Assembly (NCBI RefSeq): GCF_041080865.1
Contig: NZ_CP160906.1
Location: 2,046,001 to 2,110,000, forward strand
Origin: Psychromonas sp. MME1
Lineage (GTDB): Bacteria > Pseudomonadota > Gammaproteobacteria > Enterobacterales > Psychromonadaceae
Direction of reading: 5' to 3'
Length of the DNA: 64,000 nucleotides
Shown: in pieces, positions 1 to 64,000 of the stretch
Position numbering within the stretch: position 1 is the stretch's first letter
How the letters are laid out: each line of letters begins with the position of its first letter
Made by a program: the position numbers and the translations under genes
The notes under the pieces: model-generated
What the model saw: the letters and a program-made list of their open reading frames with translations, nothing else
Databases searched by the model: none
Told to the model about the DNA's origin: nothing

Positions 1-447
1 AATGAGCCCTTAGCGAGATTGAATCATTTACCAAACCACGCCGTTCAGCAATTATCACAGGCGAGCTTTATATTAGTTGAAGATGCCAATGAAGGAGAGC
101 AACTATTTAGTTTAATACGTCACAACGCTCATAAAAATGTCTCTAGCTTGTTTCGTGCAGAAAAAATGCATCTTCCCGATCAAGATACCGCTGAAATATA
201 TACGGGTTTATTAAGTAACTACCCTGAAACTATTTTTGCGTTCAAGGCTTCACAGCAAGCAGCATTTAGTCAACAACTTGCCGCAGTCGCTGATGCCGAA
301 AGTTATGCGAAGTTACTGGATAAATATGGAGTTCGCCGCAGTAGTAAAAACTTCTGGGAGGTGAGCGATACAATTCATCGCTTATATCAACAAGGTGATG
401 CGATTAACTCCGGTTTGTTTGATTATAATCGCTTAGATAATCGCTAA
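1..447 (+). CDS. cti: Fatty acid cis/trans isomerase, C-terminal part (cut by window start)
   Basis: The frame is open from base 1, so the gene begins before the window; about 148 C-terminal residues are seen. The TTG at 19 is only an internal leucine codon. The stretch resembles the end of periplasmic heme-containing Cti enzymes, which convert cis- to trans-unsaturated membrane fatty acids under solvent or temperature stress. Family-like features are the YGVRR segment followed by FW and the closing GLFDYNRL block. The heme-binding motif would lie upstream and cannot be checked. The stop codon overlaps the stop of the convergent arfB by four bases, leaving no room for a separate terminator. 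The family call rests on C-terminal similarity alone. Confidence 0.72.
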   Translation, partial: NEPLARLNHLPNHAVQQLSQASFILVEDANEGEQLFSLIRHNAHKNVSSLFRAEKMHLPDQDTAEIYTGLLSNYPETIFAFKASQQAAFSQQLAAVADAESYAKLLDKYGVRRSSKNFWEVSDTIHRLYQQGDAINSGLFDYNRLDNR

Positions 448-860
448 GCGTCGAAATTTTTCTTACGCATCGCTTTAATTTGTCCGCGCGCTGTTTTTTT
501 ATCCATACGCCGATGCTGAGAACCTCGCGTTGGCTTGGTATCTCGTCGAGCCTTCTGCACAACCACCGCGGCCAAAATTAACGTTTTTAAGCGTTCCAAT
601 GCATCACTACGATTTTTTTCTTGAGTACGATGCTGTTGCGCTTTAATGATAATCACACCATCAGCGGTGATACGCGAATCGGAGTATTTGAGTAAACGTT
701 CTTTATAAAATGGCGGTAATGTAGAAGCGTTTATATCAAAACGAAGGTGAATGGCACTAGAGACCTTATTAACATTCTGCCCACCTGCTCCCTGCGATCT
801 AATTGCGCTCAACTCAATTTGCCAGTCCGCTATCTCCACACCCGCTGTAATTTTTAACAT
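444..860 (-). CDS. arfB: Alternative ribosome-rescue factor B (peptidyl-tRNA hydrolase)
   Basis: The product is 138 residues, the usual ArfB/YaeJ length. It rescues stalled ribosomes lacking a stop codon by hydrolysing peptidyl-tRNA. The GGQ catalytic tripeptide is at residues 26-28 within a release-factor domain-3 fold. The C-terminal tail from about residue 103 is rich in Lys and Arg, as needed for insertion into the mRNA entry channel. It lacks the codon-recognition domains of RF1 and RF2. The start ATG overlaps the stop of the upstream DTW gene (TAATG), so the two are probably co-transcribed and translationally coupled. Confidence 0.93.
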   Translation of the reverse strand: MLKITAGVEIADWQIELSAIRSQGAGGQNVNKVSSAIHLRFDINASTLPPFYKERLLKYSDSRITADGVIIIKAQQHRTQEKNRSDALERLKTLILAAVVVQKARRDTKPTRGSQHRRMDKKTARGQIKAMRKKNFDA

Positions 861-1480
861 TATGAGGCTGTCTCTCTGCTATTTTTATCAAGATAATGTT
901 TTTTATAAGTCCCCTCTGGCATTCTGGATATTTGATAATCAATCATGGCATTAAAACTTTCCAACAAAGGCAAATATTTTTCACTTTCGTTTTCCAATTG
1001 AGAAAGTAAATAGTAACCCGCTTCGACCGTCGATAAACCATCTTCACGCGGTGATTTACGGATACGGTAATGGCTACTCTCTGTCCCTGTTATCGCCACT
1101 TTCGGTAATTTTTGCAAAAAAGGGTTGCTCATTAATAGTTTATAGGCTTTTTTCCAACTACCATCGAGAATAATAAAATGACTGTCAAAATTAATATTGG
1201 CCTGATTTATTAAGCTATCGGCAGGAATTGCCGCCTCATCAGGGAACAATAAATAACTGTTATCAATATCAAATAAACCTTCGTCAAACAAGTTAGCAGT
1301 AGTAATTTCACAGCGCTGTAACGATAACGCTAGTATTTTGGCGGTGCCGATTGCTTTTTTTTCTTCACTCGGATCTTGCAATATGTGCAAAAAGTGTTGA
1401 TTATCAATCATTTTAATCGTTGCACAAATACATGCAGATTGTGCTTTTAAACAACGTTGGCACACGACTCGTTTGGTCAT
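860..1480 (-). CDS. DTW-domain tRNA-uridine aminocarboxypropyltransferase
   Basis: This 206-residue protein belongs to the DTW family, members of which (E. coli TapT/YfiP) transfer the aminocarboxypropyl group of SAM to a tRNA uridine, giving acp3U. The N terminus carries a zinc-type cluster with Cys 7, 10, 17 and 19. The signature motif appears as D-G-S-W at residues 106-109, a serine version of the usual D-x-T-W. A conserved RIRKSPREDGLST-like segment follows and probably contributes to SAM binding. It precedes arfB with a one-base overlap, so both translation-related genes form a small operon. The exact tRNA position modified cannot be read from sequence. Confidence 0.85.
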   Translation of the reverse strand: MTKRVVCQRCLKAQSACICATIKMIDNQHFLHILQDPSEEKKAIGTAKILALSLQRCEITTANLFDEGLFDIDNSYLLFPDEAAIPADSLINQANINFDSHFIILDGSWKKAYKLLMSNPFLQKLPKVAITGTESSHYRIRKSPREDGLSTVEAGYYLLSQLENESEKYLPLLESFNAMIDYQISRMPEGTYKKHYLDKNSRETAS

Positions 1481-1507
1481 AAATTCTCACAGCAATAAAG
1501 GAAACGG

Positions 1508-2098
1508 ATGCGAAATCTTGCTATTGAAACTACGCTCATCATATCAATATCGATATTAGTTTATATATTTGAGCCACAAGCTAGTCAGCTTCTGGCATAT
1601 TATCACAATGCTATTACCCATTTCGAGTATTGGCGATTCATCAGCGCAACTTTCTGCCATACTAATTTCAATCACCTTGGCCTCAATTTAATCGGTTTAC
1701 TTATTACGCTCGGACTTTTTATCGACACCTTTAAAGAAGTTAAGGTATTGCCCCTTCTCCTATTTAATAGCCTATTTATTGGTCTTTGTCTGTTTTTCTT
1801 AGAGCCAACAGTTACAGGGTATGTCGGTTTATCTGGGGTGTTACACGGATTATTTAGTTATGGAGTGATAAGTGATATCAAAAATAAAGATCGCTGGGGG
1901 TATTTATTAGGAACAGGTTTTGTGATTAAAATTTTTTATGAGCAAATTTTTGGTGCGCAACAAAGTACCATTGATTTAATTGCCGCCCCCGTGCTGGTTA
2001 ACGCCCATCTATACGGCGCTATCGCGGGGCTCATTTATTATTTTTTATTGGCAGCCATAAATAGAAAAAGGCAGCCAAAGCTGCCTTTAAATGGGTGA
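1508..2098 (+). CDS. rrtA: Rhombosortase (rhomboid-family serine protease)
   Basis: A 196-residue integral membrane protein with about six hydrophobic segments. The intramembrane catalytic pair is visible: Ser109 in the GLSG motif and His167 in an AHLYG motif. An HTNFNHLGLN segment near residue 51 matches the rhomboid HxxxN region. Rhombosortases process proteins with a C-terminal GlyGly-CTERM anchor before type II secretion; no GlyGly-CTERM substrate is present in this window. The gene is divergent from the DTW gene with 27 bases between start codons. A hairpin terminator overlaps its last codons. Confidence 0.85.
   Translation: MRNLAIETTLIISISILVYIFEPQASQLLAYYHNAITHFEYWRFISATFCHTNFNHLGLNLIGLLITLGLFIDTFKEVKVLPLLLFNSLFIGLCLFFLEPTVTGYVGLSGVLHGLFSYGVISDIKNKDRWGYLLGTGFVIKIFYEQIFGAQQSTIDLIAAPVLVNAHLYGAIAGLIYYFLLAAINRKRQPKLPLNG
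2067..2091. terminator. Bidirectional terminator between rrtA and flagellin
   Basis: A 9-bp stem, AAAGGCAGC with GCTGCCTTT, encloses a CAAA loop. On the minus strand it is followed by TTTTC, a usable terminator for the leftward flagellin transcript. On the plus strand it lies inside the last codons of rrtA, followed only by AAA, so it is weaker in that direction. Confidence 0.7.
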
Positions 2099-2194
2099 AC
2101 CATCGGAGAAAATGAGAGTAAAAACCAAAGAAATTTTCACCCATTTTACCTGTGGTAATTAGCGATTAACGACTAACTACCTGTAATATCACTA

Positions 2195-3868
2195 TTAGCC
2201 CTGTAGCAATGATAATACGTTTTGTGAACTTGCGTTTGCTTGCGATAGCATAGAGGTACCTGCTTGTTGCAAGATTTGCGCTTTACTCATTTTCGATGTT
2301 TCAGCAGCAAAATCGGCATCTTGAATACGCGAATTTGATGCAGATAAGTTTTGTGAAACATTCTCAAGGTTAGAGATAGTAGAGCTCAAACGATTTTGAA
2401 TCGCACCTAAGTTAGCCCGTGAATCGGATATTTTATCTAAAGCAACATCTATTTTATCAAGGCTACTGACCGCATTTTTTGAAGTGGTCACACTTAATCC
2501 TAATTCAGTCACAGAGGTACCACCGACATCGATCATGCCTAATTTATCTAGTGCCGTTGCTTTAGCCGCTTCCGTTGGTGCGTGACTAGCCACAACAATA
2601 TCACCATCATCGGCAGCGGTAAGTAAAATTTCAGTTCCACTTATTGTGGCGATCACGCCCGTTTCTTCAGTTAATTTATTGATGGCATTGACTTGATCTG
2701 CTAATGCTGCGCCCGAAGAAATTAATGGCACACCATTAATCGTAATCGCATCCGCTTCATTAATCGCACCACCCGTAGGAGTTTCACCCAGTACAGCAGA
2801 GCCATTGGTCACCATAAAACCTAAATTTTTCGTCTCTGTAGCGACCCCATTTGTACCTAAATCAACGCCAATAGGTTCTGCATTTTGACTGGTTAAACCT
2901 AAGTAACCTTTAAAGGTCCCGTTTTCTAAGCCAGAAGTAGCACCAGCGCCAGCGATGGTGATAGTTTCACCGCTATCATTATTTAAAATGAGTTGACCAT
3001 CTTCTCCCACTGTTGCTTTTAATCCTTCAACGTCACGATTAATGGTTTCCGCTAAGTTTTCCATGGAAGATGTCGCTGCAAGCGTCACCGCGGTGCCGTT
3101 ACCAATGGTAATCTGCAAACCACTGGTGATCCCTGTTACATTGGTGCCCGATTGTCCTTCAACCACATTATAGGCATCAGCGGTTACCCCTGTAGAAGCG
3201 GTCTCAAGATTAATGACTCGCGCCATTTCAGCAGCGCCACCACCGGCAGCTATTGCACCAATATCAACGCCATTAATAGCAACAGCACCATCCGCCGTTG
3301 CGACACTATCAAGAATTCGACCACCATTGAGATCGCCCTTATTAACTCCGCCATTTAAGCCAAGTTCGGCAGTGGTCACGCTAGCAATACTAAAGGTGAT
3401 ATTTTCACCAGAATTCGCGCCTATTTGCAAAGTGGTTGAGGCATTAGAGCCATCTAATAAATTTGTCCCATTAAATTGGGTGGTTGTGGCGATACGATCT
3501 AATTCGGTATAAAGTTGATCCACCTCTTTTTGAATAGAGGCTTTATTTGATGCAGAGTTAGTGTCATTCGCAGCTTGCACGGAAAGCTCACGCATACGTT
3601 GCAAAATGTTGGTCATCTCATCCATCGACCCCTCGGCGGTTTGCGCCATCGAGATACCATCGTTTGAGTTACGTACCGCTTGGTTAATACCACGAATTTG
3701 TGACTGCATCCCCGTTGAGATAGCTAAACCTGCGGCATCGTCCTTGGCACTGTTGATACGTAAACCAGAAGATAGACGTTCCATCGCTTGGTTTTGGGTA
3801 ATTTGACTTTTGTTTAATTGGCGCTGTGCATTGAGCGACATTATGTTGGTATTGATTATTTGAGCCAT
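2195..3868 (-). CDS. fliC: Flagellin
   Basis: The 557-residue product is the filament subunit. Conserved D0/D1 ends are clear: an N terminus starting AQIINTNIMSLNAQR, a central RLSSGLRINSAKDDAAG-like stretch, and a C-terminal LSASNSRIQDADFA block ending in SLLQG. Residues of roughly 150-460 form a long, variable Ala/Gly/Thr-rich surface region, so the protein is much larger than typical Vibrio flagellins of about 375-390 residues. A strong AAGGAGGA Shine-Dalgarno lies just upstream of the ATG. It is transcribed separately from flgL, which ends with its own terminator, and has a sigma-28-like promoter. Only one flagellin is in the window; other copies may lie elsewhere. The symbol is generic and flaA or flaC would serve equally. 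Confidence 0.95.
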   Translation of the reverse strand: MAQIINTNIMSLNAQRQLNKSQITQNQAMERLSSGLRINSAKDDAAGLAISTGMQSQIRGINQAVRNSNDGISMAQTAEGSMDEMTNILQRMRELSVQAANDTNSASNKASIQKEVDQLYTELDRIATTTQFNGTNLLDGSNASTTLQIGANSGENITFSIASVTTAELGLNGGVNKGDLNGGRILDSVATADGAVAINGVDIGAIAAGGGAAEMARVINLETASTGVTADAYNVVEGQSGTNVTGITSGLQITIGNGTAVTLAATSSMENLAETINRDVEGLKATVGEDGQLILNNDSGETITIAGAGATSGLENGTFKGYLGLTSQNAEPIGVDLGTNGVATETKNLGFMVTNGSAVLGETPTGGAINEADAITINGVPLISSGAALADQVNAINKLTEETGVIATISGTEILLTAADDGDIVVASHAPTEAAKATALDKLGMIDVGGTSVTELGLSVTTSKNAVSSLDKIDVALDKISDSRANLGAIQNRLSSTISNLENVSQNLSASNSRIQDADFAAETSKMSKAQILQQAGTSMLSQANASSQNVLSLLQG

Positions 3869-3917
3869 GGGCTCCTCCTTAATTTCTTTGCAATCCCTTT
3901 GCGGGGGAAATAGGCAA

Positions 3918-3945
3918 TTATTGTTTTAATTGCCGTCAACTTTTA
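3918..3945 (-). promoter_or_regulatory. Candidate sigma-28 promoter of flagellin
   Basis: On the minus strand a TAAAAGTT (3938-3945) is followed after 12 bases by AACAATAA (3918-3925), compared with the consensus TAAAGTTT-N11-GCCGATAA. The -35 is good and the -10 keeps only the CNATAA part. An inverted repeat GGCAATTA/TAATTGCC (3913-3934) overlaps the -10 region and could be a regulatory or 5' RNA structure. Confidence 0.5.
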
Positions 3946-4085
3946 CTCTCCCTCGTAATAAAGCGATTTTCATGCCAAGTTTTCAAAACAAAAGTAATCT
4001 AAATAAAAACAATAACTTACATTAACCCTAATTGATAAATTGAGAAAATGAGAGACTGTTTTTTGACTGATTAAATAAGAAGCAA

Positions 4086-4118
4086 AAAAAAAGAGGCAAT
4101 CAATTGCCTCTTTTTTTG
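4086..4118 (-). terminator. Rho-independent terminator of flgL
   Basis: A stem AAGAGGCAA/TTGCCTCTT with a 4-base loop is flanked by A-rich and T-rich tracts on both sides, so it can work in either direction. It lies directly downstream of the leftward flgL gene and separates the flgJKL unit from flagellin. Confidence 0.88.
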
Positions 4119-4133
4119 TCAATTTATTGTTCT

Positions 4134-5636
4134 TTACAATAATTTAAAAAGACTTAATCCCTGCATTTTCACAAAGGTTTGCTGAGTGATTTCTAATAGG
4201 CTCATCTGTTGTTGAAATTCACTAATAGCAGCAGCCATATCTAAATCTTCTAAATTTGATAATGTTTTTTGACTGCTTAAATTAAAATCAAGTGTCGACT
4301 CGCGCTGATTTTCTATAGTACGTATGCGAGCCCCTACCGCGGTACGAACGTTTGACACTGAACTCATGGTATTGTCAATTTGGTGACGGGCCATATTTAG
4401 CCCCATTTCCCGTTGAGATCTCGCCACACTATCTTCTCCCGGTATTCTTAAGGTATCGATAGCATCTTTGATAGTGGCAAAAATATCCTTTGTGTCACTT
4501 TGACGTAATGTGAAACTATCAAGATTTTCCACCTCCCCCTTTAGCTCGGTTTTAATACCATTAAACTCAATGGATTGGCCTTCTTGATAAGGCGTTGGCT
4601 CAACATATTTATTGATTTTATAGGTATCGGTCAAATCAGGGATACCATCAATCTCAAATGAAAATCCATTCACAGAAACAGTCTGCGCTTCAGTATTTGC
4701 AGGATCAAAGGAAGGAGAAGCAATAACACCACCGATAGAGACATCAATAAGTCCAGCATTTGCAATAAAGCTTATGTCAAGCCCGTTAGATGCTGCAGCA
4801 GGATCAAATTTTGCGGGATCAAAACCAGCAAAACCTGCATTGTTAACATCTACTGACTGCAATGTTATTTTCGCATCACCAGTAACCGTTCCCGCTTTTA
4901 AGCCATACACAGAATAATCGGGATCGGCACCAGGCGTAGCCTCACTAATAGCAATGGTATAATCTTCTTGCAAAAACCCCTTAGAGGCTTTGCTATCAAT
5001 AACAGAAGCGGCATCAATAACACCAGATCCGCCATTAAGCGGATTACCACTGGAGACAAACGTACCATTTCCTTCAGGGATATCGGTAAATATTGTTGAA
5101 CCAGGCGTATTACCTCCAACAAAAACACCAGTGCCCACTTTATAATCACGACTACCGCTATCACCATGGTAATCGATACTAGCAAATTCATTTTCTTGAA
5201 AAGGCTGTGTATCAACCTGAAAACCAGAAAAAATATACTGACTATTACCATCTTTAGAGTTAGCAACACCAATTAATTCATCTCGTAAGTTATCTAATTC
5301 CTGCGCAATTGCCTCACGGTTTTCTTGATTGTAAGTGTCATTACCAGCACTTACCATCAATTCACGAACACGTTGTAGAATATTCGTCACCTGAGAAAGC
5401 GCCGTATCTTCTAATGAATTAGACGTTTCAGCCATCTCACCATTTTTAATATATTGTTCACCAAGAGAAATATCTTGCTTCAAACGTTGAATAGTCGCTA
5501 TCGCAACGGGATCATCAGCCCCCGTAATAACGCGCTTTTGAGTAGATAAATGGAGATTTTGTTGACTCAACTTAGTCTGCTGCGACATCACGCTTTCTGT
5601 ATTACGTTGATAAAACACTTGGGTGGAAATTCGCAT
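4134..5636 (-). CDS. flgL: Flagellar hook-associated protein 3 (hook-filament junction)
   Basis: A 500-residue FlgL, longer than the roughly 400-residue Vibrio homologue because of an expanded central region (about residues 150-370). The N terminus begins MRISTQVFYQR and has the TGADDPVAIA motif shared with flagellins. The C terminus has the AAISEFQQQMSLLEITQQTF coiled segment. It forms the second junction ring between hook and filament with FlgK. It follows flgK by 137 bases, a gap that contains a hairpin and a sigma-54 element, so it can be transcribed independently. Confidence 0.95.
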   Translation of the reverse strand: MRISTQVFYQRNTESVMSQQTKLSQQNLHLSTQKRVITGADDPVAIATIQRLKQDISLGEQYIKNGEMAETSNSLEDTALSQVTNILQRVRELMVSAGNDTYNQENREAIAQELDNLRDELIGVANSKDGNSQYIFSGFQVDTQPFQENEFASIDYHGDSGSRDYKVGTGVFVGGNTPGSTIFTDIPEGNGTFVSSGNPLNGGSGVIDAASVIDSKASKGFLQEDYTIAISEATPGADPDYSVYGLKAGTVTGDAKITLQSVDVNNAGFAGFDPAKFDPAAASNGLDISFIANAGLIDVSIGGVIASPSFDPANTEAQTVSVNGFSFEIDGIPDLTDTYKINKYVEPTPYQEGQSIEFNGIKTELKGEVENLDSFTLRQSDTKDIFATIKDAIDTLRIPGEDSVARSQREMGLNMARHQIDNTMSSVSNVRTAVGARIRTIENQRESTLDFNLSSQKTLSNLEDLDMAAAISEFQQQMSLLEITQQTFVKMQGLSLFKLL

Positions 5637-5688
5637 ATTAGCCTCTTTATTCTATTATGAGCCATTAACTCAACCTAACCAGAATAAA

Positions 5689-5704
5689 TGCAAGAAATAA
5701 GCCA
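5689..5704 (-). promoter_or_regulatory. Sigma-54 (-24/-12) promoter of flgL
   Basis: The minus strand reads TGGCTTATTTCTTGCA, with GG and GC separated by exactly ten bases. It lies about 53 bases before the flgL ATG, leaving a leader of about 42 bases. It is one of five such elements in this flagellar region with identical spacing. Confidence 0.75.
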
Positions 5705-5733
5705 ATATAAAAAACTAAGGCAAGAGAGGTGAA

Positions 5734-5758
5734 CTAGCAATTGCAAAGCTATTGCTAG
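5734..5758. repeat. Small inverted repeat in the flgK-flgL gap
   Basis: Arms CTAGCAAT (5734-5741) and ATTGCTAG (5751-5758) flank a 9-base loop. It lies just after the flgK stop on the leftward transcript. There is no T-run, so it is more likely an RNA-stabilising or attenuating hairpin than a full terminator. Confidence 0.45.
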
Positions 5759-5773
5759 CCGAATCAGAAATGT

Positions 5774-7845
5774 TTAACGGGCAGCTTGTAAAATGGTATC
5801 AAAAAGCTCCCCCGCAACGGATATAACACGCGCAGCGGCACTATAATGCTGTTGATATTGTAATAAATTAGCAGCCTCTTCATCCATATTAACACCGCTG
5901 ATACTCTGCAAACGCTCATAGGATTGGTTTTTTAGTATCGCCGTTGATTGCATCGATATATCGGCATTGGATGTTTTTGCCCCCAATTCCGCTAACATGC
6001 CACTATATACATCTTGAAATGTTGCCTTATTACCATTCATTATTTTTTTGTTCTGTAATTCCCCCATCGCGAGAATATTACGATTATCACCATCGCCCGT
6101 TTCATTGTAGGTCAAGTCAAAGGTATCACCGCTTGCAGGCTGCCCCCTTTCCAATTCAACTTCAATACCAGCAAAATTAAATATCGCCTTTCCTGTGAGT
6201 AAGTCTGGCGTCACCGTCAATCCAGTCAGTACGTCGCCAGGAACTTTAGGGGGCACAAAATTGCCAGTAGAGCCTGTAGGCAAAGTAACGGGAGTGCCAT
6301 TTTTATCGACAATTTCATAGGTTATCACCCCCGCAATATTACTGGTAATACTAATCTGTAATGGGTTATCGGCATCCATATAAAGCGGATCTGCGCTGTT
6401 ATTCAATGCAGAAACACGCATTGTGGCATCTCCGCTGTTCGTCTCACCCGCATTGGCTTTTATCTGTGCATCGGCAGCTGCAACTTTAGCAGGGTTCGTT
6501 TCGACTAAACTCGCCTCCATTGCTGCTAAACGGGTTGGTCTAAGGGTAAATGTTTTGCCTGGTTGGGGGGGATCAGTGGCAATAATAGCATCAATCCCTA
6601 AGCTTAAGCCGCTATTGGGAATATCAATACGCTCTGTGAACTTAGGTCAACGGTTAATATTTGTGACTCGCCCGTTGATGCATTGGTGACTGTAAATTCA
6701 ATCGTACCAGGAGGCGTTGTCGTATCATAGCTATTGACCACTAACCCATATTCATCGGCACTCAATTGGCTAAGATCATCAACACGTAAACTTAATTGCG
6801 CACTGCCCAACCCATCATTATGGGATAAGACACGTTTTTGCATCGTTTCGATGGAATTAATATCATTAAACAGATTATCACCAATCGCACCGTCGAGAGT
6901 CTGCCCTTGCTTTTGCTGCTCATTAATTGAGTGGGTTAAACCAATAATATTTTGTCCTAACTGATTAAAAGCACGTTCAACCACATCGCGACGCGTGGTA
7001 AACATTGCCGCTACCTTGCCGCCTAACCTTTCGCCATCCATTCTCACAAGGCTACCATTGATATTAATAGCAAGCTCTTTACGAGAGGGATCTGGATTAC
7101 CATTGATAGAAACGATATTAAGTGACTCAGCCCCCATCACCAATCCCTGCCCGCTGCCCATGTACACATTAATCATACCGTTATCAGCAGGCACCACTGA
7201 AACATTTACGTATTCACTTAATGCGGTAATGGCTTGATCGCGTTGATCCATTAAGTCATTAGCATTATTACTGCCGCCACTCCCTAAGACAGCTGAGATT
7301 TGTTTATTAATATTCGCCAAATTATCCGCAATGGTGGTAATTGCTTTAGCTGTATTACTAATATCAGTATTAATACTATTATATTGGATATCAATATTTT
7401 CATAGAGACGGTTATATTGGTTTATCATATTAGTCGCTGATTCAAGAAATACTTGTCGAGACTCAAGCATGTTAGGGTGATCAGCAACATTATTAATCGA
7501 CTCAAATGTCGCTAATACCGGTTTTGTAACCGATGTGCCTTCAGTGGAAAGTAACATATCCATCTGACTTGACTGGGCATAAACCTCTTTCGCATAGCCA
7601 AATTGTGATGTATTGATAACATTTTCGTTAAAGGCAAATTTATCATAGGCACGTTCAATACCGTTAACAATCGAACCGCGACCAAGGAAATACTCCCCAT
7701 AACGATCCGCACCAGCCGTCGCGACTTCCACTGATTGCCGAGAATATCCAGGCGTGTTCACATTAGCAATATTATGACCAGTCGTCGCAAGACTCGCTTG
7801 TGATGAATAGATGCCCGATAAACCAATTTGAAATAGATCAGCCAT
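5774..7845 (-). pseudogene. flgK: Flagellar hook-associated protein 1, broken by one frameshift
   Basis: The gene reads as two frames. The first (from ATG at 7845) begins MADLFQIGLSGIYSSQASL and ends prematurely at about 6604; the second is open from about 6640 to 5774. The break lies near 6638-6642: after ..VDLS the downstream frame continues TERIDIPNSGLSLGI, so one missing base in the AGTTC stretch explains it. Restored length is about 690 residues with both typical FlgK termini. FlgK is the first hook-filament junction protein, needed for filament attachment, so a true mutation would abolish filaments. The start overlaps the flgJ stop by eight bases and has a GGAGA ribosome site. The 6520 ATG of the second frame is internal, not a gene start. 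Confidence 0.88.
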
Positions 7846-8842
7846 TAAAATCGTCTCCTGCAATAATCTGTTGGAACTCTTCATTGCGCATGATTTGTTT
7901 TATTTTTTCAGCATATTGAGGATCAGTTGCGTACCCTGCTTGCTGCAACGATTCAATATAATGTTCACTATTAGCGCCTTCTTTTAGCGCCCCTTTATAA
8001 CGTTTATTGTTGACGATAAAATCTTGGTAATCAGCAAAGCTAGCGGCAATATTTTCGTAGGCACGAAAGTCCGAACGACGCTTAATACCAATACCATCTT
8101 CAACTTCTAAGCTATCTTTACTGACTTTATCGCCCTGCCAGCTTTTATTTGCTTTAATATTAAAAAGGTTAAAACTACTTTGATTGGCATCTTTATTAAT
8201 TATTTTTTTCCCCCAGCCCGTTTCCAATGCAGATTGTGCAATTAAAACAGCAGGAGAAACACCTAATGCCTGTGCCACTTTTTTGGCGTATGGCATTAGG
8301 GTATTAATAAAGGATGTTTTGCCGCTAAACTCAGGAGCGTTATTAGCCGAATCTGTTGAAATATTAGCTGATGTCGCTGGCGACTTAACAAATTGCGTAG
8401 CAAAACGAGATTGATCTGGTTTATTAAATTCCTTAATCAACGCCTCTTTTTCTAATGAATGCATTTTATCAAGTTGACTATTAGGCATGTTTAACTGCTC
8501 TATTGGCAGTGATTTTGGCGTAACAATGGAATTCGGATCAAGCTGTCTCACCAAGGCATCTGCAAGGCCGAGTGAACCGTGACGACTGATATCAAGGGCG
8601 AGTTGTTTATCTTGCATGTCTGTATAGAATTTAGTTTGTTTATTATTAAAAGGACTATCTGTTTCAAAGGCTTCATTAGCTTCACGCATTGATTTTATAA
8701 GCATAGTGGCAAACATCGATTCAAATTGATTAGCAACTTCACGAATCGACTCTTTACTATTACCTTGTGCTTTTTGACGCAACTGATCTAACCCTTGTAA
8801 ATCAAAGTAATTACTCGCTTGCGTCACTGCTTGATTAGCCAT
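7838..8842 (-). CDS. flgJ: Flagellar rod cap and peptidoglycan hydrolase
   Basis: A 334-residue dual-domain FlgJ. Residues about 30-100 form the rod-cap domain, with FESMFATMLIKSMREAN. Residues about 175-330 form a glucosaminidase (GH73) domain with the catalytic Glu207 in SALETGWGKK. It assembles the rod in the periplasm and opens the peptidoglycan for it. In Vibrio flgJ directly follows flgI; here a divergent antiporter gene separates them and flgJ has acquired or kept its own sigma-54 promoter. It overlaps the flgK start by eight bases. Confidence 0.95.
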   Translation of the reverse strand: MANQAVTQASNYFDLQGLDQLRQKAQGNSKESIREVANQFESMFATMLIKSMREANEAFETDSPFNNKQTKFYTDMQDKQLALDISRHGSLGLADALVRQLDPNSIVTPKSLPIEQLNMPNSQLDKMHSLEKEALIKEFNKPDQSRFATQFVKSPATSANISTDSANNAPEFSGKTSFINTLMPYAKKVAQALGVSPAVLIAQSALETGWGKKIINKDANQSSFNLFNIKANKSWQGDKVSKDSLEVEDGIGIKRRSDFRAYENIAASFADYQDFIVNNKRYKGALKEGANSEHYIESLQQAGYATDPQYAEKIKQIMRNEEFQQIIAGDDFNG

Positions 8843-8876
8843 TGTCAGCCCCGTTAATTTTCATTTAACTAAACAA

Positions 8877-8892
8877 AGCAAAAAAAGTGCCA
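8877..8892 (-). promoter_or_regulatory. Sigma-54 (-24/-12) promoter of flgJKL
   Basis: The minus strand reads TGGCACTTTTTTTGCT, matching TGGCAC-N5-TTGC with GG-N10-GC spacing. It is about 35 bases before the flgJ ATG, predicting a leader of roughly 24 bases. It lies in the gap shared with the divergent antiporter gene. Confidence 0.8.
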
Positions 8893-8994
8893 AAAATACA
8901 AACCTGTCGTTATTAAAATATCTCTGTTTATTCACTTTTAGCACATGTAATAGTCGCGTAAACTTCACTTTTTTAAAATAACCTTGGACTCACT

Positions 8995-10317
8995 ATGATT
9001 AACCCTGTTTTATTGTCTGTCTCAGTCATGCTTGCCCTCTCTTTAATGAGGGTAAATGTGGTCATCGCCCTCTCATTAAGTGCCATGATAGGGGGGTTAA
9101 GTGCGGGTATGTCATTGACAGACACCGTTGCTGTTTTTGAAGGTGGACTTGGCAGTGGCGCAACCATTGCCCTCAGCTATGCCATGCTCGGTGCATTTGC
9201 CGTGGCAATATCGAAATCAGGCATCACTGATTTACTTTCGCAAACGATTATTAAGCGTATTCACGGCAGACACCCTGATCATCTAACCTATGTCATTAAG
9301 TACATACTACTCAGTGTCATTTTATTGATCTCTATCTCTTCGCAAAATATCATTCCTGTACATATTGCCTTTATCCCAATTTTGATTCCGCCACTACTAG
9401 AAGTGTTTAATAAATTGCGTTTAGATCGTCGCTTAATTGCCTGTATACTGACTTTTGGGTTAGTGACTCCCTATATGGTTCTACCAGTCGGTTTTGGTGG
9501 CATTTTTTTGCATAATATTCTATTAAAAAACTTATATGATAATGGTCTACAGGTAACCGCAGACCAAGTTCCCTATGCGATGATACTTCCCGCATTAGGC
9601 ATGCTGACTGGATTATTGATTGCGGTATTTTTCAGTTACCGTAAACCTCGTGACTACACGCCAACGAATACCCCCATAAAAGCGGAAAAAAAACAGTTAC
9701 AAAAAAGTCATCTGATCGTTGCCGCTGTCGCTATTATCACAACATTAGCGATTCAATTAATGTCTGGCTCAATGATCATCGGCTCTTTAGCTGGCTTTAT
9801 GGTGTTTACCTTAGGTGGCGTTATTGCGTGGAAAGAGACGCAAGATGTATTTACTAAAGGAGTTCATATGATGGCAATGATAGGCTTTATTATGATCACT
9901 GCAGCAGGTTTTGCAGCGGTGATGAAAGCCTCTGGAGGAGTCGAAACATTAGTGCAAATGCTATCAACAAGCATCGGCGACAACAAACCATTAGCCGCGT
10001 TACTAATGCTTATTATTGGCTTATTAGTCACCATGGGAATTGGCTCGTCTTTTTCCACGATTCCAATTATTGCAACTATTTATGTTCCCTTAGCCATCGC
10101 CTTTGGTTTTTCGCCAATGGCCATTATTGCCCTTGTCGGCACAGCAGCTGCACTCGGAGATGCCGGTTCACCCGCCTCTGACTCAACGCTTGGGCCAACT
10201 TCAGGGTTAAATGCTGATAATAATCACGACCATATATGGGACAGTGTTGTACCAACTTTTATTCACTATAATTTACCACTCATTATATTTGGTTGGATTG
10301 CGGCAATGAGCTTATAA
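8995..10317 (+). CDS. NhaC/YuiF-type membrane transporter (putative Na+/H+ antiporter family)
   Basis: A 440-residue polytopic membrane protein with about 11-12 hydrophobic helices and no signal peptide. Its start ([20 protein letters not shown]) and a glycine-rich [21 protein letters not shown] block near residue 385 resemble the NhaC-related YuiF family (COG2056), annotated either as Na+/H+ antiporters or as amino acid, for example histidine, transporters. Substrate cannot be decided from sequence. Its placement is odd: it is the only plus-strand gene inside the otherwise leftward flgB-flagellin block, between flgI and flgJ. A Na+ link to a sodium-driven flagellar motor is tempting but purely speculative. 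Confidence 0.8.
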
Positions 10318-10322
10318 AAAGC

Positions 10323-10357
10323 AAAAAGGGAAAGCGACTAACTGCTTCCCCTTTTTA
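10323..10357. terminator. Bidirectional terminator between antiporter gene and flgI
   Basis: AAAAAGGGAAAGC pairs with GCTTCCCCTTTTT (one mismatch) around an 8-base loop, with A-rich and T-rich flanks. It can end both the rightward transporter transcript and the leftward flgFGHI transcript. Confidence 0.8.
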
Positions 10358-10386
10358 GCAAGTTAACAATGGTTCTTGCTAACTGA

Positions 10387-11487
10387 TTAAATAATAATTA
10401 ACTCGCCCTGTAATGCACCAGCTTGTTTTAATGCCTCTAAAATCGCCATTAAATCACCCGGTGCTAAACCAACTTCATTTACAGCTCGCACTAAATCATT
10501 AAGACTGACGCCTGAATCAAATTTAAACATACGGCTGTTTTCTTGCGTGATATTAATTGTACTATTATCTGTCGTTTCCGTTCTCCCTCCCGCAAAGGGA
10601 TTTGGCTGCGACACCTCTTTATTTTCACTCACGGTAACACTCACTCCACCGTGCGTGATAGCCGCAGGTAATAATTTAACATCTTGGCCAATAACAATGG
10701 TGCCAGTCCGTGAATTAACAATGATCTTTGCCTTAGCACGAGCAGGCTCAACTTCTAAATTTTCTAATGTAGAAAGATAAGAAACTCGCTGAGATTGATC
10801 TCTCGGTGCAAGTACTCTAACTGAAGTCGCATCCAATAAGGTTGCCGTGTTCTGACCAACCAGATTATTAATAACATCGGCCATTCGTTTTGCCGTGGTA
10901 AAATCCGATTGATGTAAATTTAAGGTAATACTATCACCCTGTGAAAAAGAGGATTTTATCTCACGTTCAACAATAGCCCCATTAGAGATCCGCCCTACTG
11001 TTGGCGTGTTAATCACCACTTTTGAACCATCGGCACCTTCAGCACCAAGACCACCAACCACAAGACTCCCCTGGGCAAGCGCATACACATTACCATCAAC
11101 CCCTTTTAAAAAGGTTTGTAACAATTCCCCACCACGTAAACTTTTTGCTTCCCCAATCGCTGAGACAGTAACGTCAATTTTCTGACCCGCTTTAGTAAAA
11201 GGCTTTAATTCCGCCGTGATTGCCACTGGGGCAACATTTTTGATTTTTAAGCTTTCACCCTCAGGAATATTAATACCAAAATTACGCAGCATTGTCGCAA
11301 AGGATTGCTCAGTAAATTTACTGCTTTTTTCACCAGTCCCCGGTAAACCAACCACTAAACCATAACCAACCAACTGATTACTACGAACGCCTTGCACACT
11401 GGTTAAATCTTTAATACGCGCTGCATAACTATTGCCGACTGATGCAATCAACAGGCTAGTAAATAATAATTTTGTTAATAGTTTCAT
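10387..11487 (-). CDS. flgI: Flagellar P-ring protein
   Basis: A 366-residue FlgI, the normal length. A Sec signal peptide (about residues 1-22, ending SYAA) is followed by [20 protein letters not shown], the invariant mature N terminus. The protein forms the P ring around the rod in the peptidoglycan layer. The C terminus ends [10 protein letters not shown]. It follows flgH by 25 bases and is the last gene of the flgFGHI unit here, because the terminator and the inserted transporter gene separate it from flgJ. Confidence 0.97.
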
Positions 11488-11512
11488 ATCTTACCCTTAC
11501 TTGCTAAGTACA

Positions 11513-12184
11513 TTAAATTGGCCAGTATGGGCCATTGAAAAATGCAGTTAACCAGCCCTGTTGTTGAGTATTAGCAAAATCGCCCGTACCACCATACTGA
11601 ATACGTGCATTAGCAACTCGCATCGATGACACTGAATTATCTGAACGAACATCCTCAGAGCGAATAACCCCTTTGATACGAACAAACTCTTCTCCATTAT
11701 TGAGCATCAACCATTTTTCGCCGCGGATCTCAAGGTTACCATTACTCAAAACTCGCGTCACATTGACGGTAATACTCCCCTTTAAGCTATTGCTTTGGTC
11801 GGCATCTGCATCACCTTCGAATTTACTTTTTCCTGAGAGACCAATACTTGCTCCAGAAACTTTTCCAAAATGAGGCAGGTCAGATTCTGCGACCGTTAAA
11901 TCATACCCATTTTTCTTCTCTAGGCTGCTCCCTGCTTTTTTCTTTGCCGTGGTTGCCTCTTCTAAATAGACGGTGATAATGTCACCTATTCGATGTGCTT
12001 TAATATCTGAATAGAGATTATTAGCATAGCTATCTTGAAACAGAGATCCCGTTGCAGCGACGTTATAATCAGCTTCAATCGGCTCAACAGGAACAAACTC
12101 AGGATCATCTTTCGAGGCTTGATTCGGTAACGAAGTACAGCCAGCCAGTACCATTAAGTTTAAACATATTATCAATTTACGCAT
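11513..12184 (-). CDS. flgH: Flagellar L-ring lipoprotein
   Basis: About 223 residues with an N-terminal lipoprotein signal whose lipobox is LAGC (Cys about 16). It forms the outer-membrane L ring. Family motifs seen include LFQDSYANNLYSDIKAHRIGD and the C-terminal GEKWLMLNNGEEFVRIKGVIR region. The start is ambiguous: a GGAGGAT site lies two bases before one ATG (12187) and five bases before the next (12184); the second gives better spacing and a compact signal peptide. The ORF could also open at 12196, which overlaps the flgG stop as TAATG. Confidence 0.95.
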   Translation of the reverse strand: MRKLIICLNLMVLAGCTSLPNQASKDDPEFVPVEPIEADYNVAATGSLFQDSYANNLYSDIKAHRIGDIITVYLEEATTAKKKAGSSLEKKNGYDLTVAESDLPHFGKVSGASIGLSGKSKFEGDADADQSNSLKGSITVNVTRVLSNGNLEIRGEKWLMLNNGEEFVRIKGVIRSEDVRSDNSVSSMRVANARIQYGGTGDFANTQQQGWLTAFFNGPYWPI

Positions 12185-12195
12185 CATATCCTCCA

Positions 12196-12983
12196 TTATA
12201 GCTGTTGACTGACGTAGGATAGCATTTCATCAACTGCTGAAATTACCTTAGAATTCATCTCATAAACACGTTGACTCTCAATCAAATTAACTAACTCTTC
12301 GGTCACATTAACATTAGAGGTTTCTAACATCCCTTGACGTAAAAAACCCATACCATCATTACCGGGCACTCCTTGAAGTGGCGCGCCACTGGCTCCGGTT
12401 TCCGTATATAAATTTTCACCAATCGGCTCAAGGCCAGAAGGGTTAATAAAATCATTAACATTCAACTGCCCCACCACTTGATTCTCTGCTTGCCCAGGAA
12501 TACGTACCGAGACCTCACCCTGAGCACCAACACTAATAGAGAGTGCATTAGCCGGAATTTGTACCTGAGGTAAAAGTGGGTAGCCCGCACCAGGGGTAAC
12601 AATAATGCCATCTTCGTTAAGCTGAAATTGACCATTACGTGTATAACTAGAGCTACCATCTGGCATCTCTATTTCGAAAAAACCGCTACCGTCTATCATA
12701 ATGTCTAAAGAGTTATTGGTTGTGAGCACATTACCCTGTGAAAAATTCTTTTGTACTGCAACGACTTTAGAACCCGCCCCAATCATTAATCCAGAAGGTA
12801 GCTTACTGTTCCAGAAGCGCTGGCGCCTGGCTGATTAATATTTTGATAGAGTAAGTCTTCAAATATGGCGCGACTCTTTTTAAAACCGACAGTGCTGGCA
12901 TTCGCCAAATTATTAGAAATAGTAGCCACATTCGTCTGTTGGGAATCTAATCCAGTTTTACTTATCCATAAAGCGGGATGCAT
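12196..12983 (-). pseudogene. flgG: Flagellar distal rod protein, broken by one frameshift
   Basis: Two frames together encode a complete FlgG. The first 65 residues ([20 protein letters not shown]..) run to a premature TAA, and the second frame resumes with [13 protein letters not shown], which directly follows in the family. The shift is at about 12800-12801: AGC-TA-CCT should read AGC-TTA-CCT, so one T is missing. Restored length is 262 residues, close to E. coli FlgG at 260. FlgG builds the distal rod and is indispensable for flagella. The ATG at 12786 of the second part is an internal methionine. The gene sits between flgF and flgH in the normal order. Confidence 0.92.
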
Positions 12984-13039
12984 AATTTTTCTCCTTAAAT
13001 ACTTTAATAGTGATTGTTTACACTGCGCCGTAGGCTAAG

Positions 13040-13786
13040 TTAAACAACACGTAGTAGAGATTCAGACGCTTTGTCCATCTCTTCCGCTTTTTTCATCATT
13101 TTAATTTGCATCTCAAACTGCCGTTGCAAGTTAATTAAACTGGTTAATTCACTCGCGAGATTCACATTAGATGCTTCAAGTGAACCACTTATCAGCTGCA
13201 CTTGATTACTTTCAATTGGTTCAGCACCGTCTATCCGTCTAAATAGACCATCTTTGCCACGTACAATATCTGCATTATTTGGATTCGCTAATTTAATCTG
13301 CGCGATTTCTTCCATCGCTTCAGCGGGTGCGCCAGATGGAAGAATTTCAACCATACCATCACTGCGGATACTAAATTTTTCTACAGGGAGCGGAATGAAA
13401 ATGGGTCCGCCCTGTATATCAACAACTTGATTACCCTTAGAATCAATTAAATAACCCGTTGGATCAAGATTTAGACCTCCATCACGCGTCATCGCTTGCC
13501 CACCTTGCTGCGATTCAACCACAAGCCAGCCATCCCCTTGAATGGCAACATCAAGCTCACGTCCGGTCATTTGCAACGTCCCCTTGTCAAAATTTTGCCC
13601 TGGCTCTTCGGTAATTGAAAACACCCGCGTAGGCAAGCCTTGACCATAAGCTTGCATACTGCGAGCCTGTTCAAAACTCGCTTTAAAAGCGGTTTTATTG
13701 GCATTTGCTAAATTATTACCATGGATTGCCAAAGCATTCATACTCTCTTTGGCACCTGACATTGAGATATAAAGAAAGTTATCCAT
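13040..13786 (-). CDS. flgF: Flagellar proximal rod protein FlgF
   Basis: A 248-residue rod protein of normal length. The N terminus has the flg_bb_rod motif with GNNLANANKTAFK near residue 24, and the C terminus has the matching SLEASNVNLASELTSLINLQRQ segment. It builds the proximal rod with FlgB and FlgC. It is the first gene of a flgFGHI unit: flgE upstream ends with a terminator, and a sigma-54 element precedes flgF. Confidence 0.96.
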   Translation of the reverse strand: MDNFLYISMSGAKESMNALAIHGNNLANANKTAFKASFEQARSMQAYGQGLPTRVFSITEEPGQNFDKGTLQMTGRELDVAIQGDGWLVVESQQGGQAMTRDGGLNLDPTGYLIDSKGNQVVDIQGGPIFIPLPVEKFSIRSDGMVEILPSGAPAEAMEEIAQIKLANPNNADIVRGKDGLFRRIDGAEPIESNQVQLISGSLEASNVNLASELTSLINLQRQFEMQIKMMKKAEEMDKASESLLRVV

Positions 13787-13847
13787 TTTAATTCCTTAAA
13801 CAAGCACGGGCAGTGCGATTTTTTAATAGAGATTTACAACTAATTAA

Positions 13848-13863
13848 AGCAACATATATGCCA
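13848..13863 (-). promoter_or_regulatory. Sigma-54 (-24/-12) promoter of flgFGHI
   Basis: The minus strand reads TGGCATATATGTTGCT, with TGGC, seven bases, TTGC, and exact GG-N10-GC spacing. It lies about 62 bases upstream of the flgF ATG and downstream of the flgE terminator. Confidence 0.78.
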
Positions 13864-13887
13864 ATATATAAGAAGCAGGTAAGCAAA

Positions 13888-13916
13888 CAAAAAAAACGCA
13901 CCTAAAAAGGTGCGCT
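13888..13916 (-). terminator. Rho-independent terminator of flgE
   Basis: On the minus strand a GCGCACC stem, TTTTT loop and GGTGCG are followed by eight T. It sits 27 bases after the flgE stop and ends the flgBCDE transcript. Confidence 0.88.
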
Positions 13917-13942
13917 TCTGGGGGTAAGTTGCAGTAAATAAA

Positions 13943-15340
13943 TTATCTGATCTGCAGGATTGTCTGTTGTAAGGTATTATTTATTTCTAATGCACGCGAA
14001 TTGGCTTGGAAATTACGCTGTGCAGTGATCAAATCAACCAGCTCTGTCGTTAAATTGACGTTTGATTGCTCTAAAGCTGCCGAATTAATCGCACCAAAGG
14101 AGCCAGAAGCGGCCTCTCCAGCAATTGGATCACCTGAATTTTGTGAAGCGATCCAATTCGATCCCGTTTGTGTCAAACCTTGTTCATTACGAAAACGGAC
14201 AATAGCGACACGTGAGAGAGGTTGAGAAGTACCGTTACTGTAGGTCGCTTTTACTAAACCATCACTACCGATTTCAACACCCGTTAAACGTCCCACGGTT
14301 AAACCATCCTGCTCTAACGCCGTTACCTCAAATGACGACGCAAACTGTGTTGGTTCTCTAAAATTTAAATTAAGCGCTTGACTACCATCGGCACCAGGAG
14401 GCAATACCCCAGCTCCATTCACGCCAAGTGGCTCAAAATCTAAATCTGCAGGATCTGATCCGCTATAGGCACCAGTGTCATCAAAGGTCAATACAATACC
14501 AGTATGGGTAACCCCTGCCGCATCGGTATAAGTAGCCGTTTGCGGCGTACCATCAGGCAAGCCATCACCATCGGCATCGATATCATAGACGCCTGATGTT
14601 TCAGCAGGAGGAACTGCGGATTTATCCCAGGCATCGACCGGAATACCATCAACAGTCATAAAAGTAATCCACTGATTCGTTCCAGTATAGGAAGCATTTT
14701 CAGGTTTAATATAATAGGTACTGGCAATATGTGATTGCCCTAATGAATCATAAATGGTTATCGAAGTGGCATTATTATAAGTAGCAGGATCTTGTGGATC
14801 AAAATTAGCAGGATCAAGAGTCGGATCGCCAGCAGGTAAATTTAAGGTAATACCAAGCTGACTTGTTGATACTGGTGTTCCTGCTGTTTCAGGAATTTGA
14901 ATAGGCTCAGTTGTACTTAAACTTACCGATGAAGAACTACCATCCGAGTTAACAGGAAATGCCTGTAGATAGTTACCACTATTATCGACAATGAAATTCT
15001 CACTATTAAGTTTGAAAGTACCTGCTCGCGTATAACTTAAATCTCTATCTCCTATGTTTCCTGAGGTAGCAAAAAAACCACTACCAGTAATCGCTAAATC
15101 CAATGGATTCTGTGTGAATTTCAAGCTTCCTTGATGAAACTGTTGTGCAACGGCTGCAATAGAAGCACCATCACCTGTTTTAGTTTTGCTATTAGAAAAT
15201 AGTGAATTTGCATAAACACTGTCAAATTCTGCACGAGATTCTTTAAAACCAACGGTACCGACATTGGCAATATTATTTGCCGTTGTATCGAGATCCGTTT
15301 GAGCCGCAGCAATACCACTTAATGCAACATTAAAAGACAT
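13943..15340 (-). CDS. flgE: Flagellar hook protein
   Basis: A 465-residue hook subunit. The N-terminal rod-like motif (LDTTANNIANVGTVGFKESR) starts near residue 16. A variable centre contains a DADGDGLPDG calcium-loop-like segment near residue 250. The C terminus ends in the NFQANSRALEINN..LQQTILQIR block that polymerises in the hook core. It follows flgD by 12 bases and is the last gene of the flgBCDE transcript. Confidence 0.96.
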   Translation of the reverse strand: MSFNVALSGIAAAQTDLDTTANNIANVGTVGFKESRAEFDSVYANSLFSNSKTKTGDGASIAAVAQQFHQGSLKFTQNPLDLAITGSGFFATSGNIGDRDLSYTRAGTFKLNSENFIVDNSGNYLQAFPVNSDGSSSSVSLSTTEPIQIPETAGTPVSTSQLGITLNLPAGDPTLDPANFDPQDPATYNNATSITIYDSLGQSHIASTYYIKPENASYTGTNQWITFMTVDGIPVDAWDKSAVPPAETSGVYDIDADGDGLPDGTPQTATYTDAAGVTHTGIVLTFDDTGAYSGSDPADLDFEPLGVNGAGVLPPGADGSQALNLNFREPTQFASSFEVTALEQDGLTVGRLTGVEIGSDGLVKATYSNGTSQPLSRVAIVRFRNEQGLTQTGSNWIASQNSGDPIAGEAASGSFGAINSAALEQSNVNLTTELVDLITAQRNFQANSRALEINNTLQQTILQIR

Positions 15341-15352
15341 AATTATTCCCTC

Positions 15353-16051
15353 TTATTTATTTTCTGCAACTTCAATTGCATCTGTAAGTTTAATACCACC
15401 TAGGCCTTTAAGATTTAAATTAACCCCAGCAGTGCCGCCACCTAAACTAACACTTTGTACGTGTGCGTATGACGCTGTTGTTAACTCTTCACCTTGCCCA
15501 TTAACAACACCGTTAGCTTTTAAAGTATATTGTCCTTCTGGTGCTCTATTCCCTTGAGAATCTAAGCCATCCCATGAAAAACCTTTATTACCCGCACCAA
15601 TATCACCTAAACTAATAGAGCGAATAATATTCCCTGATGAGTCTTCAACGGTAACCATGACGTTATAAGCACCTGTCGCAGTATTAATTGATCCGGATGC
15701 TCCACCTTCGGTATCCAAGTAAGCTTGATTACTTGGAATGAGTACTTTTTTACCAACTAATGAAGAAGCTTCTAATGCTTGACTAGAACTTAATACCGCT
15801 TTCATTCCCGCAAATTCATTACCCATGGTGGTAATGCCTTCAGCAGTAGTAAATGAAGCCATTTGTGCAATCATTTCTGAGTTATCAACCGGTTTGAAAG
15901 GATCTTGATAAGCCAACTGTTGCGAAAGCAAAGCAAAAAAATCTTCTTGATTAAGTTGCTGTTGTGCATCGACCGCTTTATTCGCAGCAACTTGTTCAGG
16001 CGTTAACGGAACGTTTAAATTTAATGAGCTGTAATTATTAATTGATGCCAT
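15353..16051 (-). CDS. flgD: Flagellar hook cap / assembly scaffold
   Basis: A 232-residue FlgD. Residues about 36-75 carry the typical DFFALLSQQLAYQDPFKPVDN segment, and the C-terminal half has the FlgD Ig-like/tudor fold with GFSWDGLDSQGNRAPEGQY. It caps the growing hook and is released when the hook is complete. It is positioned between flgC and flgE with gaps of about 10 bases, consistent with one operon. Confidence 0.96.
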   Translation of the reverse strand: MASINNYSSLNLNVPLTPEQVAANKAVDAQQQLNQEDFFALLSQQLAYQDPFKPVDNSEMIAQMASFTTAEGITTMGNEFAGMKAVLSSSQALEASSLVGKKVLIPSNQAYLDTEGGASGSINTATGAYNVMVTVEDSSGNIIRSISLGDIGAGNKGFSWDGLDSQGNRAPEGQYTLKANGVVNGQGEELTTASYAHVQSVSLGGGTAGVNLNLKGLGGIKLTDAIEVAENK

Positions 16052-16061
16052 AGATTACCCC

Positions 16062-16481
16062 TTAACTTTTGCCCATTTGTAATGTGCGACTTAACATCTG
16101 TTTGGCTGCATCGGCAATTTGAACATTAGTTTGATAGGAACGAGAAGCACTAATCATATTCGCCATCTCCTCCATGACATTAACGTTGGAATGATAGATA
16201 AACCCATCTTGATCAGCTTTAGGATGATTCGGAGCGTATTCCGTTTGCAAAGGCGCATCACTCTCAATAATGCCTTGTACTTTAACGCCAACACTACTAC
16301 TTAAACCACTATTAGCGCGGTTTAATTCTGCGGCAAAAATTGGCTGACGTGAGCGATATGTTTCATCTCTATTGCTGCTAACGCTATTAGCATTAGCTAA
16401 ATTACTTGCGGTTGTATTCAAACGTACAGATTGCGCACTCATACCTGTTGCGGATACATCTAATACTCTTAATAAACTCAT
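16062..16481 (-). CDS. flgC: Flagellar proximal rod protein FlgC
   Basis: A 139-residue rod component of normal length. The N-terminal motif SVRLNTTASNLANANSV and the C-terminal NVNVMEEMANMISASRSYQTN segment are the paired rod-family helices. Operon partner of flgB (21 bases upstream) and flgD. Confidence 0.96.
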   Translation of the reverse strand: MSLLRVLDVSATGMSAQSVRLNTTASNLANANSVSSNRDETYRSRQPIFAAELNRANSGLSSSVGVKVQGIIESDAPLQTEYAPNHPKADQDGFIYHSNVNVMEEMANMISASRSYQTNVQIADAAKQMLSRTLQMGKS

Positions 16482-16502
16482 AGTGATACTCCTAACAAGC
16501 TG

Positions 16503-16904
16503 TTATTGCCCTTTAATTGCTTTGCGCAAACCTGAAATTTTGCTGTTTAAAAAATCTAAACTGGCTTGATACTCTAAACTATTTTTCATAAATAAATTCC
16601 GCTCCACTTCTGCATCAACGGTATTGCCGTCACCCGTATCGGGTTGATTGCCGATTCGATACATTTCACCAGCCTGAGCCATGGAGTAACTTTGAGCAAA
16701 TTTATGACTATCATTGGTACGAGTTAATGAAACACCAGTACGTGATGTCGCATTAGCCAATGCATCTTTAAAGTTAATATCACGCGCTTTATATCCAGGG
16801 GTATCTGCATTCGCTAGGTTACTCGCCAATATTTCAGAACGTTGGGCACGCACACCTAACGTGTGTTGATGAATACCGAGTGCTTTGTCAAAGTTAATCG
16901 CCAT
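16503..16904 (-). CDS. flgB: Flagellar proximal rod protein FlgB
   Basis: A 133-residue FlgB, first gene of the flgBCDE unit. The N terminus has the [19 protein letters not shown] motif; a [21 protein letters not shown] segment leads into the C-terminal helix. A GAGGAGA ribosome site lies six bases before the ATG. A near-perfect sigma-54 promoter lies 25-40 bases upstream, so the predicted leader is only about 14 bases. Confidence 0.96.
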
Positions 16905-16928
16905 AAATTTCTCCTCTCTACGAACAAA

Positions 16929-16944
16929 TGCAAATAGTAGGCCA
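16929..16944 (-). promoter_or_regulatory. Sigma-54 (-24/-12) promoter of flgBCDE
   Basis: The minus strand reads TGGCCTACTATTTGCA, with GG-N10-GC spacing and TTGCA at -12. In Vibrio the flgB operon is a class III gene set driven by sigma-54 with FlrC; here that is inference by analogy. The rest of the 16905-17134 gap holds only the cheR terminator. Confidence 0.8.
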
Positions 16945-17097
16945 AAAATTATTAAATGGGATTTTTTTCAATTATTTTATGAGTTGGTATGGCAACATCG
17001 CCATACAAGATGAATAAACAAAACTTACAGTAGGGGGAAGTAAAGTGAGTCGGTTAATAAACGATTCATTTGCGGCTGTCGTCGCGAGCAAAGTGGC

Positions 17098-17134
17098 AAA
17101 AATTGCCTCTTCATAATGAAAGAGGCAATTTTAA
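17098..17134. terminator. Terminator downstream of cheR
   Basis: AAAATTGCCTCTTTC and its complement form a long stem around a short TTATG-type loop, ending in a T-run on both strands. It separates the leftward cheV-cheR transcript from the flgB promoter. Confidence 0.85.
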
Positions 17135-17962
17135 TTATTTAAGTTTATAAATGATGCCGGGATTACAACGTATCATATCGAAACGAGGCGTTAAGCCCGT
17201 TATTGATTCAGAAGCCCCCAGAATTAAATATCCACCTGGATTTAAAGCATTAGCAAACTGATTTAATATCTTAGATTTAACATCTGCTGAAAAATAGATA
17301 AGGACATTACGGCAAAAAATGACATCAAACTTACCTAGCAGTGCATAGCTATCAAGCAAATTAAAATTTCTAAAGCTGGTCAATTTTTTGACATCTGCTT
17401 TAACTTGCATTTTAGCCGAGCCATCTTTAAGCGGTTCAAAAAACTGTTTTTTACGCTCTGGAGATAAACCACGTGAAAGTGCTAATGTGTCATAAACACC
17501 GCTGTTACACTGTTGCAGCATTGTATTAGAGATATCCGTGCCAATTATTTGCACATTCATGCCTAATATAGACTTCGCTTTTTGATACTCAATGGCGGTC
17601 ATTGCTATCGAATAAGCTTCTTGCCCCGATGAACTCGCTGCAGACCAAATTTTAATACTCTTTTTATTGGCTAGTATTTCTGGGAATATTTTTTGTGGCA
17701 ACAACTCAAAAGGATACTTATCACGAAACCACAATGTTTCATTAGTCGTCATTGCATCAATAACGGCGGTTCTCAATGATCTATTCTTATAACTCATTGA
17801 TTGATTGATTAATTCAGTCAGTGATTGAATTGAAAATTGAGCCATCAAAGGGATTAATCGACTTTTTACAAGGTATTGCTTATTTTCCCCGAGAACGATA
17901 CCACATTGTTGCTCAAGAAAATTAGAAAACTGCTTATAAATATCGTCAGAAAGGGATCTCAC
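17135..17962 (-). CDS. cheR: Chemotaxis protein methyltransferase
   Basis: A 275-residue CheR. An N-terminal helical domain (about 1-80) precedes the SAM-binding methyltransferase domain, with NETLWFRD near residue 93, SSGQEAYSIAM near 130, and FDVIFCRNVLIYF near 213. It methylates glutamates on chemoreceptors with SAM as donor. It follows cheV by 23 bases. The cheV-cheR pair next to flgB is the standard arrangement in Vibrio-type polar flagellar clusters. Confidence 0.96.
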   Translation of the reverse strand: MRSLSDDIYKQFSNFLEQQCGIVLGENKQYLVKSRLIPLMAQFSIQSLTELINQSMSYKNRSLRTAVIDAMTTNETLWFRDKYPFELLPQKIFPEILANKKSIKIWSAASSSGQEAYSIAMTAIEYQKAKSILGMNVQIIGTDISNTMLQQCNSGVYDTLALSRGLSPERKKQFFEPLKDGSAKMQVKADVKKLTSFRNFNLLDSYALLGKFDVIFCRNVLIYFSADVKSKILNQFANALNPGGYLILGASESITGLTPRFDMIRCNPGIIYKLK

Positions 17963-17985
17963 AAATAGTATCTCACTTATTAATA

Positions 17986-18909
17986 TTATTTATCTAAGTT
18001 AGTAGAACGTTGCACTGCTAAAGCTAATTCATCGGGATTAAATTTAGCAATAAAATCATCGGCCCCAACTTTCTCAACCATTGATTGATTGAAAACACCA
18101 CTTAATGAAGTATGCAGAATAATATGTAATCCACATAAATCAGGATCTTTTTTAACCGCAGCGGTTAATGTGTAGCCATCCATTTCTGGCATTTCTACAT
18201 CAGAAATCATTAAAGCGTAACGGTCCGTAACAGGTTGTGTTTTGGATACTTCCTTGAGCAAATCCAGCGCCTCTTTACCATCTTTAACTAAATCACATTC
18301 AAAACCAAGTGTTGATATCGCTTTTTGAATCTGTTTACGCGCAACGGTCGAGTCGTCAGCGACTAAAATGCGTTTATTCATCGCTTTTTCAGATATACCC
18401 TGTGCAATAATATCCGCATTAACTTCAGCATTAACGGGCGCAATTTCATCTAACACTTTTTCAACATCTAAAATCTCAATTAATGTTCCTTCTATATCCG
18501 TAACTGCGGTTAAATAATTTGAACGGCCAACACCATTAGGAGGCGGCAACACATTTTCCCAGTTAATATTTATAATGCGCTCGACCGAGCCCACTAAAAA
18601 CCCCTGAATTGAACGATTATACTCTGTGATGATAATAAAGCGCTCTTCAACGTTATCGATAGCGCGTCCACCTGTCGCCAAATTCAGATCAATAACAGAA
18701 ATAGTTTGTCCTCGTATATGAGCGACACCACGAATGGAAGGATGTAATTTAGGAAGCATTGTCAAAGGTGGGCACTGTAAAACTTCTTTTACCTTGAATA
18801 CGTTAATCCCATAACGTTGAATTCCACCCAATTTAAATAAAAGCAACTCAAGACGATTTTGCCCCACCAATTGTGTTCTCTGATTCACAGAGTCTAAAAT
18901 GCCGGCCAT
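17986..18909 (-). CDS. cheV: Chemotaxis coupling protein CheV (CheW-receiver fusion)
   Basis: A 307-residue protein with a CheW-like domain (about 18-160) joined to a response-regulator receiver domain (about 178-300). The receiver keeps the acidic pair in ILVADDST, the phospho-acceptor Asp in MISDVEMPEMDGY, and the lysine of FIAKFNPDEL. It couples receptors to CheA in a phosphorylation-tunable way. I saw no sigma-54 or sigma-28 element in the gap up to flgA, so its promoter is unassigned. Confidence 0.96.
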   Translation of the reverse strand: MAGILDSVNQRTQLVGQNRLELLLFKLGGIQRYGINVFKVKEVLQCPPLTMLPKLHPSIRGVAHIRGQTISVIDLNLATGGRAIDNVEERFIIITEYNRSIQGFLVGSVERIININWENVLPPPNGVGRSNYLTAVTDIEGTLIEILDVEKVLDEIAPVNAEVNADIIAQGISEKAMNKRILVADDSTVARKQIQKAISTLGFECDLVKDGKEALDLLKEVSKTQPVTDRYALMISDVEMPEMDGYTLTAAVKKDPDLCGLHIILHTSLSGVFNQSMVEKVGADDFIAKFNPDELALAVQRSTNLDK

Positions 18910-19022
18910 GTTTAAATCCTTTTTGTTATAGTGCTTAGCAAAAACAAGTAGTTTTATAATGAAGGGAAATCCATTAAACTAAGTTTCTTAATTAAGCAAT
19001 AAATAAATAATCAACGAATAAG

Positions 19023-19721
19023 GTGAATATTTTGATACGTTTTTTCCTCATCTTGCTTATTATAAACTGTTCGTATAGTTTCGCTGAGAGCAATTACAGA
19101 AAAAAGATAGAAAATTTTGCAGAATCCATTATTTCATCCAAATATGATACTTCATACGATACAAACACCAAACAGAAATTGCAAATTAACATTTCCCCAA
19201 TTGATAATCGTCACAACTTTATCCCCTGTGCAAGTGAATTGATTGGGGAGGTTATCGGTGACACCTTGAAAAAAAATACAGCGGTAAAAATCACCTGTAC
19301 AGATCCAAAGCCATGGACAACCTATGTCAGAGCACAGGTTAAGATATTAATACCGAGAGTAATGACAAGCACGTCACTGATCAAGGGCAATAGATTAACA
19401 GCCGATAATATAAAATTAAGCTATGTGACTAAATATCAAGCCAAAAATGGTAGTTTCGATGAATTAAGCGTACTTATCGGCACGCGATTAAAACGTAATC
19501 TATCTAACGAAAAAATAATCACCGAAAGAGACGTCTGTTTTGTTTGCAAAGATGACAAGGTAGTGATCAAAGCAAATAACAAAGGGCTACTAATAAAAAC
19601 TTCAGGTATTGCTTTAAATGATGCTAATATTGGAGGCACTGTAAGAGTTAAAAATTCACGCACACAACGAATAGTTGTTGGGACAGTATCAGGGCTAAAG
19701 GAAGTTCAAGTGTCTTTCTAA
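19023..19721 (+). CDS. flgA: P-ring assembly chaperone
   Basis: A 232-residue FlgA with a Sec signal peptide (about 1-21) and a C-terminal SAF-type domain ending with the GTVRVKNSRTQRIVVGTV pattern. It assists FlgI polymerisation in the periplasm. The best start is a GTG at 19023 after a modest AAGG site; a TTG a few codons on is possible. It is divergent from cheV. Four cysteines, two of them close together (CFVC) in the middle, are unusual and worth noting. Confidence 0.92.
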   Translation: MNILIRFFLILLIINCSYSFAESNYRKKIENFAESIISSKYDTSYDTNTKQKLQINISPIDNRHNFIPCASELIGEVIGDTLKKNTAVKITCTDPKPWTTYVRAQVKILIPRVMTSTSLIKGNRLTADNIKLSYVTKYQAKNGSFDELSVLIGTRLKRNLSNEKIITERDVCFVCKDDKVVIKANNKGLLIKTSGIALNDANIGGTVRVKNSRTQRIVVGTVSGLKEVQVSF

Positions 19722-19739
19722 TTTTTTGTAATTTAGTAC

Positions 19740-19766
19740 TCAAGAAATTATAAATACGGCCGATAA
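19740..19766 (+). promoter_or_regulatory. Sigma-28 promoter of flgM
   Basis: An exact GCCGATAA -10 element (19759-19766) is preceded after 11 bases by TCAAGAAA (19740-19747), a half-match to TAAAGTTT. It lies about 32 bases before the flgM ATG, fitting the known late-class promoter for the anti-sigma-28 gene. Confidence 0.82.
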
Positions 19767-19797
19767 GTTAAATATGTAGTACTTTAAGGATAGGATC

Positions 19798-20112
19798 ATG
19801 AGTATAAATATAAATCGATCAGGCGTACAAAAAAACATCATTGTTGAGCAAAATAAGGCACAAAAACAACAATCTTTAGGTGAACAATCCCAAACAACAA
19901 GTGCGAGTAGCAAAGATTCCGTGCAGTTAACTTCACAAGCGTTGAATTTAAATAAACTAGAAAAACAATCATCTTCGGAGCCTCAAGTGAATAAACAACG
20001 AATTGAATCTCTTAAAGCTGCAATTTTGAATGGTGATTACAAAATCAATACCGAACGCTTGGCTGAAAAATTAAGTAAATTTGAAGGTGACTTTAGTAAA
20101 GCATTTAGCTAA
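19798..20112 (+). CDS. flgM: Anti-sigma-28 factor
   Basis: A 104-residue FlgM. The N-terminal half is Gln/Ser-rich and disordered, preceded by the family start SININRSGVQ. A central SSKDSVQLTSQALNLNKLE stretch and the C-terminal helices (RIESLKAAILNGDYKINTERLAEKLS, about 70-97) bind FliA. It holds sigma-28 inactive until hook completion allows FlgM export. A GGA-type site precedes the ATG. Its own sigma-28 promoter gives the usual feedback loop. Confidence 0.93.
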   Translation: MSININRSGVQKNIIVEQNKAQKQQSLGEQSQTTSASSKDSVQLTSQALNLNKLEKQSSSEPQVNKQRIESLKAAILNGDYKINTERLAEKLSKFEGDFSKAFS

Positions 20113-20136
20113 TAATCGATAGTGGAAGATATTTAA

Positions 20137-20556
20137 ATGCTAGCAGAGCAATTACAGCAACAACTGACCCTAATTAATACCTTACAATCAATCCTCGAGG
20201 CGGAAACTACCTGTCTCAAAGAAAAAAATTTTTCTTCATTAAAAGAAATTTTGTCTGACAAACAAAATGCCTTGCAACAGATCGCCTCAATCGATGACAG
20301 CTTGATAAAAAACGGCTTACAAAAAGCCCTAGCGGAAAATGAAAAGTTACAACAGTTAAAACAAGAAATCGATAAACAGCTTCGCTCATGCAAAAAAAGT
20401 AACGACATTAATGGCCAACTAGTCACATTGAGCATGAAAAGCAATAAACATTTAATGCAGATTTTAAAACAAGAAACGGGCAAAAACAGCGTCACTTATA
20501 ATAACAAGGGCTCCCTGACAAGTGCATCTCTGTTAGGTCAAGATATTAAGGCATAA
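20137..20556 (+). CDS. flgN: Flagellar export chaperone for FlgK/FlgL
   Basis: A 139-residue mostly helical protein with FlgN family features: an N-terminal LAEQLQQQLTLINTLQSILEAE helix, heptad-like Leu/Lys/Gln content throughout and no signal peptide. It starts 24 bases after flgM, so they are co-transcribed. FlgN keeps the hook-associated proteins FlgK and FlgL export-competent. Assignment rests on size, helical pattern and position. Confidence 0.85.
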   Translation: MLAEQLQQQLTLINTLQSILEAETTCLKEKNFSSLKEILSDKQNALQQIASIDDSLIKNGLQKALAENEKLQQLKQEIDKQLRSCKKSNDINGQLVTLSMKSNKHLMQILKQETGKNSVTYNNKGSLTSASLLGQDIKA

Positions 20557-20613
20557 ACAACGAGCAATATTTATTTACCTCTATACCACACGACCTAGCC
20601 AACAACACGCAAA

Positions 20614-21108
20614 CTAATAAAACACTTGCTGTTCAACATTAACGGCAGGCTCTTGCTTACTATAGCTAATACCTGACTCCTTTAATAATGAGACGCTACG
20701 CATATCCAATGCAAGTTCTGTAATATAGAGATCCCCTTCATGATAACTTTTTAGCACCTTCGCCCCTCTGACCAAACCGTTCACTTGCGCTTGAATCAAA
20801 TCGTTAAGCAAACGTGAGCCATTGACTGCATTTTCCGAACTCAATAACACACCATAGATTTGTTCCGCCAACTCTTTATAAGCCTCTAATTTAGAAGCCT
20901 TAATTGCATTCAACATTTGCAGATCAAAGGATTCACCTTGCTGCGCGGCAATTGGAGCATAACCGATAGAAGTCATAATGTATGGCTGATCATTACTACT
21001 AAACAGCATATTCTGTTGCTGACCATTGGTTTTCGCACAGGCACTTAACAACAAGATAGCGACAACCATTAAGAGCGAAGAGATGAAACGATTAATCCCA
21101 TGTGACAT
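20614..21108 (-). CDS. flgP: Outer-membrane lipoprotein FlgP (LPP20 family)
   Basis: A 164-residue lipoprotein with a signal peptide and an LSAC lipobox (Cys about 24). The mature part contains an LPP20-like domain with AIKASKLEAYKELAEQIYG. In Vibrio cholerae FlgP supports flagellar stability and motility, forming outer-membrane disk or ring material with FlgO and FlgT. It is 82 bases downstream of flgO on the same strand and convergent with flgN. Confidence 0.88.
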   Translation of the reverse strand: MSHGINRFISSLLMVVAILLLSACAKTNGQQQNMLFSSNDQPYIMTSIGYAPIAAQQGESFDLQMLNAIKASKLEAYKELAEQIYGVLLSSENAVNGSRLLNDLIQAQVNGLVRGAKVLKSYHEGDLYITELALDMRSVSLLKESGISYSKQEPAVNVEQQVFY

Positions 21109-21190
21109 AATAATATTCCTTACTTTGTGTTTCTTGCAGAGTTAATCATACAAAGCAAAAATCGAGCCACTTAAAAGCATAATCCTAGTT

Positions 21191-21958
21191 TCATTTTACA
21201 ATCTGTACTAATTTCAAACTTTTATCACTTAATGTACTATTACGTGAGATATATTTTTTTTCTTGATAATCATAATTCCCACCAACAAACATATTATTAG
21301 GGAGAAAAGCACTACTAGTCGATTCAACCAAATTATTGTTAGCGTTAACAATGCGAATGTTTAGCATCACCCCTTCTTCATTACGAGACATTGTACCTGT
21401 CAAAATTCTGTTAACATCTATGTCTTTATTCAACCTTTTCCAATCGCGTGTTAACGCAAATTCACCCTCAGGGGTTAACTGAATATTGCCAGTTATTTTA
21501 AAGTCAACAATGGGAATATGACGAATATGCAATTCATGGATAAACTGCTCTGAGATAGTTTGCCCTAGCCAGTTGGTGGTTTGATGGTTATGTAGATCAA
21601 CAATAGATGTCAAGGCGATTGCCTGATGACGAGATGTCGAAGGGAGATTAATAATAAGTTGCTCTGCCATATCGCTGACGACTTCAGAAAGAACAAAAGA
21701 TCGCTCACCAACAAAGGAAGTTATATCCGAGTTGCTATTATTATTCACTATACTCGCATTAACCTCCCCTAAAGCAGCATCACTATTCGCTGAAGAACGA
21801 GCAATATAATAATAGAGATGATCATCTTTGCTAACGCTGCGAGTATTTACAACGGCAGTCGTTTCTATATTACGTGCCGCGCTTGTTTGCTCGGGAGCTG
21901 TTGACGCACATCCCTGTAATAACAAGGCAGCCCCTGCCAGTACCAATAAATTATTCAT
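21191..21958 (-). CDS. flgO: Outer-membrane lipoprotein FlgO
   Basis: A 255-residue lipoprotein with a short signal peptide and LQGC lipobox (Cys about 17). The FlgO domain covers about residues 90-225, with SDMAEQLIINLPS near the start and a DVNRILTGTMSRNEEGVMLNIRIV-like strand region. FlgO is a flagellum-associated outer-membrane protein in Vibrio. It leads a flgO-flgP operon with a good sigma-28 promoter and is divergent from flgT, the same layout as Vibrio cholerae. Confidence 0.9.
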   Translation of the reverse strand: MNNLLVLAGAALLLQGCASTAPEQTSAARNIETTAVVNTRSVSKDDHLYYYIARSSANSDAALGEVNASIVNNNSNSDITSFVGERSFVLSEVVSDMAEQLIINLPSTSRHQAIALTSIVDLHNHQTTNWLGQTISEQFIHELHIRHIPIVDFKITGNIQLTPEGEFALTRDWKRLNKDIDVNRILTGTMSRNEEGVMLNIRIVNANNNLVESTSSAFLPNNMFVGGNYDYQEKKYISRNSTLSDKSLKLVQIVK

Positions 21959-21995
21959 TCTTACCTACCTTGGACAGATTTAACTTTCATAGAAG

Positions 21996-22022
21996 GTATC
22001 GGCAACAGGGCAAAAAGCTTTA
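21996..22022 (-). promoter_or_regulatory. Sigma-28 promoter of flgO-flgP
   Basis: The minus strand has TAAAGCTT (22015-22022), 11 bases, then GCCGATAC (21996-22003): 7 of 8 matches at each element with ideal spacing. It lies about 38 bases before the flgO ATG. Confidence 0.8.
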
Positions 22023-22055
22023 GTAAACTTTATCATCCAAATTTATTTAAAATAT

Positions 22056-22071
22056 TGGTTCGAAAATTGCT
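22056..22071 (+). promoter_or_regulatory. Sigma-54 (-24/-12) promoter of flgT
   Basis: TGGTTCGAAAATTGCT has GG-N10-GC spacing and the TTGC -12 box. The predicted leader to the flgT ATG at 22113 is about 31 bases. It lies beside the divergent sigma-28 promoter of flgO. Confidence 0.72.
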
Positions 22072-22112
22072 TAATATAATGACAGGTTTATTTTTTAAGT
22101 TAAAGGTTCTCT

Positions 22113-23261
22113 ATGTTAAAATATATACTTTTCACTTTGGCTTTATGCTGCTGCAGTGTCAATGCAAAGCTATTTACGTCATCCGGAGAAGCTTTTATTA
22201 TTAAGCAGGATATCGATAGCGCCCGAGATGTGGCGATCAAAGAGGCGCTAAAAAATGCATTAATTTATTCTGGGGGGCCAATATCCATTCTGCAGCAAGT
22301 CAACAATGGGGTGTTAGTTGAAAATAAATTGGTATTTAACAGTAAAGGCGAAATTAATTCACTAACCATCATCGATGAAAATGTAAAAGAAGATAAATTA
22401 ATGGTCACTATCAGTGTCGATATTGAACTCTCACATAATAGTTGCCAAGGAGCCCAGTATCCAAAATCGATCGCCATTACACGTTTTAAATTAAACAATC
22501 CCAATCATGCCGTTGACGGCCAGATACACACCATTAATAAGCAAATAACGCAAACGTTATTTAACCGCTTAAAATTATCACCTCAACAGTTAGATGTTAG
22601 AGAATTAATCGATATTCCGGTCCGATTAGGGCAACATTATAGCCTGCAAAATATCTCTAATACTCTATCAACGATGGCAACACAAACCGATAGCCAATAT
22701 ATTTTTTACGCCGAGATCAATGATCTATCCGTTGATTTTGACAGCAAAAATTCGATTAACTATTGGCTTGTTGACCCACTACGAAATTTTTATATGACCG
22801 TTTATCTCTATGATGCTCTACAGGGGACCCTTGTCATGAGCAAGCAATATCGCACCGAAGCTAAATGGGAATATGGTATGCATGAAAGTGCTGATTTACA
22901 GAGTAAACTGTTTTGGCAAAGGGAGTATGGGCAAGCAATTATTAACCTGCTCGCTAATGTTAATGAAGATATCAATAAACAATTGCAATGCATGCTCCCG
23001 ATCGCCAGAGTGATTTCAGTAAAAAATAACAGCGTGCAAATTAACCTAGGTAAACGCAATGGTCTCAAAGAAGGCGAGACACTCACTCTTTTCTATAGCA
23101 GTAATTATAAAGATCAATTTGGCATCGAGCGCAATGCAGAAACTCAATACCAAGATCCGATGCAAGTTATTGAAGTTCATGATAGTAGTGCGATCCTTCG
23201 CACCATTGATAATTACCCGTTAGGTAATATACAAATTAATGATTTAGCAAAAATTAAATAA
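22113..23261 (+). CDS. flgT: Flagellar H-ring/outer-membrane ring protein FlgT
   Basis: A 382-residue exported protein: signal peptide about 1-18 (ending VNA), a short N-terminal domain with the GEAFIIKQDIDSARDVAIKEALKNAL motif, a middle domain, and a C-terminal domain containing NLGKRNGLKEGETLTLF near residue 315. In Vibrio FlgT forms the H ring that anchors the T ring and stators of the sodium-driven polar motor. Its presence argues for a Vibrio-like polar flagellum. Divergent from flgO. Confidence 0.92.
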   Translation: MLKYILFTLALCCCSVNAKLFTSSGEAFIIKQDIDSARDVAIKEALKNALIYSGGPISILQQVNNGVLVENKLVFNSKGEINSLTIIDENVKEDKLMVTISVDIELSHNSCQGAQYPKSIAITRFKLNNPNHAVDGQIHTINKQITQTLFNRLKLSPQQLDVRELIDIPVRLGQHYSLQNISNTLSTMATQTDSQYIFYAEINDLSVDFDSKNSINYWLVDPLRNFYMTVYLYDALQGTLVMSKQYRTEAKWEYGMHESADLQSKLFWQREYGQAIINLLANVNEDINKQLQCMLPIARVISVKNNSVQINLGKRNGLKEGETLTLFYSSNYKDQFGIERNAETQYQDPMQVIEVHDSSAILRTIDNYPLGNIQINDLAKIK

Positions 23262-23276
23262 TAGATATCCCATTGT

Positions 23277-23441
23277 AATAGCAATTGGGTTAAGTATGTG
23301 ATCTAAATTTTGCGCAGGAAAAATGGCTTAATTTGAGGCGTAAGTTGACGAAAATGGTTGCTCCCTTTGCGAAACTTACAACAAAAAAGTAAGTTATTTT
23401 AACCCGTAAAATAGATCAGCTATTTATTCCGATTGGTATAA
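23277..23441. repeat. Palindromic intergenic repeat, copy 1 (MITE-like)
   Basis: A non-coding element of about 160 bp shares most of its sequence with 55867-56028, including TAAGTATGTGATCTA, TTTTGCGCAGGAAAAA, CCCTTTGCGAAA and TAAAATAGATCAGCTATTTA. The left end (TAATAGCAATTGGG) and right end (CCGATTGGTATA) are imperfect inverted repeats. It lies between the convergent flgT and pilX genes. Confidence 0.78.
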
Positions 23442-23461
23442 TGCTATAAATTAAAATAAAT

Positions 23462-23497
23462 AGCCCCTAAAACAACAATTGTTCAGGGGCTTTTTTA
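23462..23497 (+). terminator. Rho-independent terminator after flgT
   Basis: AGCCCCT pairs with AGGGGCT, extended by AACAA/TTGTT around a short AATT-type loop and followed by six T on the plus strand. It follows the flgT-side repeat and lies just before the convergent pilX stop. Confidence 0.82.
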
Positions 23498-23514
23498 CAT
23501 GAAAAAGGGTCTGG

Positions 23515-25089
23515 CTACGGATAAAAATAGTGCACAGAAGTAAATGACGCTGCCGTCGGCTCCTCATCGGGGATATCAATCATATCCGATAGCATTTCAT
23601 CATAATGAATACCTGTACCAGCAGAAACATTAACCTCTTTGCCTCGCACGGCCCCCATAATATCACCACCGCCGCCTAAATCTAAATTACCATTCGGAGC
23701 ATAAATTCTGGCGTACATATCAGCATTACTTCCCACTGTCACAGCCATATCCGAATCATTACTGCTTTCATATGATGAATATATGGTGAGTGGAGCCTCC
23801 CCCTCAGAGTTAACCGTTTCATCAGCAAAAAGATCCGTCAATGAATCAAGATTTACCGAACCATCGGTCAATATCGTCAATGAGCTCGTGTCGTCAGCAA
23901 AGACAAAGTTACTGTTTTTAGTCAATATATCCCCGGTTATCAATAGGGTTATATCCCCCGTGATAGTGATATCCTGCCCTATCGGTGTAAACTCATCAAA
24001 GATGTACACCTCGGTGGGTTCACCAAACACATCAAGGGTGACAGGCGCGACACCCGCAATAGGCGTACCATCGGAAGAGACCTCTGCGCCATTGAATTGC
24101 AAATTACTGCCAATCATTGTTGCGCTGTAACTATTGGTTGAACCCGATGGAACTTGCCCCTTCATGGCTGTCATTTCCGTGACAATATCAAGCGGATCAC
24201 ATTCTCCAAAATCAATTTCAGGTGGCAAAATCTGGTCACTATGTATTGCCGTTTTTAAATTACTATGGTTTTCTCCACCATATATTACGGAGCTGCTAAT
24301 ATCCTTACCATTATCACCGTATAAATCGCCACCAACGGTGATCTCTTGCCCCGTGGCAATTAACCCCTTAAAATCTAAGTTGCCACCAGCATGAATATTA
24401 GAGGTAGAAGTAATCCCTTTAAATTGTATATTATTAGCCGCGGTGGCAGCCCCTGAGATAGAGCTACCACTTGACGTCCCTGTGGAAATACTCCCGTTTG
24501 ATGTTAAATTACCATAAATGCTACCACTACCGGATAGTTCGATATCCGCGCCACTATTAATAGTGGAGACATTACCTTTATCATTATGTGCATTGGGATC
24601 GTATGGACCAAGGCTAGAATTATAGCTATCTACCGTGCCTCCACCTTGTCCCACATAAACCCCATCACAACCAGCTACCGCATCAGTAAAAAGGCTTTTC
24701 CCTGTTATTTCAATCGCCTCTATTTCTGTTTTCAAATACGCAGTGGCACCTTGATAGCTTCCCATACTCACCAAGGTAAATGTTGAACCATTTAAATTAA
24801 TGTACTGTGCAGGCAAAGAGTAATTAGCACCGACCGGTACGAATGAGTTGGCTTTTAAATTACTTTCTATGGTTGCATTAGGTACAGACAACGCATTTTG
24901 CTCTTTAATATATTCATAGGCTTTAATAATGCCTTGTTCTGAGGCAAGCCGCGCATTGATCTCTTTCTGTTGATTACCCGCAATACGTTCCTGTAAACGA
25001 TTTTCACTAATTTGTGAAAATGCCAATATTGTAATAATAGTCGTAATAATTAGCACGGATAGGAGAACAAACCCCTGTTGCTTTTGCAT
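23515..25089 (-). CDS. pilX: Type IV pilus minor pilin-like protein PilX, extended
   Basis: A 524-residue protein. The N terminus is PilX-like: a short basic leader, GFVLLSVLIITTIITIL hydrophobic helix, then the SENRLQERIAGNQQ motif. Most PilX proteins have under 250 residues; here a long Gly/Ser/Asp-rich region follows, with repeated gaps typical of a beta-helical or polymer-forming domain (about 150-300) and a C-terminal GGGGDIMGAVRGKEVNVSAGTGIHYDE pattern, DUF7305-like. Last gene of the minor-pilin operon. It may provide the adhesive tip function usually supplied by PilY1, which is absent; that is inference. Confidence 0.82.
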   Translation of the reverse strand: MQKQQGFVLLSVLIITTIITILAFSQISENRLQERIAGNQQKEINARLASEQGIIKAYEYIKEQNALSVPNATIESNLKANSFVPVGANYSLPAQYINLNGSTFTLVSMGSYQGATAYLKTEIEAIEITGKSLFTDAVAGCDGVYVGQGGGTVDSYNSSLGPYDPNAHNDKGNVSTINSGADIELSGSGSIYGNLTSNGSISTGTSSGSSISGAATAANNIQFKGITSTSNIHAGGNLDFKGLIATGQEITVGGDLYGDNGKDISSSVIYGGENHSNLKTAIHSDQILPPEIDFGECDPLDIVTEMTAMKGQVPSGSTNSYSATMIGSNLQFNGAEVSSDGTPIAGVAPVTLDVFGEPTEVYIFDEFTPIGQDITITGDITLLITGDILTKNSNFVFADDTSSLTILTDGSVNLDSLTDLFADETVNSEGEAPLTIYSSYESSNDSDMAVTVGSNADMYARIYAPNGNLDLGGGGDIMGAVRGKEVNVSAGTGIHYDEMLSDMIDIPDEEPTAASFTSVHYFYP

Positions 25090-25103
25090 AAAGCCTCCTA
25101 AAT

Positions 25104-25679
25104 TTACTCGAGTAAATTTGTTAATATTTTTTGTCGCAATGCTAATTTAAATGTAACCCCATCATTTCCCAAAGAATCAGGCATGCCTGTTACTTTTAAC
25201 TTAACGATTAGTCCCTCTTCATTGGTACCAGTTATATTATCAAAACGTAACCTTTCTACATCTAAGGTAATTAACTGAGCCCCACTACCATCATCACAGT
25301 AGAGCCCCGCACCATCTGAATAATAGGTATCGCTGCTACCAGAAACCATGCTATTACCTAAACAGCCATAGAGTATCCCGCCACTTTGCGGCTCCCCGTA
25401 GGTAACCACTAACTCTTGGTTAGCTGTATTAACTCCATTAATATTGATCCCCTGGGCTTGGTGCACTGAGCGAGACAACAAATAAAAAGCACCTCGTAAT
25501 GACTCCTGTGCATTACTCAAGTTTTGTGCAATATTGATGCTGTTTTTTAATGACCCATACAATGTGGTACAGGCAAAAACGAGGCTTAAACTAATCGTCA
25601 TCGCAACCATTAATTCTATCAATGTAAAACCTACTTGCTTAGTTTTTAACTTACTCTTAGGAAACCGTTTAATATACAT
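25104..25679 (-). CDS. pilW: Type IV pilus minor pilin PilW
   Basis: About 191 residues from the ATG at 25679; a TTG five codons upstream also opens the frame but is less likely. A class III prepilin leader ends before GFTLIELMVAM, with Glu at mature position 5. The PilW-type SLRGAFYLLSRSVHQAQGI segment follows. It is a minor pilin that helps initiate type IV pilus assembly. The start lies six bases past the pilV stop and pilX follows 14 bases downstream. Confidence 0.88.
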   Translation of the reverse strand: MYIKRFPKSKLKTKQVGFTLIELMVAMTISLSLVFACTTLYGSLKNSINIAQNLSNAQESLRGAFYLLSRSVHQAQGININGVNTANQELVVTYGEPQSGGILYGCLGNSMVSGSSDTYYSDGAGLYCDDGSGAQLITLDVERLRFDNITGTNEEGLIVKLKVTGMPDSLGNDGVTFKLALRQKILTNLLE

Positions 25680-25684
25680 ATTGC

Positions 25685-26098
25685 TCACCCACAACCGCTA
25701 TCAGGGAATGTCGTTTCTAAGGTTAATGTATTATTCTCATCCTCATCAATAAAACGCGGATCACTCCATTTGACAGTGACAGAGATATCTTGCGTGATGC
25801 TAGCTGGCGGACTATTTTCATCTGTCGTCATACCTGCTGCACTTAAATCATTTACCCAGTTACTACGAATTTGTGTATAAGTACTCGCCGATGTAACATC
25901 TTGTGCATTACATAAATCCATCCAAACAGCATCAACAAAACTATTGGCTCTGATTGAGGCAACGGTATAATTAAAACTCGACTGAGAGGATTTAAGTATA
26001 TACACCTCTAACTGGGCTAACCCTAATAAAGCGACTCCCGTTATAAACATCGCTACTAACACTTCAAATAAGGTAAATCCATATTCTCTATCTTTCAT
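25685..26098 (-). CDS. pilV: Type IV pilus minor pilin PilV
   Basis: About 137 residues from ATG 26098, which overlaps the fimT stop as ATGA and suggests translational coupling. The prepilin motif is GFTLFEVLVAM, followed by the PilV-typical FITGVALLGLAQLEVYILKSSQ. The mature protein is short with paired cysteines (about 87 and near the end). The longer frame to 26146 is an in-frame extension without a leader-like sequence. Confidence 0.87.
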   Translation of the reverse strand: MKDREYGFTLFEVLVAMFITGVALLGLAQLEVYILKSSQSSFNYTVASIRANSFVDAVWMDLCNAQDVTSASTYTQIRSNWVNDLSAAGMTTDENSPPASITQDISVTVKWSDPRFIDEDENNTLTLETTFPDSGCG

Positions 26099-26550
26099 GG
26101 GCAGTTCCCATCTTGTAATATACTTTGACCACTGGAAAGTACGCAAAGGTAACGGGCTTTACTGCTGCTACTAATTGAAAAAGCCGCATTACCGCCAGAT
26201 AAAGCACCTCTTCCAAAAACGGTAATTGAAGCACCGGAAACGGTAATTCCTGCTCGCGGTTTTTTACTAACAAACAGTACATTAGCGCTACTATCTTTGA
26301 CTGACCATCCATTAGCCCACCCGCCTGGATTGGCTTCTAATGTCATTGGCGTTGATGTTTTTATCGCCTCATTGCGCGCAAAGCGATAGGCTTTATAGAG
26401 TTCATTGGTTGCCACGGCAAAACGTTCATTTTCAACAAACTGCTGATAACTAGGCACACCAATGAAAGCCAGAATAACCATAATCGCTAGCGTCACTAGC
26501 AACTCCATCAATGTCATTCCCTCTATTTTTTTTACGCTATGAAGCTTCAT
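26095..26550 (-). CDS. fimT: Type IV pilus minor pilin FimT/FimU (GspH-like)
   Basis: About 151 residues from ATG 26550, one base after the pilE stop codon. The processing site is G-MTLMELLVTLAI (methionine instead of the usual phenylalanine at mature position 1). A GspH/FimT domain follows, with NELYKAYRFARNEAIK and a GWANGW motif near residue 90. GspH/FimU-type pseudopilins cap the pilus-initiation complex; FimT members can bind DNA in natural transformation, not testable here. Confidence 0.86.
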   Translation of the reverse strand: MKLHSVKKIEGMTLMELLVTLAIMVILAFIGVPSYQQFVENERFAVATNELYKAYRFARNEAIKTSTPMTLEANPGGWANGWSVKDSSANVLFVSKKPRAGITVSGASITVFGRGALSGGNAAFSISSSSKARYLCVLSSGQSILQDGNCP

Positions 26551-26551
26551 A

Positions 26552-26917
26552 TTAATCCCAACAACCACTCGATTTACTTGAAGCGGTTTCTCCTGTTTGC
26601 GTAATACTCAAAGTGCCACATTCGTCACTCATTTTGGGTGTCGCGGTGATAGTAAAGGTGTCATCAGTGACAGATGGAAGTGCGTATGTATAAGAATCTG
26701 TCGCATCAATAGTTGGTAACGTCGTTGGGTAAGCACCTTGCCGAGCGTTAACGCGCTCAAACTCCTGCGCTAATTTTGTTAAGGCAAGTTGTGCAGCAAT
26801 ACGATTACTTTTTTGGATATGACTTTGGTATGAAGGGAAGGCAATGCCAAATAATATAGCAACAATAGCAATGGCGATTAAAACTTCAATAAGCGTGAAT
26901 CCTGTAAACTTTTTCAT
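26552..26917 (-). CDS. pilE: Type IV pilin-like protein PilE
   Basis: A 121-residue pilin with GFTLIEVLIAIAIVAIL after a six-residue basic leader (MKKFTG). The C-terminal domain has two cysteines (about 99 and 118) that can form the D-region disulphide. First gene of a five-gene leftward minor-pilin operon (pilE-fimT-pilV-pilW-pilX), matching the Vibrio VC0857-VC0861-type order. It could be a minor rather than the major subunit. Confidence 0.88.
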   Translation of the reverse strand: MKKFTGFTLIEVLIAIAIVAILFGIAFPSYQSHIQKSNRIAAQLALTKLAQEFERVNARQGAYPTTLPTIDATDSYTYALPSVTDDTFTITATPKMSDECGTLSITQTGETASSKSSGCWD

Positions 26918-27077
26918 AAAACCTCATTTAAATAGTATGAATACCACCTTATATCCATATACCATCCCACTGCTAACCACTCAACATACTTACATTATAG
27001 TCAAACGCCTAACATAGTGTGTCCAAAAAAAATTATCGCAGGTCAAATTAAAGCCAAATAAAAACCAAGAGACATTA

Positions 27078-27217
27078 ATACTTACTGTAATAAGTATAAG
27101 ATGAGAATTTTACGCAGAAAAAATTACTTTATTAGAGGCGTACTTTGATGTGAACATCTGTTCCATTTGCAAAACATACAATAAAGATAGATAAGATATT
27201 TATACAAATTGCTATTA
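27078..27217. repeat. Palindromic intergenic repeat, copy 2 (diverged)
   Basis: It shares a spaced series of words with the other copies: AAGTAT near the left end, TTTTACGCAG-AAAAA, TTAGAGGCGTA, TTTGACG/TTTGATG, CCATTTGCAAAACATACAA and ATTTATACAAATTGCTATTA at the right end. About two-thirds identical by eye, so an older copy. Confidence 0.55.
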
Positions 27218-27373
27218 CGGTTTAAGGATGCGCATTCAAATGACGCCATCAATAACAATTCAGGAGTGAAACAGTGCTACACAACCACAATACAACATCA
27301 CTGTTTAATCAATCCCTCTTTATCAATAACAGGAAATGCAGATATTGTCCTGACTATATTCAGAGATAATCAC

Positions 27374-27436
27374 ACAATGAGTACCATTAATAGGATTTGA
27401 TGACTTATAGCAAATCTTATTAATGGTACTCATTGT
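27374..27436. repeat. Long inverted repeat (26-bp arms)
   Basis: Arms 27374-27399 and 27411-27436 are complementary at 25 of 26 positions (core AATGAGTACCATTAATAG) around an 11-base loop. No T-run follows. It lies between the pilE upstream region and the tkt terminator. Confidence 0.85.
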
Positions 27437-27451
27437 TATAAATAGATGACA

Positions 27452-27480
27452 TAAAAAAACCGCAAAAATGCGGTTTTTTA
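27452..27480. terminator. Bidirectional terminator downstream of tkt
   Basis: A stem AAAAAACCGCA/TGCGGTTTTTT with an AAAA loop lies 24 bases past the tkt stop on the leftward strand. Confidence 0.88.
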
Positions 27481-27503
27481 TCGTTCACGAGGTTAAAGTA
27501 ACA

Positions 27504-29493
27504 TTATAAAGTGTTGGCAGTATCTACGACATTTTTAACCGTAAAGCCAAACATCTCAAATAGTTGTTCAGCAGGCGCTGACTCACCAAATGTTGTCATT
27601 CCAATCACTTTACCGTTTAAGCCTACATATTTGTACCAGTAATCAGCAATACCCGCTTCAATAGCAACGCGTTTTGTCACATTTGCCGGTAATACAGATT
27701 CTTTATATTCAGCACTCTGTTTTTCAAACAGGTCTGTACAAGGTAGTGATACAACACGTACTGCTTTGCCCTGTGCAGTCAACTCAGCAGCCGCTTGCAT
27801 CGCCAACTCAACTTCAGAGCCTGTAGCGATAAGAATGATTTCAGCAGGCGTTGCAGAGTCTAGTAAGACATAACCACCTTTGGCAACATCGGCTAATTGC
27901 TGCGCATCACGCGCTTGTGGTTTTAGGTTTTGACGACTAAAGATAAGCGAGGTCGGGCCATCAACGCGCTCAATCGCTGTTTTCCATGCCACAGCAGACT
28001 CAACACTGTCACATGGGCGCCATGTGCTCATGTTTGGTGTCAAACGTAAGCTTGCAATTTGCTCAACAGGTTGATGTGTCGGGCCATCTTCGCCTAAACC
28101 AATTGAATCATGGGTAAAGACTTGAATCGCACGTTGCTTCATTAATGCAGACATACGTAAGCCATTACGCGCGTATTCCATGAACATCAAGAATGTTGCA
28201 CCGAATGGAATGAAACCTTTATGCAGCGCCATACCATTTACAATGGCAGACATCGCAAACTCACGCACGCCATAATGTAAGTAGTTACCCGATGCATCAT
28301 CGGCAGTGATCGCTTTTGTGCCAGACCACATGGTCAAGTTTGATGGCGCTAAATCCGCCGATCCACCTAACATTTCAGGCAACATCGCAGAGAATGCTTC
28401 GATACAGTTTTGTGATGCTTTACGTGTCGCGATATTATCAGAATGCGCTTGTAAATCAGCAATGTATTGCGTTGATTTAACGTCCCAATCACTCGGCAAT
28501 TCATTGTTAATACGACGTTTATATTCAGCAGCAAGCTCCGGATAAGCGGCCGCATAGGCTGCGAATTTTTCATTCCAAGAAGCTTCTTCAGCCAAGCCTT
28601 GCTCTTTATTATTCCAAGCCGCGTAAATATCAGCAGGAATTTCAAAGTCTCCGTAGTTCCAACCTAATGCTTCACGAGTAGCAATAACTTCAGCCGCACC
28701 AAGCGGTGCACCATGACAGTCATGTGTACCTTGTTTGTTTGGAGAACCAAAACCAATAATCGTTTTACAACAAATCATCGTCGGTTTGCTTGTTTCAGCT
28801 TGAGCCGCTTCAATAGCTGCTTGAATTTCAGCACTGTTATGGCCATCAACAGAAATTACTTGCCAACCATAAGCTTCGAAACGAGCAGGCGTATCATCGC
28901 TAAACCAACCTTCAACCTCACCATCGATGGAGATACCGTTATCATCCCAGAATGCAATCAGCTTACCTAAACCCAATGTGCCAGCTAAAGAGCAGGCTTC
29001 ATGAGAAATACCTTCCATTAAACAGCCATCACCTAAGAAAGTGTAGGTGTAATGGTCAACAATATCATGACCTTCACGGTTAAATTGTGCCGCTAACGCT
29101 TTTTCAGCAATCGCCATACCAACAGCATTAGTAATACCTTGTCCTAATGGACCTGGTTGTTGTTTCAACACCGGCTGTATAGCCATATTCAGGGTGACCT
29201 GGTGTTTTTGAATGTAATTGGCGGAATGATTTAATATCTTCAATAGAGAGATCGTAACCCGTTAAATGTAATAACGAATAAATCAGCATTGAACCATGAC
29301 CATTAGAGAGAATAAAACGATCGCGATCAGCCCATTGTGGGTTGCTTGGATTATGTTTTAAAAAGTGACGCCATAAAACTTCAGCGATATCAGCCATCCC
29401 CATCGGTGCACCGGGGTGACCAGAGTTTGATTTTTGAATGGCGTCCATACTAAGGGCTCGAATTGCGTTAGCTAACTCTTGACGAGAAGGCAT
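27504..29493 (-). pseudogene. tkt: Transketolase, broken by a one-base insertion
   Basis: Two overlapping frames give a full transketolase. The first (ATG 29493) has [35 protein letters not shown] and runs to [10 protein letters not shown], then goes off frame; the second resumes at [18 protein letters not shown]. The shift is at about 29155-29156, where one extra base in ACAACCAGG explains it (ACA-ACA-GGT expected). Restored length is 662 residues, matching E. coli TktA at 663. TPP-binding ([13 protein letters not shown]) and the [12 protein letters not shown] region are intact. It links the pentose phosphate pathway to glycolysis. A real break would be costly, so sequence error is likely. 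The ORF start at 29243 is not a gene start. Confidence 0.93.
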
Positions 29494-29717
29494 TTGTTTC
29501 TCCTGATTTGGGTGTAGTGAAATTCAATTACGGCTATTATTTGTAATATAAATAAGGATTATCCCAAATGAACTAGGTCACTGGCAATGAAAAAAGCAAC
29601 AAATTCATCACATATTTTCATAAATCACTCGATGTGGGCAAGTTACCTTATCAAATCCCCCTCTATTGAATAAATTGCAAACTAATTTAGCTAAAATTGA
29701 CAGCTTACAAAATAAAA

Positions 29718-29742
29718 GAAAAAGCGGCTTTCGCCGCCTTTA
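29718..29742 (-). terminator. Terminator after the DUF6572 gene
   Basis: On the minus strand AAAGGCGGC, GAAA loop, GCCGCTTT are followed by a T-rich tract. It lies about 14 bases past the stop of the leftward DUF6572 gene. Confidence 0.8.
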
Positions 29743-29755
29743 TGATGAACAGTTG

Positions 29756-30106
29756 CTAACTTTGCTGCTCTGCATAGCCATGCTCTTTATTGGGTCCAAA
29801 TACAAACACGATGTTTTTTTCCAATAGAATTTGCGATGTTTTATCAAAAAAAGTAATCGCTTCACTCGTTGGCATATGTTTTAAAATCAACTCAATCGCG
29901 ATATCAAACCCTTTACTATCGGGAAATGATTTATATAGCTCACCGGATTCAATAAAAAATAGGTAAGTATTAATTTTCTCCTGCAGAGTAAAAAGATGAA
30001 CATTGTCCTGATCCCACAATAAGGGATCGATAATAGTTAAAAAAACGCGTTTTACTTCTTTTTCTATGCCAATGGCATCAATACAGGCTGTATCCACTAC
30101 ACTCAT
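29756..30106 (-). CDS. DUF6572-type protein of unknown function
   Basis: A 116-residue soluble protein without signal or membrane segment. It begins with the DUF6572-like VDTACIDAIGI motif and has the LFTLQEKINTYLFFIESGELY block (about 40-60), followed by a region of short strands. The family is widespread but uncharacterised. It follows glpE by 17 bases on the same strand, suggesting a two-gene operon; no function can be inferred from that pairing alone. Confidence 0.7.
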   Translation of the reverse strand: MSVVDTACIDAIGIEKEVKRVFLTIIDPLLWDQDNVHLFTLQEKINTYLFFIESGELYKSFPDSKGFDIAIELILKHMPTSEAITFFDKTSQILLEKNIVFVFGPNKEHGYAEQQS

Positions 30107-30123
30107 GTTTATACCTTTACACC

Positions 30124-30438
30124 TTATTCATTTAGCGGCTCAATCACTCGCCAGTCAGCAAAACCACCATTAACACTATAAACATCCAGATAGCCCTGCT
30201 CGCTGAGATAATGCGCCACACCTTTACTACTATTACCATGATAACAAATAACAAAGACGGGTGTCTTAACATCAACCTCTGCAATAAACTGGGCAATGCT
30301 ATTATTGGTGAGATGAAAAGCCCCTTCTACGTGGTCATTTGCAAAGGAGCGTTCATCACGGATATCCACCACTTGGATATTTTCCGTCGCTAAACGCTGA
30401 TAAGCATCATAGGCACTTATTAATTTAAACTGTGACAT
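30124..30438 (-). CDS. glpE: Thiosulfate sulfurtransferase (single-domain rhodanese)
   Basis: A 104-residue rhodanese. The active-site loop is CYHGNSS, with the catalytic cysteine near residue 65, the exact GlpE-type loop. DIRDERSFANDHVEGAFHL is the substrate-side motif. It transfers sulfur from thiosulfate to cyanide or thioredoxin in the cytoplasm. In enterics it is in the glpEGR operon, but glpG is not next to it here. Confidence 0.93.
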   Translation of the reverse strand: MSQFKLISAYDAYQRLATENIQVVDIRDERSFANDHVEGAFHLTNNSIAQFIAEVDVKTPVFVICYHGNSSKGVAHYLSEQGYLDVYSVNGGFADWRVIEPLNE

Positions 30439-30615
30439 GTTCCCTAAAACCTGTAAAAATCCTACATAATTTACATTATTGCAACAAATACCCTTCCATT
30501 ACCAGTAAATTTTGCAACACATAATGCACGATTAACCCACGCATAAAACCAGATCACGTGTTAATATAAAGCGTTATGAATTGGCTAAAATGCGACGTAG
30601 AACCGAGGAGATGAG

Positions 30616-31566
30616 ATGTTTATAGTAACAGGCGGTGCAGGCTTTATTGGTAGTAATATTATCAAATCATTAAATGACCGTGGAATTACTGAGATCCTTG
30701 TTGTTGATGATCTCACCGATGGCACCAAATTTGTCAATATCGTTGATTTACAAATTATGGACTACATGGACAAAGATGAATTTATCAATCAGATTGTATC
30801 TGGCCAAGATTTTGGTGATATAGAGGCGATTTTTCATGAAGGGGCATGTTCTGCAACTACTGAGTGGAATGGCAAGTTCATGATGGAAAATAATTATGAA
30901 TACTCAAAAGATCTACTCCATTACTGCATAGAACGAGATATTCCTTTTCTATACGCATCATCTGCTGCAACCTATGGTGGTAATGACACTTTCAAAGAGG
31001 AACTCGCCTTTGAAAAACCGCTCAACGTGTATGGCTACTCAAAGTTCCAATTTGATCAATATGTTCGTAATCTCTGGGCAGATGCCAAAGCACACGGCGA
31101 AATATTGCCGCAAATTGTTGGTTTTCGCTATTTCAACGTCTACGGGCCTCGAGAACAACATAAAGGCAGTATGGCAAGTGTTGCATTCCACCTTAACAAT
31201 CAGCTCAACGCAGGTGAAAATGCAAAATTGTTTGAAGGTGACCACAAACGTGATTTCATCTATGTTAGTGATGTTTGTAAAGTTAATTTATGGTTCTTTG
31301 ATAACAACATCTCGGGAATCTATAATCTCAGCACCGGTAAAGCTGAATCGTTCTTAGAAGTGGGGAAAGCCGTTGTTAGCTATCATAATGAAAAATTAGG
31401 CAATACGGGCACTATTCAACGCATCCCATTCCCCGACCATCTCAAGGGGCGTTACCAGAGTTTTACCGAAGCGGATTTAACAAAGTTACGAGCTGCTGGC
31501 TATGAGGGTGAGTTTAAATCAGTCGCACAAGGTGTCATGGAATACATGACTATCTTAAATGAATAA
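30616..31566 (+). CDS. hldD: ADP-L-glycero-D-manno-heptose 6-epimerase
   Basis: A 316-residue short-chain dehydrogenase-type epimerase. The NADP-binding GGAGFIGSN is at residues 6-14, and the YxxxK pair is in [10 protein letters not shown] near residue 140. The family-specific SSAATYG and [18 protein letters not shown] blocks identify HldD. It makes the ADP-L-D-heptose donor used by heptosyltransferases such as WaaF downstream. An ACCGAGGAGA ribosome site precedes the ATG. First gene of the rightward LPS core locus. Confidence 0.96.
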
Positions 31567-31657
31567 GCTCCAAGTTTCATTCACAGAAATTTCCCAATTG
31601 AATACCCTCACTTGGGAAATGCTTTCACATAAATTTAAATATAAATTAAGATAATTG

Positions 31658-32866
31658 ATGAAATCTCAACATAGCAGTCAACAAGCCATTACATTCGTGC
31701 AAAATTTTTTGCTTCACCTACCTCTGTTATGGATGTTTTCAGGGTTAATGATGCTTCAAGATGGCCGTTCAATCATGACTCGCATTCTTGTCGTTGCCGT
31801 TATAACGGCTATCTATATTGGTCGAAAGTCAATTTTTTCAGGCACTTATAAAGACAAAAAAAATCGCTATTTTATTTTTTTTATTGGTTTAAATATTATC
31901 TATTTGTTGCTAAGCAAAGTTATTCATCATGTCGATCATGGATTTATTCGCACCCTATTTGTTTCATCACTCTATTTTTATTTTTATCCCGTTAATCGAT
32001 ACCATATTAATTGGTTAAAAGCCTCAATTCTTATTGGTACTACCCTATTAGCCTGTTTTGCCTATTGGCAAGCGTTCCTATTAGGTATTACACGCATTGG
32101 TGAACCGATGAATGCAATCCCCTTTGCCACATGCTGTATGTTACTCTCTATTAGTGCCGCACTAATAGCCAATAATACGCAGTGTAGAAAAGAATTTATT
32201 ATTTTTACACTCGCTAGCCTCGTCGCTTTATTTTGTACGTTTTTAACGGGGACGCGGGGGGTGCTAATAGCCATCATCCCTTGTTTATTAATAATAAACT
32301 TACATAAAAAGATAAATTTAAAAGTGGGCGGTACACTTATTCTGCTGTTGATAATGGTCGCAATCGCCAATCAACGCGTATTAACAACCATGTGGCAAAG
32401 AACGGCAAATGAGATACAGAATATCTCTAATGACAATTTAAATACCTCAGTAGGATTAAGGTTACAATTTTGGAAAAGCGCCATCTATACCATCAATGAT
32501 CATCCATTTTTAGGCGTCGGAACTAAAGCATTTCGCAATGAGATAAGCAAACAATATGAACAAGGGCTCACCAGTGAAGAGGTCGTTAAATTTAATCCGA
32601 TGCACTACCATAATCAATTTATTGATACGACAGTGAAAACGGGCTTTATTGGTTTACTGCTTATGTTATCTATTTTTCTTTACTGTTTATACCTTGCCTT
32701 GATCAGCAAGGTATGCGAAACACTCCCGATAACGATGATTATTGCATCCCTTGGTATTGCCGCGTTAACCGATGTTCCCTTTGCCCATTTACCGGTCGTT
32801 TATCTACTATTTATGCTTTTATTTCTCGGAATTAATAATTTATTTAATACAAAAACAGTGGTATAA
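31658..32866 (+). CDS. waaL: O-antigen ligase family protein
   Basis: About 402 residues with about ten to twelve hydrophobic segments. The Wzy_C ligase region includes TGTRGVLIAIIP near residue 195 and a long periplasmic loop with a HYHNQFIDTTVKTGFIGLL motif after residue 308. It would join O-antigen or other polymer to the lipid A-core in the periplasm. The ATG is at 31658; an upstream TTG at 31655 only adds one residue. It lies between hldD and a GT4 gene with a short gap. WaaL and Wzy families resemble each other, so a polymerase role is an alternative. Confidence 0.82.
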   Translation: MKSQHSSQQAITFVQNFLLHLPLLWMFSGLMMLQDGRSIMTRILVVAVITAIYIGRKSIFSGTYKDKKNRYFIFFIGLNIIYLLLSKVIHHVDHGFIRTLFVSSLYFYFYPVNRYHINWLKASILIGTTLLACFAYWQAFLLGITRIGEPMNAIPFATCCMLLSISAALIANNTQCRKEFIIFTLASLVALFCTFLTGTRGVLIAIIPCLLIINLHKKINLKVGGTLILLLIMVAIANQRVLTTMWQRTANEIQNISNDNLNTSVGLRLQFWKSAIYTINDHPFLGVGTKAFRNEISKQYEQGLTSEEVVKFNPMHYHNQFIDTTVKTGFIGLLLMLSIFLYCLYLALISKVCETLPITMIIASLGIAALTDVPFAHLPVVYLLFMLLFLGINNLFNTKTVV

Positions 32867-32869
32867 AAT

Positions 32870-33958
32870 ATGAAAATTCTTATTCATAGCTCCTATCGGG
32901 ATGCTTGGAACAGTGTTCGCCCAGAAGCAGAAATGTTTATCGAAATGGCAAAGATGGGCCATGAAATAACCATTGTCACGCAGGGTGATGCCGAATACGT
33001 GTCGCGCTTTCGTGAGCATAATATCAATATCATTGATTGTTACCCAACGCGTAAAATTTGCTGTCGTACTATTAAAACCATACGTAATGAAATGCGTAAT
33101 GATGACTACGATATAGTGTACGCGATGAATTCGAAAACTATTCCGAATGCCGCATTCGCTTGCCTGGGTTTTAAAGCAAAACTGATCGCCTATCGAGGCA
33201 CCGTTGGAGGCTTATATCGCCACGACCCAACGGCTTATTTAACGCAGCTAAATCCTCGCGTGAATGGTATATCCTGTGTTGCCAAAGCCGTGCAAGAAGA
33301 TGTGCAGAAACAGGTGTGGAAAAACAAAAAAAACGTGGTCACTATTTATAAAGGCCACGATCCAAAATGGTTCAAAGATACCCCTTCAGATTTGAGTGAG
33401 TTTGCCATTAAGAAAGAGGATTTTGTCGCCATTTGCGTTGCCAATGCCCGACCAAGTAAAGGGGTCGCTGTACTTCTAGAAGCGGTTAATCAACTTGCTG
33501 ATTATAGCAATTTTCACCTACTCGTGGTTGGTCGCGATTTAGATAAGTCTCCTTATAGCGAATTAATTGCCAATAATGCCATGAGAGCACGCATTCACGT
33601 GGCCGGATATCGTAATGACGTGCCGGGATTAATGGCGGCAGCAGATCTGCAAATACAACCTTCAATCAGCGGGGAAGGCTTACCGAAAACGGTGATTGAA
33701 GGGATGGCTTATGCATTACCCTCAATAGTAACCACAACGGGTGGCTCTCCAGAATTAGTTAAGGATGGCGAGAGTGGTTTTATTATCCCAAGCAAGGATG
33801 TCAATGCACTCGCTGCCAAAATAAAGTTCTTTGTAGAAAATCCCAATGCAACTAAAGAGATGGGAATAAAAGCACAGCAATTTATGCATCAAGAATTTTC
33901 CTTAGCAAAAACAGTTGAGAAGCACTTACATTTTTTTGCTTCCCTTATAAATAATTAA
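32870..33958 (+). CDS. Glycosyltransferase family 4
   Basis: A 362-residue GT-B enzyme starting 4 bases after waaL. The C-terminal GT4 domain has VANARPSKGVAVLLEAVNQL near residue 190 and the EGLPKTVIEGMAYALPSI E-x7-E motif near residue 265, which binds the nucleotide-sugar donor. The substrate sugar cannot be inferred. Position after waaL suggests a core or O-antigen-linked role. Confidence 0.87.
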   Translation: MKILIHSSYRDAWNSVRPEAEMFIEMAKMGHEITIVTQGDAEYVSRFREHNINIIDCYPTRKICCRTIKTIRNEMRNDDYDIVYAMNSKTIPNAAFACLGFKAKLIAYRGTVGGLYRHDPTAYLTQLNPRVNGISCVAKAVQEDVQKQVWKNKKNVVTIYKGHDPKWFKDTPSDLSEFAIKKEDFVAICVANARPSKGVAVLLEAVNQLADYSNFHLLVVGRDLDKSPYSELIANNAMRARIHVAGYRNDVPGLMAAADLQIQPSISGEGLPKTVIEGMAYALPSIVTTTGGSPELVKDGESGFIIPSKDVNALAAKIKFFVENPNATKEMGIKAQQFMHQEFSLAKTVEKHLHFFASLINN

Positions 33959-33972
33959 TTATCTGATTTATT

Positions 33973-35055
33973 ATGAAAAAGCAAAAAATCAACCTTATAA
34001 AAAACATTAAATACAAATTCTTATTTTGGTTTTTCAAACGTATTGCAACGCCAATACAGCCGATTGAAAATGAACAAAAACAACGATTGTTAATTATATC
34101 CTATGATGCAATTGGCGACACCGTGGCTACTGCCCCTCTGTTTCATGCTATAAAAAAAGCCAGGCCTGAATGGTCTGTTGATTTTATATGCAGAGATAGA
34201 AACATTGATATAATTAAAAATCATAGCGCTATAGATGTGATTTGGAATATTAACTTTCAGGCCAAACCGCTGTCATTAAATAAACAAGATAAATTGGCAC
34301 TACAAACATTATACAAACAAAAGTACGATAAGGTTTTATACCTTGGTCAAGCAATGAAGTGGCCAGTTTTTTACCGTATCCTAAAGCTACACGCTAATGA
34401 ACGTTTAGCATTGCCAGTAAAAGGGTTAAGCGAGAGGGGAATAGACCTGATTGGATCAAATGTGTTCCATCGCTATATCGGTAAAAACCGCGATGAGACA
34501 CGACAATTTACCAAAAGAATGGTATCAATTCTCCCCGATATCGGCATAGAAGGAAGTGGTGAATTTAATTATGATTTGAATATTCCGAGAAAGGTAATAA
34601 TAAAACAAGTTGCTGATAATTCAATATTGTTCAATCCATGCGGCACACAATCAGGTAATACATTATCTGCAGATAAATCAGATGAAATTATTAATGCACT
34701 CATTGAGCATGGCTATCAGGTGTATGTATTTGCAAGAGATGAAGTCAGAAAATGCTTAACAGAAAATGCCATAAGTAAACTTAACTTTATTTCAAGTACA
34801 TCAATTATCGATGCGTGTAACGCCATTATGGATATCGGATTAACAGCGACAACGGATACATCCATCGGCCATATTTCATCGGCTTTAGGTATTAAAACCG
34901 TTATTATTAGAGCAGATGAAGCGTGGCGTGCGGATGGTGATCCCTTATCTGGAAATGCGCTAATTGCAGCAGCGGAAAATAACGGCACTATTGAAGATGT
35001 CAGCATAGACAAAATCATCAATTTAGTGCAATTACATCGCAGCAAAGAAAAATAG
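33973..35055 (+). CDS. Glycosyltransferase family 9 (heptosyltransferase-like)
   Basis: A 360-residue GT9 protein with the N-terminal ISYDAIGDTVATAPLFHAIK signature (about residue 44) and a C-terminal TTDTSIGHISSALGIKTVII motif. A basic, hydrophobic N-terminal stretch (about 1-30) may hold it at the inner membrane face. It transfers a heptose or related sugar to the LPS core; which one is not determinable. It ends the first rightward run and is convergent with the next GT4. Confidence 0.84.
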   Translation: MKKQKINLIKNIKYKFLFWFFKRIATPIQPIENEQKQRLLIISYDAIGDTVATAPLFHAIKKARPEWSVDFICRDRNIDIIKNHSAIDVIWNINFQAKPLSLNKQDKLALQTLYKQKYDKVLYLGQAMKWPVFYRILKLHANERLALPVKGLSERGIDLIGSNVFHRYIGKNRDETRQFTKRMVSILPDIGIEGSGEFNYDLNIPRKVIIKQVADNSILFNPCGTQSGNTLSADKSDEIINALIEHGYQVYVFARDEVRKCLTENAISKLNFISSTSIIDACNAIMDIGLTATTDTSIGHISSALGIKTVIIRADEAWRADGDPLSGNALIAAAENNGTIEDVSIDKIINLVQLHRSKEK

Positions 35056-35122
35056 TAGCAGTATATTTATTCTACATAAATATTTTATTACAACGCAGAT
35101 TGGTGATAGTCCCTTAACCTAA

Positions 35123-35138
35123 GGGGCTAGCTAGCCCC
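35123..35138. repeat. 16-base perfect palindrome between convergent glycosyltransferase genes
   Basis: GGGGCTAGCTAGCCCC has no loop bases and lies 68 bases after the GT9 stop. It has no T-run. It may be a protein-binding site or part of a weak terminator; nothing else is recognised between 35056 and 35181. Confidence 0.5.
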
Positions 35139-35181
35139 CCTGCGTTACCTGATGTATTGTTCTGCTATCTGCGCTAGCGCC

Positions 35182-36288
35182 TTAATTTTCATTGCTTTTT
35201 ATCAAATTACGCTGCTTTAAATATGCAACAAAGTGATCATAAACAGCCTGATTAGCATATTTTTGATATCCCTGAGCGTAACAAATTTTGCGAGGATCTT
35301 TAAGTGCAGCATCAATGCACCTTGCGATATTAGACGGGCAGTTATCTATAACCAAATGATCCGGCAAAAAATCACCCAAAATTTCCGCAGGCCCACTCGG
35401 GCAGCTTGTCGCCACCACGGGTGTTTCCATGATTAAAGATTCAATCATCACCGTAGGCAACCCCTCATGGTCTGAACATAATACCGATAATTCCGCTTGC
35501 TTAAGTAAAGGGTAAGGATTAACCATAAAATTGAGAAAAACAATTCTCGAGTCAATTTTTAAGGTTTTTGCATAATCGACCAGCTCAGCCTTAAGCTCTC
35601 CTTCACCGATGATCATTAACTTAATCTCTTTATCGTCCAATAAAGCAAAAGCCTCCAATAGACGGTCAACCCTTTTTTGCGCTACTAAACGTCCAATAAA
35701 AATAAGATATCGACCATTGATTGGGTTAATTATTTGCGGGTCCTCACCTTGTCGTTGCAAGGCGCGAATATCAAAGGGGTTAACAAGATTCACCACACTA
35801 CTTGCAACATTGGGTATGATGCGGTTAATAAAGTTTTGAATCCCCTTTGAGACCGTCAATACATGCCGTTTTGCTAAGGCATTTTTTAACTTCGCCCTAA
35901 AACGGTATTTTCTATACCAAGATTTATTATGGTAAGTATATTCATCGGAGTTATGGATATAAGCAATAAAACGAGGACCAGAACCCGCCGTTATTTTTAT
36001 TGTTTCGCTGTGGCTAGCAATGATGGCATCAAAAGTAGAGTGTGATTCTTTTTCAGTTAACCACGCAATGAATTGATGATGAACATTTTTTAAATTCAAA
36101 CCATGTACATTTTCTTGCTTGCTTAAAAATTCGACATTAATCGACGAGGCAACGGTTAATTCATGCTCATCGGTTACGGTTAATATAGTGACATGGTGTC
36201 CATGCTTAGCAATTTCTTCTGCTAAACGAATAGTCACAACCTGTACCCCTTCTATTTTTAAATCGCGGATAAAAAAACAGATATTCAC
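35182..36288 (-). CDS. Glycosyltransferase family 4
   Basis: A 368-residue GT4 enzyme. An N-terminal VQVVTIRLAEEIAKHGHHVTILT acceptor-side region precedes the C-terminal domain with FIGRLVAQKRVDRLLEAFALL near residue 195 and the DHEGLPTVMIESLIMETPVVA E-x7-E motif near residue 275. Start is a GTG overlapping the upstream GT9 stop by four bases (GTGA), so the two leftward genes are coupled. Substrate unknown. Confidence 0.86.
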   Translation of the reverse strand: MNICFFIRDLKIEGVQVVTIRLAEEIAKHGHHVTILTVTDEHELTVASSINVEFLSKQENVHGLNLKNVHHQFIAWLTEKESHSTFDAIIASHSETIKITAGSGPRFIAYIHNSDEYTYHNKSWYRKYRFRAKLKNALAKRHVLTVSKGIQNFINRIIPNVASSVVNLVNPFDIRALQRQGEDPQIINPINGRYLIFIGRLVAQKRVDRLLEAFALLDDKEIKLMIIGEGELKAELVDYAKTLKIDSRIVFLNFMVNPYPLLKQAELSVLCSDHEGLPTVMIESLIMETPVVATSCPSGPAEILGDFLPDHLVIDNCPSNIARCIDAALKDPRKICYAQGYQKYANQAVYDHFVAYLKQRNLIKSNEN

Positions 36289-37397
36289 AGCCCACTTCCT
36301 TGCAATAATTTTGCACGTGCTTGCATCAATTCATGCCAATCAAAGTGATTAACTGAAATGCGATCATGGCGATTTTTAGGCTGGGGGTTAAAAATAACTT
36401 GGCTACCTTTAGCCAGTGGCTTCCACTCTTCATAATTTCGTTGACTACCACCATAAATGGCCAATACAGGCGTATTCGTAGCACTAGCCATATGGACAAC
36501 GGAAGTATCTGGAGTAAAACAGTAATCAGCAAAAGTTAATAACGCTAAGGTATTGTTAATACTACAGGGGGTATCAATGTAAATGAGACGTTCAGGATGA
36601 CGACAACGCTGTTTTAAAGAGCGTAAAAAATCATTTTTCTCCGGCACTGGAATGAGTAGTAAATGGTCCTCGCCATTTTCCTCAGTCCAACGATTAACCA
36701 AACGCAATGCTTGCTCAAATGAGAAACAACGATTTTTCCCTGAACCAAAAAAGTTCATCGCCACTAAATAGCCTTTACTTTTTTTAGTTTGCTCAATAAT
36801 CGTCTGAAATTGTTTTGTTTCCTTTGCATAGTTTGGCAAGGGAAATTTATATGCAAAATTAGGCGTATCGATAAAGAGCTTGGCAACGGCATGATAACGC
36901 TGAAAAAAATTAACATACTTCTGTTCAATATGAACATTAAAAATATTGTAGCGCTGTTTTTCATAGCCCACATAATAAGAAGCATTTAATGAGTGTAACG
37001 CTAATAGCTCTTTTTCACTAAAACCATTGCTAATATCGATAACCACATCAAACATACCCGCATATTGTCTATAACTTCTCGCGGTTTGCATACTACGTCG
37101 TGGTGACTGAATAATATTAATATGACTCACTTCGTTTAACCAAGCGGCACTCGCATTTCCCGTTATCACACTCAATTTTAAATCGGGACGATATTGACTT
37201 AAACAATCAATAAGGGCGCTACACATCACGGCATCCCCCAACTTATTATCCCAACGTAATAAACAAACTGAACGCACATCCTTAAATGCCAGTTTACTGT
37301 TTGGCTTTTTATCCCATAAAAGCGAGAATAAATTCAGTTTTATCTCTTTTTTACTATTGCGAATAAACCGCCATATTAACTTTACCGTTCTGATCAT
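36285..37397 (-). CDS. Glycosyltransferase family 9 (heptosyltransferase-like)
   Basis: About 370 residues from ATG 37397; the frame also opens at a TTG five codons upstream. The GT9 signature appears as LLRWDNKLGDAVMCSALIDCL near residue 48, and the C-terminal TPDTSVVHMASATNTPVLAIYGG motif near residue 308. It heads a two-gene leftward unit with the overlapping GT4. This pair interrupts the otherwise rightward LPS locus. Acceptor sugar unknown. Confidence 0.85.
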   Translation of the reverse strand: MIRTVKLIWRFIRNSKKEIKLNLFSLLWDKKPNSKLAFKDVRSVCLLRWDNKLGDAVMCSALIDCLSQYRPDLKLSVITGNASAAWLNEVSHINIIQSPRRSMQTARSYRQYAGMFDVVIDISNGFSEKELLALHSLNASYYVGYEKQRYNIFNVHIEQKYVNFFQRYHAVAKLFIDTPNFAYKFPLPNYAKETKQFQTIIEQTKKSKGYLVAMNFFGSGKNRCFSFEQALRLVNRWTEENGEDHLLLIPVPEKNDFLRSLKQRCRHPERLIYIDTPCSINNTLALLTFADYCFTPDTSVVHMASATNTPVLAIYGGSQRNYEEWKPLAKGSQVIFNPQPKNRHDRISVNHFDWHELMQARAKLLQGSGL

Positions 37398-37540
37398 CTT
37401 GTTTCTATCCAATACGTGCAGTTAATCGGATTATTTCTATAAAGCAACTGCCAAAATAAAGATCTATTGTCTATTGTATATAATTTACAATAAACCCCTG
37501 CTATATTAGCACTTTTTAAATTTTTATTGGTAGAGAGTCT

Positions 37541-38569
37541 ATGAAAATACTAATTATTGGCCCATCATGGATTGGTGATATGGTGATGTCTCAAGGACTA
37601 TATACCACGCTCAAAGAGCAATATCCCAATTGTAGCATAGATGTAATAGCACCTAACTGGTGCAAACCCATTCTTAGTCGGATGGTGGAAATAGAAAATA
37701 TTATAGAGATGCCACTAGGGCATGGTCAATTTTCTTTTTTTAAACGTCGTGAAATAGGCAAAGCTCTGATAAAAAACAATTATCAGCAAGCTTTTATATT
37801 AACCAATTCAGCCAAATCAGCCCTCATTCCATTTTTTGCTAATATCCCAAAACGTATCGGCTGGAAAGGAGAGTTTCGCTATGGGCTATTGACCGATTTG
37901 CGCACTAATCGTAAAGCATTTTCATTGATGATTGAACGCTATATTGCCCTCGCTTATCCAAAAGCCGAGATGACAGGCTCTGGGTCTATCAAAAAATTGC
38001 CCTCTCCCTCACTGTTTATTGATAAAGAGGCGCAATTAGCATGCTTTAACAAGTTCGCTTTAACCGCCAGTGAGAATATTATCGGCCTATGTCCAGGCGC
38101 TGAATTTGGTCCAGCTAAACGTTGGCCTGAAGGCCATTTTGCAACACTGGCTAAGATGTTAATTGAGCAAGGTGAGCAGGTATGGTTATTCGGTTCCGAG
38201 AAAGATAAACCGGTTACTGAACAAATAAAAGCGACGCTTTCCCCTGAACAACAAAAACAGTGTGTTGATTTAGCGGGACGTACCAACCTTATTGAAGCGG
38301 TTGATTTAATGGCGGCTTGTAATACAGTTGTTAGTAATGACTCGGGCCTCATGCATATTGCAGCAGCCGTTGGCTGTAAAGTTGTCGCCCTATATGGCTC
38401 AACATCGCCAGGCTACACCCCACCATTAACAGAAAAAGTTAAAATTTTACACACCGATATTGAATGTCGCCCATGTTTTAAAAGGGAATGTCCCCTTAAG
38501 CACCTTAAATGTTTAACGGAAATATCAGCGGATCAAGTGTTCGCAGCGATTAATGAGTTAAAGGGTTAA
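37541..38569 (+). CDS. waaF: ADP-heptose:LPS heptosyltransferase II
   Basis: A 342-residue GT9 enzyme with the WaaF-type start MKILIIGPSWIGDMVMSQGL and the C-terminal SNDSGLMHIAAAVGCKVVALYGSTSPGYTPP motif. It adds the second heptose to the inner core at the cytoplasmic face. It is followed by waaA 27 bases later. Confidence 0.94.
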   Translation: MKILIIGPSWIGDMVMSQGLYTTLKEQYPNCSIDVIAPNWCKPILSRMVEIENIIEMPLGHGQFSFFKRREIGKALIKNNYQQAFILTNSAKSALIPFFANIPKRIGWKGEFRYGLLTDLRTNRKAFSLMIERYIALAYPKAEMTGSGSIKKLPSPSLFIDKEAQLACFNKFALTASENIIGLCPGAEFGPAKRWPEGHFATLAKMLIEQGEQVWLFGSEKDKPVTEQIKATLSPEQQKQCVDLAGRTNLIEAVDLMAACNTVVSNDSGLMHIAAAVGCKVVALYGSTSPGYTPPLTEKVKILHTDIECRPCFKRECPLKHLKCLTEISADQVFAAINELKG

Positions 38570-38595
38570 ACTTTGATGGCTAAGAAACGCTAATT

Positions 38596-39861
38596 ATGCT
38601 GATACGTCTATTATATACCTTGCTTATAACCTTGGCTGCGCCATTTTTTTTATATGGCTTGTATAAAAAAAAACCTAACAAACCCGCCTTCGCTGAACGC
38701 TGGGTTGAACATTTTGGTTTTACGCCGAAACTTAATGACCCAAATGGCAAGCCCATTTGGATTCATACTGTCTCGGTGGGCGAAGCCATTGCCGCAACCC
38801 CCTTTATCAAAACACTAAAAGCGAAGCACCCTAACACGCCTATTGTGGTCACCACCACCACCAGCACTGGCGCGGCAGAAATAGCAAAATTAGCGCCACT
38901 GATTGAACATCGGTATATGCCCTTAGATCTTCCCTTTGCCGTAAAGGGATTCCTAAAAGCAATTCGCCCAATGAAATTAATCATTATGGAAACCGAGCTT
39001 TGGCCCAATACTCTGCATTATGCGGCAAAATCGGGTATCCCTATTACCATCATCAATGCACGTCTATCGCAGCGTTCCTGTTCTCGCTATCAAAAATTTC
39101 AAGCTGTATTTGATTTATTGTCTAGCAATATCAAAACGATTCTTTGTCAAACGAAGGATGATGCTCAGCGCTTTGCACAATTAGGCGTTGCGCAGGAGAA
39201 AATCCATGTAACTGGATCGATAAAGTTTGATATAGAGATCACCGATGCGATAAAACAGCGCGGCATGGATTTAAGAAAAGAATTAGCCACTACACGCCCT
39301 GTCTGGATTGCCGCCAGCACGCATCATGGTGAAGATGAAAAAATAGTTGCCGCACATAAACAATTACTTGAACTGATTCCAAATGCCCTGTTAATCATTG
39401 TACCGCGCCATCCTGAGCGCTTTGATGCCGTTTATTTTATGTGCCAAGCGCAGCACCTAAAGGTCGCAAGACGAAGTCACAAAGAGCCCATTGATGTCGA
39501 TACTCAGGTTTACTTGGGCGATACGATGGGGGAAATGTTAACCCTTATTGGGGCTGCCGATATCTGCTTTATGGCGGGAAGTTTATTGGGTAACGCCGTT
39601 GGCGGGCATAATGTGCTAGAGCCAGCCGCCCTTGCTAAACCGATTTTAATCGGGCCTAGTTATTTTAATTTCCAACAAATTAGTGAGCAACTAATCGCAC
39701 TAGGGGCATGTACCGTCTGCCACGATAGCAGCGAGATAAGCACGCAACTCCTTACCCTATTTAACGCCCCTGACATTAGAAAAACGCAGGGAAATAATGC
39801 CCTTGCATTGGTCAATAAAAGTAAAGGGGCGGTGCAGAGGACTTTAAGTTATTTCTTATGA
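38596..39861 (+). CDS. waaA: Kdo transferase
   Basis: A 421-residue WaaA/KdtA. An N-terminal membrane anchor (about 1-23) precedes the acceptor domain, with HTVSVGEAIAATPFI near residue 57 and METELWPNTLHYAA near residue 132. The NARLSQRS motif and the C-terminal GGHNVLEPAALAKPI block are family-specific. It adds Kdo to lipid A precursor; with a Kdo kinase alongside it is probably a monofunctional type, as in Haemophilus and Vibrio. It is convergent with kdkA, overlapping by six bases. Confidence 0.94.
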   Translation: MLIRLLYTLLITLAAPFFLYGLYKKKPNKPAFAERWVEHFGFTPKLNDPNGKPIWIHTVSVGEAIAATPFIKTLKAKHPNTPIVVTTTTSTGAAEIAKLAPLIEHRYMPLDLPFAVKGFLKAIRPMKLIIMETELWPNTLHYAAKSGIPITIINARLSQRSCSRYQKFQAVFDLLSSNIKTILCQTKDDAQRFAQLGVAQEKIHVTGSIKFDIEITDAIKQRGMDLRKELATTRPVWIAASTHHGEDEKIVAAHKQLLELIPNALLIIVPRHPERFDAVYFMCQAQHLKVARRSHKEPIDVDTQVYLGDTMGEMLTLIGAADICFMAGSLLGNAVGGHNVLEPAALAKPILIGPSYFNFQQISEQLIALGACTVCHDSSEISTQLLTLFNAPDIRKTQGNNALALVNKSKGAVQRTLSYFL

Positions 39862-40560
39862 CTGATACCCCTTTAGCAATAACAGCCAATCCTGTTCAGA
39901 CCATTTAATGGCGCGTTTGTTGCGTTCTTTATTAAAAGATCGCAATAGGCGCTGTAAATTCCCCTCTTGCCAATTTTCTCCGCGCTGTTGATAGCACTTA
40001 TCAAAATCGATTAACCAAACCTTGCCCAGCTCATCCAATAAAATATTATGGATATTTAAATCCGTATGGTTAACCTGTGCCGCATGCATTTTTTTTATTT
40101 GCTGACCAATATTAACGTATTCTATTTCCGTTAACGTTCGCTGTTGCAAAATGGCGACAAGATCCTGCGCATTAGCTATTTTTTCAGAAAGAAGATCCGC
40201 TTGATAACAAAAATTTCTTTTTTTCACTCGTGCTGCAATCGGGCGCGGAACATGTACGCCAGACTCAGCCAATTGATGTAAAAGATGAAATTCAGCGATA
40301 CAGCGCGTTTTTTCAAGCCCCATGAAAATATAATGGTCAGAGACTATTTTGCCAAACAAACCGCCACGGCGATAATGTCGCAGTGCCCCCTGTATATTAG
40401 CTAATTGAATAAACCAGGTCGTGCCTCGCCCAGTAGCAGAACCCACAACGCATGCTTTGGTTTGCCAATAGTCAATTGAAAAACAATCACTTAAATTATC
40501 ATTAATCAATTCATCATCATAAATAATATAGTTTTTGCCCTGCTGGTAACGTTGGATCAT
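39856..40560 (-). CDS. kdkA: 3-deoxy-D-manno-octulosonic acid kinase
   Basis: About 234 residues from ATG 40560; an in-frame ATG at 40575 adds five residues and lacks family similarity. The kinase-like motifs are HTDLNIHNILLD near residue 170 and the metal-binding IDFDKC near residue 190. It phosphorylates the single Kdo at position 4, seen in LPS with one Kdo. Convergent with waaA, which makes its substrate. Confidence 0.9.
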   Translation of the reverse strand: MIQRYQQGKNYIIYDDELINDNLSDCFSIDYWQTKACVVGSATGRGTTWFIQLANIQGALRHYRRGGLFGKIVSDHYIFMGLEKTRCIAEFHLLHQLAESGVHVPRPIAARVKKRNFCYQADLLSEKIANAQDLVAILQQRTLTEIEYVNIGQQIKKMHAAQVNHTDLNIHNILLDELGKVWLIDFDKCYQQRGENWQEGNLQRLLRSFNKERNKRAIKWSEQDWLLLLKGYQS

Positions 40561-40660
40561 ATGCTCATCTCTCAATTTTTTCTAAGTTTAGCAATCTAAA
40601 TCAAAAAAATCTTTTGCTTATTGTATACTTAGCAAATGTAAACTAATCAATGAATAATGA

Positions 40661-41719
40661 ATGGCACTATTTACTCAAGCACCTAATTCACTCTGTATTC
40701 TACGCCTCTCCGCTATTGGCGATGTTTGCCATGCTGTTGCGATGGTACAGGCGATTCAAAAACAGTGGCCAAAAACTGAGATAACTTGGATCGTTGGCAA
40801 AATCGAAGCGCAACTTGTGGCTGATCTCCCCGATATTAATATCGTTGTTTACGATAAAAAAGCTGGCCTCGCAGGCATGCGTAAAATTTGGCAACAGTTA
40901 GGCAAGCAAAAGTTTGACGCTTTGCTACATATGCAACTTGCGCTAAGAGCAAGTTTATTAACACTGGGGATCAAGGCGAAGTATAAAGTCGGTTTTAACT
41001 TTAAACGCGCTAAAGAGTTACAATGGTTGTTCACCAATAAACGCATTACAGATACCGCATCAGCACACGTTCTCGACAGCTTTTATGAATTCGCCTATTA
41101 CTTAGGCATCCAGCAAACTACGCCAACGTGGAATATTCCTTTGCCGACTGCTGACATTGAGTTTGCACAGCAAATTAGCACAGACAATAAACCGCTATTT
41201 GTTATCTCTCCTGCCGCCAGTAAAGATGAACGCAACTGGCTAAGTGAACGTTATGCGGCGATTGGCGATTATGTTACGGAACAGGGCTATCAAGTGGTAC
41301 TGTGCGGCTCTCCTGCACCAAGGGAAATAACACTAGGCCAACAAATCGAGCAACAGATGCGCCATCAAGTAACTAATTTGATTGCGAAAACCTCGTTAAA
41401 ACAGCTGACAGCCGTGCTTAAACAAGCCGAGATCGTGCTTGCGCCAGATTCAGGCCCGGCACATATAGCAACCACTCAAGGAACCGCAGTAATCGGGTTG
41501 TATGGACACAGTAATCCCAAACGCACAGGGCCCTATTTCAGTCAACAATGGATTGTCAGTGTCTATCAACAACACGTTGAACACCAGCAGGGTAAACCGC
41601 TTGAACAGCTTCCCTGGAGTACGCGAGTCAAAGGCAGTGATATTATGGCCGACATTAGCATTAGCGCTGTCACACATAAAATCGATCAATTAATTGCTCA
41701 GCAACATCATTTAAATTAA
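40661..41719 (+). CDS. Glycosyltransferase family 9, likely heptosyltransferase I-type
   Basis: A 352-residue GT9 enzyme with the start motif ILRLSAIGDVCHAVAMVQAIQ near residue 12 and the C-terminal APDSGPAHIATTQGTAVIGLYGHSNPKRTGPY motif near residue 260. The A-I-G-D-V signature fits the heptosyltransferase I/WaaC side of the family, which would fill the missing first-heptose step before WaaF. The assignment is inference, so no symbol is given. Confidence 0.85.
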   Translation: MALFTQAPNSLCILRLSAIGDVCHAVAMVQAIQKQWPKTEITWIVGKIEAQLVADLPDINIVVYDKKAGLAGMRKIWQQLGKQKFDALLHMQLALRASLLTLGIKAKYKVGFNFKRAKELQWLFTNKRITDTASAHVLDSFYEFAYYLGIQQTTPTWNIPLPTADIEFAQQISTDNKPLFVISPAASKDERNWLSERYAAIGDYVTEQGYQVVLCGSPAPREITLGQQIEQQMRHQVTNLIAKTSLKQLTAVLKQAEIVLAPDSGPAHIATTQGTAVIGLYGHSNPKRTGPYFSQQWIVSVYQQHVEHQQGKPLEQLPWSTRVKGSDIMADISISAVTHKIDQLIAQQHHLN

Positions 41720-41727
41720 GGGTTTTT

Positions 41728-42518
41728 ATGAGTACCAATAAAACAACCATCGGTGTCTTAATGATTGTAAAAAATGAACAAAAGCATCTCGCTGCCTGCC
41801 TTGATTCCGTTAAAGGTTGGGTGGATGAAATTGTCATTGTAGACTCAGGTAGTGATGATAATACCGAGCAAATTGCCCGCCAATATACCGACAAATTTAT
41901 TGCCCAGCATGATTGGCAAGGTTTTGGTAAACAACGCCAATTCGCGCAGCAGCAGATGAGCAGCGATTGGATACTGCCCTTAGATGCCGACGAGCGTGTA
42001 TCGGATGAACTGAAAAACAGCATACTTGCAGCCGTACAAAATAATCCAAGCAATACCTGTTATTCACTTAATCGCTTAACCTATGCGCTGGGTAAATTTA
42101 TCAGGCACTCAGGCTGGTATCCAGATAAAATTATCCGACTCTACCCTCGACAAGCAACACAATATAATGATGCCTTAGTACATGAAAGTGTTATTGTTCC
42201 AAAAAACTTCGAGGTGCAACACCTACAGGGTGACCTACTCCACTATACTTTCGATTCGCTAACCCAATATCGCAACAAAACCGCACTGTATATGAAGTCA
42301 TGGACGGATCAAAAAGGGAAGGAAAAAAAAGTGCTTCATTAGGTAGTGCGATTGCACATGGTTTGTTTCGTTTTATAAAAATGTATATTATCAAACGCGG
42401 TTTCTTAGATGGCCGCCACGGATTATTACTTGCTATATTAAGTGCCAATACCACATTCACTCGCTATGCTGACTTATGGCTGAGAGAATATATGAAAAAA
42501 CAACAGAGCAAAAAGTAG
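41728..42518 (+). pseudogene. Glycosyltransferase family 2 (WaaE/KdtX-like), frameshifted in an A8 tract
   Basis: The first frame (204 residues) has the GT2 pattern GVLMIVKNEQKHLAACLDSV, VIVDSGSDDNTEQIA and the acidic LDADERVSD motif. It ends early at 42342. A second frame from about 42330 gives KSASLGSAIAHGLFRFIKMYIIKRGFLDGRHGLLLA, the normal C-terminal continuation. The break lies at an eight-A run (42323-42330); nine A restores a single 263-residue protein. WaaE-type enzymes add glucose to heptose I in some enterics. Either a sequencing error or homopolymer phase variation. Confidence 0.85.
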
Positions 42519-42526
42519 ACTACTTT

Positions 42527-43589
42527 ATGAAAAATAAAATATGCTTTATTAATACCTGTTCAGTCTGGGGCGGAGGTGAAAAGTGGCATTACACAACGGC
42601 TAAGTTTTTCTCTCAGAAATATGATATTTGCATGGTGACAAATCAGAAAAGTGAATTATATCAACGGTCTCACTCTGATATCCCTTGTTTTCCTGTAGCG
42701 ATTAGCAACCTCAGCTTTTTAAATCCATATAAAATTTATCGTCTCTACCACTATTTTAAAAAAGAGCAGGTGAATAGCATTGTTTTAAACCTCCCCTCCG
42801 ATGTCAAAACATCGGGTATAGCGGCGAAACTTGCTAAGGTAAAAAACATTGTTTATCGACGCGGCATGCCTAACCCCATTAAAAATAGCCTGTTAAATCG
42901 TTTTTTATTCAAACATGTGGTCACCGATATCATAGCCAACTCTCAAGAGATAAAACGCTCTCTATTGGCTAAGAACCAGGATTCTATTTCCCAAGGAAAA
43001 AATTAAGGTGATCTACAACAGCGTTAATATTGAACATTTTCCGGAAAAAATAAAACACACTAGAGAGCAAATTACTCTAGGCTGTGCAGGACGATTAGTG
43101 ACGCAAAAAAACCAAATCGTACTAATAGAGATGGTCAAACAACTCGTTGCTGCGGGACTCAATATAAAACTTCTAATAGCAGGAAAAGGTGAGCTAGAAG
43201 AAAAACTCAAGCAATTAATCCTCGCATCAGGTATGCAAGAACATATCCATCTACTTGGATTTAGTCAGGATATTAATGAATTTCTAGAGCAGATTGACAT
43301 TTTTGCTTTTCCTTCTCTATATGAAGGAAGTGCCAATATATTAGTAGAAGTGATGGCTAAAGGGCTCCCCTGCGTCACCTATAATCGCAGTAGCATGCCG
43401 GAAATGATAATTCATAATGAGACGGGGTTATTAGCGAACAACGACCAAGAATTTTGCGATGCGCTGAAAGCATTAATTTCATCAGCTGATTTAAGGGATA
43501 AATTGGGCTCTCAAGCACGTCAGTTTGCACGAAAAAACTTCAACAGTGATGACATTTATAAACAAATTGAAAATGTTATTGGACAATAA
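42527..43589 (+). pseudogene. Glycosyltransferase family 4, broken by a one-base insertion
   Basis: Two frames make one GT4 protein. The first begins MKNKICFINTCSVWGGGEKWHY (ATG 42527; the open frame to 42476 is upstream reading-through) and ends at 43006. The second has KIKVIYNSVNIEHF followed by GRLVTQKNQIVLIEMVKQL and the YEGSANILVEVMAKGLPCV E-x7-E motif. Removing one G at about 42979-42980 gives ..LLAKNQILFPKEKIKVIYNSV.. and a 353-residue enzyme. The ATG at 43008 is not a gene start. Sugar specificity is unknown. Confidence 0.85.
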
Positions 43590-43631
43590 TTTTACTTGGT
43601 ATTCGCCAATTCCTTACAAAGTGAGAAAGTT

Positions 43632-44213
43632 ATGAGCAACAAAGAGATAATCATAAATGATTTACAAGAGGCAGCCGTTGTATTGGATGCTTTTTTGCAA
43701 GATGATAAAAATATTGCCAATATCGAAAACGCCGCGAAATTAATTGCCAACGCCTTCAAAGCAGGTGGAAAAGTATTGTCATGCGGCAATGGAGGATCAC
43801 ACTGTGATGCCATGCATTTTGCCGAAGAGCTAACGGGTCGTTATCGAGATAATCGCCCTGGTTATCCAGGCATAGCTATTTCAGATCCAAGCCATATATC
43901 CTGTGTGAGTAATGACTTTGGCTATGATTATGTATTTTCACGTTATCTTGAAGCCGTTGGTCGTACTGGCGATGTTCTCTTTTGCCTATCCACATCAGGA
44001 AATTCCAAAAATATACTGATTGCCATTGAAGCGGCCAAGAAAAAAGGGATCGCCGTTGTCGCATTAACGGGTAAGGACGGTGGGCAGATGGCAGGCTGTG
44101 CCGATGTCGAAATTCGCGTCCCCCACTTTGGTTATGCGGATCGTATTCAAGAGATACATATTAAAGTGATTCATATTATTATTCGCCTAATCGAAATTGA
44201 AATGGCTAAATAA
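43632..44213 (+). CDS. gmhA: Sedoheptulose-7-phosphate isomerase
   Basis: A 193-residue GmhA from ATG 43632. SIS-fold motifs are plain: [28 protein letters not shown] near residue 42, [26 protein letters not shown] near residue 120, and the C-terminal [17 protein letters not shown]. It makes D-glycero-D-manno-heptose 7-phosphate, the first step of heptose synthesis for the LPS core. DiaA is a paralogue, but these motifs are GmhA-type. It sits at the end of the rightward LPS run. Confidence 0.95.
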
Positions 44214-44237
44214 ATTTAAATTGAATCCCAAATTACC

Positions 44238-46268
44238 TCACTGAGCCGTAACTTGGTTATTGGTAATCACTTGGTTATTGGTAATCACTTCGTTATTGAT
44301 ATAGAGATCCCGAAGCCGATTCACATCGTTATAGGTGAATGGAAGTTCGGGATCGGCTTGCGCATCACTGCTAAATAAATGGCTCGCCCGCTGCCACTGT
44401 AATCGCCGCTTGGCATCACTATTGGCGACAAAACCATCAGTAAATGCAAGACCTTCCTGAGAATAGCCCCAAAATATTTTATCATCATCCTGCGAGAGTA
44501 AGTTATTTCCGCCAAGGGTGGTATAGGTTGCGTTCGACAAGCTCAAATGATACAAAGTAGGAAAAATATCCTTGTGCGAACCCACCCTCATCGGTGAATA
44601 CTGATAATCAATATGACCCAATATTTGCTGCGGCACATACAGATAAAAAGGAACTTGTGACTTACTCGCAACATCTTGTCTATTGTGCGTTTTCATAGAA
44701 CGCAAACGGTGATCACCCGTCGCAACCACAATAGTATTGTCGGCTAATTCCCCCCCCTTAATATGGCTGATAAATTTCCCTAAAGCGTCGGCACCATACT
44801 GATAGGTTTGTAACATTTGCATTTGCTGTTCGGGCGACAGCTCTGTTTTTTCCTGTAAATTCAAGCTTGGTTTAACCACTTTTGGCTGATAATTATCTGG
44901 CGTTTGATATGGAGAGTGATTACCGACCGTTAATAGGCAGATAAAAACAGGTTTATCACTTTCGGCTAGGATTTTTTGTACAAACTTAAATACAAATTCA
45001 TCGGGCACTCCCCAAGAGCTGGCATAGTCTGCAGCCTCTGGAAAATACTTAGCAATACTGTTTTCATCGTAAACCTTGTCAAATCCTTGCAGGGGAAGAT
45101 AATTAAATAAATTGCGCCACATGCCATTACCTGCATTAACAAAGATGATTTCATATCCTGCATTTTTATAAGGAATAACCGCGCTGTCGGCCATTTTTAC
45201 CTTTGCTGCCGTGGAATGACTGATATTAGGGACACTGCTGTGCACAAAGAGATTAACAATCGTGGCATTGGTATCTGATGTTTCAGCGTAAAAACGTTTA
45301 AATAAAAAATCGTTCTGAAAATGATGACGTAGGCTTGCCAATACATCATTATTTACAATGTCATCTTCATCAAGAATACTGGTTGCCATCGACTCCATCA
45401 GAGCAAAGACAACATTGGGACGGTTACTCACCAAATAAGGATTAACGGGAGTTTGTTGTTGCAACGAATCACTTTTGACAACTTGTTCAATACTCGCAAG
45501 TAACTCTTTTGCATTAACGGCTCTGAATGTGAACTGCTGCTCATAATCAGACTTAGCCCAATCTAACGCCATAAATGGATTTGGAGTAACAATATTGAGT
45601 TTTACATTGTCAGAGATATTAGCATGGTATCGTTTAAGGGGATGGCTCCCCAAGGTTCCGCGTGCAAACAGAAAAAACAGAGCAATACAGAGAAAAACCG
45701 CGCAACCTGTCAAATAAGGTCGATTTTTTTGACGACGTATTTGCTTAAGTTGCAGCTCCGTGACCAAGCTTTTTTTAGTTAAATAAGTAAACAAAAAGCT
45801 GATCAGCACACTAAAACTAAGCCCCAACATAACCGGGTAATCTGTCCAGATACTATCAATAACAGCGGAAGTATCATCATCAAAAAGCCCAAAAATAAAG
45901 AGATCAATATAATTGCCGTAGGTTTGATAATAATAAAAGTTAACGATCGAAAAGAGACAAATAAGAAAATAGATCAGAGCACTAAAGGCAAGCGAAAAGC
46001 GTAGATACAGATTAAAAAATCGTTCTGATTTAGCCGTCACTAAGCCAATTAAAAGAGGAAGAGAAAAAGCGATACAAATGACTTTTAAATCAAATCGTAG
46101 CCCCCTTAGCGCCATTAGGGGTAAATCATTGATATAGGCAAGTAAAGTAGCGCTATCAGCAATTTTATACAGAAAAAACAAGCGAAACGCCGATAGAAAC
46201 AAGATAGATAATAAAACTTGAATAAAAATCAGTCGTATTAGCCTGTAAAAATTGCACTGAAACATCAC
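44238..46268 (-). CDS. LTA synthase-like membrane sulfatase/phosphotransferase
   Basis: A 676-residue protein. About five membrane segments occupy residues 1-215, followed by a periplasmic alkaline-phosphatase/sulfatase fold starting VVFALMESMATSI near residue 290. The catalytic residue is probably the threonine of SDTNATIVN near residue 330. LTA-synthase-like enzymes in Gram-negatives move phosphoglycerol or phosphoethanolamine onto glycans, such as LPS or periplasmic glucans; here the LPS locus context suggests an LPS decoration role. The C terminus has a short tandem repeat of the NNQVIT unit. Convergent with gmhA. Confidence 0.82.
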   Translation of the reverse strand: MMFQCNFYRLIRLIFIQVLLSILFLSAFRLFFLYKIADSATLLAYINDLPLMALRGLRFDLKVICIAFSLPLLIGLVTAKSERFFNLYLRFSLAFSALIYFLICLFSIVNFYYYQTYGNYIDLFIFGLFDDDTSAVIDSIWTDYPVMLGLSFSVLISFLFTYLTKKSLVTELQLKQIRRQKNRPYLTGCAVFLCIALFFLFARGTLGSHPLKRYHANISDNVKLNIVTPNPFMALDWAKSDYEQQFTFRAVNAKELLASIEQVVKSDSLQQQTPVNPYLVSNRPNVVFALMESMATSILDEDDIVNNDVLASLRHHFQNDFLFKRFYAETSDTNATIVNLFVHSSVPNISHSTAAKVKMADSAVIPYKNAGYEIIFVNAGNGMWRNLFNYLPLQGFDKVYDENSIAKYFPEAADYASSWGVPDEFVFKFVQKILAESDKPVFICLLTVGNHSPYQTPDNYQPKVVKPSLNLQEKTELSPEQQMQMLQTYQYGADALGKFISHIKGGELADNTIVVATGDHRLRSMKTHNRQDVASKSQVPFYLYVPQQILGHIDYQYSPMRVGSHKDIFPTLYHLSLSNATYTTLGGNNLLSQDDDKIFWGYSQEGLAFTDGFVANSDAKRRLQWQRASHLFSSDAQADPELPFTYNDVNRLRDLYINNEVITNNQVITNNQVTAQ
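44250..44298. repeat. 18-bp tandem repeat at the 3' end of the LTA-synthase-like gene
   Basis: Two near-perfect units of ACTTGGTTATTGGTAATC and a partial third (ACTTCGTTATTG) encode repeated I-T-N-N-Q-V residues. The unit number is in frame, so length changes would not break the protein. Confidence 0.7.
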
Positions 46269-46298
46269 TACTCCATCGGGAAAATAAATAGCCTAAGG

Positions 46299-47300
46299 TT
46301 ACTTATAAAATGATCGATACCATTGCACAAAAGCTTCCACGCCTTCAGCAACGCCCACCTTAGGCTGATAGCCAGTCACATTAAAGAGATCGCGTGTATC
46401 GGCATAGGTTTGATAAACATCCCCGGCCTGCATTGGCATAAAGTTTTTCTTCGCCTGCATTGTCAGTGAAGTTTCTAATGCGCTGACAAAATCCATTAAT
46501 TTAACGGGATTGCCATTACCTATGTTATAAACGGCATAGGGAGCCGAGCTCGTTGCAGGCGAGCCAGTTTCCACTGTCCAATCACTATTTTTGGTCGGTA
46601 TAACATCTTGAATGCGCATAATACCCTCAACAATATCATCGATATAGGTAAAATCACGGCGCATATCCCCCTGATTATAAATATCAATCACATCACCATT
46701 GACTATTTTTTGGGTGAATTTAAATAGCGCCATATCAGGTCGTCCCCACGGGCCATAAACAGTGAAGAACCGTAATCCTGTAGTAGGCACATCATATAAA
46801 TGTGAGTAAGTGTGCGCCATTAATTCATTGGATTTTTTAGTCGCAGCATAGAGTGAAATAGGATGATCCACTGAATCACTGGTCGCAAATGGCACCTTAC
46901 CATTTAACCCATAAACTGAACTCGATGAGGCATAAATTAAATGCTTCACTTTATGATGGCGGCAACCTTCCAATACATTTAAATGTCCCACTAAGTTACT
47001 ATCGGCATAGGCTAAGGGATTATCGATGGAGTAACGAACGCCAGCCTGCGCGGCGAGGTGAATAACGCGATCAAATTGATGCGTAGCAAAAAGAGCAGGC
47101 ATGCCTTCTCTATCAGCTAAATCTAATTTAATAAAAGTAAATAGGGGATGTTCAATCCGCTGTAAACGCGCGGTTTTTAAGCTAACATCATAATAATCGT
47201 TTAGATTATCAATGCCGATAACCTCATGCCCTGCAGCAGTCAACCGTTCAACAACCGCACTTCCAATAAAACCTGCCGCACCTGTTACTAAATATTTCAT
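46299..47300 (-). CDS. NAD-dependent epimerase, UDP-glucuronate 4-epimerase-like
   Basis: A 333-residue extended SDR epimerase. VTGAAGFIGSAVVERL is the NAD motif (residues 4-20), SSSSVYG and the YAATK pair (about 150) form the active site, and the GLRFFTVYGPWGRPDMALFKF block is typical of UDP-glucuronate 4-epimerases. Product would be UDP-galacturonate, used in several LPS cores in place of phosphate. It follows the LTA-synthase-like gene's promoter side, 30 bases apart, and is transcribed ahead of it. Other GalE-like activities remain possible. Confidence 0.84.
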   Translation of the reverse strand: MKYLVTGAAGFIGSAVVERLTAAGHEVIGIDNLNDYYDVSLKTARLQRIEHPLFTFIKLDLADREGMPALFATHQFDRVIHLAAQAGVRYSIDNPLAYADSNLVGHLNVLEGCRHHKVKHLIYASSSSVYGLNGKVPFATSDSVDHPISLYAATKKSNELMAHTYSHLYDVPTTGLRFFTVYGPWGRPDMALFKFTQKIVNGDVIDIYNQGDMRRDFTYIDDIVEGIMRIQDVIPTKNSDWTVETGSPATSSAPYAVYNIGNGNPVKLMDFVSALETSLTMQAKKNFMPMQAGDVYQTYADTRDLFNVTGYQPKVGVAEGVEAFVQWYRSFYK

Positions 47301-47497
47301 AATAAGCCTATCTCGTTAACATCTAAATCTAGGGCACAACAGTCTTTATTTGCCACCCAGTCGAATTACTTATATCCATGTTAGCGCAGTATAAGCCCTA
47401 TCGTAAAAATCTAAAAGGTATAAGCATTTTATTAGCAATGACCATCATATTATGCGAATGGAGATAACTAAATTGGCAAAAAATAAATGGATAGATA

Positions 47498-47527
47498 TAA
47501 AAAAACCGCTTAAAAAAGCGGTTTTTT
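47498..47527. terminator. Bidirectional terminator downstream of pgi
   Basis: A stem AAAAAACCGCTT/AAGCGGTTTTTT with an AAAA loop lies about 18 bases after the pgi stop on the leftward strand and upstream of the epimerase gene. Confidence 0.88.
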
Positions 47528-47544
47528 ATGGTCACTAGAATCGC

Positions 47545-49197
47545 TTATTTCCAAGCTTTCCAAGTATTAATTAGACCATTTGTTGAGCTATCGTGGCTTG
47601 CAACGTCATCTGCTGTATTCAATTCAGGCAGAATTTGTCCCGCAAGTTGTTTACCCAGTTCCACACCCCATTGGTCAAATGAGAAGATATTCCAAATAAT
47701 ACCTTGCGCGAATATTTTTTGCTCATACATCGCAATTAATTGGCCTAATGTTGTTGGCGTAATTTGCTTCACTAAAATAGAGTTAGTTGGTTTGTTACCA
47801 ACAAACACTTTAGAAGGTACTAAATGCGCCACATCCGCCGCAGCTTTACCTGCCGCTGCAAATTCAGCTTCCACTTGTGCTTGGCTTTTACCAAAGGCTA
47901 ACGCTTCTGTTTGTGCAAAGAAATTAGATAGCAGTTTAGTATGGTGATCGCCAGTCGGGTTATGGCTTATCGCTGGTGCAATAAAGTCACAAGGAATTAA
48001 TTTAGTGCCTTGATGAATTAATTGATAGAAAGCGTGTTGGCCATTTGTACCCGGCTCACCCCAGATGATTGGACCCGTTTGATAATCAACCACATCGCCA
48101 TTGCGATCCACTGATTTACCATTTGACTCCATATTACCCTGTTGGAAATAAGCAGGGAAACGGTGCATATATTGGTCATAAGGCAGAATAGTTTCAGATT
48201 CTGCGCCGTAGAAGTTGTTATACCAAATACCAATAACTGCTAAAATAACCGGAATGTTGTTGGCAAAATCAGTCTCAGCAAAGTGTTTATCCATGTCATG
48301 AGCACCAGCAAGTAGATCTGCATAATTATCATAACCAATGGTCAATGCGATTGATAAACCAATTGCAGACCAAATTGAATAACGACCACCTACCCAATCC
48401 CAGAATTCAAACATGTTATCAACATCGATACCAAATTCCGTAACCGATTTTGCATTAGTTGATAGTGCAGCAAAATGTTTAGCAACAAAGGCTTCATCCT
48501 GCGCAAAATTTAAGAACCAATCACGTGCGCTGTGTGCATTGGTCATTGTCTCTTGCGTGGTAAATGTTTTTGAAGCAATTAAGAATAGTGTGGTTTCAGG
48601 ATCCAGTTTCGCTAACGTCTCAACGATGTGCGTACCATCTACATTCGATACAAAATGTGCTTCGATGCCATCTACTTTATAGGCACGAAGTGCTTCAGTT
48701 ACCATGAATGGGCCTAAGTCAGAACCACCGATGCCGATATTAACGATATCTGTAATACGTTTACCCGTGTAACCTTTCCATTCACCTGAATGTACTTTCG
48801 CACAGAATGCTTTCATTTTTTCCTGAACAGCGTTCACTTTTGGCATAACATCTTCGCCATCAACCATAACGGGAGTGTTACTACGGTTACGAAGCGCCGT
48901 ATGTAAAACAGCACGGTCTTCAGTCACATTGATTTTGTCACCCGCGAACTGTGCTTTAATCGCACCTTTAAGATCCACTTCTTCAGCAAGTTGCAACAGT
49001 TTTGCAAAAATCTCTTTAGTGATTAAGTTCTTAGAAAAATCGACTAAAATCTCATCGTTAAACTGACAAGAAAATGCCTTAAAACGGTCTGCATCATTAG
49101 CAAAAAGTGTCGCCATTTGCATATCAGAATTAGCATCAAATAGAGCTTGTAATTCAGACCATGCCGCTGTTTTCGTTGGATTGATATTTTTTAGCAT
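47545..49197 (-). CDS. pgi: Glucose-6-phosphate isomerase
   Basis: About 550 residues from ATG 49197 (E. coli 549); a GTG 13 codons upstream opens the same frame but the family starts at [10 protein letters not shown]. The [16 protein letters not shown] motif (about 155), the [13 protein letters not shown] phosphate loop and the C-terminal [15 protein letters not shown] signature are present. It interconverts glucose-6-phosphate and fructose-6-phosphate. Its product also feeds LPS precursors, including sedoheptulose phosphate via transketolase. Confidence 0.97.
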
Positions 49198-49314
49198 TGT
49201 TGTATCCCAAAAGTTATGTTTAGAAACTTGATTCACAATAACGAATAGCTTTTTAACTCATTAATTAGAGCTATTACTAAATTCATTGAATGGCATGATT
49301 ATAACGTAAAAATT

Positions 49315-49343
49315 TTGACTTGCATCGCACAAAAATTTAATTT
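49315..49343 (+). promoter_or_regulatory. Possible sigma-70 promoter for the ubiE operon
   Basis: TTGACT (49315-49320), 17 bases, TAATTT (49338-49343). It lies about 140 bases upstream of ubiE in the gap between pgi and ubiE; the rest of the gap shows no strong element. Confidence 0.4.
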
Positions 49344-49484
49344 AAATCAACAATAGCGCTATCAGCGGGTAGCAATTGCCAAATAATGGCCAATATAACA
49401 ATAAATATCCCCTTTTTTATAAAATAAGGTATCATCTTCGATCTCATTTAAGCGCCTTAAATTAGTATAAAATAAGAGAGAAAT

Positions 49485-50240
49485 ATGAGTAACACACAAG
49501 AAAACACCACTCATTTTGGCTTTAAGACGGTTCAGGAAAACCAAAAAGCTGAGCTAGTTGCCGATGTATTCCACTCTGTTGCGGCTAAGTACGACCTGAT
49601 GAATGATGTTTTATCGATGGGTATCCACCGCATATGGAAGCGATTTACAATTGATTGTTCTGGTATTCGTCAAGGCCAAAAGGTATTAGATTTAGCCGGT
49701 GGAACAGGCGACTTAACGGCAAAGTTTTCCCGTATTGTCGGTAAAAATGGTCACGTTGTTTTAGCGGATATCAATGAATCAATGCTTAAAGTTGGCCGTA
49801 GCAAATTACGTGACCTTGGTATTGTCGGCAATGTTAATTATGTACAGGCCAACGCAGAAGAACTTCCTTTTCCCGATAACCATTTTGATTTGGTCACCAT
49901 TGCCTTTGGTTTACGTAATGTCACCGATAAGGATAAAGCATTAGCTTCTATCTATCGCGTCTTAAAACCCGGTGGCCGTTTATTAGTGCTCGAGTTTTCC
50001 AAGCCACTATATAAGCCTGTTAGTAAATTTTACGATTTCTATTCTTTTAATATCCTCCCAAAATTGGGCAAATTATTTGCTAATGATAGTGATAGTTATC
50101 AATATCTTGCAGAAAGTATTCGCATGCATCCAAATCAGGATACACTAAAAGAGATGATGGAAAATGTCGGCTTTGAAGGAAGTGAATACTTTAATTTAAG
50201 CGCGGGCATCGTGGCGCTTCACCGTGGATATAAATACTAG
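49485..50240 (+). CDS. ubiE: Ubiquinone/menaquinone biosynthesis C-methyltransferase
   Basis: A 251-residue UbiE of normal length. SAM motif I is [15 protein letters not shown] (about 67), with [17 protein letters not shown] and the [17 protein letters not shown] signature of the UbiE family. It methylates demethylmenaquinol and a ubiquinone precursor. First gene of ubiE-ubiJ-ubiB-tatABCD, the common gammaproteobacterial order. An AGAGAGAAAT ribosome site precedes the ATG. Confidence 0.97.
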
Positions 50241-50271
50241 ATAACGCCCTACTTACAAAACAGAGATAACT

Positions 50272-50898
50272 ATGCCATTAGATAACTTATTTTGCGGATT
50301 ACTTGAAACAGCGGTCAATAAAATACATCAACTTGATGCCTGTGCTGAACAACGCCGTAAGCAACTTGATGGGACCATTTTCTCTGTCTTGATTAAAGAG
50401 CTAAATAAACCTCTATATTTTGTGATTAGTGCACAACAAATCGATATATTAAGCCAATTTGAAGGAACTATAGACTGTTCTATCAACGTAAATATATCCG
50501 CTTTACCCGAGCTTCAGAATAACCTTCAACTTACCCACTTAATTAAAACAGAACAGTTAGAAGTACAAGGAGATATAAAACTTGTCCAGCAGTTCGCTCA
50601 GCTATTAACTGAAATGAATATTGATTGGGAAGAGTTTCTGTCAACGAAAGTCGGTGATGTACTCGCACATAAAATTTGTTATCACTTAAAATCAGCCAAG
50701 CAAGATATTAATCAACAACTCATTAAATTACAGTCTCACGGCGCGCAAATTGTTACTGAAGAGTTAAAAATAGCCCCTGGTCCATTACAGGTAGCCTATT
50801 TTTGCGATCAAGTCAGTGACGTTGAAAAACAGTGTGCACAACTTGAAGCCCGTTTAAAACGTTGTACTGAAAAATTTAACGGAACGGTTAATGATTAA
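50272..50898 (+). CDS. ubiJ: Ubiquinone biosynthesis accessory factor UbiJ
   Basis: A 208-residue SCP2-domain protein (about 15-110) with a C-terminal helical segment. UbiJ binds ubiquinone intermediates and with UbiK scaffolds the Ubi enzymes. Identification rests on the SCP2 pattern, size and its position between ubiE and ubiB. It overlaps ubiB by eight bases. Confidence 0.92.
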   Translation: MPLDNLFCGLLETAVNKIHQLDACAEQRRKQLDGTIFSVLIKELNKPLYFVISAQQIDILSQFEGTIDCSINVNISALPELQNNLQLTHLIKTEQLEVQGDIKLVQQFAQLLTEMNIDWEEFLSTKVGDVLAHKICYHLKSAKQDINQQLIKLQSHGAQIVTEELKIAPGPLQVAYFCDQVSDVEKQCAQLEARLKRCTEKFNGTVND

Positions 50899-52530
50899 AC
50901 TAAAAGAGATTTCACGACTATATCAAATCAATAAAACCATCATTGAATATGGATTAATTGAATTAATAACCAAAGAGCATATTCCCCTTAGTTACCGCTT
51001 ATTCCGAGTGGCGCTATTTTGGCTACGCAACAAGCACAAAGAGAAAGAAATAGCTCAACGATTACGCTTAGCACTTCAATCTCTTGGACCTATTTATATA
51101 AAACTGGGTCAGATGCTCTCAACTCGACGAGATTATTGCCACCAGCCTATGCCGATCAACTTGCTTATTTGCAAGATAATGTTCCCCCCTTTGCAGGGGA
51201 ATTGGCGATTAAAGAGATTGAATCTTCATTAGGAAAAAGCATTGAAGAGCTCTTCATTGATTTTGATATTGAAGCACTGGCCTCTGCATCAATCGCACAG
51301 GTACATACCGCTATTCTTCGTGAAGATAACCGTGAAGTGGTTATAAAAGTGATCCGCCCCGACATTGAAAAAACCATCAAAGCGGATCTACAGTTAATGA
51401 AATGGCTTGCCCAACTCATGCAACGCTTCATAAAAGAAGCGGAACGACTTCGTCCCGTTGAAGTAGTGCAAGAATATGAAAAAACCATATTAGATGAACT
51501 TGATTTAATGCGCGAAGGCGCTAATGCGATTCAACTTAGGCGCAATTTTTTAGACTCAAAGTTACTCTATGTACCTGAGATTTATCCCGACTACTGCACC
51601 AAAAAAGTGCTAGTGATGGAACGTATCTATGGTATCCCGGTTTCCGACATAAAATCATTACAAGCACAGGGCACTAATCTTAAACTGCTTGCTGAACGGG
51701 GGGTAGAAGCCTTTTTCACACAGGTGTTTAGAGACAGCTTTTTCCATGCGGACATGCATCCCGGTAATGTCTTTGTCTCCTATGAACATCCAGAAGATCC
51801 GCTCTGGATTGGTATTGATTGTGGCATTGTGGGTACACTTAATAATGAAGATAAACGCTACCTTGCTGAAAATTTCTTAGCCTTTTTCAATCGCGACTAC
51901 CGCCAAGTGGCACAATTACACGTCGATTCGGGTTGGGTACCAGCAGATACCCCCGTAGAAGAGTTTGAATTTGCTATTCGTGCTGTTTGTGAGCCTATTT
52001 TTGAAAAGCCACTCGCAGAAATCTCATTTGCACAGGTGTTAATTAATCTATTCAACACTGCGCGACGCTATAATATGAAAGTGCAACCACAATTAGTCTT
52101 GTTGCAAAAAACATTACTCTACATTGAAGGCTTAGGCAGACAGTTATATCCACAATTAGATTTATGGGACACCGCAAAACCCTTCCTCGAGAATTGGATG
52201 AAAGAGCAGATAAGCCCTGCAAAATTACTCAAATCAATTCAGCTAAAAGCCCCTTTTTGGCTAGAAAAATTGCCAGAAATTCCTGAGCTGATTCATCAAC
52301 ATTTATCACAAACAAAATCGCAACAAAAACAGCTGCAGTTGTTAACGGAATCGCTCAATAAACAACTGCATAAAAAGCAAAAGAACAATTTTTATATTGC
52401 AGTCAGCATCGCCTTAACCATAGTAACTACCTTGGCGTATTTACTGTCAGATCAAAATCTTGCATTAGTAACAGCAGTTCCAACTGTTTTTGCTTGGTTA
52501 ATCACTTGGCACCATTCCAATAAGTTGTAA
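50891..52530 (+). pseudogene. ubiB: Ubiquinone biosynthesis kinase-like protein UbiB, broken by one deletion
   Basis: The first frame encodes MIKLKEISRLYQINKTIIEYG.. through [11 protein letters not shown], then leaves frame; the second carries [20 protein letters not shown] and the rest to 52530. Inserting one T at about 51133-51134 (GAT-TTA-TTG) gives a single 546-residue protein, the E. coli UbiB length. ADCK/ABC1-family motifs are intact: KxGQ-type [15 protein letters not shown] and IDCGIVG; two C-terminal membrane helices follow. The apparent start at 51019 is internal. It supports ubiquinone synthesis through an ATPase role. Confidence 0.93.
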
Positions 52531-52597
52531 ACTTTGTTATAACGCATTACAACTTGTTAACTATTTAATTCAAATATAATCATCGAGGATAAATATT

Positions 52598-52834
52598 ATG
52601 GGCGGCATCGGCATTTGGCAATTAATCATTATCGCAGTTATTGTAGTTTTACTTTTTGGCACCAAAAAATTACGTGGCATAGGAAGTGATTTAGGAGGTG
52701 CAATTAAGGGCTTTAAAAAAGCGATGAGTGAAGAAGAAAGCGCCGCTAAGGAAGTTGAAAATAAAAGTACTGAGCAACAATTAAAAACAGAGCATAAAAC
52801 AGATACAAAAGAAAAACAGAAAGAGCAGGAATAA
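52598..52834 (+). CDS. tatA: Sec-independent translocase subunit TatA
   Basis: A 78-residue single-span protein: [20 protein letters not shown] membrane helix (about 6-25), amphipathic helix with [15 protein letters not shown], and an acidic/basic tail. It forms the Tat pore. First tat gene after ubiB. Confidence 0.95.
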
Positions 52835-52859
52835 TTTTCTCATAAAAGGTTCAAATTAA

Positions 52860-53225
52860 ATGTTTGATATTGGTTTTTGGGAACTGGTTGTTATTTCCGT
52901 TATTGGTTTGATTGTTCTTGGCCCAGAACGTCTACCAACGGCTATTCGTAGTGTGGTCAAATGGATAAACACTGCCAAAAGTATGGCTAATTCGGTCAAA
53001 AGTGATATTTCACATGAACTGAAATTGCATGAGATGAATGAAAATATGATAAAAGCCAGTAAAAATGGGCTGCATAATCTCGATCCCGAACTGCAACAAT
53101 CCATTGATGAAATGAAACAAGCTGCTAAAGATTTGAGTCGCCCTTATCAAAGTGACGGTGAAACACTTAGCGAAACAACTAAGAGTGATCCAAGCCAAAT
53201 CAAAACCGAGGGTAAAAGTGAATGA
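52860..53225 (+). CDS. tatB: Sec-independent translocase subunit TatB
   Basis: A 121-residue protein with the TatB-specific start [25 protein letters not shown] including Glu8, followed by an amphipathic helix. It receives substrates with TatC. The stop overlaps the tatC start as ATGA. Confidence 0.95.
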
Positions 53226-53998
53226 GCACTCAACAAAATGACCATGCAAATTCACAGCATAGTTTACCGCTAATCTCTCACTTATTAGAGTTACGTGATC
53301 GATTATTACGCATTGTCGCTGTCGTGATGGTGATATTTCTAAGCTTGGTCTATTTTTCTAACGATATCTACCACTACCTTGCTATTCCACTAACGAGCCA
53401 ACTACCTGAAGGCTCCAGCATGATCGCAACGGGAGTTGCTACCCCTTTCTTCACACCAATAAAACTGACTATTGTCATCTCAATTTTTATTGCGATACCT
53501 GTGATCCTCTATCAAATATGGGCTTTTGTTGCACCGGGCTTGTATAAACATGAACGTAAATTGGTAGCCCCTTTGGTGGTAACCAGTGCCCTACTTTTCT
53601 ATTTAGGTATGGTCTTTTCTTACTATGTTGTTTTTCCCTTGGTATTCTCATTCTTTACTAGCACCGCACCGGAAGGTGTCACCATCGCAACTGATATCAG
53701 CAGTTATCTCGACTTTGTATTAAAACTATTTTTTGCCTTTGGTTTAGCCTTTGAAATCCCCATTGCCACGCTATTATTATGCTGGACTGGTGCGACAACC
53801 CCTAAAAAATTAAAAGAAAAAAGACCTTACATTGTCGTCACTGCTTTTGTCATTGGTATGCTGTTAACGCCTCCAGATGTTATTTCCCAAACGTTACTCG
53901 CGGTGCCGATGTTAATATTATTTGAACTTGGTCTACTGTTTGCTCGTTTTTATGTTCCAAAAGAAGAGCAGATAGAAGAACAACAAACGCCAGAGTAG
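53222..53998 (+). CDS. tatC: Sec-independent translocase subunit TatC
   Basis: A 258-residue protein with six membrane helices. The N-terminal [14 protein letters not shown] motif and the [17 protein letters not shown] cytoplasmic loop identify TatC, which binds twin-arginine signals. Operon with tatA and tatB; tatD follows 11 bases later. Confidence 0.97.
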
Positions 53999-54008
53999 AA
54001 CAAAAATC

Positions 54009-55816
<1,808 letters not shown>

Positions 55817-55822
55817 GAATAG

Positions 55823-55862
55823 ATAAGTCAGCGGCAAATTTATGGTATCGCCGCTGACTTAT
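55823..55862. terminator. Strong hairpin after hemB
   Basis: Perfect 13-bp arms ATAAGTCAGCGGC and GCCGCTGACTTAT flank a 14-base loop. The following bases are T-rich but not a run. Likely the hemB terminator or mRNA end. Confidence 0.65.
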
Positions 55863-55866
55863 TATT

Positions 55867-56028
55867 ATACCAATTCCGGTAAGTATGTGATCTAGATTTT
55901 GCGCAGGAAAAACAGCTTAATTCAAGGCGTAATTTGACGTAAATGGTTATTCCCTTTGCGAAAAATACAACGCAGCAGTAAGTTGTTTTAACCAGTAAAA
56001 TAGATCAGCTATTTATCGGAATTGGTAT
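55867..56028. repeat. Palindromic intergenic repeat, copy 3 (MITE-like, 162 bp)
   Basis: Terminal inverted repeats ATACCAATTCCGGTAA and TTATCGGAATTGGTAT differ at one position. Complementarity continues inward through TGATCTA-TTTT and AAAATAGATCA, so each arm is about 33 bases. Shares most of its sequence with 23277-23441. Between convergent hemB and mltD; its last base begins the mltD stop codon on the other strand. Confidence 0.85.
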
Positions 56029-57653
56029 TAGGTACTTGATTTAAGTACATCGACATAGACTTTCAAACTTTGTCCTGGATGAATATATTTTTTATTGGCC
56101 AACTGATTCCAGCGCACTAAATCCGAAGTGCTGACATTAAACTTCATGGCAATGGCGTGTAATGAGTCCCCCGAGCGCACCTTATAGGTAATAGAGCGGG
56201 TAGTTTTATTGGTTTTTTTACTTTTAGTTGCAGCGACTGCGGTTTGCCAAATAGTCAGCTGTTTACCCAAACGTAACGTTTTCGTGCTACTTATCTTATT
56301 CCATTGGGCAATCTCTTTCGTTGTTACATTATAGCGGCGGCTGATATCCCAAAGGGTATCCCCCTCTACGACAGTATGCTCAACCTTGCGTTTACCCTGC
56401 CGACTTTTATTTTTTTCCCGGGCAAAACGTTGCGCCTGTGTATAAATATAATCTCCTTCCTGGGCACTGGAAACAGGGATGAGTAGTGCTTGGCCAATTT
56501 TAATAAAAGAACTATCGAGATTATTTATCTGTTTTAATACCCGTTGGGTGGTCGCATGGTTCTTAGCAATAACACTTAAACTATCGCCTTTGCGCACTTT
56601 ATAGCGCTGCCATTGAATACGCTTGCTTTTATCAATGGCACTTAACTGTTCATTAAACTGCTCTTCGATAACGGTAGGTATCAATAATTTATGAGGTCCG
56701 TCAGGAGAGGTCGCCCAGTGGTTAAAAGCGGGGTTTAGCAGTTGAATTTCTGCAACCGATAACTCAGCGAGCTCTGCTGCATAGGCTAAATCAAGCTGCG
56801 ACCCAGTATCGACATAACTCAGTACCTGTTGATTAGCAATAAAAGGCAATTCCACACCATATTTTTCGTGATTACGCAAAATATCGACGAGGGCTAATAA
56901 TTTCGGGACATAATTTTCGGTTTCGCGTGGTAAAGAGAGTTGCCAATAATCTGTCGCTTTATTTTTTCTTTGATTGCTGCGCACGGCGTTACGAACACGA
57001 CCTTCACCAGAATTATAAGCAGCAAGCGCATGTAGCCAATCATTATCTAAAAAGTTATACAGGAACTCCATATAACTTAGAGCAGCATCGGTAGAGGCAT
57101 AAACATCACGACGCCCGTCGTACCACCAATCTTGTTGTAGTCCAAATCGTTCACCGGTAATGGGCATAAATTGCCATAAACCTGATGCACGACTGGGTGA
57201 ATAGGCGAAGGGGTCAAAGGTGCTTTCAACCACGGGTAATAATGCTAAATCAAGGGGGAGGTTATTCGCTTCGATTTGTTCGACAATCAGATACAAAAAT
57301 GGCTCTGCCCGTTTTGATACCTGCTTTAAGTAGTTAGGGTGTTTTAAATAATAATCTCGCTGTTCTGCAATACGGCTATTATCAGGCACTTCAAACTGAA
57401 AACCATTAGCCAGTTTACGCCAAATATTTTTATAATTTGCGGCGTTATTTTCTTCCTCATTTAACACTTGTACATTTTCTGTTAAATGGCTTAGCCCTTC
57501 TTCAAACTCAATATCTTGCATCTGTTTTTCTGCAAGCTCTTCATTTCTATCGGAAAGAGTGGACGTATTACTTTCACTAGCAATATTGCTATTTTGGGTT
57601 GTTTGGCAAGCGCTTAAAAATAACACCGCAAAAAAAAGACAATAAAATTTCAT
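56028..57653 (-). CDS. mltD: Membrane-bound lytic murein transglycosylase D
   Basis: About 541 residues from ATG 57653, which opens a lipoprotein signal with lipobox LSAC (Cys 16); the longer frame from 57719 has no leader value. The SLT domain carries the catalytic Glu in PVVESTFDPFAYSPSRASGLWQFM, and GEGRVRNAV follows. Three LysM domains (about 355-400, 425-470, 490-535) bind peptidoglycan. It cleaves glycan strands to anhydromuropeptides from the outer membrane. The stop codon coincides with the repeat end. Confidence 0.94.
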   Translation of the reverse strand: MKFYCLFFAVLFLSACQTTQNSNIASESNTSTLSDRNEELAEKQMQDIEFEEGLSHLTENVQVLNEEENNAANYKNIWRKLANGFQFEVPDNSRIAEQRDYYLKHPNYLKQVSKRAEPFLYLIVEQIEANNLPLDLALLPVVESTFDPFAYSPSRASGLWQFMPITGERFGLQQDWWYDGRRDVYASTDAALSYMEFLYNFLDNDWLHALAAYNSGEGRVRNAVRSNQRKNKATDYWQLSLPRETENYVPKLLALVDILRNHEKYGVELPFIANQQVLSYVDTGSQLDLAYAAELAELSVAEIQLLNPAFNHWATSPDGPHKLLIPTVIEEQFNEQLSAIDKSKRIQWQRYKVRKGDSLSVIAKNHATTQRVLKQINNLDSSFIKIGQALLIPVSSAQEGDYIYTQAQRFAREKNKSRQGKRKVEHTVVEGDTLWDISRRYNVTTKEIAQWNKISSTKTLRLGKQLTIWQTAVAATKSKKTNKTTRSITYKVRSGDSLHAIAMKFNVSTSDLVRWNQLANKKYIHPGQSLKVYVDVLKSST

Positions 57654-57756
57654 AAAAGGACCGTTTGCAAAAATGAAGGGGCGTAGCTTACCGTAAAAGA
57701 GAGAACAATTCATTATCACAGGCGATCCTTTCCGTTAAATTTTTAGCCATTTTTCT

Positions 57757-58527
57757 TTAATAGCGATCCTTGTATTGACGCAATGCCCTAAAAGTCGCAA
57801 GGGGATCATTTAGTTCCATATGCAAGCAGTTTTGCAAGCCATTGATAAGTGAAGGTTCTTGACAACGCAAAAAAGGATTAATGGCTTTTTCACGGGCGAT
57901 AGTGGTAGGTATTGTTGGCACGCCTTGTTGGCGTAATTTACTCACCTGTTGGATATAATTAAGTAATTCTTTATTTTTTGGCTCTACTTGTAATGCAAAA
58001 ATAAGGTTACTCTGTGTATATTCGTGGGCGCAATAAACTTTCGTCTCATCATTTAGCTCAAGCAAACGCATTAGGGAATCTAACATCTGCTCATGTGTCC
58101 CTTCAAAAACCCGTCCACATCCCCCCGAAAAGAGTGTATCGCCACAAAATAATAGGGACTCATTATAATAGGCAACATGATCAAGCGTATGACCAGGCAC
58201 CTCCATCACCGAAAGTGTTAAACGCCCCTCAAAGAAGGTTAATGAACTGCCCTGTGAAACTAATATCGATTGGTCGAATAACGCCGCTTTACTATAGAGT
58301 AAAACCTCACTATCACTCGTTGCGACTATTTGTTTAACGCCACCAATATGATCATGATGATGATGTGTGATTAAAATAGCATCCACGATTAACTGCTGCG
58401 CGGCTAAAATCTCTAAAACAGGCTGTGCATCACCAGGGTCTACAACAATACAATGCGGACTTTGACTATCTTTAATAAGCCAAATATAGTTATCATTAAA
58501 CGCCTGAATGGTGAGAATATTGATCAT
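57757..58527 (-). CDS. gloB: Hydroxyacylglutathione hydrolase (glyoxalase II)
   Basis: A 256-residue metallo-beta-lactamase-fold enzyme with the THHHHDH metal motif (residues 54-60), GHTLDHVAYY and the C-terminal FLRCQEPSL glutathione-site region. It hydrolyses S-lactoylglutathione in methylglyoxal detoxification. Divergent from the methyltransferase gene; the gloB-yafS-rnhA-dnaQ order is shared with E. coli. Confidence 0.95.
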   Translation of the reverse strand: MINILTIQAFNDNYIWLIKDSQSPHCIVVDPGDAQPVLEILAAQQLIVDAILITHHHHDHIGGVKQIVATSDSEVLLYSKAALFDQSILVSQGSSLTFFEGRLTLSVMEVPGHTLDHVAYYNESLLFCGDTLFSGGCGRVFEGTHEQMLDSLMRLLELNDETKVYCAHEYTQSNLIFALQVEPKNKELLNYIQQVSKLRQQGVPTIPTTIAREKAINPFLRCQEPSLINGLQNCLHMELNDPLATFRALRQYKDRY

Positions 58528-58566
58528 GACAGATTCCTAAACTATGTAATTTTCGGTGAACAAGCT

Positions 58567-59283
58567 ATGAAGAGAGCGAAAACAACACGCATATTAACCT
58601 CGATTGATGATTGGCAACAGTTACCTAACGGCAATAAACTACTTTATCAAACTCAGCTGCATATTGATAACCATCTGCCTAAATGCTTCGGCTCTCACCT
58701 TTTAAAATTAGGACAATTAAGTTGCCAACTTAATACTAGCCGCTCACCAATTCCCCATCAAATTAGCTGTGCGGCAAACGGTAACGCGGTTACCCTAATA
58801 GCAGATTTACATCAACTACCTTTTCAAGACTGTAGTATCGACCTCTGTGTGCTTGCCCATGAACTTGATTTCTCCAGCGATCCCCACCAATTACTGCGTG
58901 AAATCGATCGCGTGTTAGCCTTAGATGGCACACTCATAATAAGTGGTTATAACCCAATTAGCCTATTTGGATTACGCACCTTAGTGACCGAAAAAAAATC
59001 CCAAAGAGCACGACTCTTTTTCCCAAACAGGGTCATTGACTGGCTACATTTGTTAGGCTTTGAAATCAAACAAAAACAACACTTTGATTTTATTGCTAAT
59101 GGTGAAGATGGCCAACTCTCCGCATATATTGAAAAAATAGGCCAGCAATTTTTACCCTATTTATGTAGTGTCTATTTTATCATTGCCAAAAAACAGAGCA
59201 TCCCAATGACCCCAATTAAATCACATTTTGAATTTAAAAAAACAATCATCGCCGAACAAGCCGCCGTCACACGACAGCGTTAG
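58567..59283 (+). CDS. SAM-dependent methyltransferase (YafS-like)
   Basis: About 238 residues from ATG 58567; the frame opens further upstream inside gloB but on the other strand. A class I methyltransferase: [24 protein letters not shown]-like middle (about 93-115), followed by [22 protein letters not shown] motif near 122. The glycine-rich SAM motif I is weak. Equivalent in position to E. coli yafS between gloB and rnhA. Substrate unknown. Confidence 0.8.
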
Positions 59284-59741
59284 CCATCATATCCGACATC
59301 TTCTTGGCTTGGGTTATCCTCTGCAGCCTGCCTTGCTAACTCATCACAGCGTTCGTTTTCTGGGTGTCCTGAATGCCCCTTGACCCAATGCCAAGTAATT
59401 TGATGTTTTTCCTGTGCAGCATCAAGCGCCTTCCATAAATCAACATTTTTAACCGGTGCTTTAGCAGCGGTTTTCCAGCCTCTTTTTTTCCAATTGTGGA
59501 TCCATTGCGTGATACCTTGGCGCACATATTGGCTATCTGTTGTAATATCAACAACACATTGCTCTGTTAAGGATTCTAACCCTTTTATACAAGCTAGCAT
59601 CTCCATACGATTATTGGTTGTGCGTAAAAAACCCTCGGCGAGTTCACGACGGTGTTGCTTGTAAATTAAAATAGCACCATAACCACCCGGTCCTGGATTT
59701 CCTAAACATGAACCATCTGTATAAAGTTGGATTTTTTTCAT
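59280..59741 (-). CDS. rnhA: Ribonuclease HI
   Basis: A 153-residue RNase HI from ATG 59741. The catalytic acidic residues Asp9, Glu47, Asp69 and Asp133 are present; [15 protein letters not shown] and [18 protein letters not shown] are the signatures. It degrades RNA in RNA:DNA hybrids. Divergent from dnaQ with about 60 bases between, as in E. coli. Convergent with the methyltransferase, overlapping by four bases. Confidence 0.97.
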
Positions 59742-59800
59742 TATGACCATCGCAAAATTTGTTAAACTCAATTCTTTAGCAACTATAAATAGAGATCAAC

Positions 59801-60520
59801 ATGAACACAAGTAAACTCATTCGCCAAGTCGTGTTAGATACAGAAACCACTGGGATGAATAAGGATGGAATGATTTACCGAGGTCACCGAATTATCGAGA
59901 TCGGTTGCGTTGAACTTATTAATAGACGATTAACTGGGCGTCATTTTCATGTTTACATCAATCCAGGACAAGCCGTCGATCCCGAAGCGATCACCGTACA
60001 TGGTATCACAGATGAATTCTTACAAGACAAACCCACCTTTACTGAGATTGCAGATGATTTTATCGATTTTATTAAAGGTGCTGATTTAGTTATTCATAAC
60101 GCCCCCTTTGATGTCAGTTTTATGGATCAAGAGTTCCGTTTTTTAAATAAAAAGACACAAACCACTGAAGAAATGTCAACCGTGACCGATACTTTAGTGA
60201 TGGCAAAAAAATTATTTCCAGGGAAACGAAATAATCTTGATGCATTATGTGACCGTTACGGCATAGACAATAAACATCGTGTATTACATGGTGCATTATT
60301 AGATGCGGAAATATTAGCAGATGTCTACCTACTAATGACGGGTGGGCAAACCAAGCTAAATCTTTCAACTTCCAGTGTTAATGATAGTGATACAACACGT
60401 CGACCACGGCAAGTTCAATCACCATTAACCATTATTTGTGCCACGGATGAAGAAAATGAAGCGCATCAAAAACGTTTAGATATCATTGATAAATCAGGGA
60501 GTTGCTTGTGGCGAAAATAA
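59801..60520 (+). CDS. dnaQ: DNA polymerase III epsilon subunit (proofreading exonuclease)
   Basis: A 239-residue DnaQ. ExoI motif VLDTETTGMN has Asp13 and Glu15; ExoII FIKGADLVIHNAPFDVSFMDQEF and ExoIII HGALLDAEILADVYL follow. The C-terminal tail reaching to SCLWRK contacts the alpha subunit. It provides 3'-5' proofreading. The stop overlaps the next gene's ATG (TAATG). Confidence 0.96.
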   Translation: MNTSKLIRQVVLDTETTGMNKDGMIYRGHRIIEIGCVELINRRLTGRHFHVYINPGQAVDPEAITVHGITDEFLQDKPTFTEIADDFIDFIKGADLVIHNAPFDVSFMDQEFRFLNKKTQTTEEMSTVTDTLVMAKKLFPGKRNNLDALCDRYGIDNKHRVLHGALLDAEILADVYLLMTGGQTKLNLSTSSVNDSDTTRRPRQVQSPLTIICATDEENEAHQKRLDIIDKSGSCLWRK

Positions 60521-61740
60521 TGACAAAGGGCATTTTTAGTTTACTACTATTATTCACATCATGCTTTTCATTGGCGCACAGCGTTTATGCCCCCAATGAT
60601 ATTCCCCTATTAGATAACCGCTTTAGAATTGACCCCAATGCCGAACAAGTCACTTTTATACTTAACCATTCACACGGCCCGCAACGCGTTGTCTTAGTTC
60701 GTCCCGATGGCAGCAAGCTCTATCAACGCCGTAGCCCTGAATCTGTTGCTTGGGTAAGCACTAAAACAACCGATATTATTACCATTGATAATCCCATGCC
60801 CGGCCCTTGGCAAGCAATTGCTAAATTAGATGGCGATAATCGCATTAAAATACTCAGTAAAGTTGAATTAAAAACGTCAAAATTACCGTTAAAATTATAT
60901 AGCCGAGAATATATAACCACCTACGCCTCTCTCTACCATGAGGGGAAAGTGATGAGAGATGAGCATTATCTCGATGGCGCAAAACTATCTATTTCACTGG
61001 TCGGTAATGCGATTAAGCAACTGACATTATACCAAGATGACGGTAAAGGGTACGATGCCCTCCCTTTCGATGGCGAATTAACCGCGCGCGTATTTATTGA
61101 CTTAGTGCCGGATCGTTATCTATTAAATATTAAAACGAAAAATGATGTATTTATTCGTAACAATAACTATGATGCAGTAGTTTTTCCACAGCCTATCATA
61201 CAAAAAGTTAATCTCCCCTATGCCGGCGACAAAACCATCTCCCTCGAATATGAGATTGATACAACGGAGATAGATGCGCAATCGGTCATTATCAACGGCA
61301 TCATTACAAATATGAAAAACGAAGTTGTTGCACAGGTTATTGCAGATAAAAATGATATGAGTGAGAATAAATTACACTATACAAGCCAAGAGATGGAATA
61401 CGACCGTTTACTCCTCAAAACAGAAGTATTTGCAACGACAGTGGCAGGTAGAGAAATTGAATTACAATTAGCCGATGCAGCCTTTGAGCTCTTCCCGATG
61501 ATCGTCGAGCCCTCCCTCTCGCCAACTGTTGTTATAGAAGAAACCGAGTTAATCATTCCTGAAGAAACCTCCATATGGAGTAACGTTTGGGTTATTACTG
61601 GAATAATCGTCAGCATATTACTCATTGTCATGTTGTTAATATTCTTTGTGATACGCCGGATAATCAAAAAAAAGCAAGCATCAATACAGTTGAATATTGA
61701 TAATGATTTATTTGCCCCCGTTAATTTAAATGATAAATAG
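60520..61740 (+). CDS. TIGR03503-type envelope protein of unknown function
   Basis: About 406 residues from ATG 60520, overlapping the dnaQ stop. A Sec signal peptide (about 1-20, ending LAHS) precedes a mostly beta-rich periplasmic region; a membrane helix near residues 352-376 (VWVITGIIVSILLIVMLLIFFVI) and a short basic cytoplasmic tail follow. This matches a conserved Vibrio/Shewanella family named only by number. Translational coupling to dnaQ is notable but not evidence of function. Confidence 0.76.
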   Translation: MTKGIFSLLLLFTSCFSLAHSVYAPNDIPLLDNRFRIDPNAEQVTFILNHSHGPQRVVLVRPDGSKLYQRRSPESVAWVSTKTTDIITIDNPMPGPWQAIAKLDGDNRIKILSKVELKTSKLPLKLYSREYITTYASLYHEGKVMRDEHYLDGAKLSISLVGNAIKQLTLYQDDGKGYDALPFDGELTARVFIDLVPDRYLLNIKTKNDVFIRNNNYDAVVFPQPIIQKVNLPYAGDKTISLEYEIDTTEIDAQSVIINGIITNMKNEVVAQVIADKNDMSENKLHYTSQEMEYDRLLLKTEVFATTVAGREIELQLADAAFELFPMIVEPSLSPTVVIEETELIIPEETSIWSNVWVITGIIVSILLIVMLLIFFVIRRIIKKKQASIQLNIDNDLFAPVNLNDK

Positions 61741-61865
61741 CAATGCACTGCTTAAAAAAACGACGCAAAAATTAGCACAATAGATAAAACGAACTAAATT
61801 TGAATACAAAATAAGCGGTTGATTCACTTAAGCTGTAAATAATAGTTTTTTTTTGTTTTTCCTTA

Positions 61866-61894
61866 TTGACTCAGCAAAGGCAACTCCGTATTAT
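61866..61894 (+). promoter_or_regulatory. Sigma-70 promoter of the tRNA-Asp array
   Basis: TTGACT (61866-61871), 17 bases, TATTAT (61889-61894), followed by a GC-rich CTGCGCC discriminator typical of stringently controlled stable-RNA promoters. It lies about 45 bases upstream of the first tRNA. Confidence 0.82.
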
Positions 61895-61938
61895 CTGCGC
61901 CTCAACAGAGGTGGTCTTAAACACTGCCGATGCTAACT

Positions 61939-62015
61939 GGAGTGGTAGTTCAGTTGGTTAGAATACCGGCCTGTCACGCCGGGGGTCGCGGGTTCAAGTC
62001 CCGTCCACTCCGCCA
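61939..62015 (+). tRNA. tRNA-Asp (GTC), copy 1
   Basis: A 77-base cloverleaf including an encoded CCA. Acceptor stem GGAGTGG/CCACTCC, anticodon loop CTGTCAC (anticodon GTC), T-arm GGTTCAAGTCC. Identical to the four following copies. Confidence 0.97.
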
Positions 62016-62071
62016 ATCATCTTAAGATGATGGTGAAAGTTAGCAAAATGTTGAACTGATGATTATCACGT

Positions 62072-62148
62072 GGAGTGGTAGTTCAGTTGGTTAGAATACC
62101 GGCCTGTCACGCCGGGGGTCGCGGGTTCAAGTCCCGTCCACTCCGCCA
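62072..62148 (+). tRNA. tRNA-Asp (GTC), copy 2
   Basis: Same 77-base sequence as copy 1, GTC anticodon, CCA encoded. Separated from copy 1 by 56 bases. Confidence 0.97.
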
Positions 62149-62187
62149 ACATCGATAATTATCAAAGCTTGACTGTAATACACTCGT

Positions 62188-62264
62188 GGAGTGGTAGTTC
62201 AGTTGGTTAGAATACCGGCCTGTCACGCCGGGGGTCGCGGGTTCAAGTCCCGTCCACTCCGCCA
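62188..62264 (+). tRNA. tRNA-Asp (GTC), copy 3
   Basis: Same 77-base sequence, GTC anticodon, CCA encoded. Its upstream spacer ends CTGTAATACACTCGT, nearly the same as before copy 4. Confidence 0.97.
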
Positions 62265-62340
62265 ACAGTATTATGTATCAAGTAGATGTACTATTTATCT
62301 GTAGCCAACAGATAAATGAAGAAAGCTGTAACACACTCGT

Positions 62341-62417
62341 GGAGTGGTAGTTCAGTTGGTTAGAATACCGGCCTGTCACGCCGGGGGTCGCGGGTTCAAG
62401 TCCCGTCCACTCCGCCA
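62341..62417 (+). tRNA. tRNA-Asp (GTC), copy 4
   Basis: Same 77-base sequence, GTC anticodon, CCA encoded. Spacer before it ends CTGTAACACACTCGT, close to the one before copy 3, suggesting a duplication that included the spacer. Confidence 0.97.
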
Positions 62418-62495
62418 ACTTCATCCTTGGATGAAAAGAACGATGTGTATAACAGTCAGACTATAATGTGAGTTATAGAATAAAAAGATTTTCGC

Positions 62496-62572
62496 GGAGT
62501 GGTAGTTCAGTTGGTTAGAATACCGGCCTGTCACGCCGGGGGTCGCGGGTTCAAGTCCCGTCCACTCCGCCA
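62496..62572 (+). tRNA. tRNA-Asp (GTC), copy 5
   Basis: Same 77-base sequence, GTC anticodon, CCA encoded. Last copy; no clear T-run terminator follows before the convergent GNAT gene. Confidence 0.97.
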
Positions 62573-62655
62573 ATATTCTTTTATTATTCAACATCTAGCT
62601 TTAAATATTCAAGTAAAAATCCCTCTATCGACAATGTTAGTTATTAATTCGCAGA

Positions 62656-63150
62656 CTAAATACTGTATTGCGCCATTATTATTATATCTTGATACCTGTT
62701 TTCAAAGAATCGAGCTCTTTTTTTCACTCCCTCTATTTCAAAACTACACTTTTCATATAATTTAATAGCAATTTCATTATCAGAAAACACTTCCAGTTCT
62801 AGACGTTTTAACTCTTGACTCCACGCGTGGGCAATCGTTTTTTTCAGCAGATCAGTTCCGATCCCTAAGCCGCGAAAATCGGATACAATCCCCATCCCAA
62901 GGTGCCCAACATGGGTCATTGTATTTCGCTCTAATGGAATAATATCAGCCCACCCAATTACTTTTTCGTTGTGTATGGCAATATACTGAGCATGATTATT
63001 TTCGATATTATTGAGAACAAAGTTCTCCATTTTTTCATAGGGAGGAGGTGTTGTGGTAAGGAGATAAACCCCTTCGCTAGCCACATTACATAGAGCATCA
63101 TAAAAACCTCGGATATCTTTGTGTTCTATTTGCCTAATTTCAATACTCAT
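62656..63150 (-). CDS. GNAT family N-acetyltransferase
   Basis: A 164-residue GNAT protein. The acetyl-CoA motif A is GHLGMGIVSDFRGLGIGTDLLKK near residue 82, and LELEVFSDNEIAIKLYEKCSFEIEG (about 114-138) is the typical C-terminal strand-helix. The substrate is unknown; similarity is to RimI-like or small-molecule acetyltransferases. Single gene between the tRNA array and the GGDEF gene. Confidence 0.88.
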   Translation of the reverse strand: MSIEIRQIEHKDIRGFYDALCNVASEGVYLLTTTPPPYEKMENFVLNNIENNHAQYIAIHNEKVIGWADIIPLERNTMTHVGHLGMGIVSDFRGLGIGTDLLKKTIAHAWSQELKRLELEVFSDNEIAIKLYEKCSFEIEGVKKRARFFENRYQDIIIMAQYSI

Positions 63151-63194
63151 CTCAATTCCTTGGGGTTAACAGGTCATTATGTTAATTGTCGCCT

Positions 63195-63242
63195 AATAAT
63201 ATCAATCCGTATAAGTATCGGATCTATCTTGTTGGTATAATA
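63195..63242. repeat. Possible remnant of the palindromic intergenic repeat
   Basis: AATATCAATCCGTATAAGTATCGGATCTATCTTG resembles the left end of the larger copies and TTGGTATAATA the right end, as if the interior had been deleted. Matches are imperfect. Confidence 0.4.
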
Positions 63243-63255
63243 GGTAGCAGCGTTG

Positions 63256-63291
63256 CATTCAATCGTAATAGTCTGCTATCACGATTGAATG
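63256..63291. repeat. Inverted repeat upstream of the GNAT gene
   Basis: Arms CATTCAATCGT (63256-63266) and ACGATTGAATG (63281-63291) are perfectly complementary around a 14-base loop. No T-run on either side. Confidence 0.6.
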
Positions 63292-63310
63292 GAATTGGTA
63301 GCAGTCGTAG

Positions 63311-64000
63311 CTACAAAAATTTAGTACAATTTCTGCCCTGACACTTCGCTCCGTATAAAGCTTTATCTGCCCGGGAGATGATACTTTCAGGTTCATCTCC
63401 CACTTGATAAAGACTGATACCACAACTACTTGTCATGTGGCCAATAACGGGAAACTGATGGCAATCGATCTGCTCGCGGATATTTTCAGCAAGCTTTAGT
63501 ATCCCATTTTGATCTATTTCCGGACAAATAATAAGAAACTCCTCGCCACCCCAGCGTCCAAGAGTATCGGTTTTTCTTATCAATGTTTTCAGAAGATTAG
63601 CCAATTCGACCAGCACTTGATCCCCAACTTGATGTCCATAAGGATCATTAACCTGCTTAAAGTAATCGATATCTAAAAGCAGCACACCATAGGCATGATT
63701 AAACCTAATCGCGCGATCATTCTCAGCGGTCAGTGTTTTATCAAGTTTGCGGCGATTACCCAAATTAGTTAAGCTATCCGTTAATGCCAATCGCGCTAGG
63801 AGCTCAGCTTCTTTCGCTCTAACCTCTTCACTGAGTTGCAAAGCAACCAAGGCATCCGTTCTTGTCTCAAGCTGATCAACCATCTCATTGAAGTTATTAC
63901 TTAGGTGATCTATCTCGACAATCCCTACTTCCGCTATTTCTTGTGAACCGATATTTTTACCCAATCCACGGGTCATTGTTGAAAGTTGCTCAATAGGCGT
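63311..64000 (-). CDS. HAMP-GGDEF diguanylate cyclase, N terminus beyond the window
   Basis: The frame is open to the window end, so the N-terminal sensory part is missing. A HAMP-like stretch (before residue about 60 of the visible part) leads into a coiled linker, then a GGDEF domain with DSLTNLGNRRKLDK, DIDYFKQVNDPYGHQVGDQ and the active-site motif GGEEF. The GGEEF form is catalytically competent, so it probably makes cyclic-di-GMP. No inhibitory RxxD site five residues before GGEEF is evident (the region reads RKTDTLGRWGGEEF, in which R-K-T-D lies ten residues upstream). Confidence 0.9.
   Translation of the reverse strand, partial: TPIEQLSTMTRGLGKNIGSQEIAEVGIVEIDHLSNNFNEMVDQLETRTDALVALQLSEEVRAKEAELLARLALTDSLTNLGNRRKLDKTLTAENDRAIRFNHAYGVLLLDIDYFKQVNDPYGHQVGDQVLVELANLLKTLIRKTDTLGRWGGEEFLIICPEIDQNGILKLAENIREQIDCHQFPVIGHMTSSCGISLYQVGDEPESIISRADKALYGAKCQGRNCTKFL

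Follow-up and report, generated by a model that had tools for sequence, protein, structure and literature searches.

What is a transporter gene doing in the middle of a flagellar gene cluster, and by which route did it get there? In the standard polar cluster of Vibrio the genes follow the order flgBCDEFGHIJKL, with flgI and flgJ adjacent. The 64,000-nucleotide stretch of the Psychromonas sp. MME1 genome analysed here (contig NZ_CP160906.1, positions 2,046,001 to 2,110,000; hereafter the window) has its flg genes in the order flgBCDEFGHIJKL too and, as a preliminary description of the locus had pointed out, a transporter gene in reverse orientation separates flgI from flgJ. The explanation we favour, with a probability of roughly two in three, is that a transporter gene of the Vibrionaceae type was acquired early in Psychromonas, that the native copy was lost, and that the newcomer lodged at an operon boundary.

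The interval between flgI and flgJ corresponds exactly to positions 8843-10386 of the window. The transporter gene (8995..10317, plus strand) encodes a YuiF-type protein of 440 amino acids labelled "Na+/H+ antiporter family", identified through the list of open reading frames (ORFs), Pfam and NCBIfam models and alignment. The two genes at its sides, both on the minus strand according to their ORF coordinates and recognized by Pfam, are flgI (10387..11487), for the P-ring protein, and flgJ (7838..8842), whose product carries rod-binding and glucosaminidase domains. The transporter is thus flanked by a convergent gap of 69 nt towards flgI and a divergent gap of 152 nt towards flgJ; no further ORF of at least 80 amino acids is present in either gap, and neither an integrase nor an insertion sequence was found beside the gene. 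On the minus strand there also lie flgK (5774..7884), whose ORF overlaps flgJ, and flgL (4134..5636), the latter identified from the ORF list and homologues in relatives, while ArfB-like, DTW and rhomboid genes (444..2098), recognized by neighbourhood comparison with relatives, mark the cluster edge. In a genome-wide search at E <= 0.001, the transporter was the sole match in MME1.

Several reading frames of the window are interrupted. A frameshift near 6616-6634 divides flgK into two ORFs, flgG (12196-12983) is likewise frameshifted, with a break near 12810-12822, and transketolase (27504-29493) is represented by two ORFs that overlap. With a housekeeping gene affected as well, sequencing error is the likely cause; flgK and flgG are both intact in a relative, G021.

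The age of the arrangement can be judged from a survey of 24 Psychromonas genomes, a genus that stands alone in its family in our genome sample. The transporter is present in 22 of them and a polar-type flgI in 21, and 19 of these 21 carry flgI, transporter and flgJ on one contig, P. ossibalaenae, P. marina and P. hadalis being among the named carriers. In these 19 genomes the transporter is separated by 59-380 nt from flgI and by 145-261 nt from flgJ. In the order sample of 247 genomes, there were 115 non-Psychromonas genomes with flgI and flgJ both among the matches listed, close together and on the same contig, and the gap between the two matches was 4-882 nt, never gene-sized. Four genomes of family f3 were omitted from this count: in G136, G221 and G248 flgI and flgJ are split between contigs, and in G230 a distance of 131 kb separates them. 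The transporter carriers include none of these genomes. Among the genomes surveyed, the arrangement was found only in Psychromonas, and within the genus it is an old, fixed trait. The preliminary description spoke of an inserted gene, which holds relative to other genera, but the insertion is not a recent one; an event confined to the MME1 strain is ruled out by the genus survey.

Two genomes with polar-type flgI depart from the rule. In G021, a genome 51% complete, flgI and flgJ are 183 nt apart and no transporter was found; in G020, assembled in about 500 contigs, the two genes lie on different contigs and no transporter was found either. In the tree of flg genes, G021 branches first in clade A (support 1.0), and G020 first in clade B, though weakly (0.3). 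Because G021 is firmly inside clade A, a single gain requires at least one loss, and given one gain the best reading of G021 is a loss; for G020, either a loss or a branching before the gain is possible. These positions, as well as the UFBoot of only 56 that unites the Psychromonas copies in the transporter tree, are what could be expected if the gene had been inserted independently at the same junction in both clades, with the empty sites of G020 and G021 as the ancestral state. However, the two clades agree in site and orientation and resemble each other in upstream block and terminator, all of which makes a double insertion very improbable. The flagellar cluster of G020 seems, for its part, to be rearranged, because a repeat that includes TTTACGTCACATGGTATATACC occurs twice before flgJ (L161, C322) and flgI is followed on its other contig (L127, C197) by unrelated ORFs; this genome also yields two rnt matches.

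Outside Psychromonas the transporter occupies another place. The usual order is motY, rnt, transporter, grxD and sodB, with motY and grxD in the direction opposite to the other three. Among the 80 non-Psychromonas loci, mostly from Vibrionaceae, for which at least 5 kb is available on either side, rnt lies within 5 kb of the transporter in 61, motY in 52, and grxD and sodB in 46 each; for each of MotY (NF047620), RNase T, Grx4 and SodB, NCBIfam confirmed the identity of one example. At one such locus (L031) only 25 nt separate the end of rnt from the transporter, so the two may be co-read. In Psychromonas this site is empty: the transporter is absent from all 24 rnt loci inspected (23 genomes, 2.4-3.6 kb each), where motY is still divergent upstream in 20 of the 24 and grxD downstream in 15. 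In MME1 itself, other genes follow rnt. In four clade A genomes (L228, L230, L231, L232), an ORF of 128-143 amino acids fills the place of the missing transporter between rnt and grxD.

An empty old site and an occupied new one could result from a transfer between families or from a move within the genome, and the phylogeny of the gene bears on this choice. The Psychromonas transporter is 75.4% identical to that of Vibrionaceae (family f21) and 68.0% to those of both f12 and f2. Conversely, for the four genes of the old site the closest family is f12, with 67.5% for RNase T, 88.0% for GrxD, 82.3% for SodB and 55.3% for MotY, against 63.6, 82.5, 76.6 and 43.6%, respectively, for Vibrionaceae. 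Species relationships were judged from these flanking genes, the flg genes and HemB; Psychromonas flgI is also closest to f12, HemB leaves the families unseparated (78-81% for f2, f12 and f21), and in the flg tree the grouping of Psychromonas with f12 has a support of only 0.33.

The transporter tree comprises 68 sequences: the window's, 21 from other Psychromonas, 20 from the order sample and 26 of the 71 named non-Psychromonas loci. With support counted by bipartition, Psychromonas groups with Vibrionaceae, two stray copies included, at UFBoot 85, whereas the flanking-gene tree joins Psychromonas to f12 at 97. In AU tests on the transporter, a grouping of Psychromonas with f12, f2 and f25 is rejected (p 2e-4), and so is one with f12 (p 1e-42; p 6e-5 with the other taxon set). 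In turn, the four flanking genes combined reject Psychromonas plus Vibrionaceae against f12 plus f2 (p 0.004). The first AU set contained 38 of the 68 sequences (8 Psychromonas, 15 Vibrionaceae, 9 from f2, f12 and f25, and 6 others). Among those left out are L186 and L187, Vibrionaceae copies on long branches that the 68-sequence tree groups with Psychromonas (UFBoot 70). The second set comprised 37 transporters, and the flanking genes were taken from 26 loci: 9 of 14 Psychromonas donor regions, 3 from f2, 2 of 3 from f12 and 12 from Vibrionaceae. The Psychromonas regions omitted were four without grxD beside rnt, plus L224; in the alignment, GrxD and SodB are missing from two loci and MotY from two.

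Monophyly of the Vibrionaceae copies without Psychromonas is allowed for the transporter (AU p 0.42), so that the tree alone gives no direction of transfer. It is the location of the copies, at the ancestral site in Vibrionaceae and at a new one in Psychromonas, that leads us to infer that Vibrionaceae were the donor side. Hidden paralogy behind the transporter tree is possible. Four f25 genomes (G047, G104, G119, G246) have two or three copies each, 55-63% identical to the window's, which suggests paralogues with different substrates. Furthermore, a genome of family f7 (G138, L188) carries a Vibrio-type copy, 73% identical and nested in Vibrio (UFBoot 96), in an unrelated neighbourhood; the transporter carriers of the order sample include just one further f7 genome. 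This copy likely represents a second transfer, and its nesting indicates that the Vibrionaceae-type version does move.

Under a simple relocation, the native rnt-linked copy would have moved to the flgI-flgJ junction inside the genome, with no exchange between families. The single copy in the MME1 genome would fit such a move, as would the genus-wide pairing of an empty ancestral place with a filled new one. Nevertheless, the transporter tree rejects a grouping with f12, f2 and f25 as well as one with f12, the genes at rnt-grxD side with f12, and the gene of Vibrionaceae type reached at least one other family; we consider a relocation rather unlikely. Acquisition from Vibrionaceae ancestry early in the genus, with the gene lodging reversed between flgI and flgJ and the native copy at rnt-grxD being lost, would better accommodate both trees.

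How the flagellar genes accommodate their guest depends on the signals at the two ends. In the flgI/transporter gap, hairpin scan, folding and alignment locate a bidirectional intrinsic terminator (10322..10357). Read toward flgJ, the 69-nt gap folds with -28.9 kcal/mol (z -6.6; none of 200 shuffles as good) and, in the opposite reading, with -21.3 kcal/mol (z -3.4; 2 of 200). As the gap folds well on both strands and the hairpin is flanked by A- and T-runs on both sides, the label "bidirectional", already used in the preliminary description, is fair. A terminator-like stem was detected by the hairpin scan in 18 of the 19 convergent gaps of Psychromonas; in the one missed, that of G004, a stem is visible by eye, and the stem of G011 is poor in T.

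On the other side, a sigma-54-type promoter site (8877..8892, minus strand; TGGCAC-N5-TTGCT, TGGCACTTTTTTTGCT) lies 50 nt upstream of flgJ, in agreement with the initial observation. It was located by pattern search, shuffles and conservation: the exact pattern occurs twice in the window, where shuffles predict 0.27 matches (3 of 100 shuffles reach two), and both occurrences share the strand of the flagellar genes and lie upstream of one, flgJ or flgF. The strict pattern precedes flgJ by 49-67 nt in 20 of the 21 Psychromonas genomes, namely the 19 with the insertion and G020. G021, with no transporter at the site, has TGGCGCACATTTTGCA at -51, a sigma-54 site with one mismatch, along with a terminator hairpin. 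In that genome, then, an operon boundary with a promoter exists without the transporter. In G014 (L155), an inverted repeat, AAATGCCACTTATTT...AAATAAGTGGCATTTTTTTT, followed by a T-run overlaps the sigma-54 site of flgJ, and G022 (L163) is similar, so that promoter and terminator-like hairpin coincide there.

flgJ and flgK overlap in the window and in two further Psychromonas genomes, and therefore flgJKL probably form one unit. Elsewhere, the sigma-54 site stands before flgK in G066, the one Vibrionaceae genome checked, and, with one mismatch, in three f12 genomes; three f2 genomes have a weaker site, at a distance of 178-198 nt from flgJ on its upstream side. It thus seems that in Psychromonas the boundary has shifted from flgJ/flgK to flgI/flgJ. 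This boundary need not be older than the insertion, as f12, the family closest by flgI identity, has no flgI/flgJ boundary (gap of 8-10 nt in 3 genomes); in 11 genomes of the Moritella-like family f2, the flgI-flgJ spacing is estimated at 279-361 nt. As to the timing, f12 points to a change on the Psychromonas branch and f2 to an older one. The preliminary description had made the promoter the remedy that let flgJKL survive the split; promoter and terminator need not be a response to the split, given that G021 and f2 have a flgI/flgJ boundary without the transporter.

Upstream of the transporter start, a TCACGTAGAATGC-like block (8953..8967, plus strand), noticed by eye in an alignment of Psychromonas sequences, precedes most copies in the genus, with a variant form in G005, G013 and G015. 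Judging from its sequence, it is the probable -10 region of a sigma-70-type promoter belonging to the transporter itself. No sigma-54 site with up to one mismatch was found near the gene on its own strand, the plus-strand matches in the window being only at 24744 and 41152. The unit ending with flgI would consequently stop at a terminator serving both directions, flgJKL would start at the sigma-54 promoter, and the transporter would be read from its own housekeeping-type promoter. Placed between two transcription units and with a promoter of its own, it should cost the flagellar genes little and be independent of them.

With regard to function, the preliminary description had proposed an antiporter of the NhaC/YuiF type. 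The likeness to YuiF is confirmed, but "antiporter" is a probable misnomer, as the protein is homologous to a histidine transporter and scores 20.4 bits with the NCBIfam equivalog model for NhaC (TIGR00931), against a cut-off of 370. Pfam recognizes PF13726 at residues 3-89 (108 bits) and PF03553 at residues 152-434 (258 bits), a pair also present in homologues from Staphylococcus aureus and Priestia. To the S. aureus protein, 215 of 440 residues are identical (49%), end to end with 2 gaps; to that of Priestia, 249 of 438 aligned positions (57%). The Priestia gene follows a leucyl aminopeptidase gene, and the S. aureus gene has a leucyl aminopeptidase gene before it, a PaaI-type thioesterase gene after it and genes for mnh-type antiporter subunits near. 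By these neighbours, the S. aureus gene is recognized as SAUSA300_0846, for which PMC10817146 mentions a thioesterase partner. This gene is there annotated both as an NhaC-type antiporter and as a YuiF-type histidine permease, and its mutant is described as having almost abolished uptake of radiolabelled histidine, restored by complementation (PMC10817146). In addition, YuiF is placed in HisR regulons of Bacillales (PMC9413887).

The predicted structure, of moderate quality (pLDDT 70.6), resembles solute transporters of the IT superfamily: Foldseek gave 37 matches at E <= 0.001, including NaS1, INDY, Pho90, TRAP-M, AbgT-type proteins and MleN. The fold of NapA-type antiporters was not recovered in this search, NapA appearing at rank 48 with a probability of 0.20, and phmmer found no match among PDB sequences at E <= 1. 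At gathering threshold, Rfam detected no RNA element in positions 1-20000 of the window and only tRNAs at six transporter loci, and thus offers no riboswitch hint to the substrate. Neither a link to histidine genes nor, by eye, a substrate hint from the neighbours of the transporter in distant families was seen. Altogether, a histidine permease is the best-supported function, one that we propose with reasonable though not high confidence, and histidine import is more probable for this protein than sodium antiport. Histidine would most likely be imported by an ion-coupled mechanism of the elevator type; the specificity is extrapolated over 49% identity, and coupling to Na+ is a guess.

Could the gene nonetheless serve the flagellum? 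The preliminary description had left room for a relation with a Na+-driven motor, and one may picture a true Na+/H+ antiporter kept near the motor genes and setting the sodium gradient on which the polar motor runs. The Pfam family names do say antiporter, and the gene has had two flagellar neighbourhoods, the old one near motY (52 of 80 loci) and the new one inside the flg cluster. Against this stand the failure of the NhaC model, the lack of a sigma-54 site near the gene on its own strand, and the fact that the nearest characterised relative found imports histidine. Moreover, the gene outlives the motor genes. Three Psychromonas genomes, G005, G013 and G015, have no polar-type flgI, G013 and G015 being without any flgI match and G005, which we take to be P. 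ingrahamii 37, having only a 49%-identical one that we take for the lateral type. Cultures of P. ingrahamii 37 are reported as non-motile (PMC2405808). All three keep the transporter, and motY was not found in the 17-18 kb regions around their rnt.

In G005 and G013, both without polar-type flgI and flgJ, the transporter adjoins the rhomboid, DTW and ArfB-like genes of the cluster edge, and a terminator-like hairpin is visible downstream. The relative order and orientation of rhomboid and transporter genes match those of the window, with one extra ORF between them in G013, so that the flg genes seem to have been removed around the transporter. In G015 the neighbours differ from those in G005 and G013. 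Across the order sample (thresholds 1e-100 and 1e-60, a flgI match meaning E <= 1e-60), 125 of the 247 genomes have both transporter and flgI, 25 the transporter only, 59 flgI only and 38 neither; the 25 among 150 carriers include G013 and G015, and 18 of them belong to family f9. This survival after the loss of polar-type flgI and motY, together with the carriers devoid of flgI, makes dependence on the polar motor unlikely. A motor-serving antiporter appears highly doubtful, and the transporter is probably an unrelated lodger of the flagellar cluster. Still more speculative is the thought that the two flagellar neighbourhoods are no coincidence, a Na+-coupled permease being favoured near Na+-motor genes, perhaps sharing a local sodium circuit with them, and its acquisition having pushed the boundary from flgJ/flgK to flgI/flgJ; we give it very little credence.

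What emerges is probably a xenologous permease at an operon boundary, a well-conserved but rather ordinary oddity; among the literature matches listed, no title reports a transporter within flgI-flgJ. It corrects a likely wrong "Na+/H+ antiporter" label in a marine genus, and illustrates how a foreign gene can lodge at a transcription boundary of a conserved flagellar cluster without breaking it. Likewise, the Psychromonas genomes devoid of polar flg genes act as natural knock-outs, in which motY and the flg genes to either side are gone and the transporter stays, which settles much of the question about a motor link that the preliminary description had left open. The displacement of the sigma-54 boundary, from flgK to flgJ, amounts to a modest regulatory change that lends itself to testing.

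Compared with known systems, the locus combines familiar parts in an unusual way. The polar flagellar cluster of Vibrio and that of Psychromonas have the same gene order, flgBCDEFGHIJKL, but the sigma-54 site stands before flgK in the Vibrio-type cluster and before flgJ in Psychromonas, where flgJ and flgK overlap. NhaC proper bears PF03553, and this domain, in the C-terminal half, is what the NhaC antiporters described by TIGR00931 have in common with the Psychromonas protein, which differs from them by its additional N-terminal PF13726. With the YuiF/SAUSA300_0846 histidine permease, in contrast, it shares the entire PF13726 plus PF03553 architecture, colinear over 440 amino acids at 49% identity; the difference lies in the setting, the Psychromonas gene residing in a flagellar cluster with no link to histidine genes seen.
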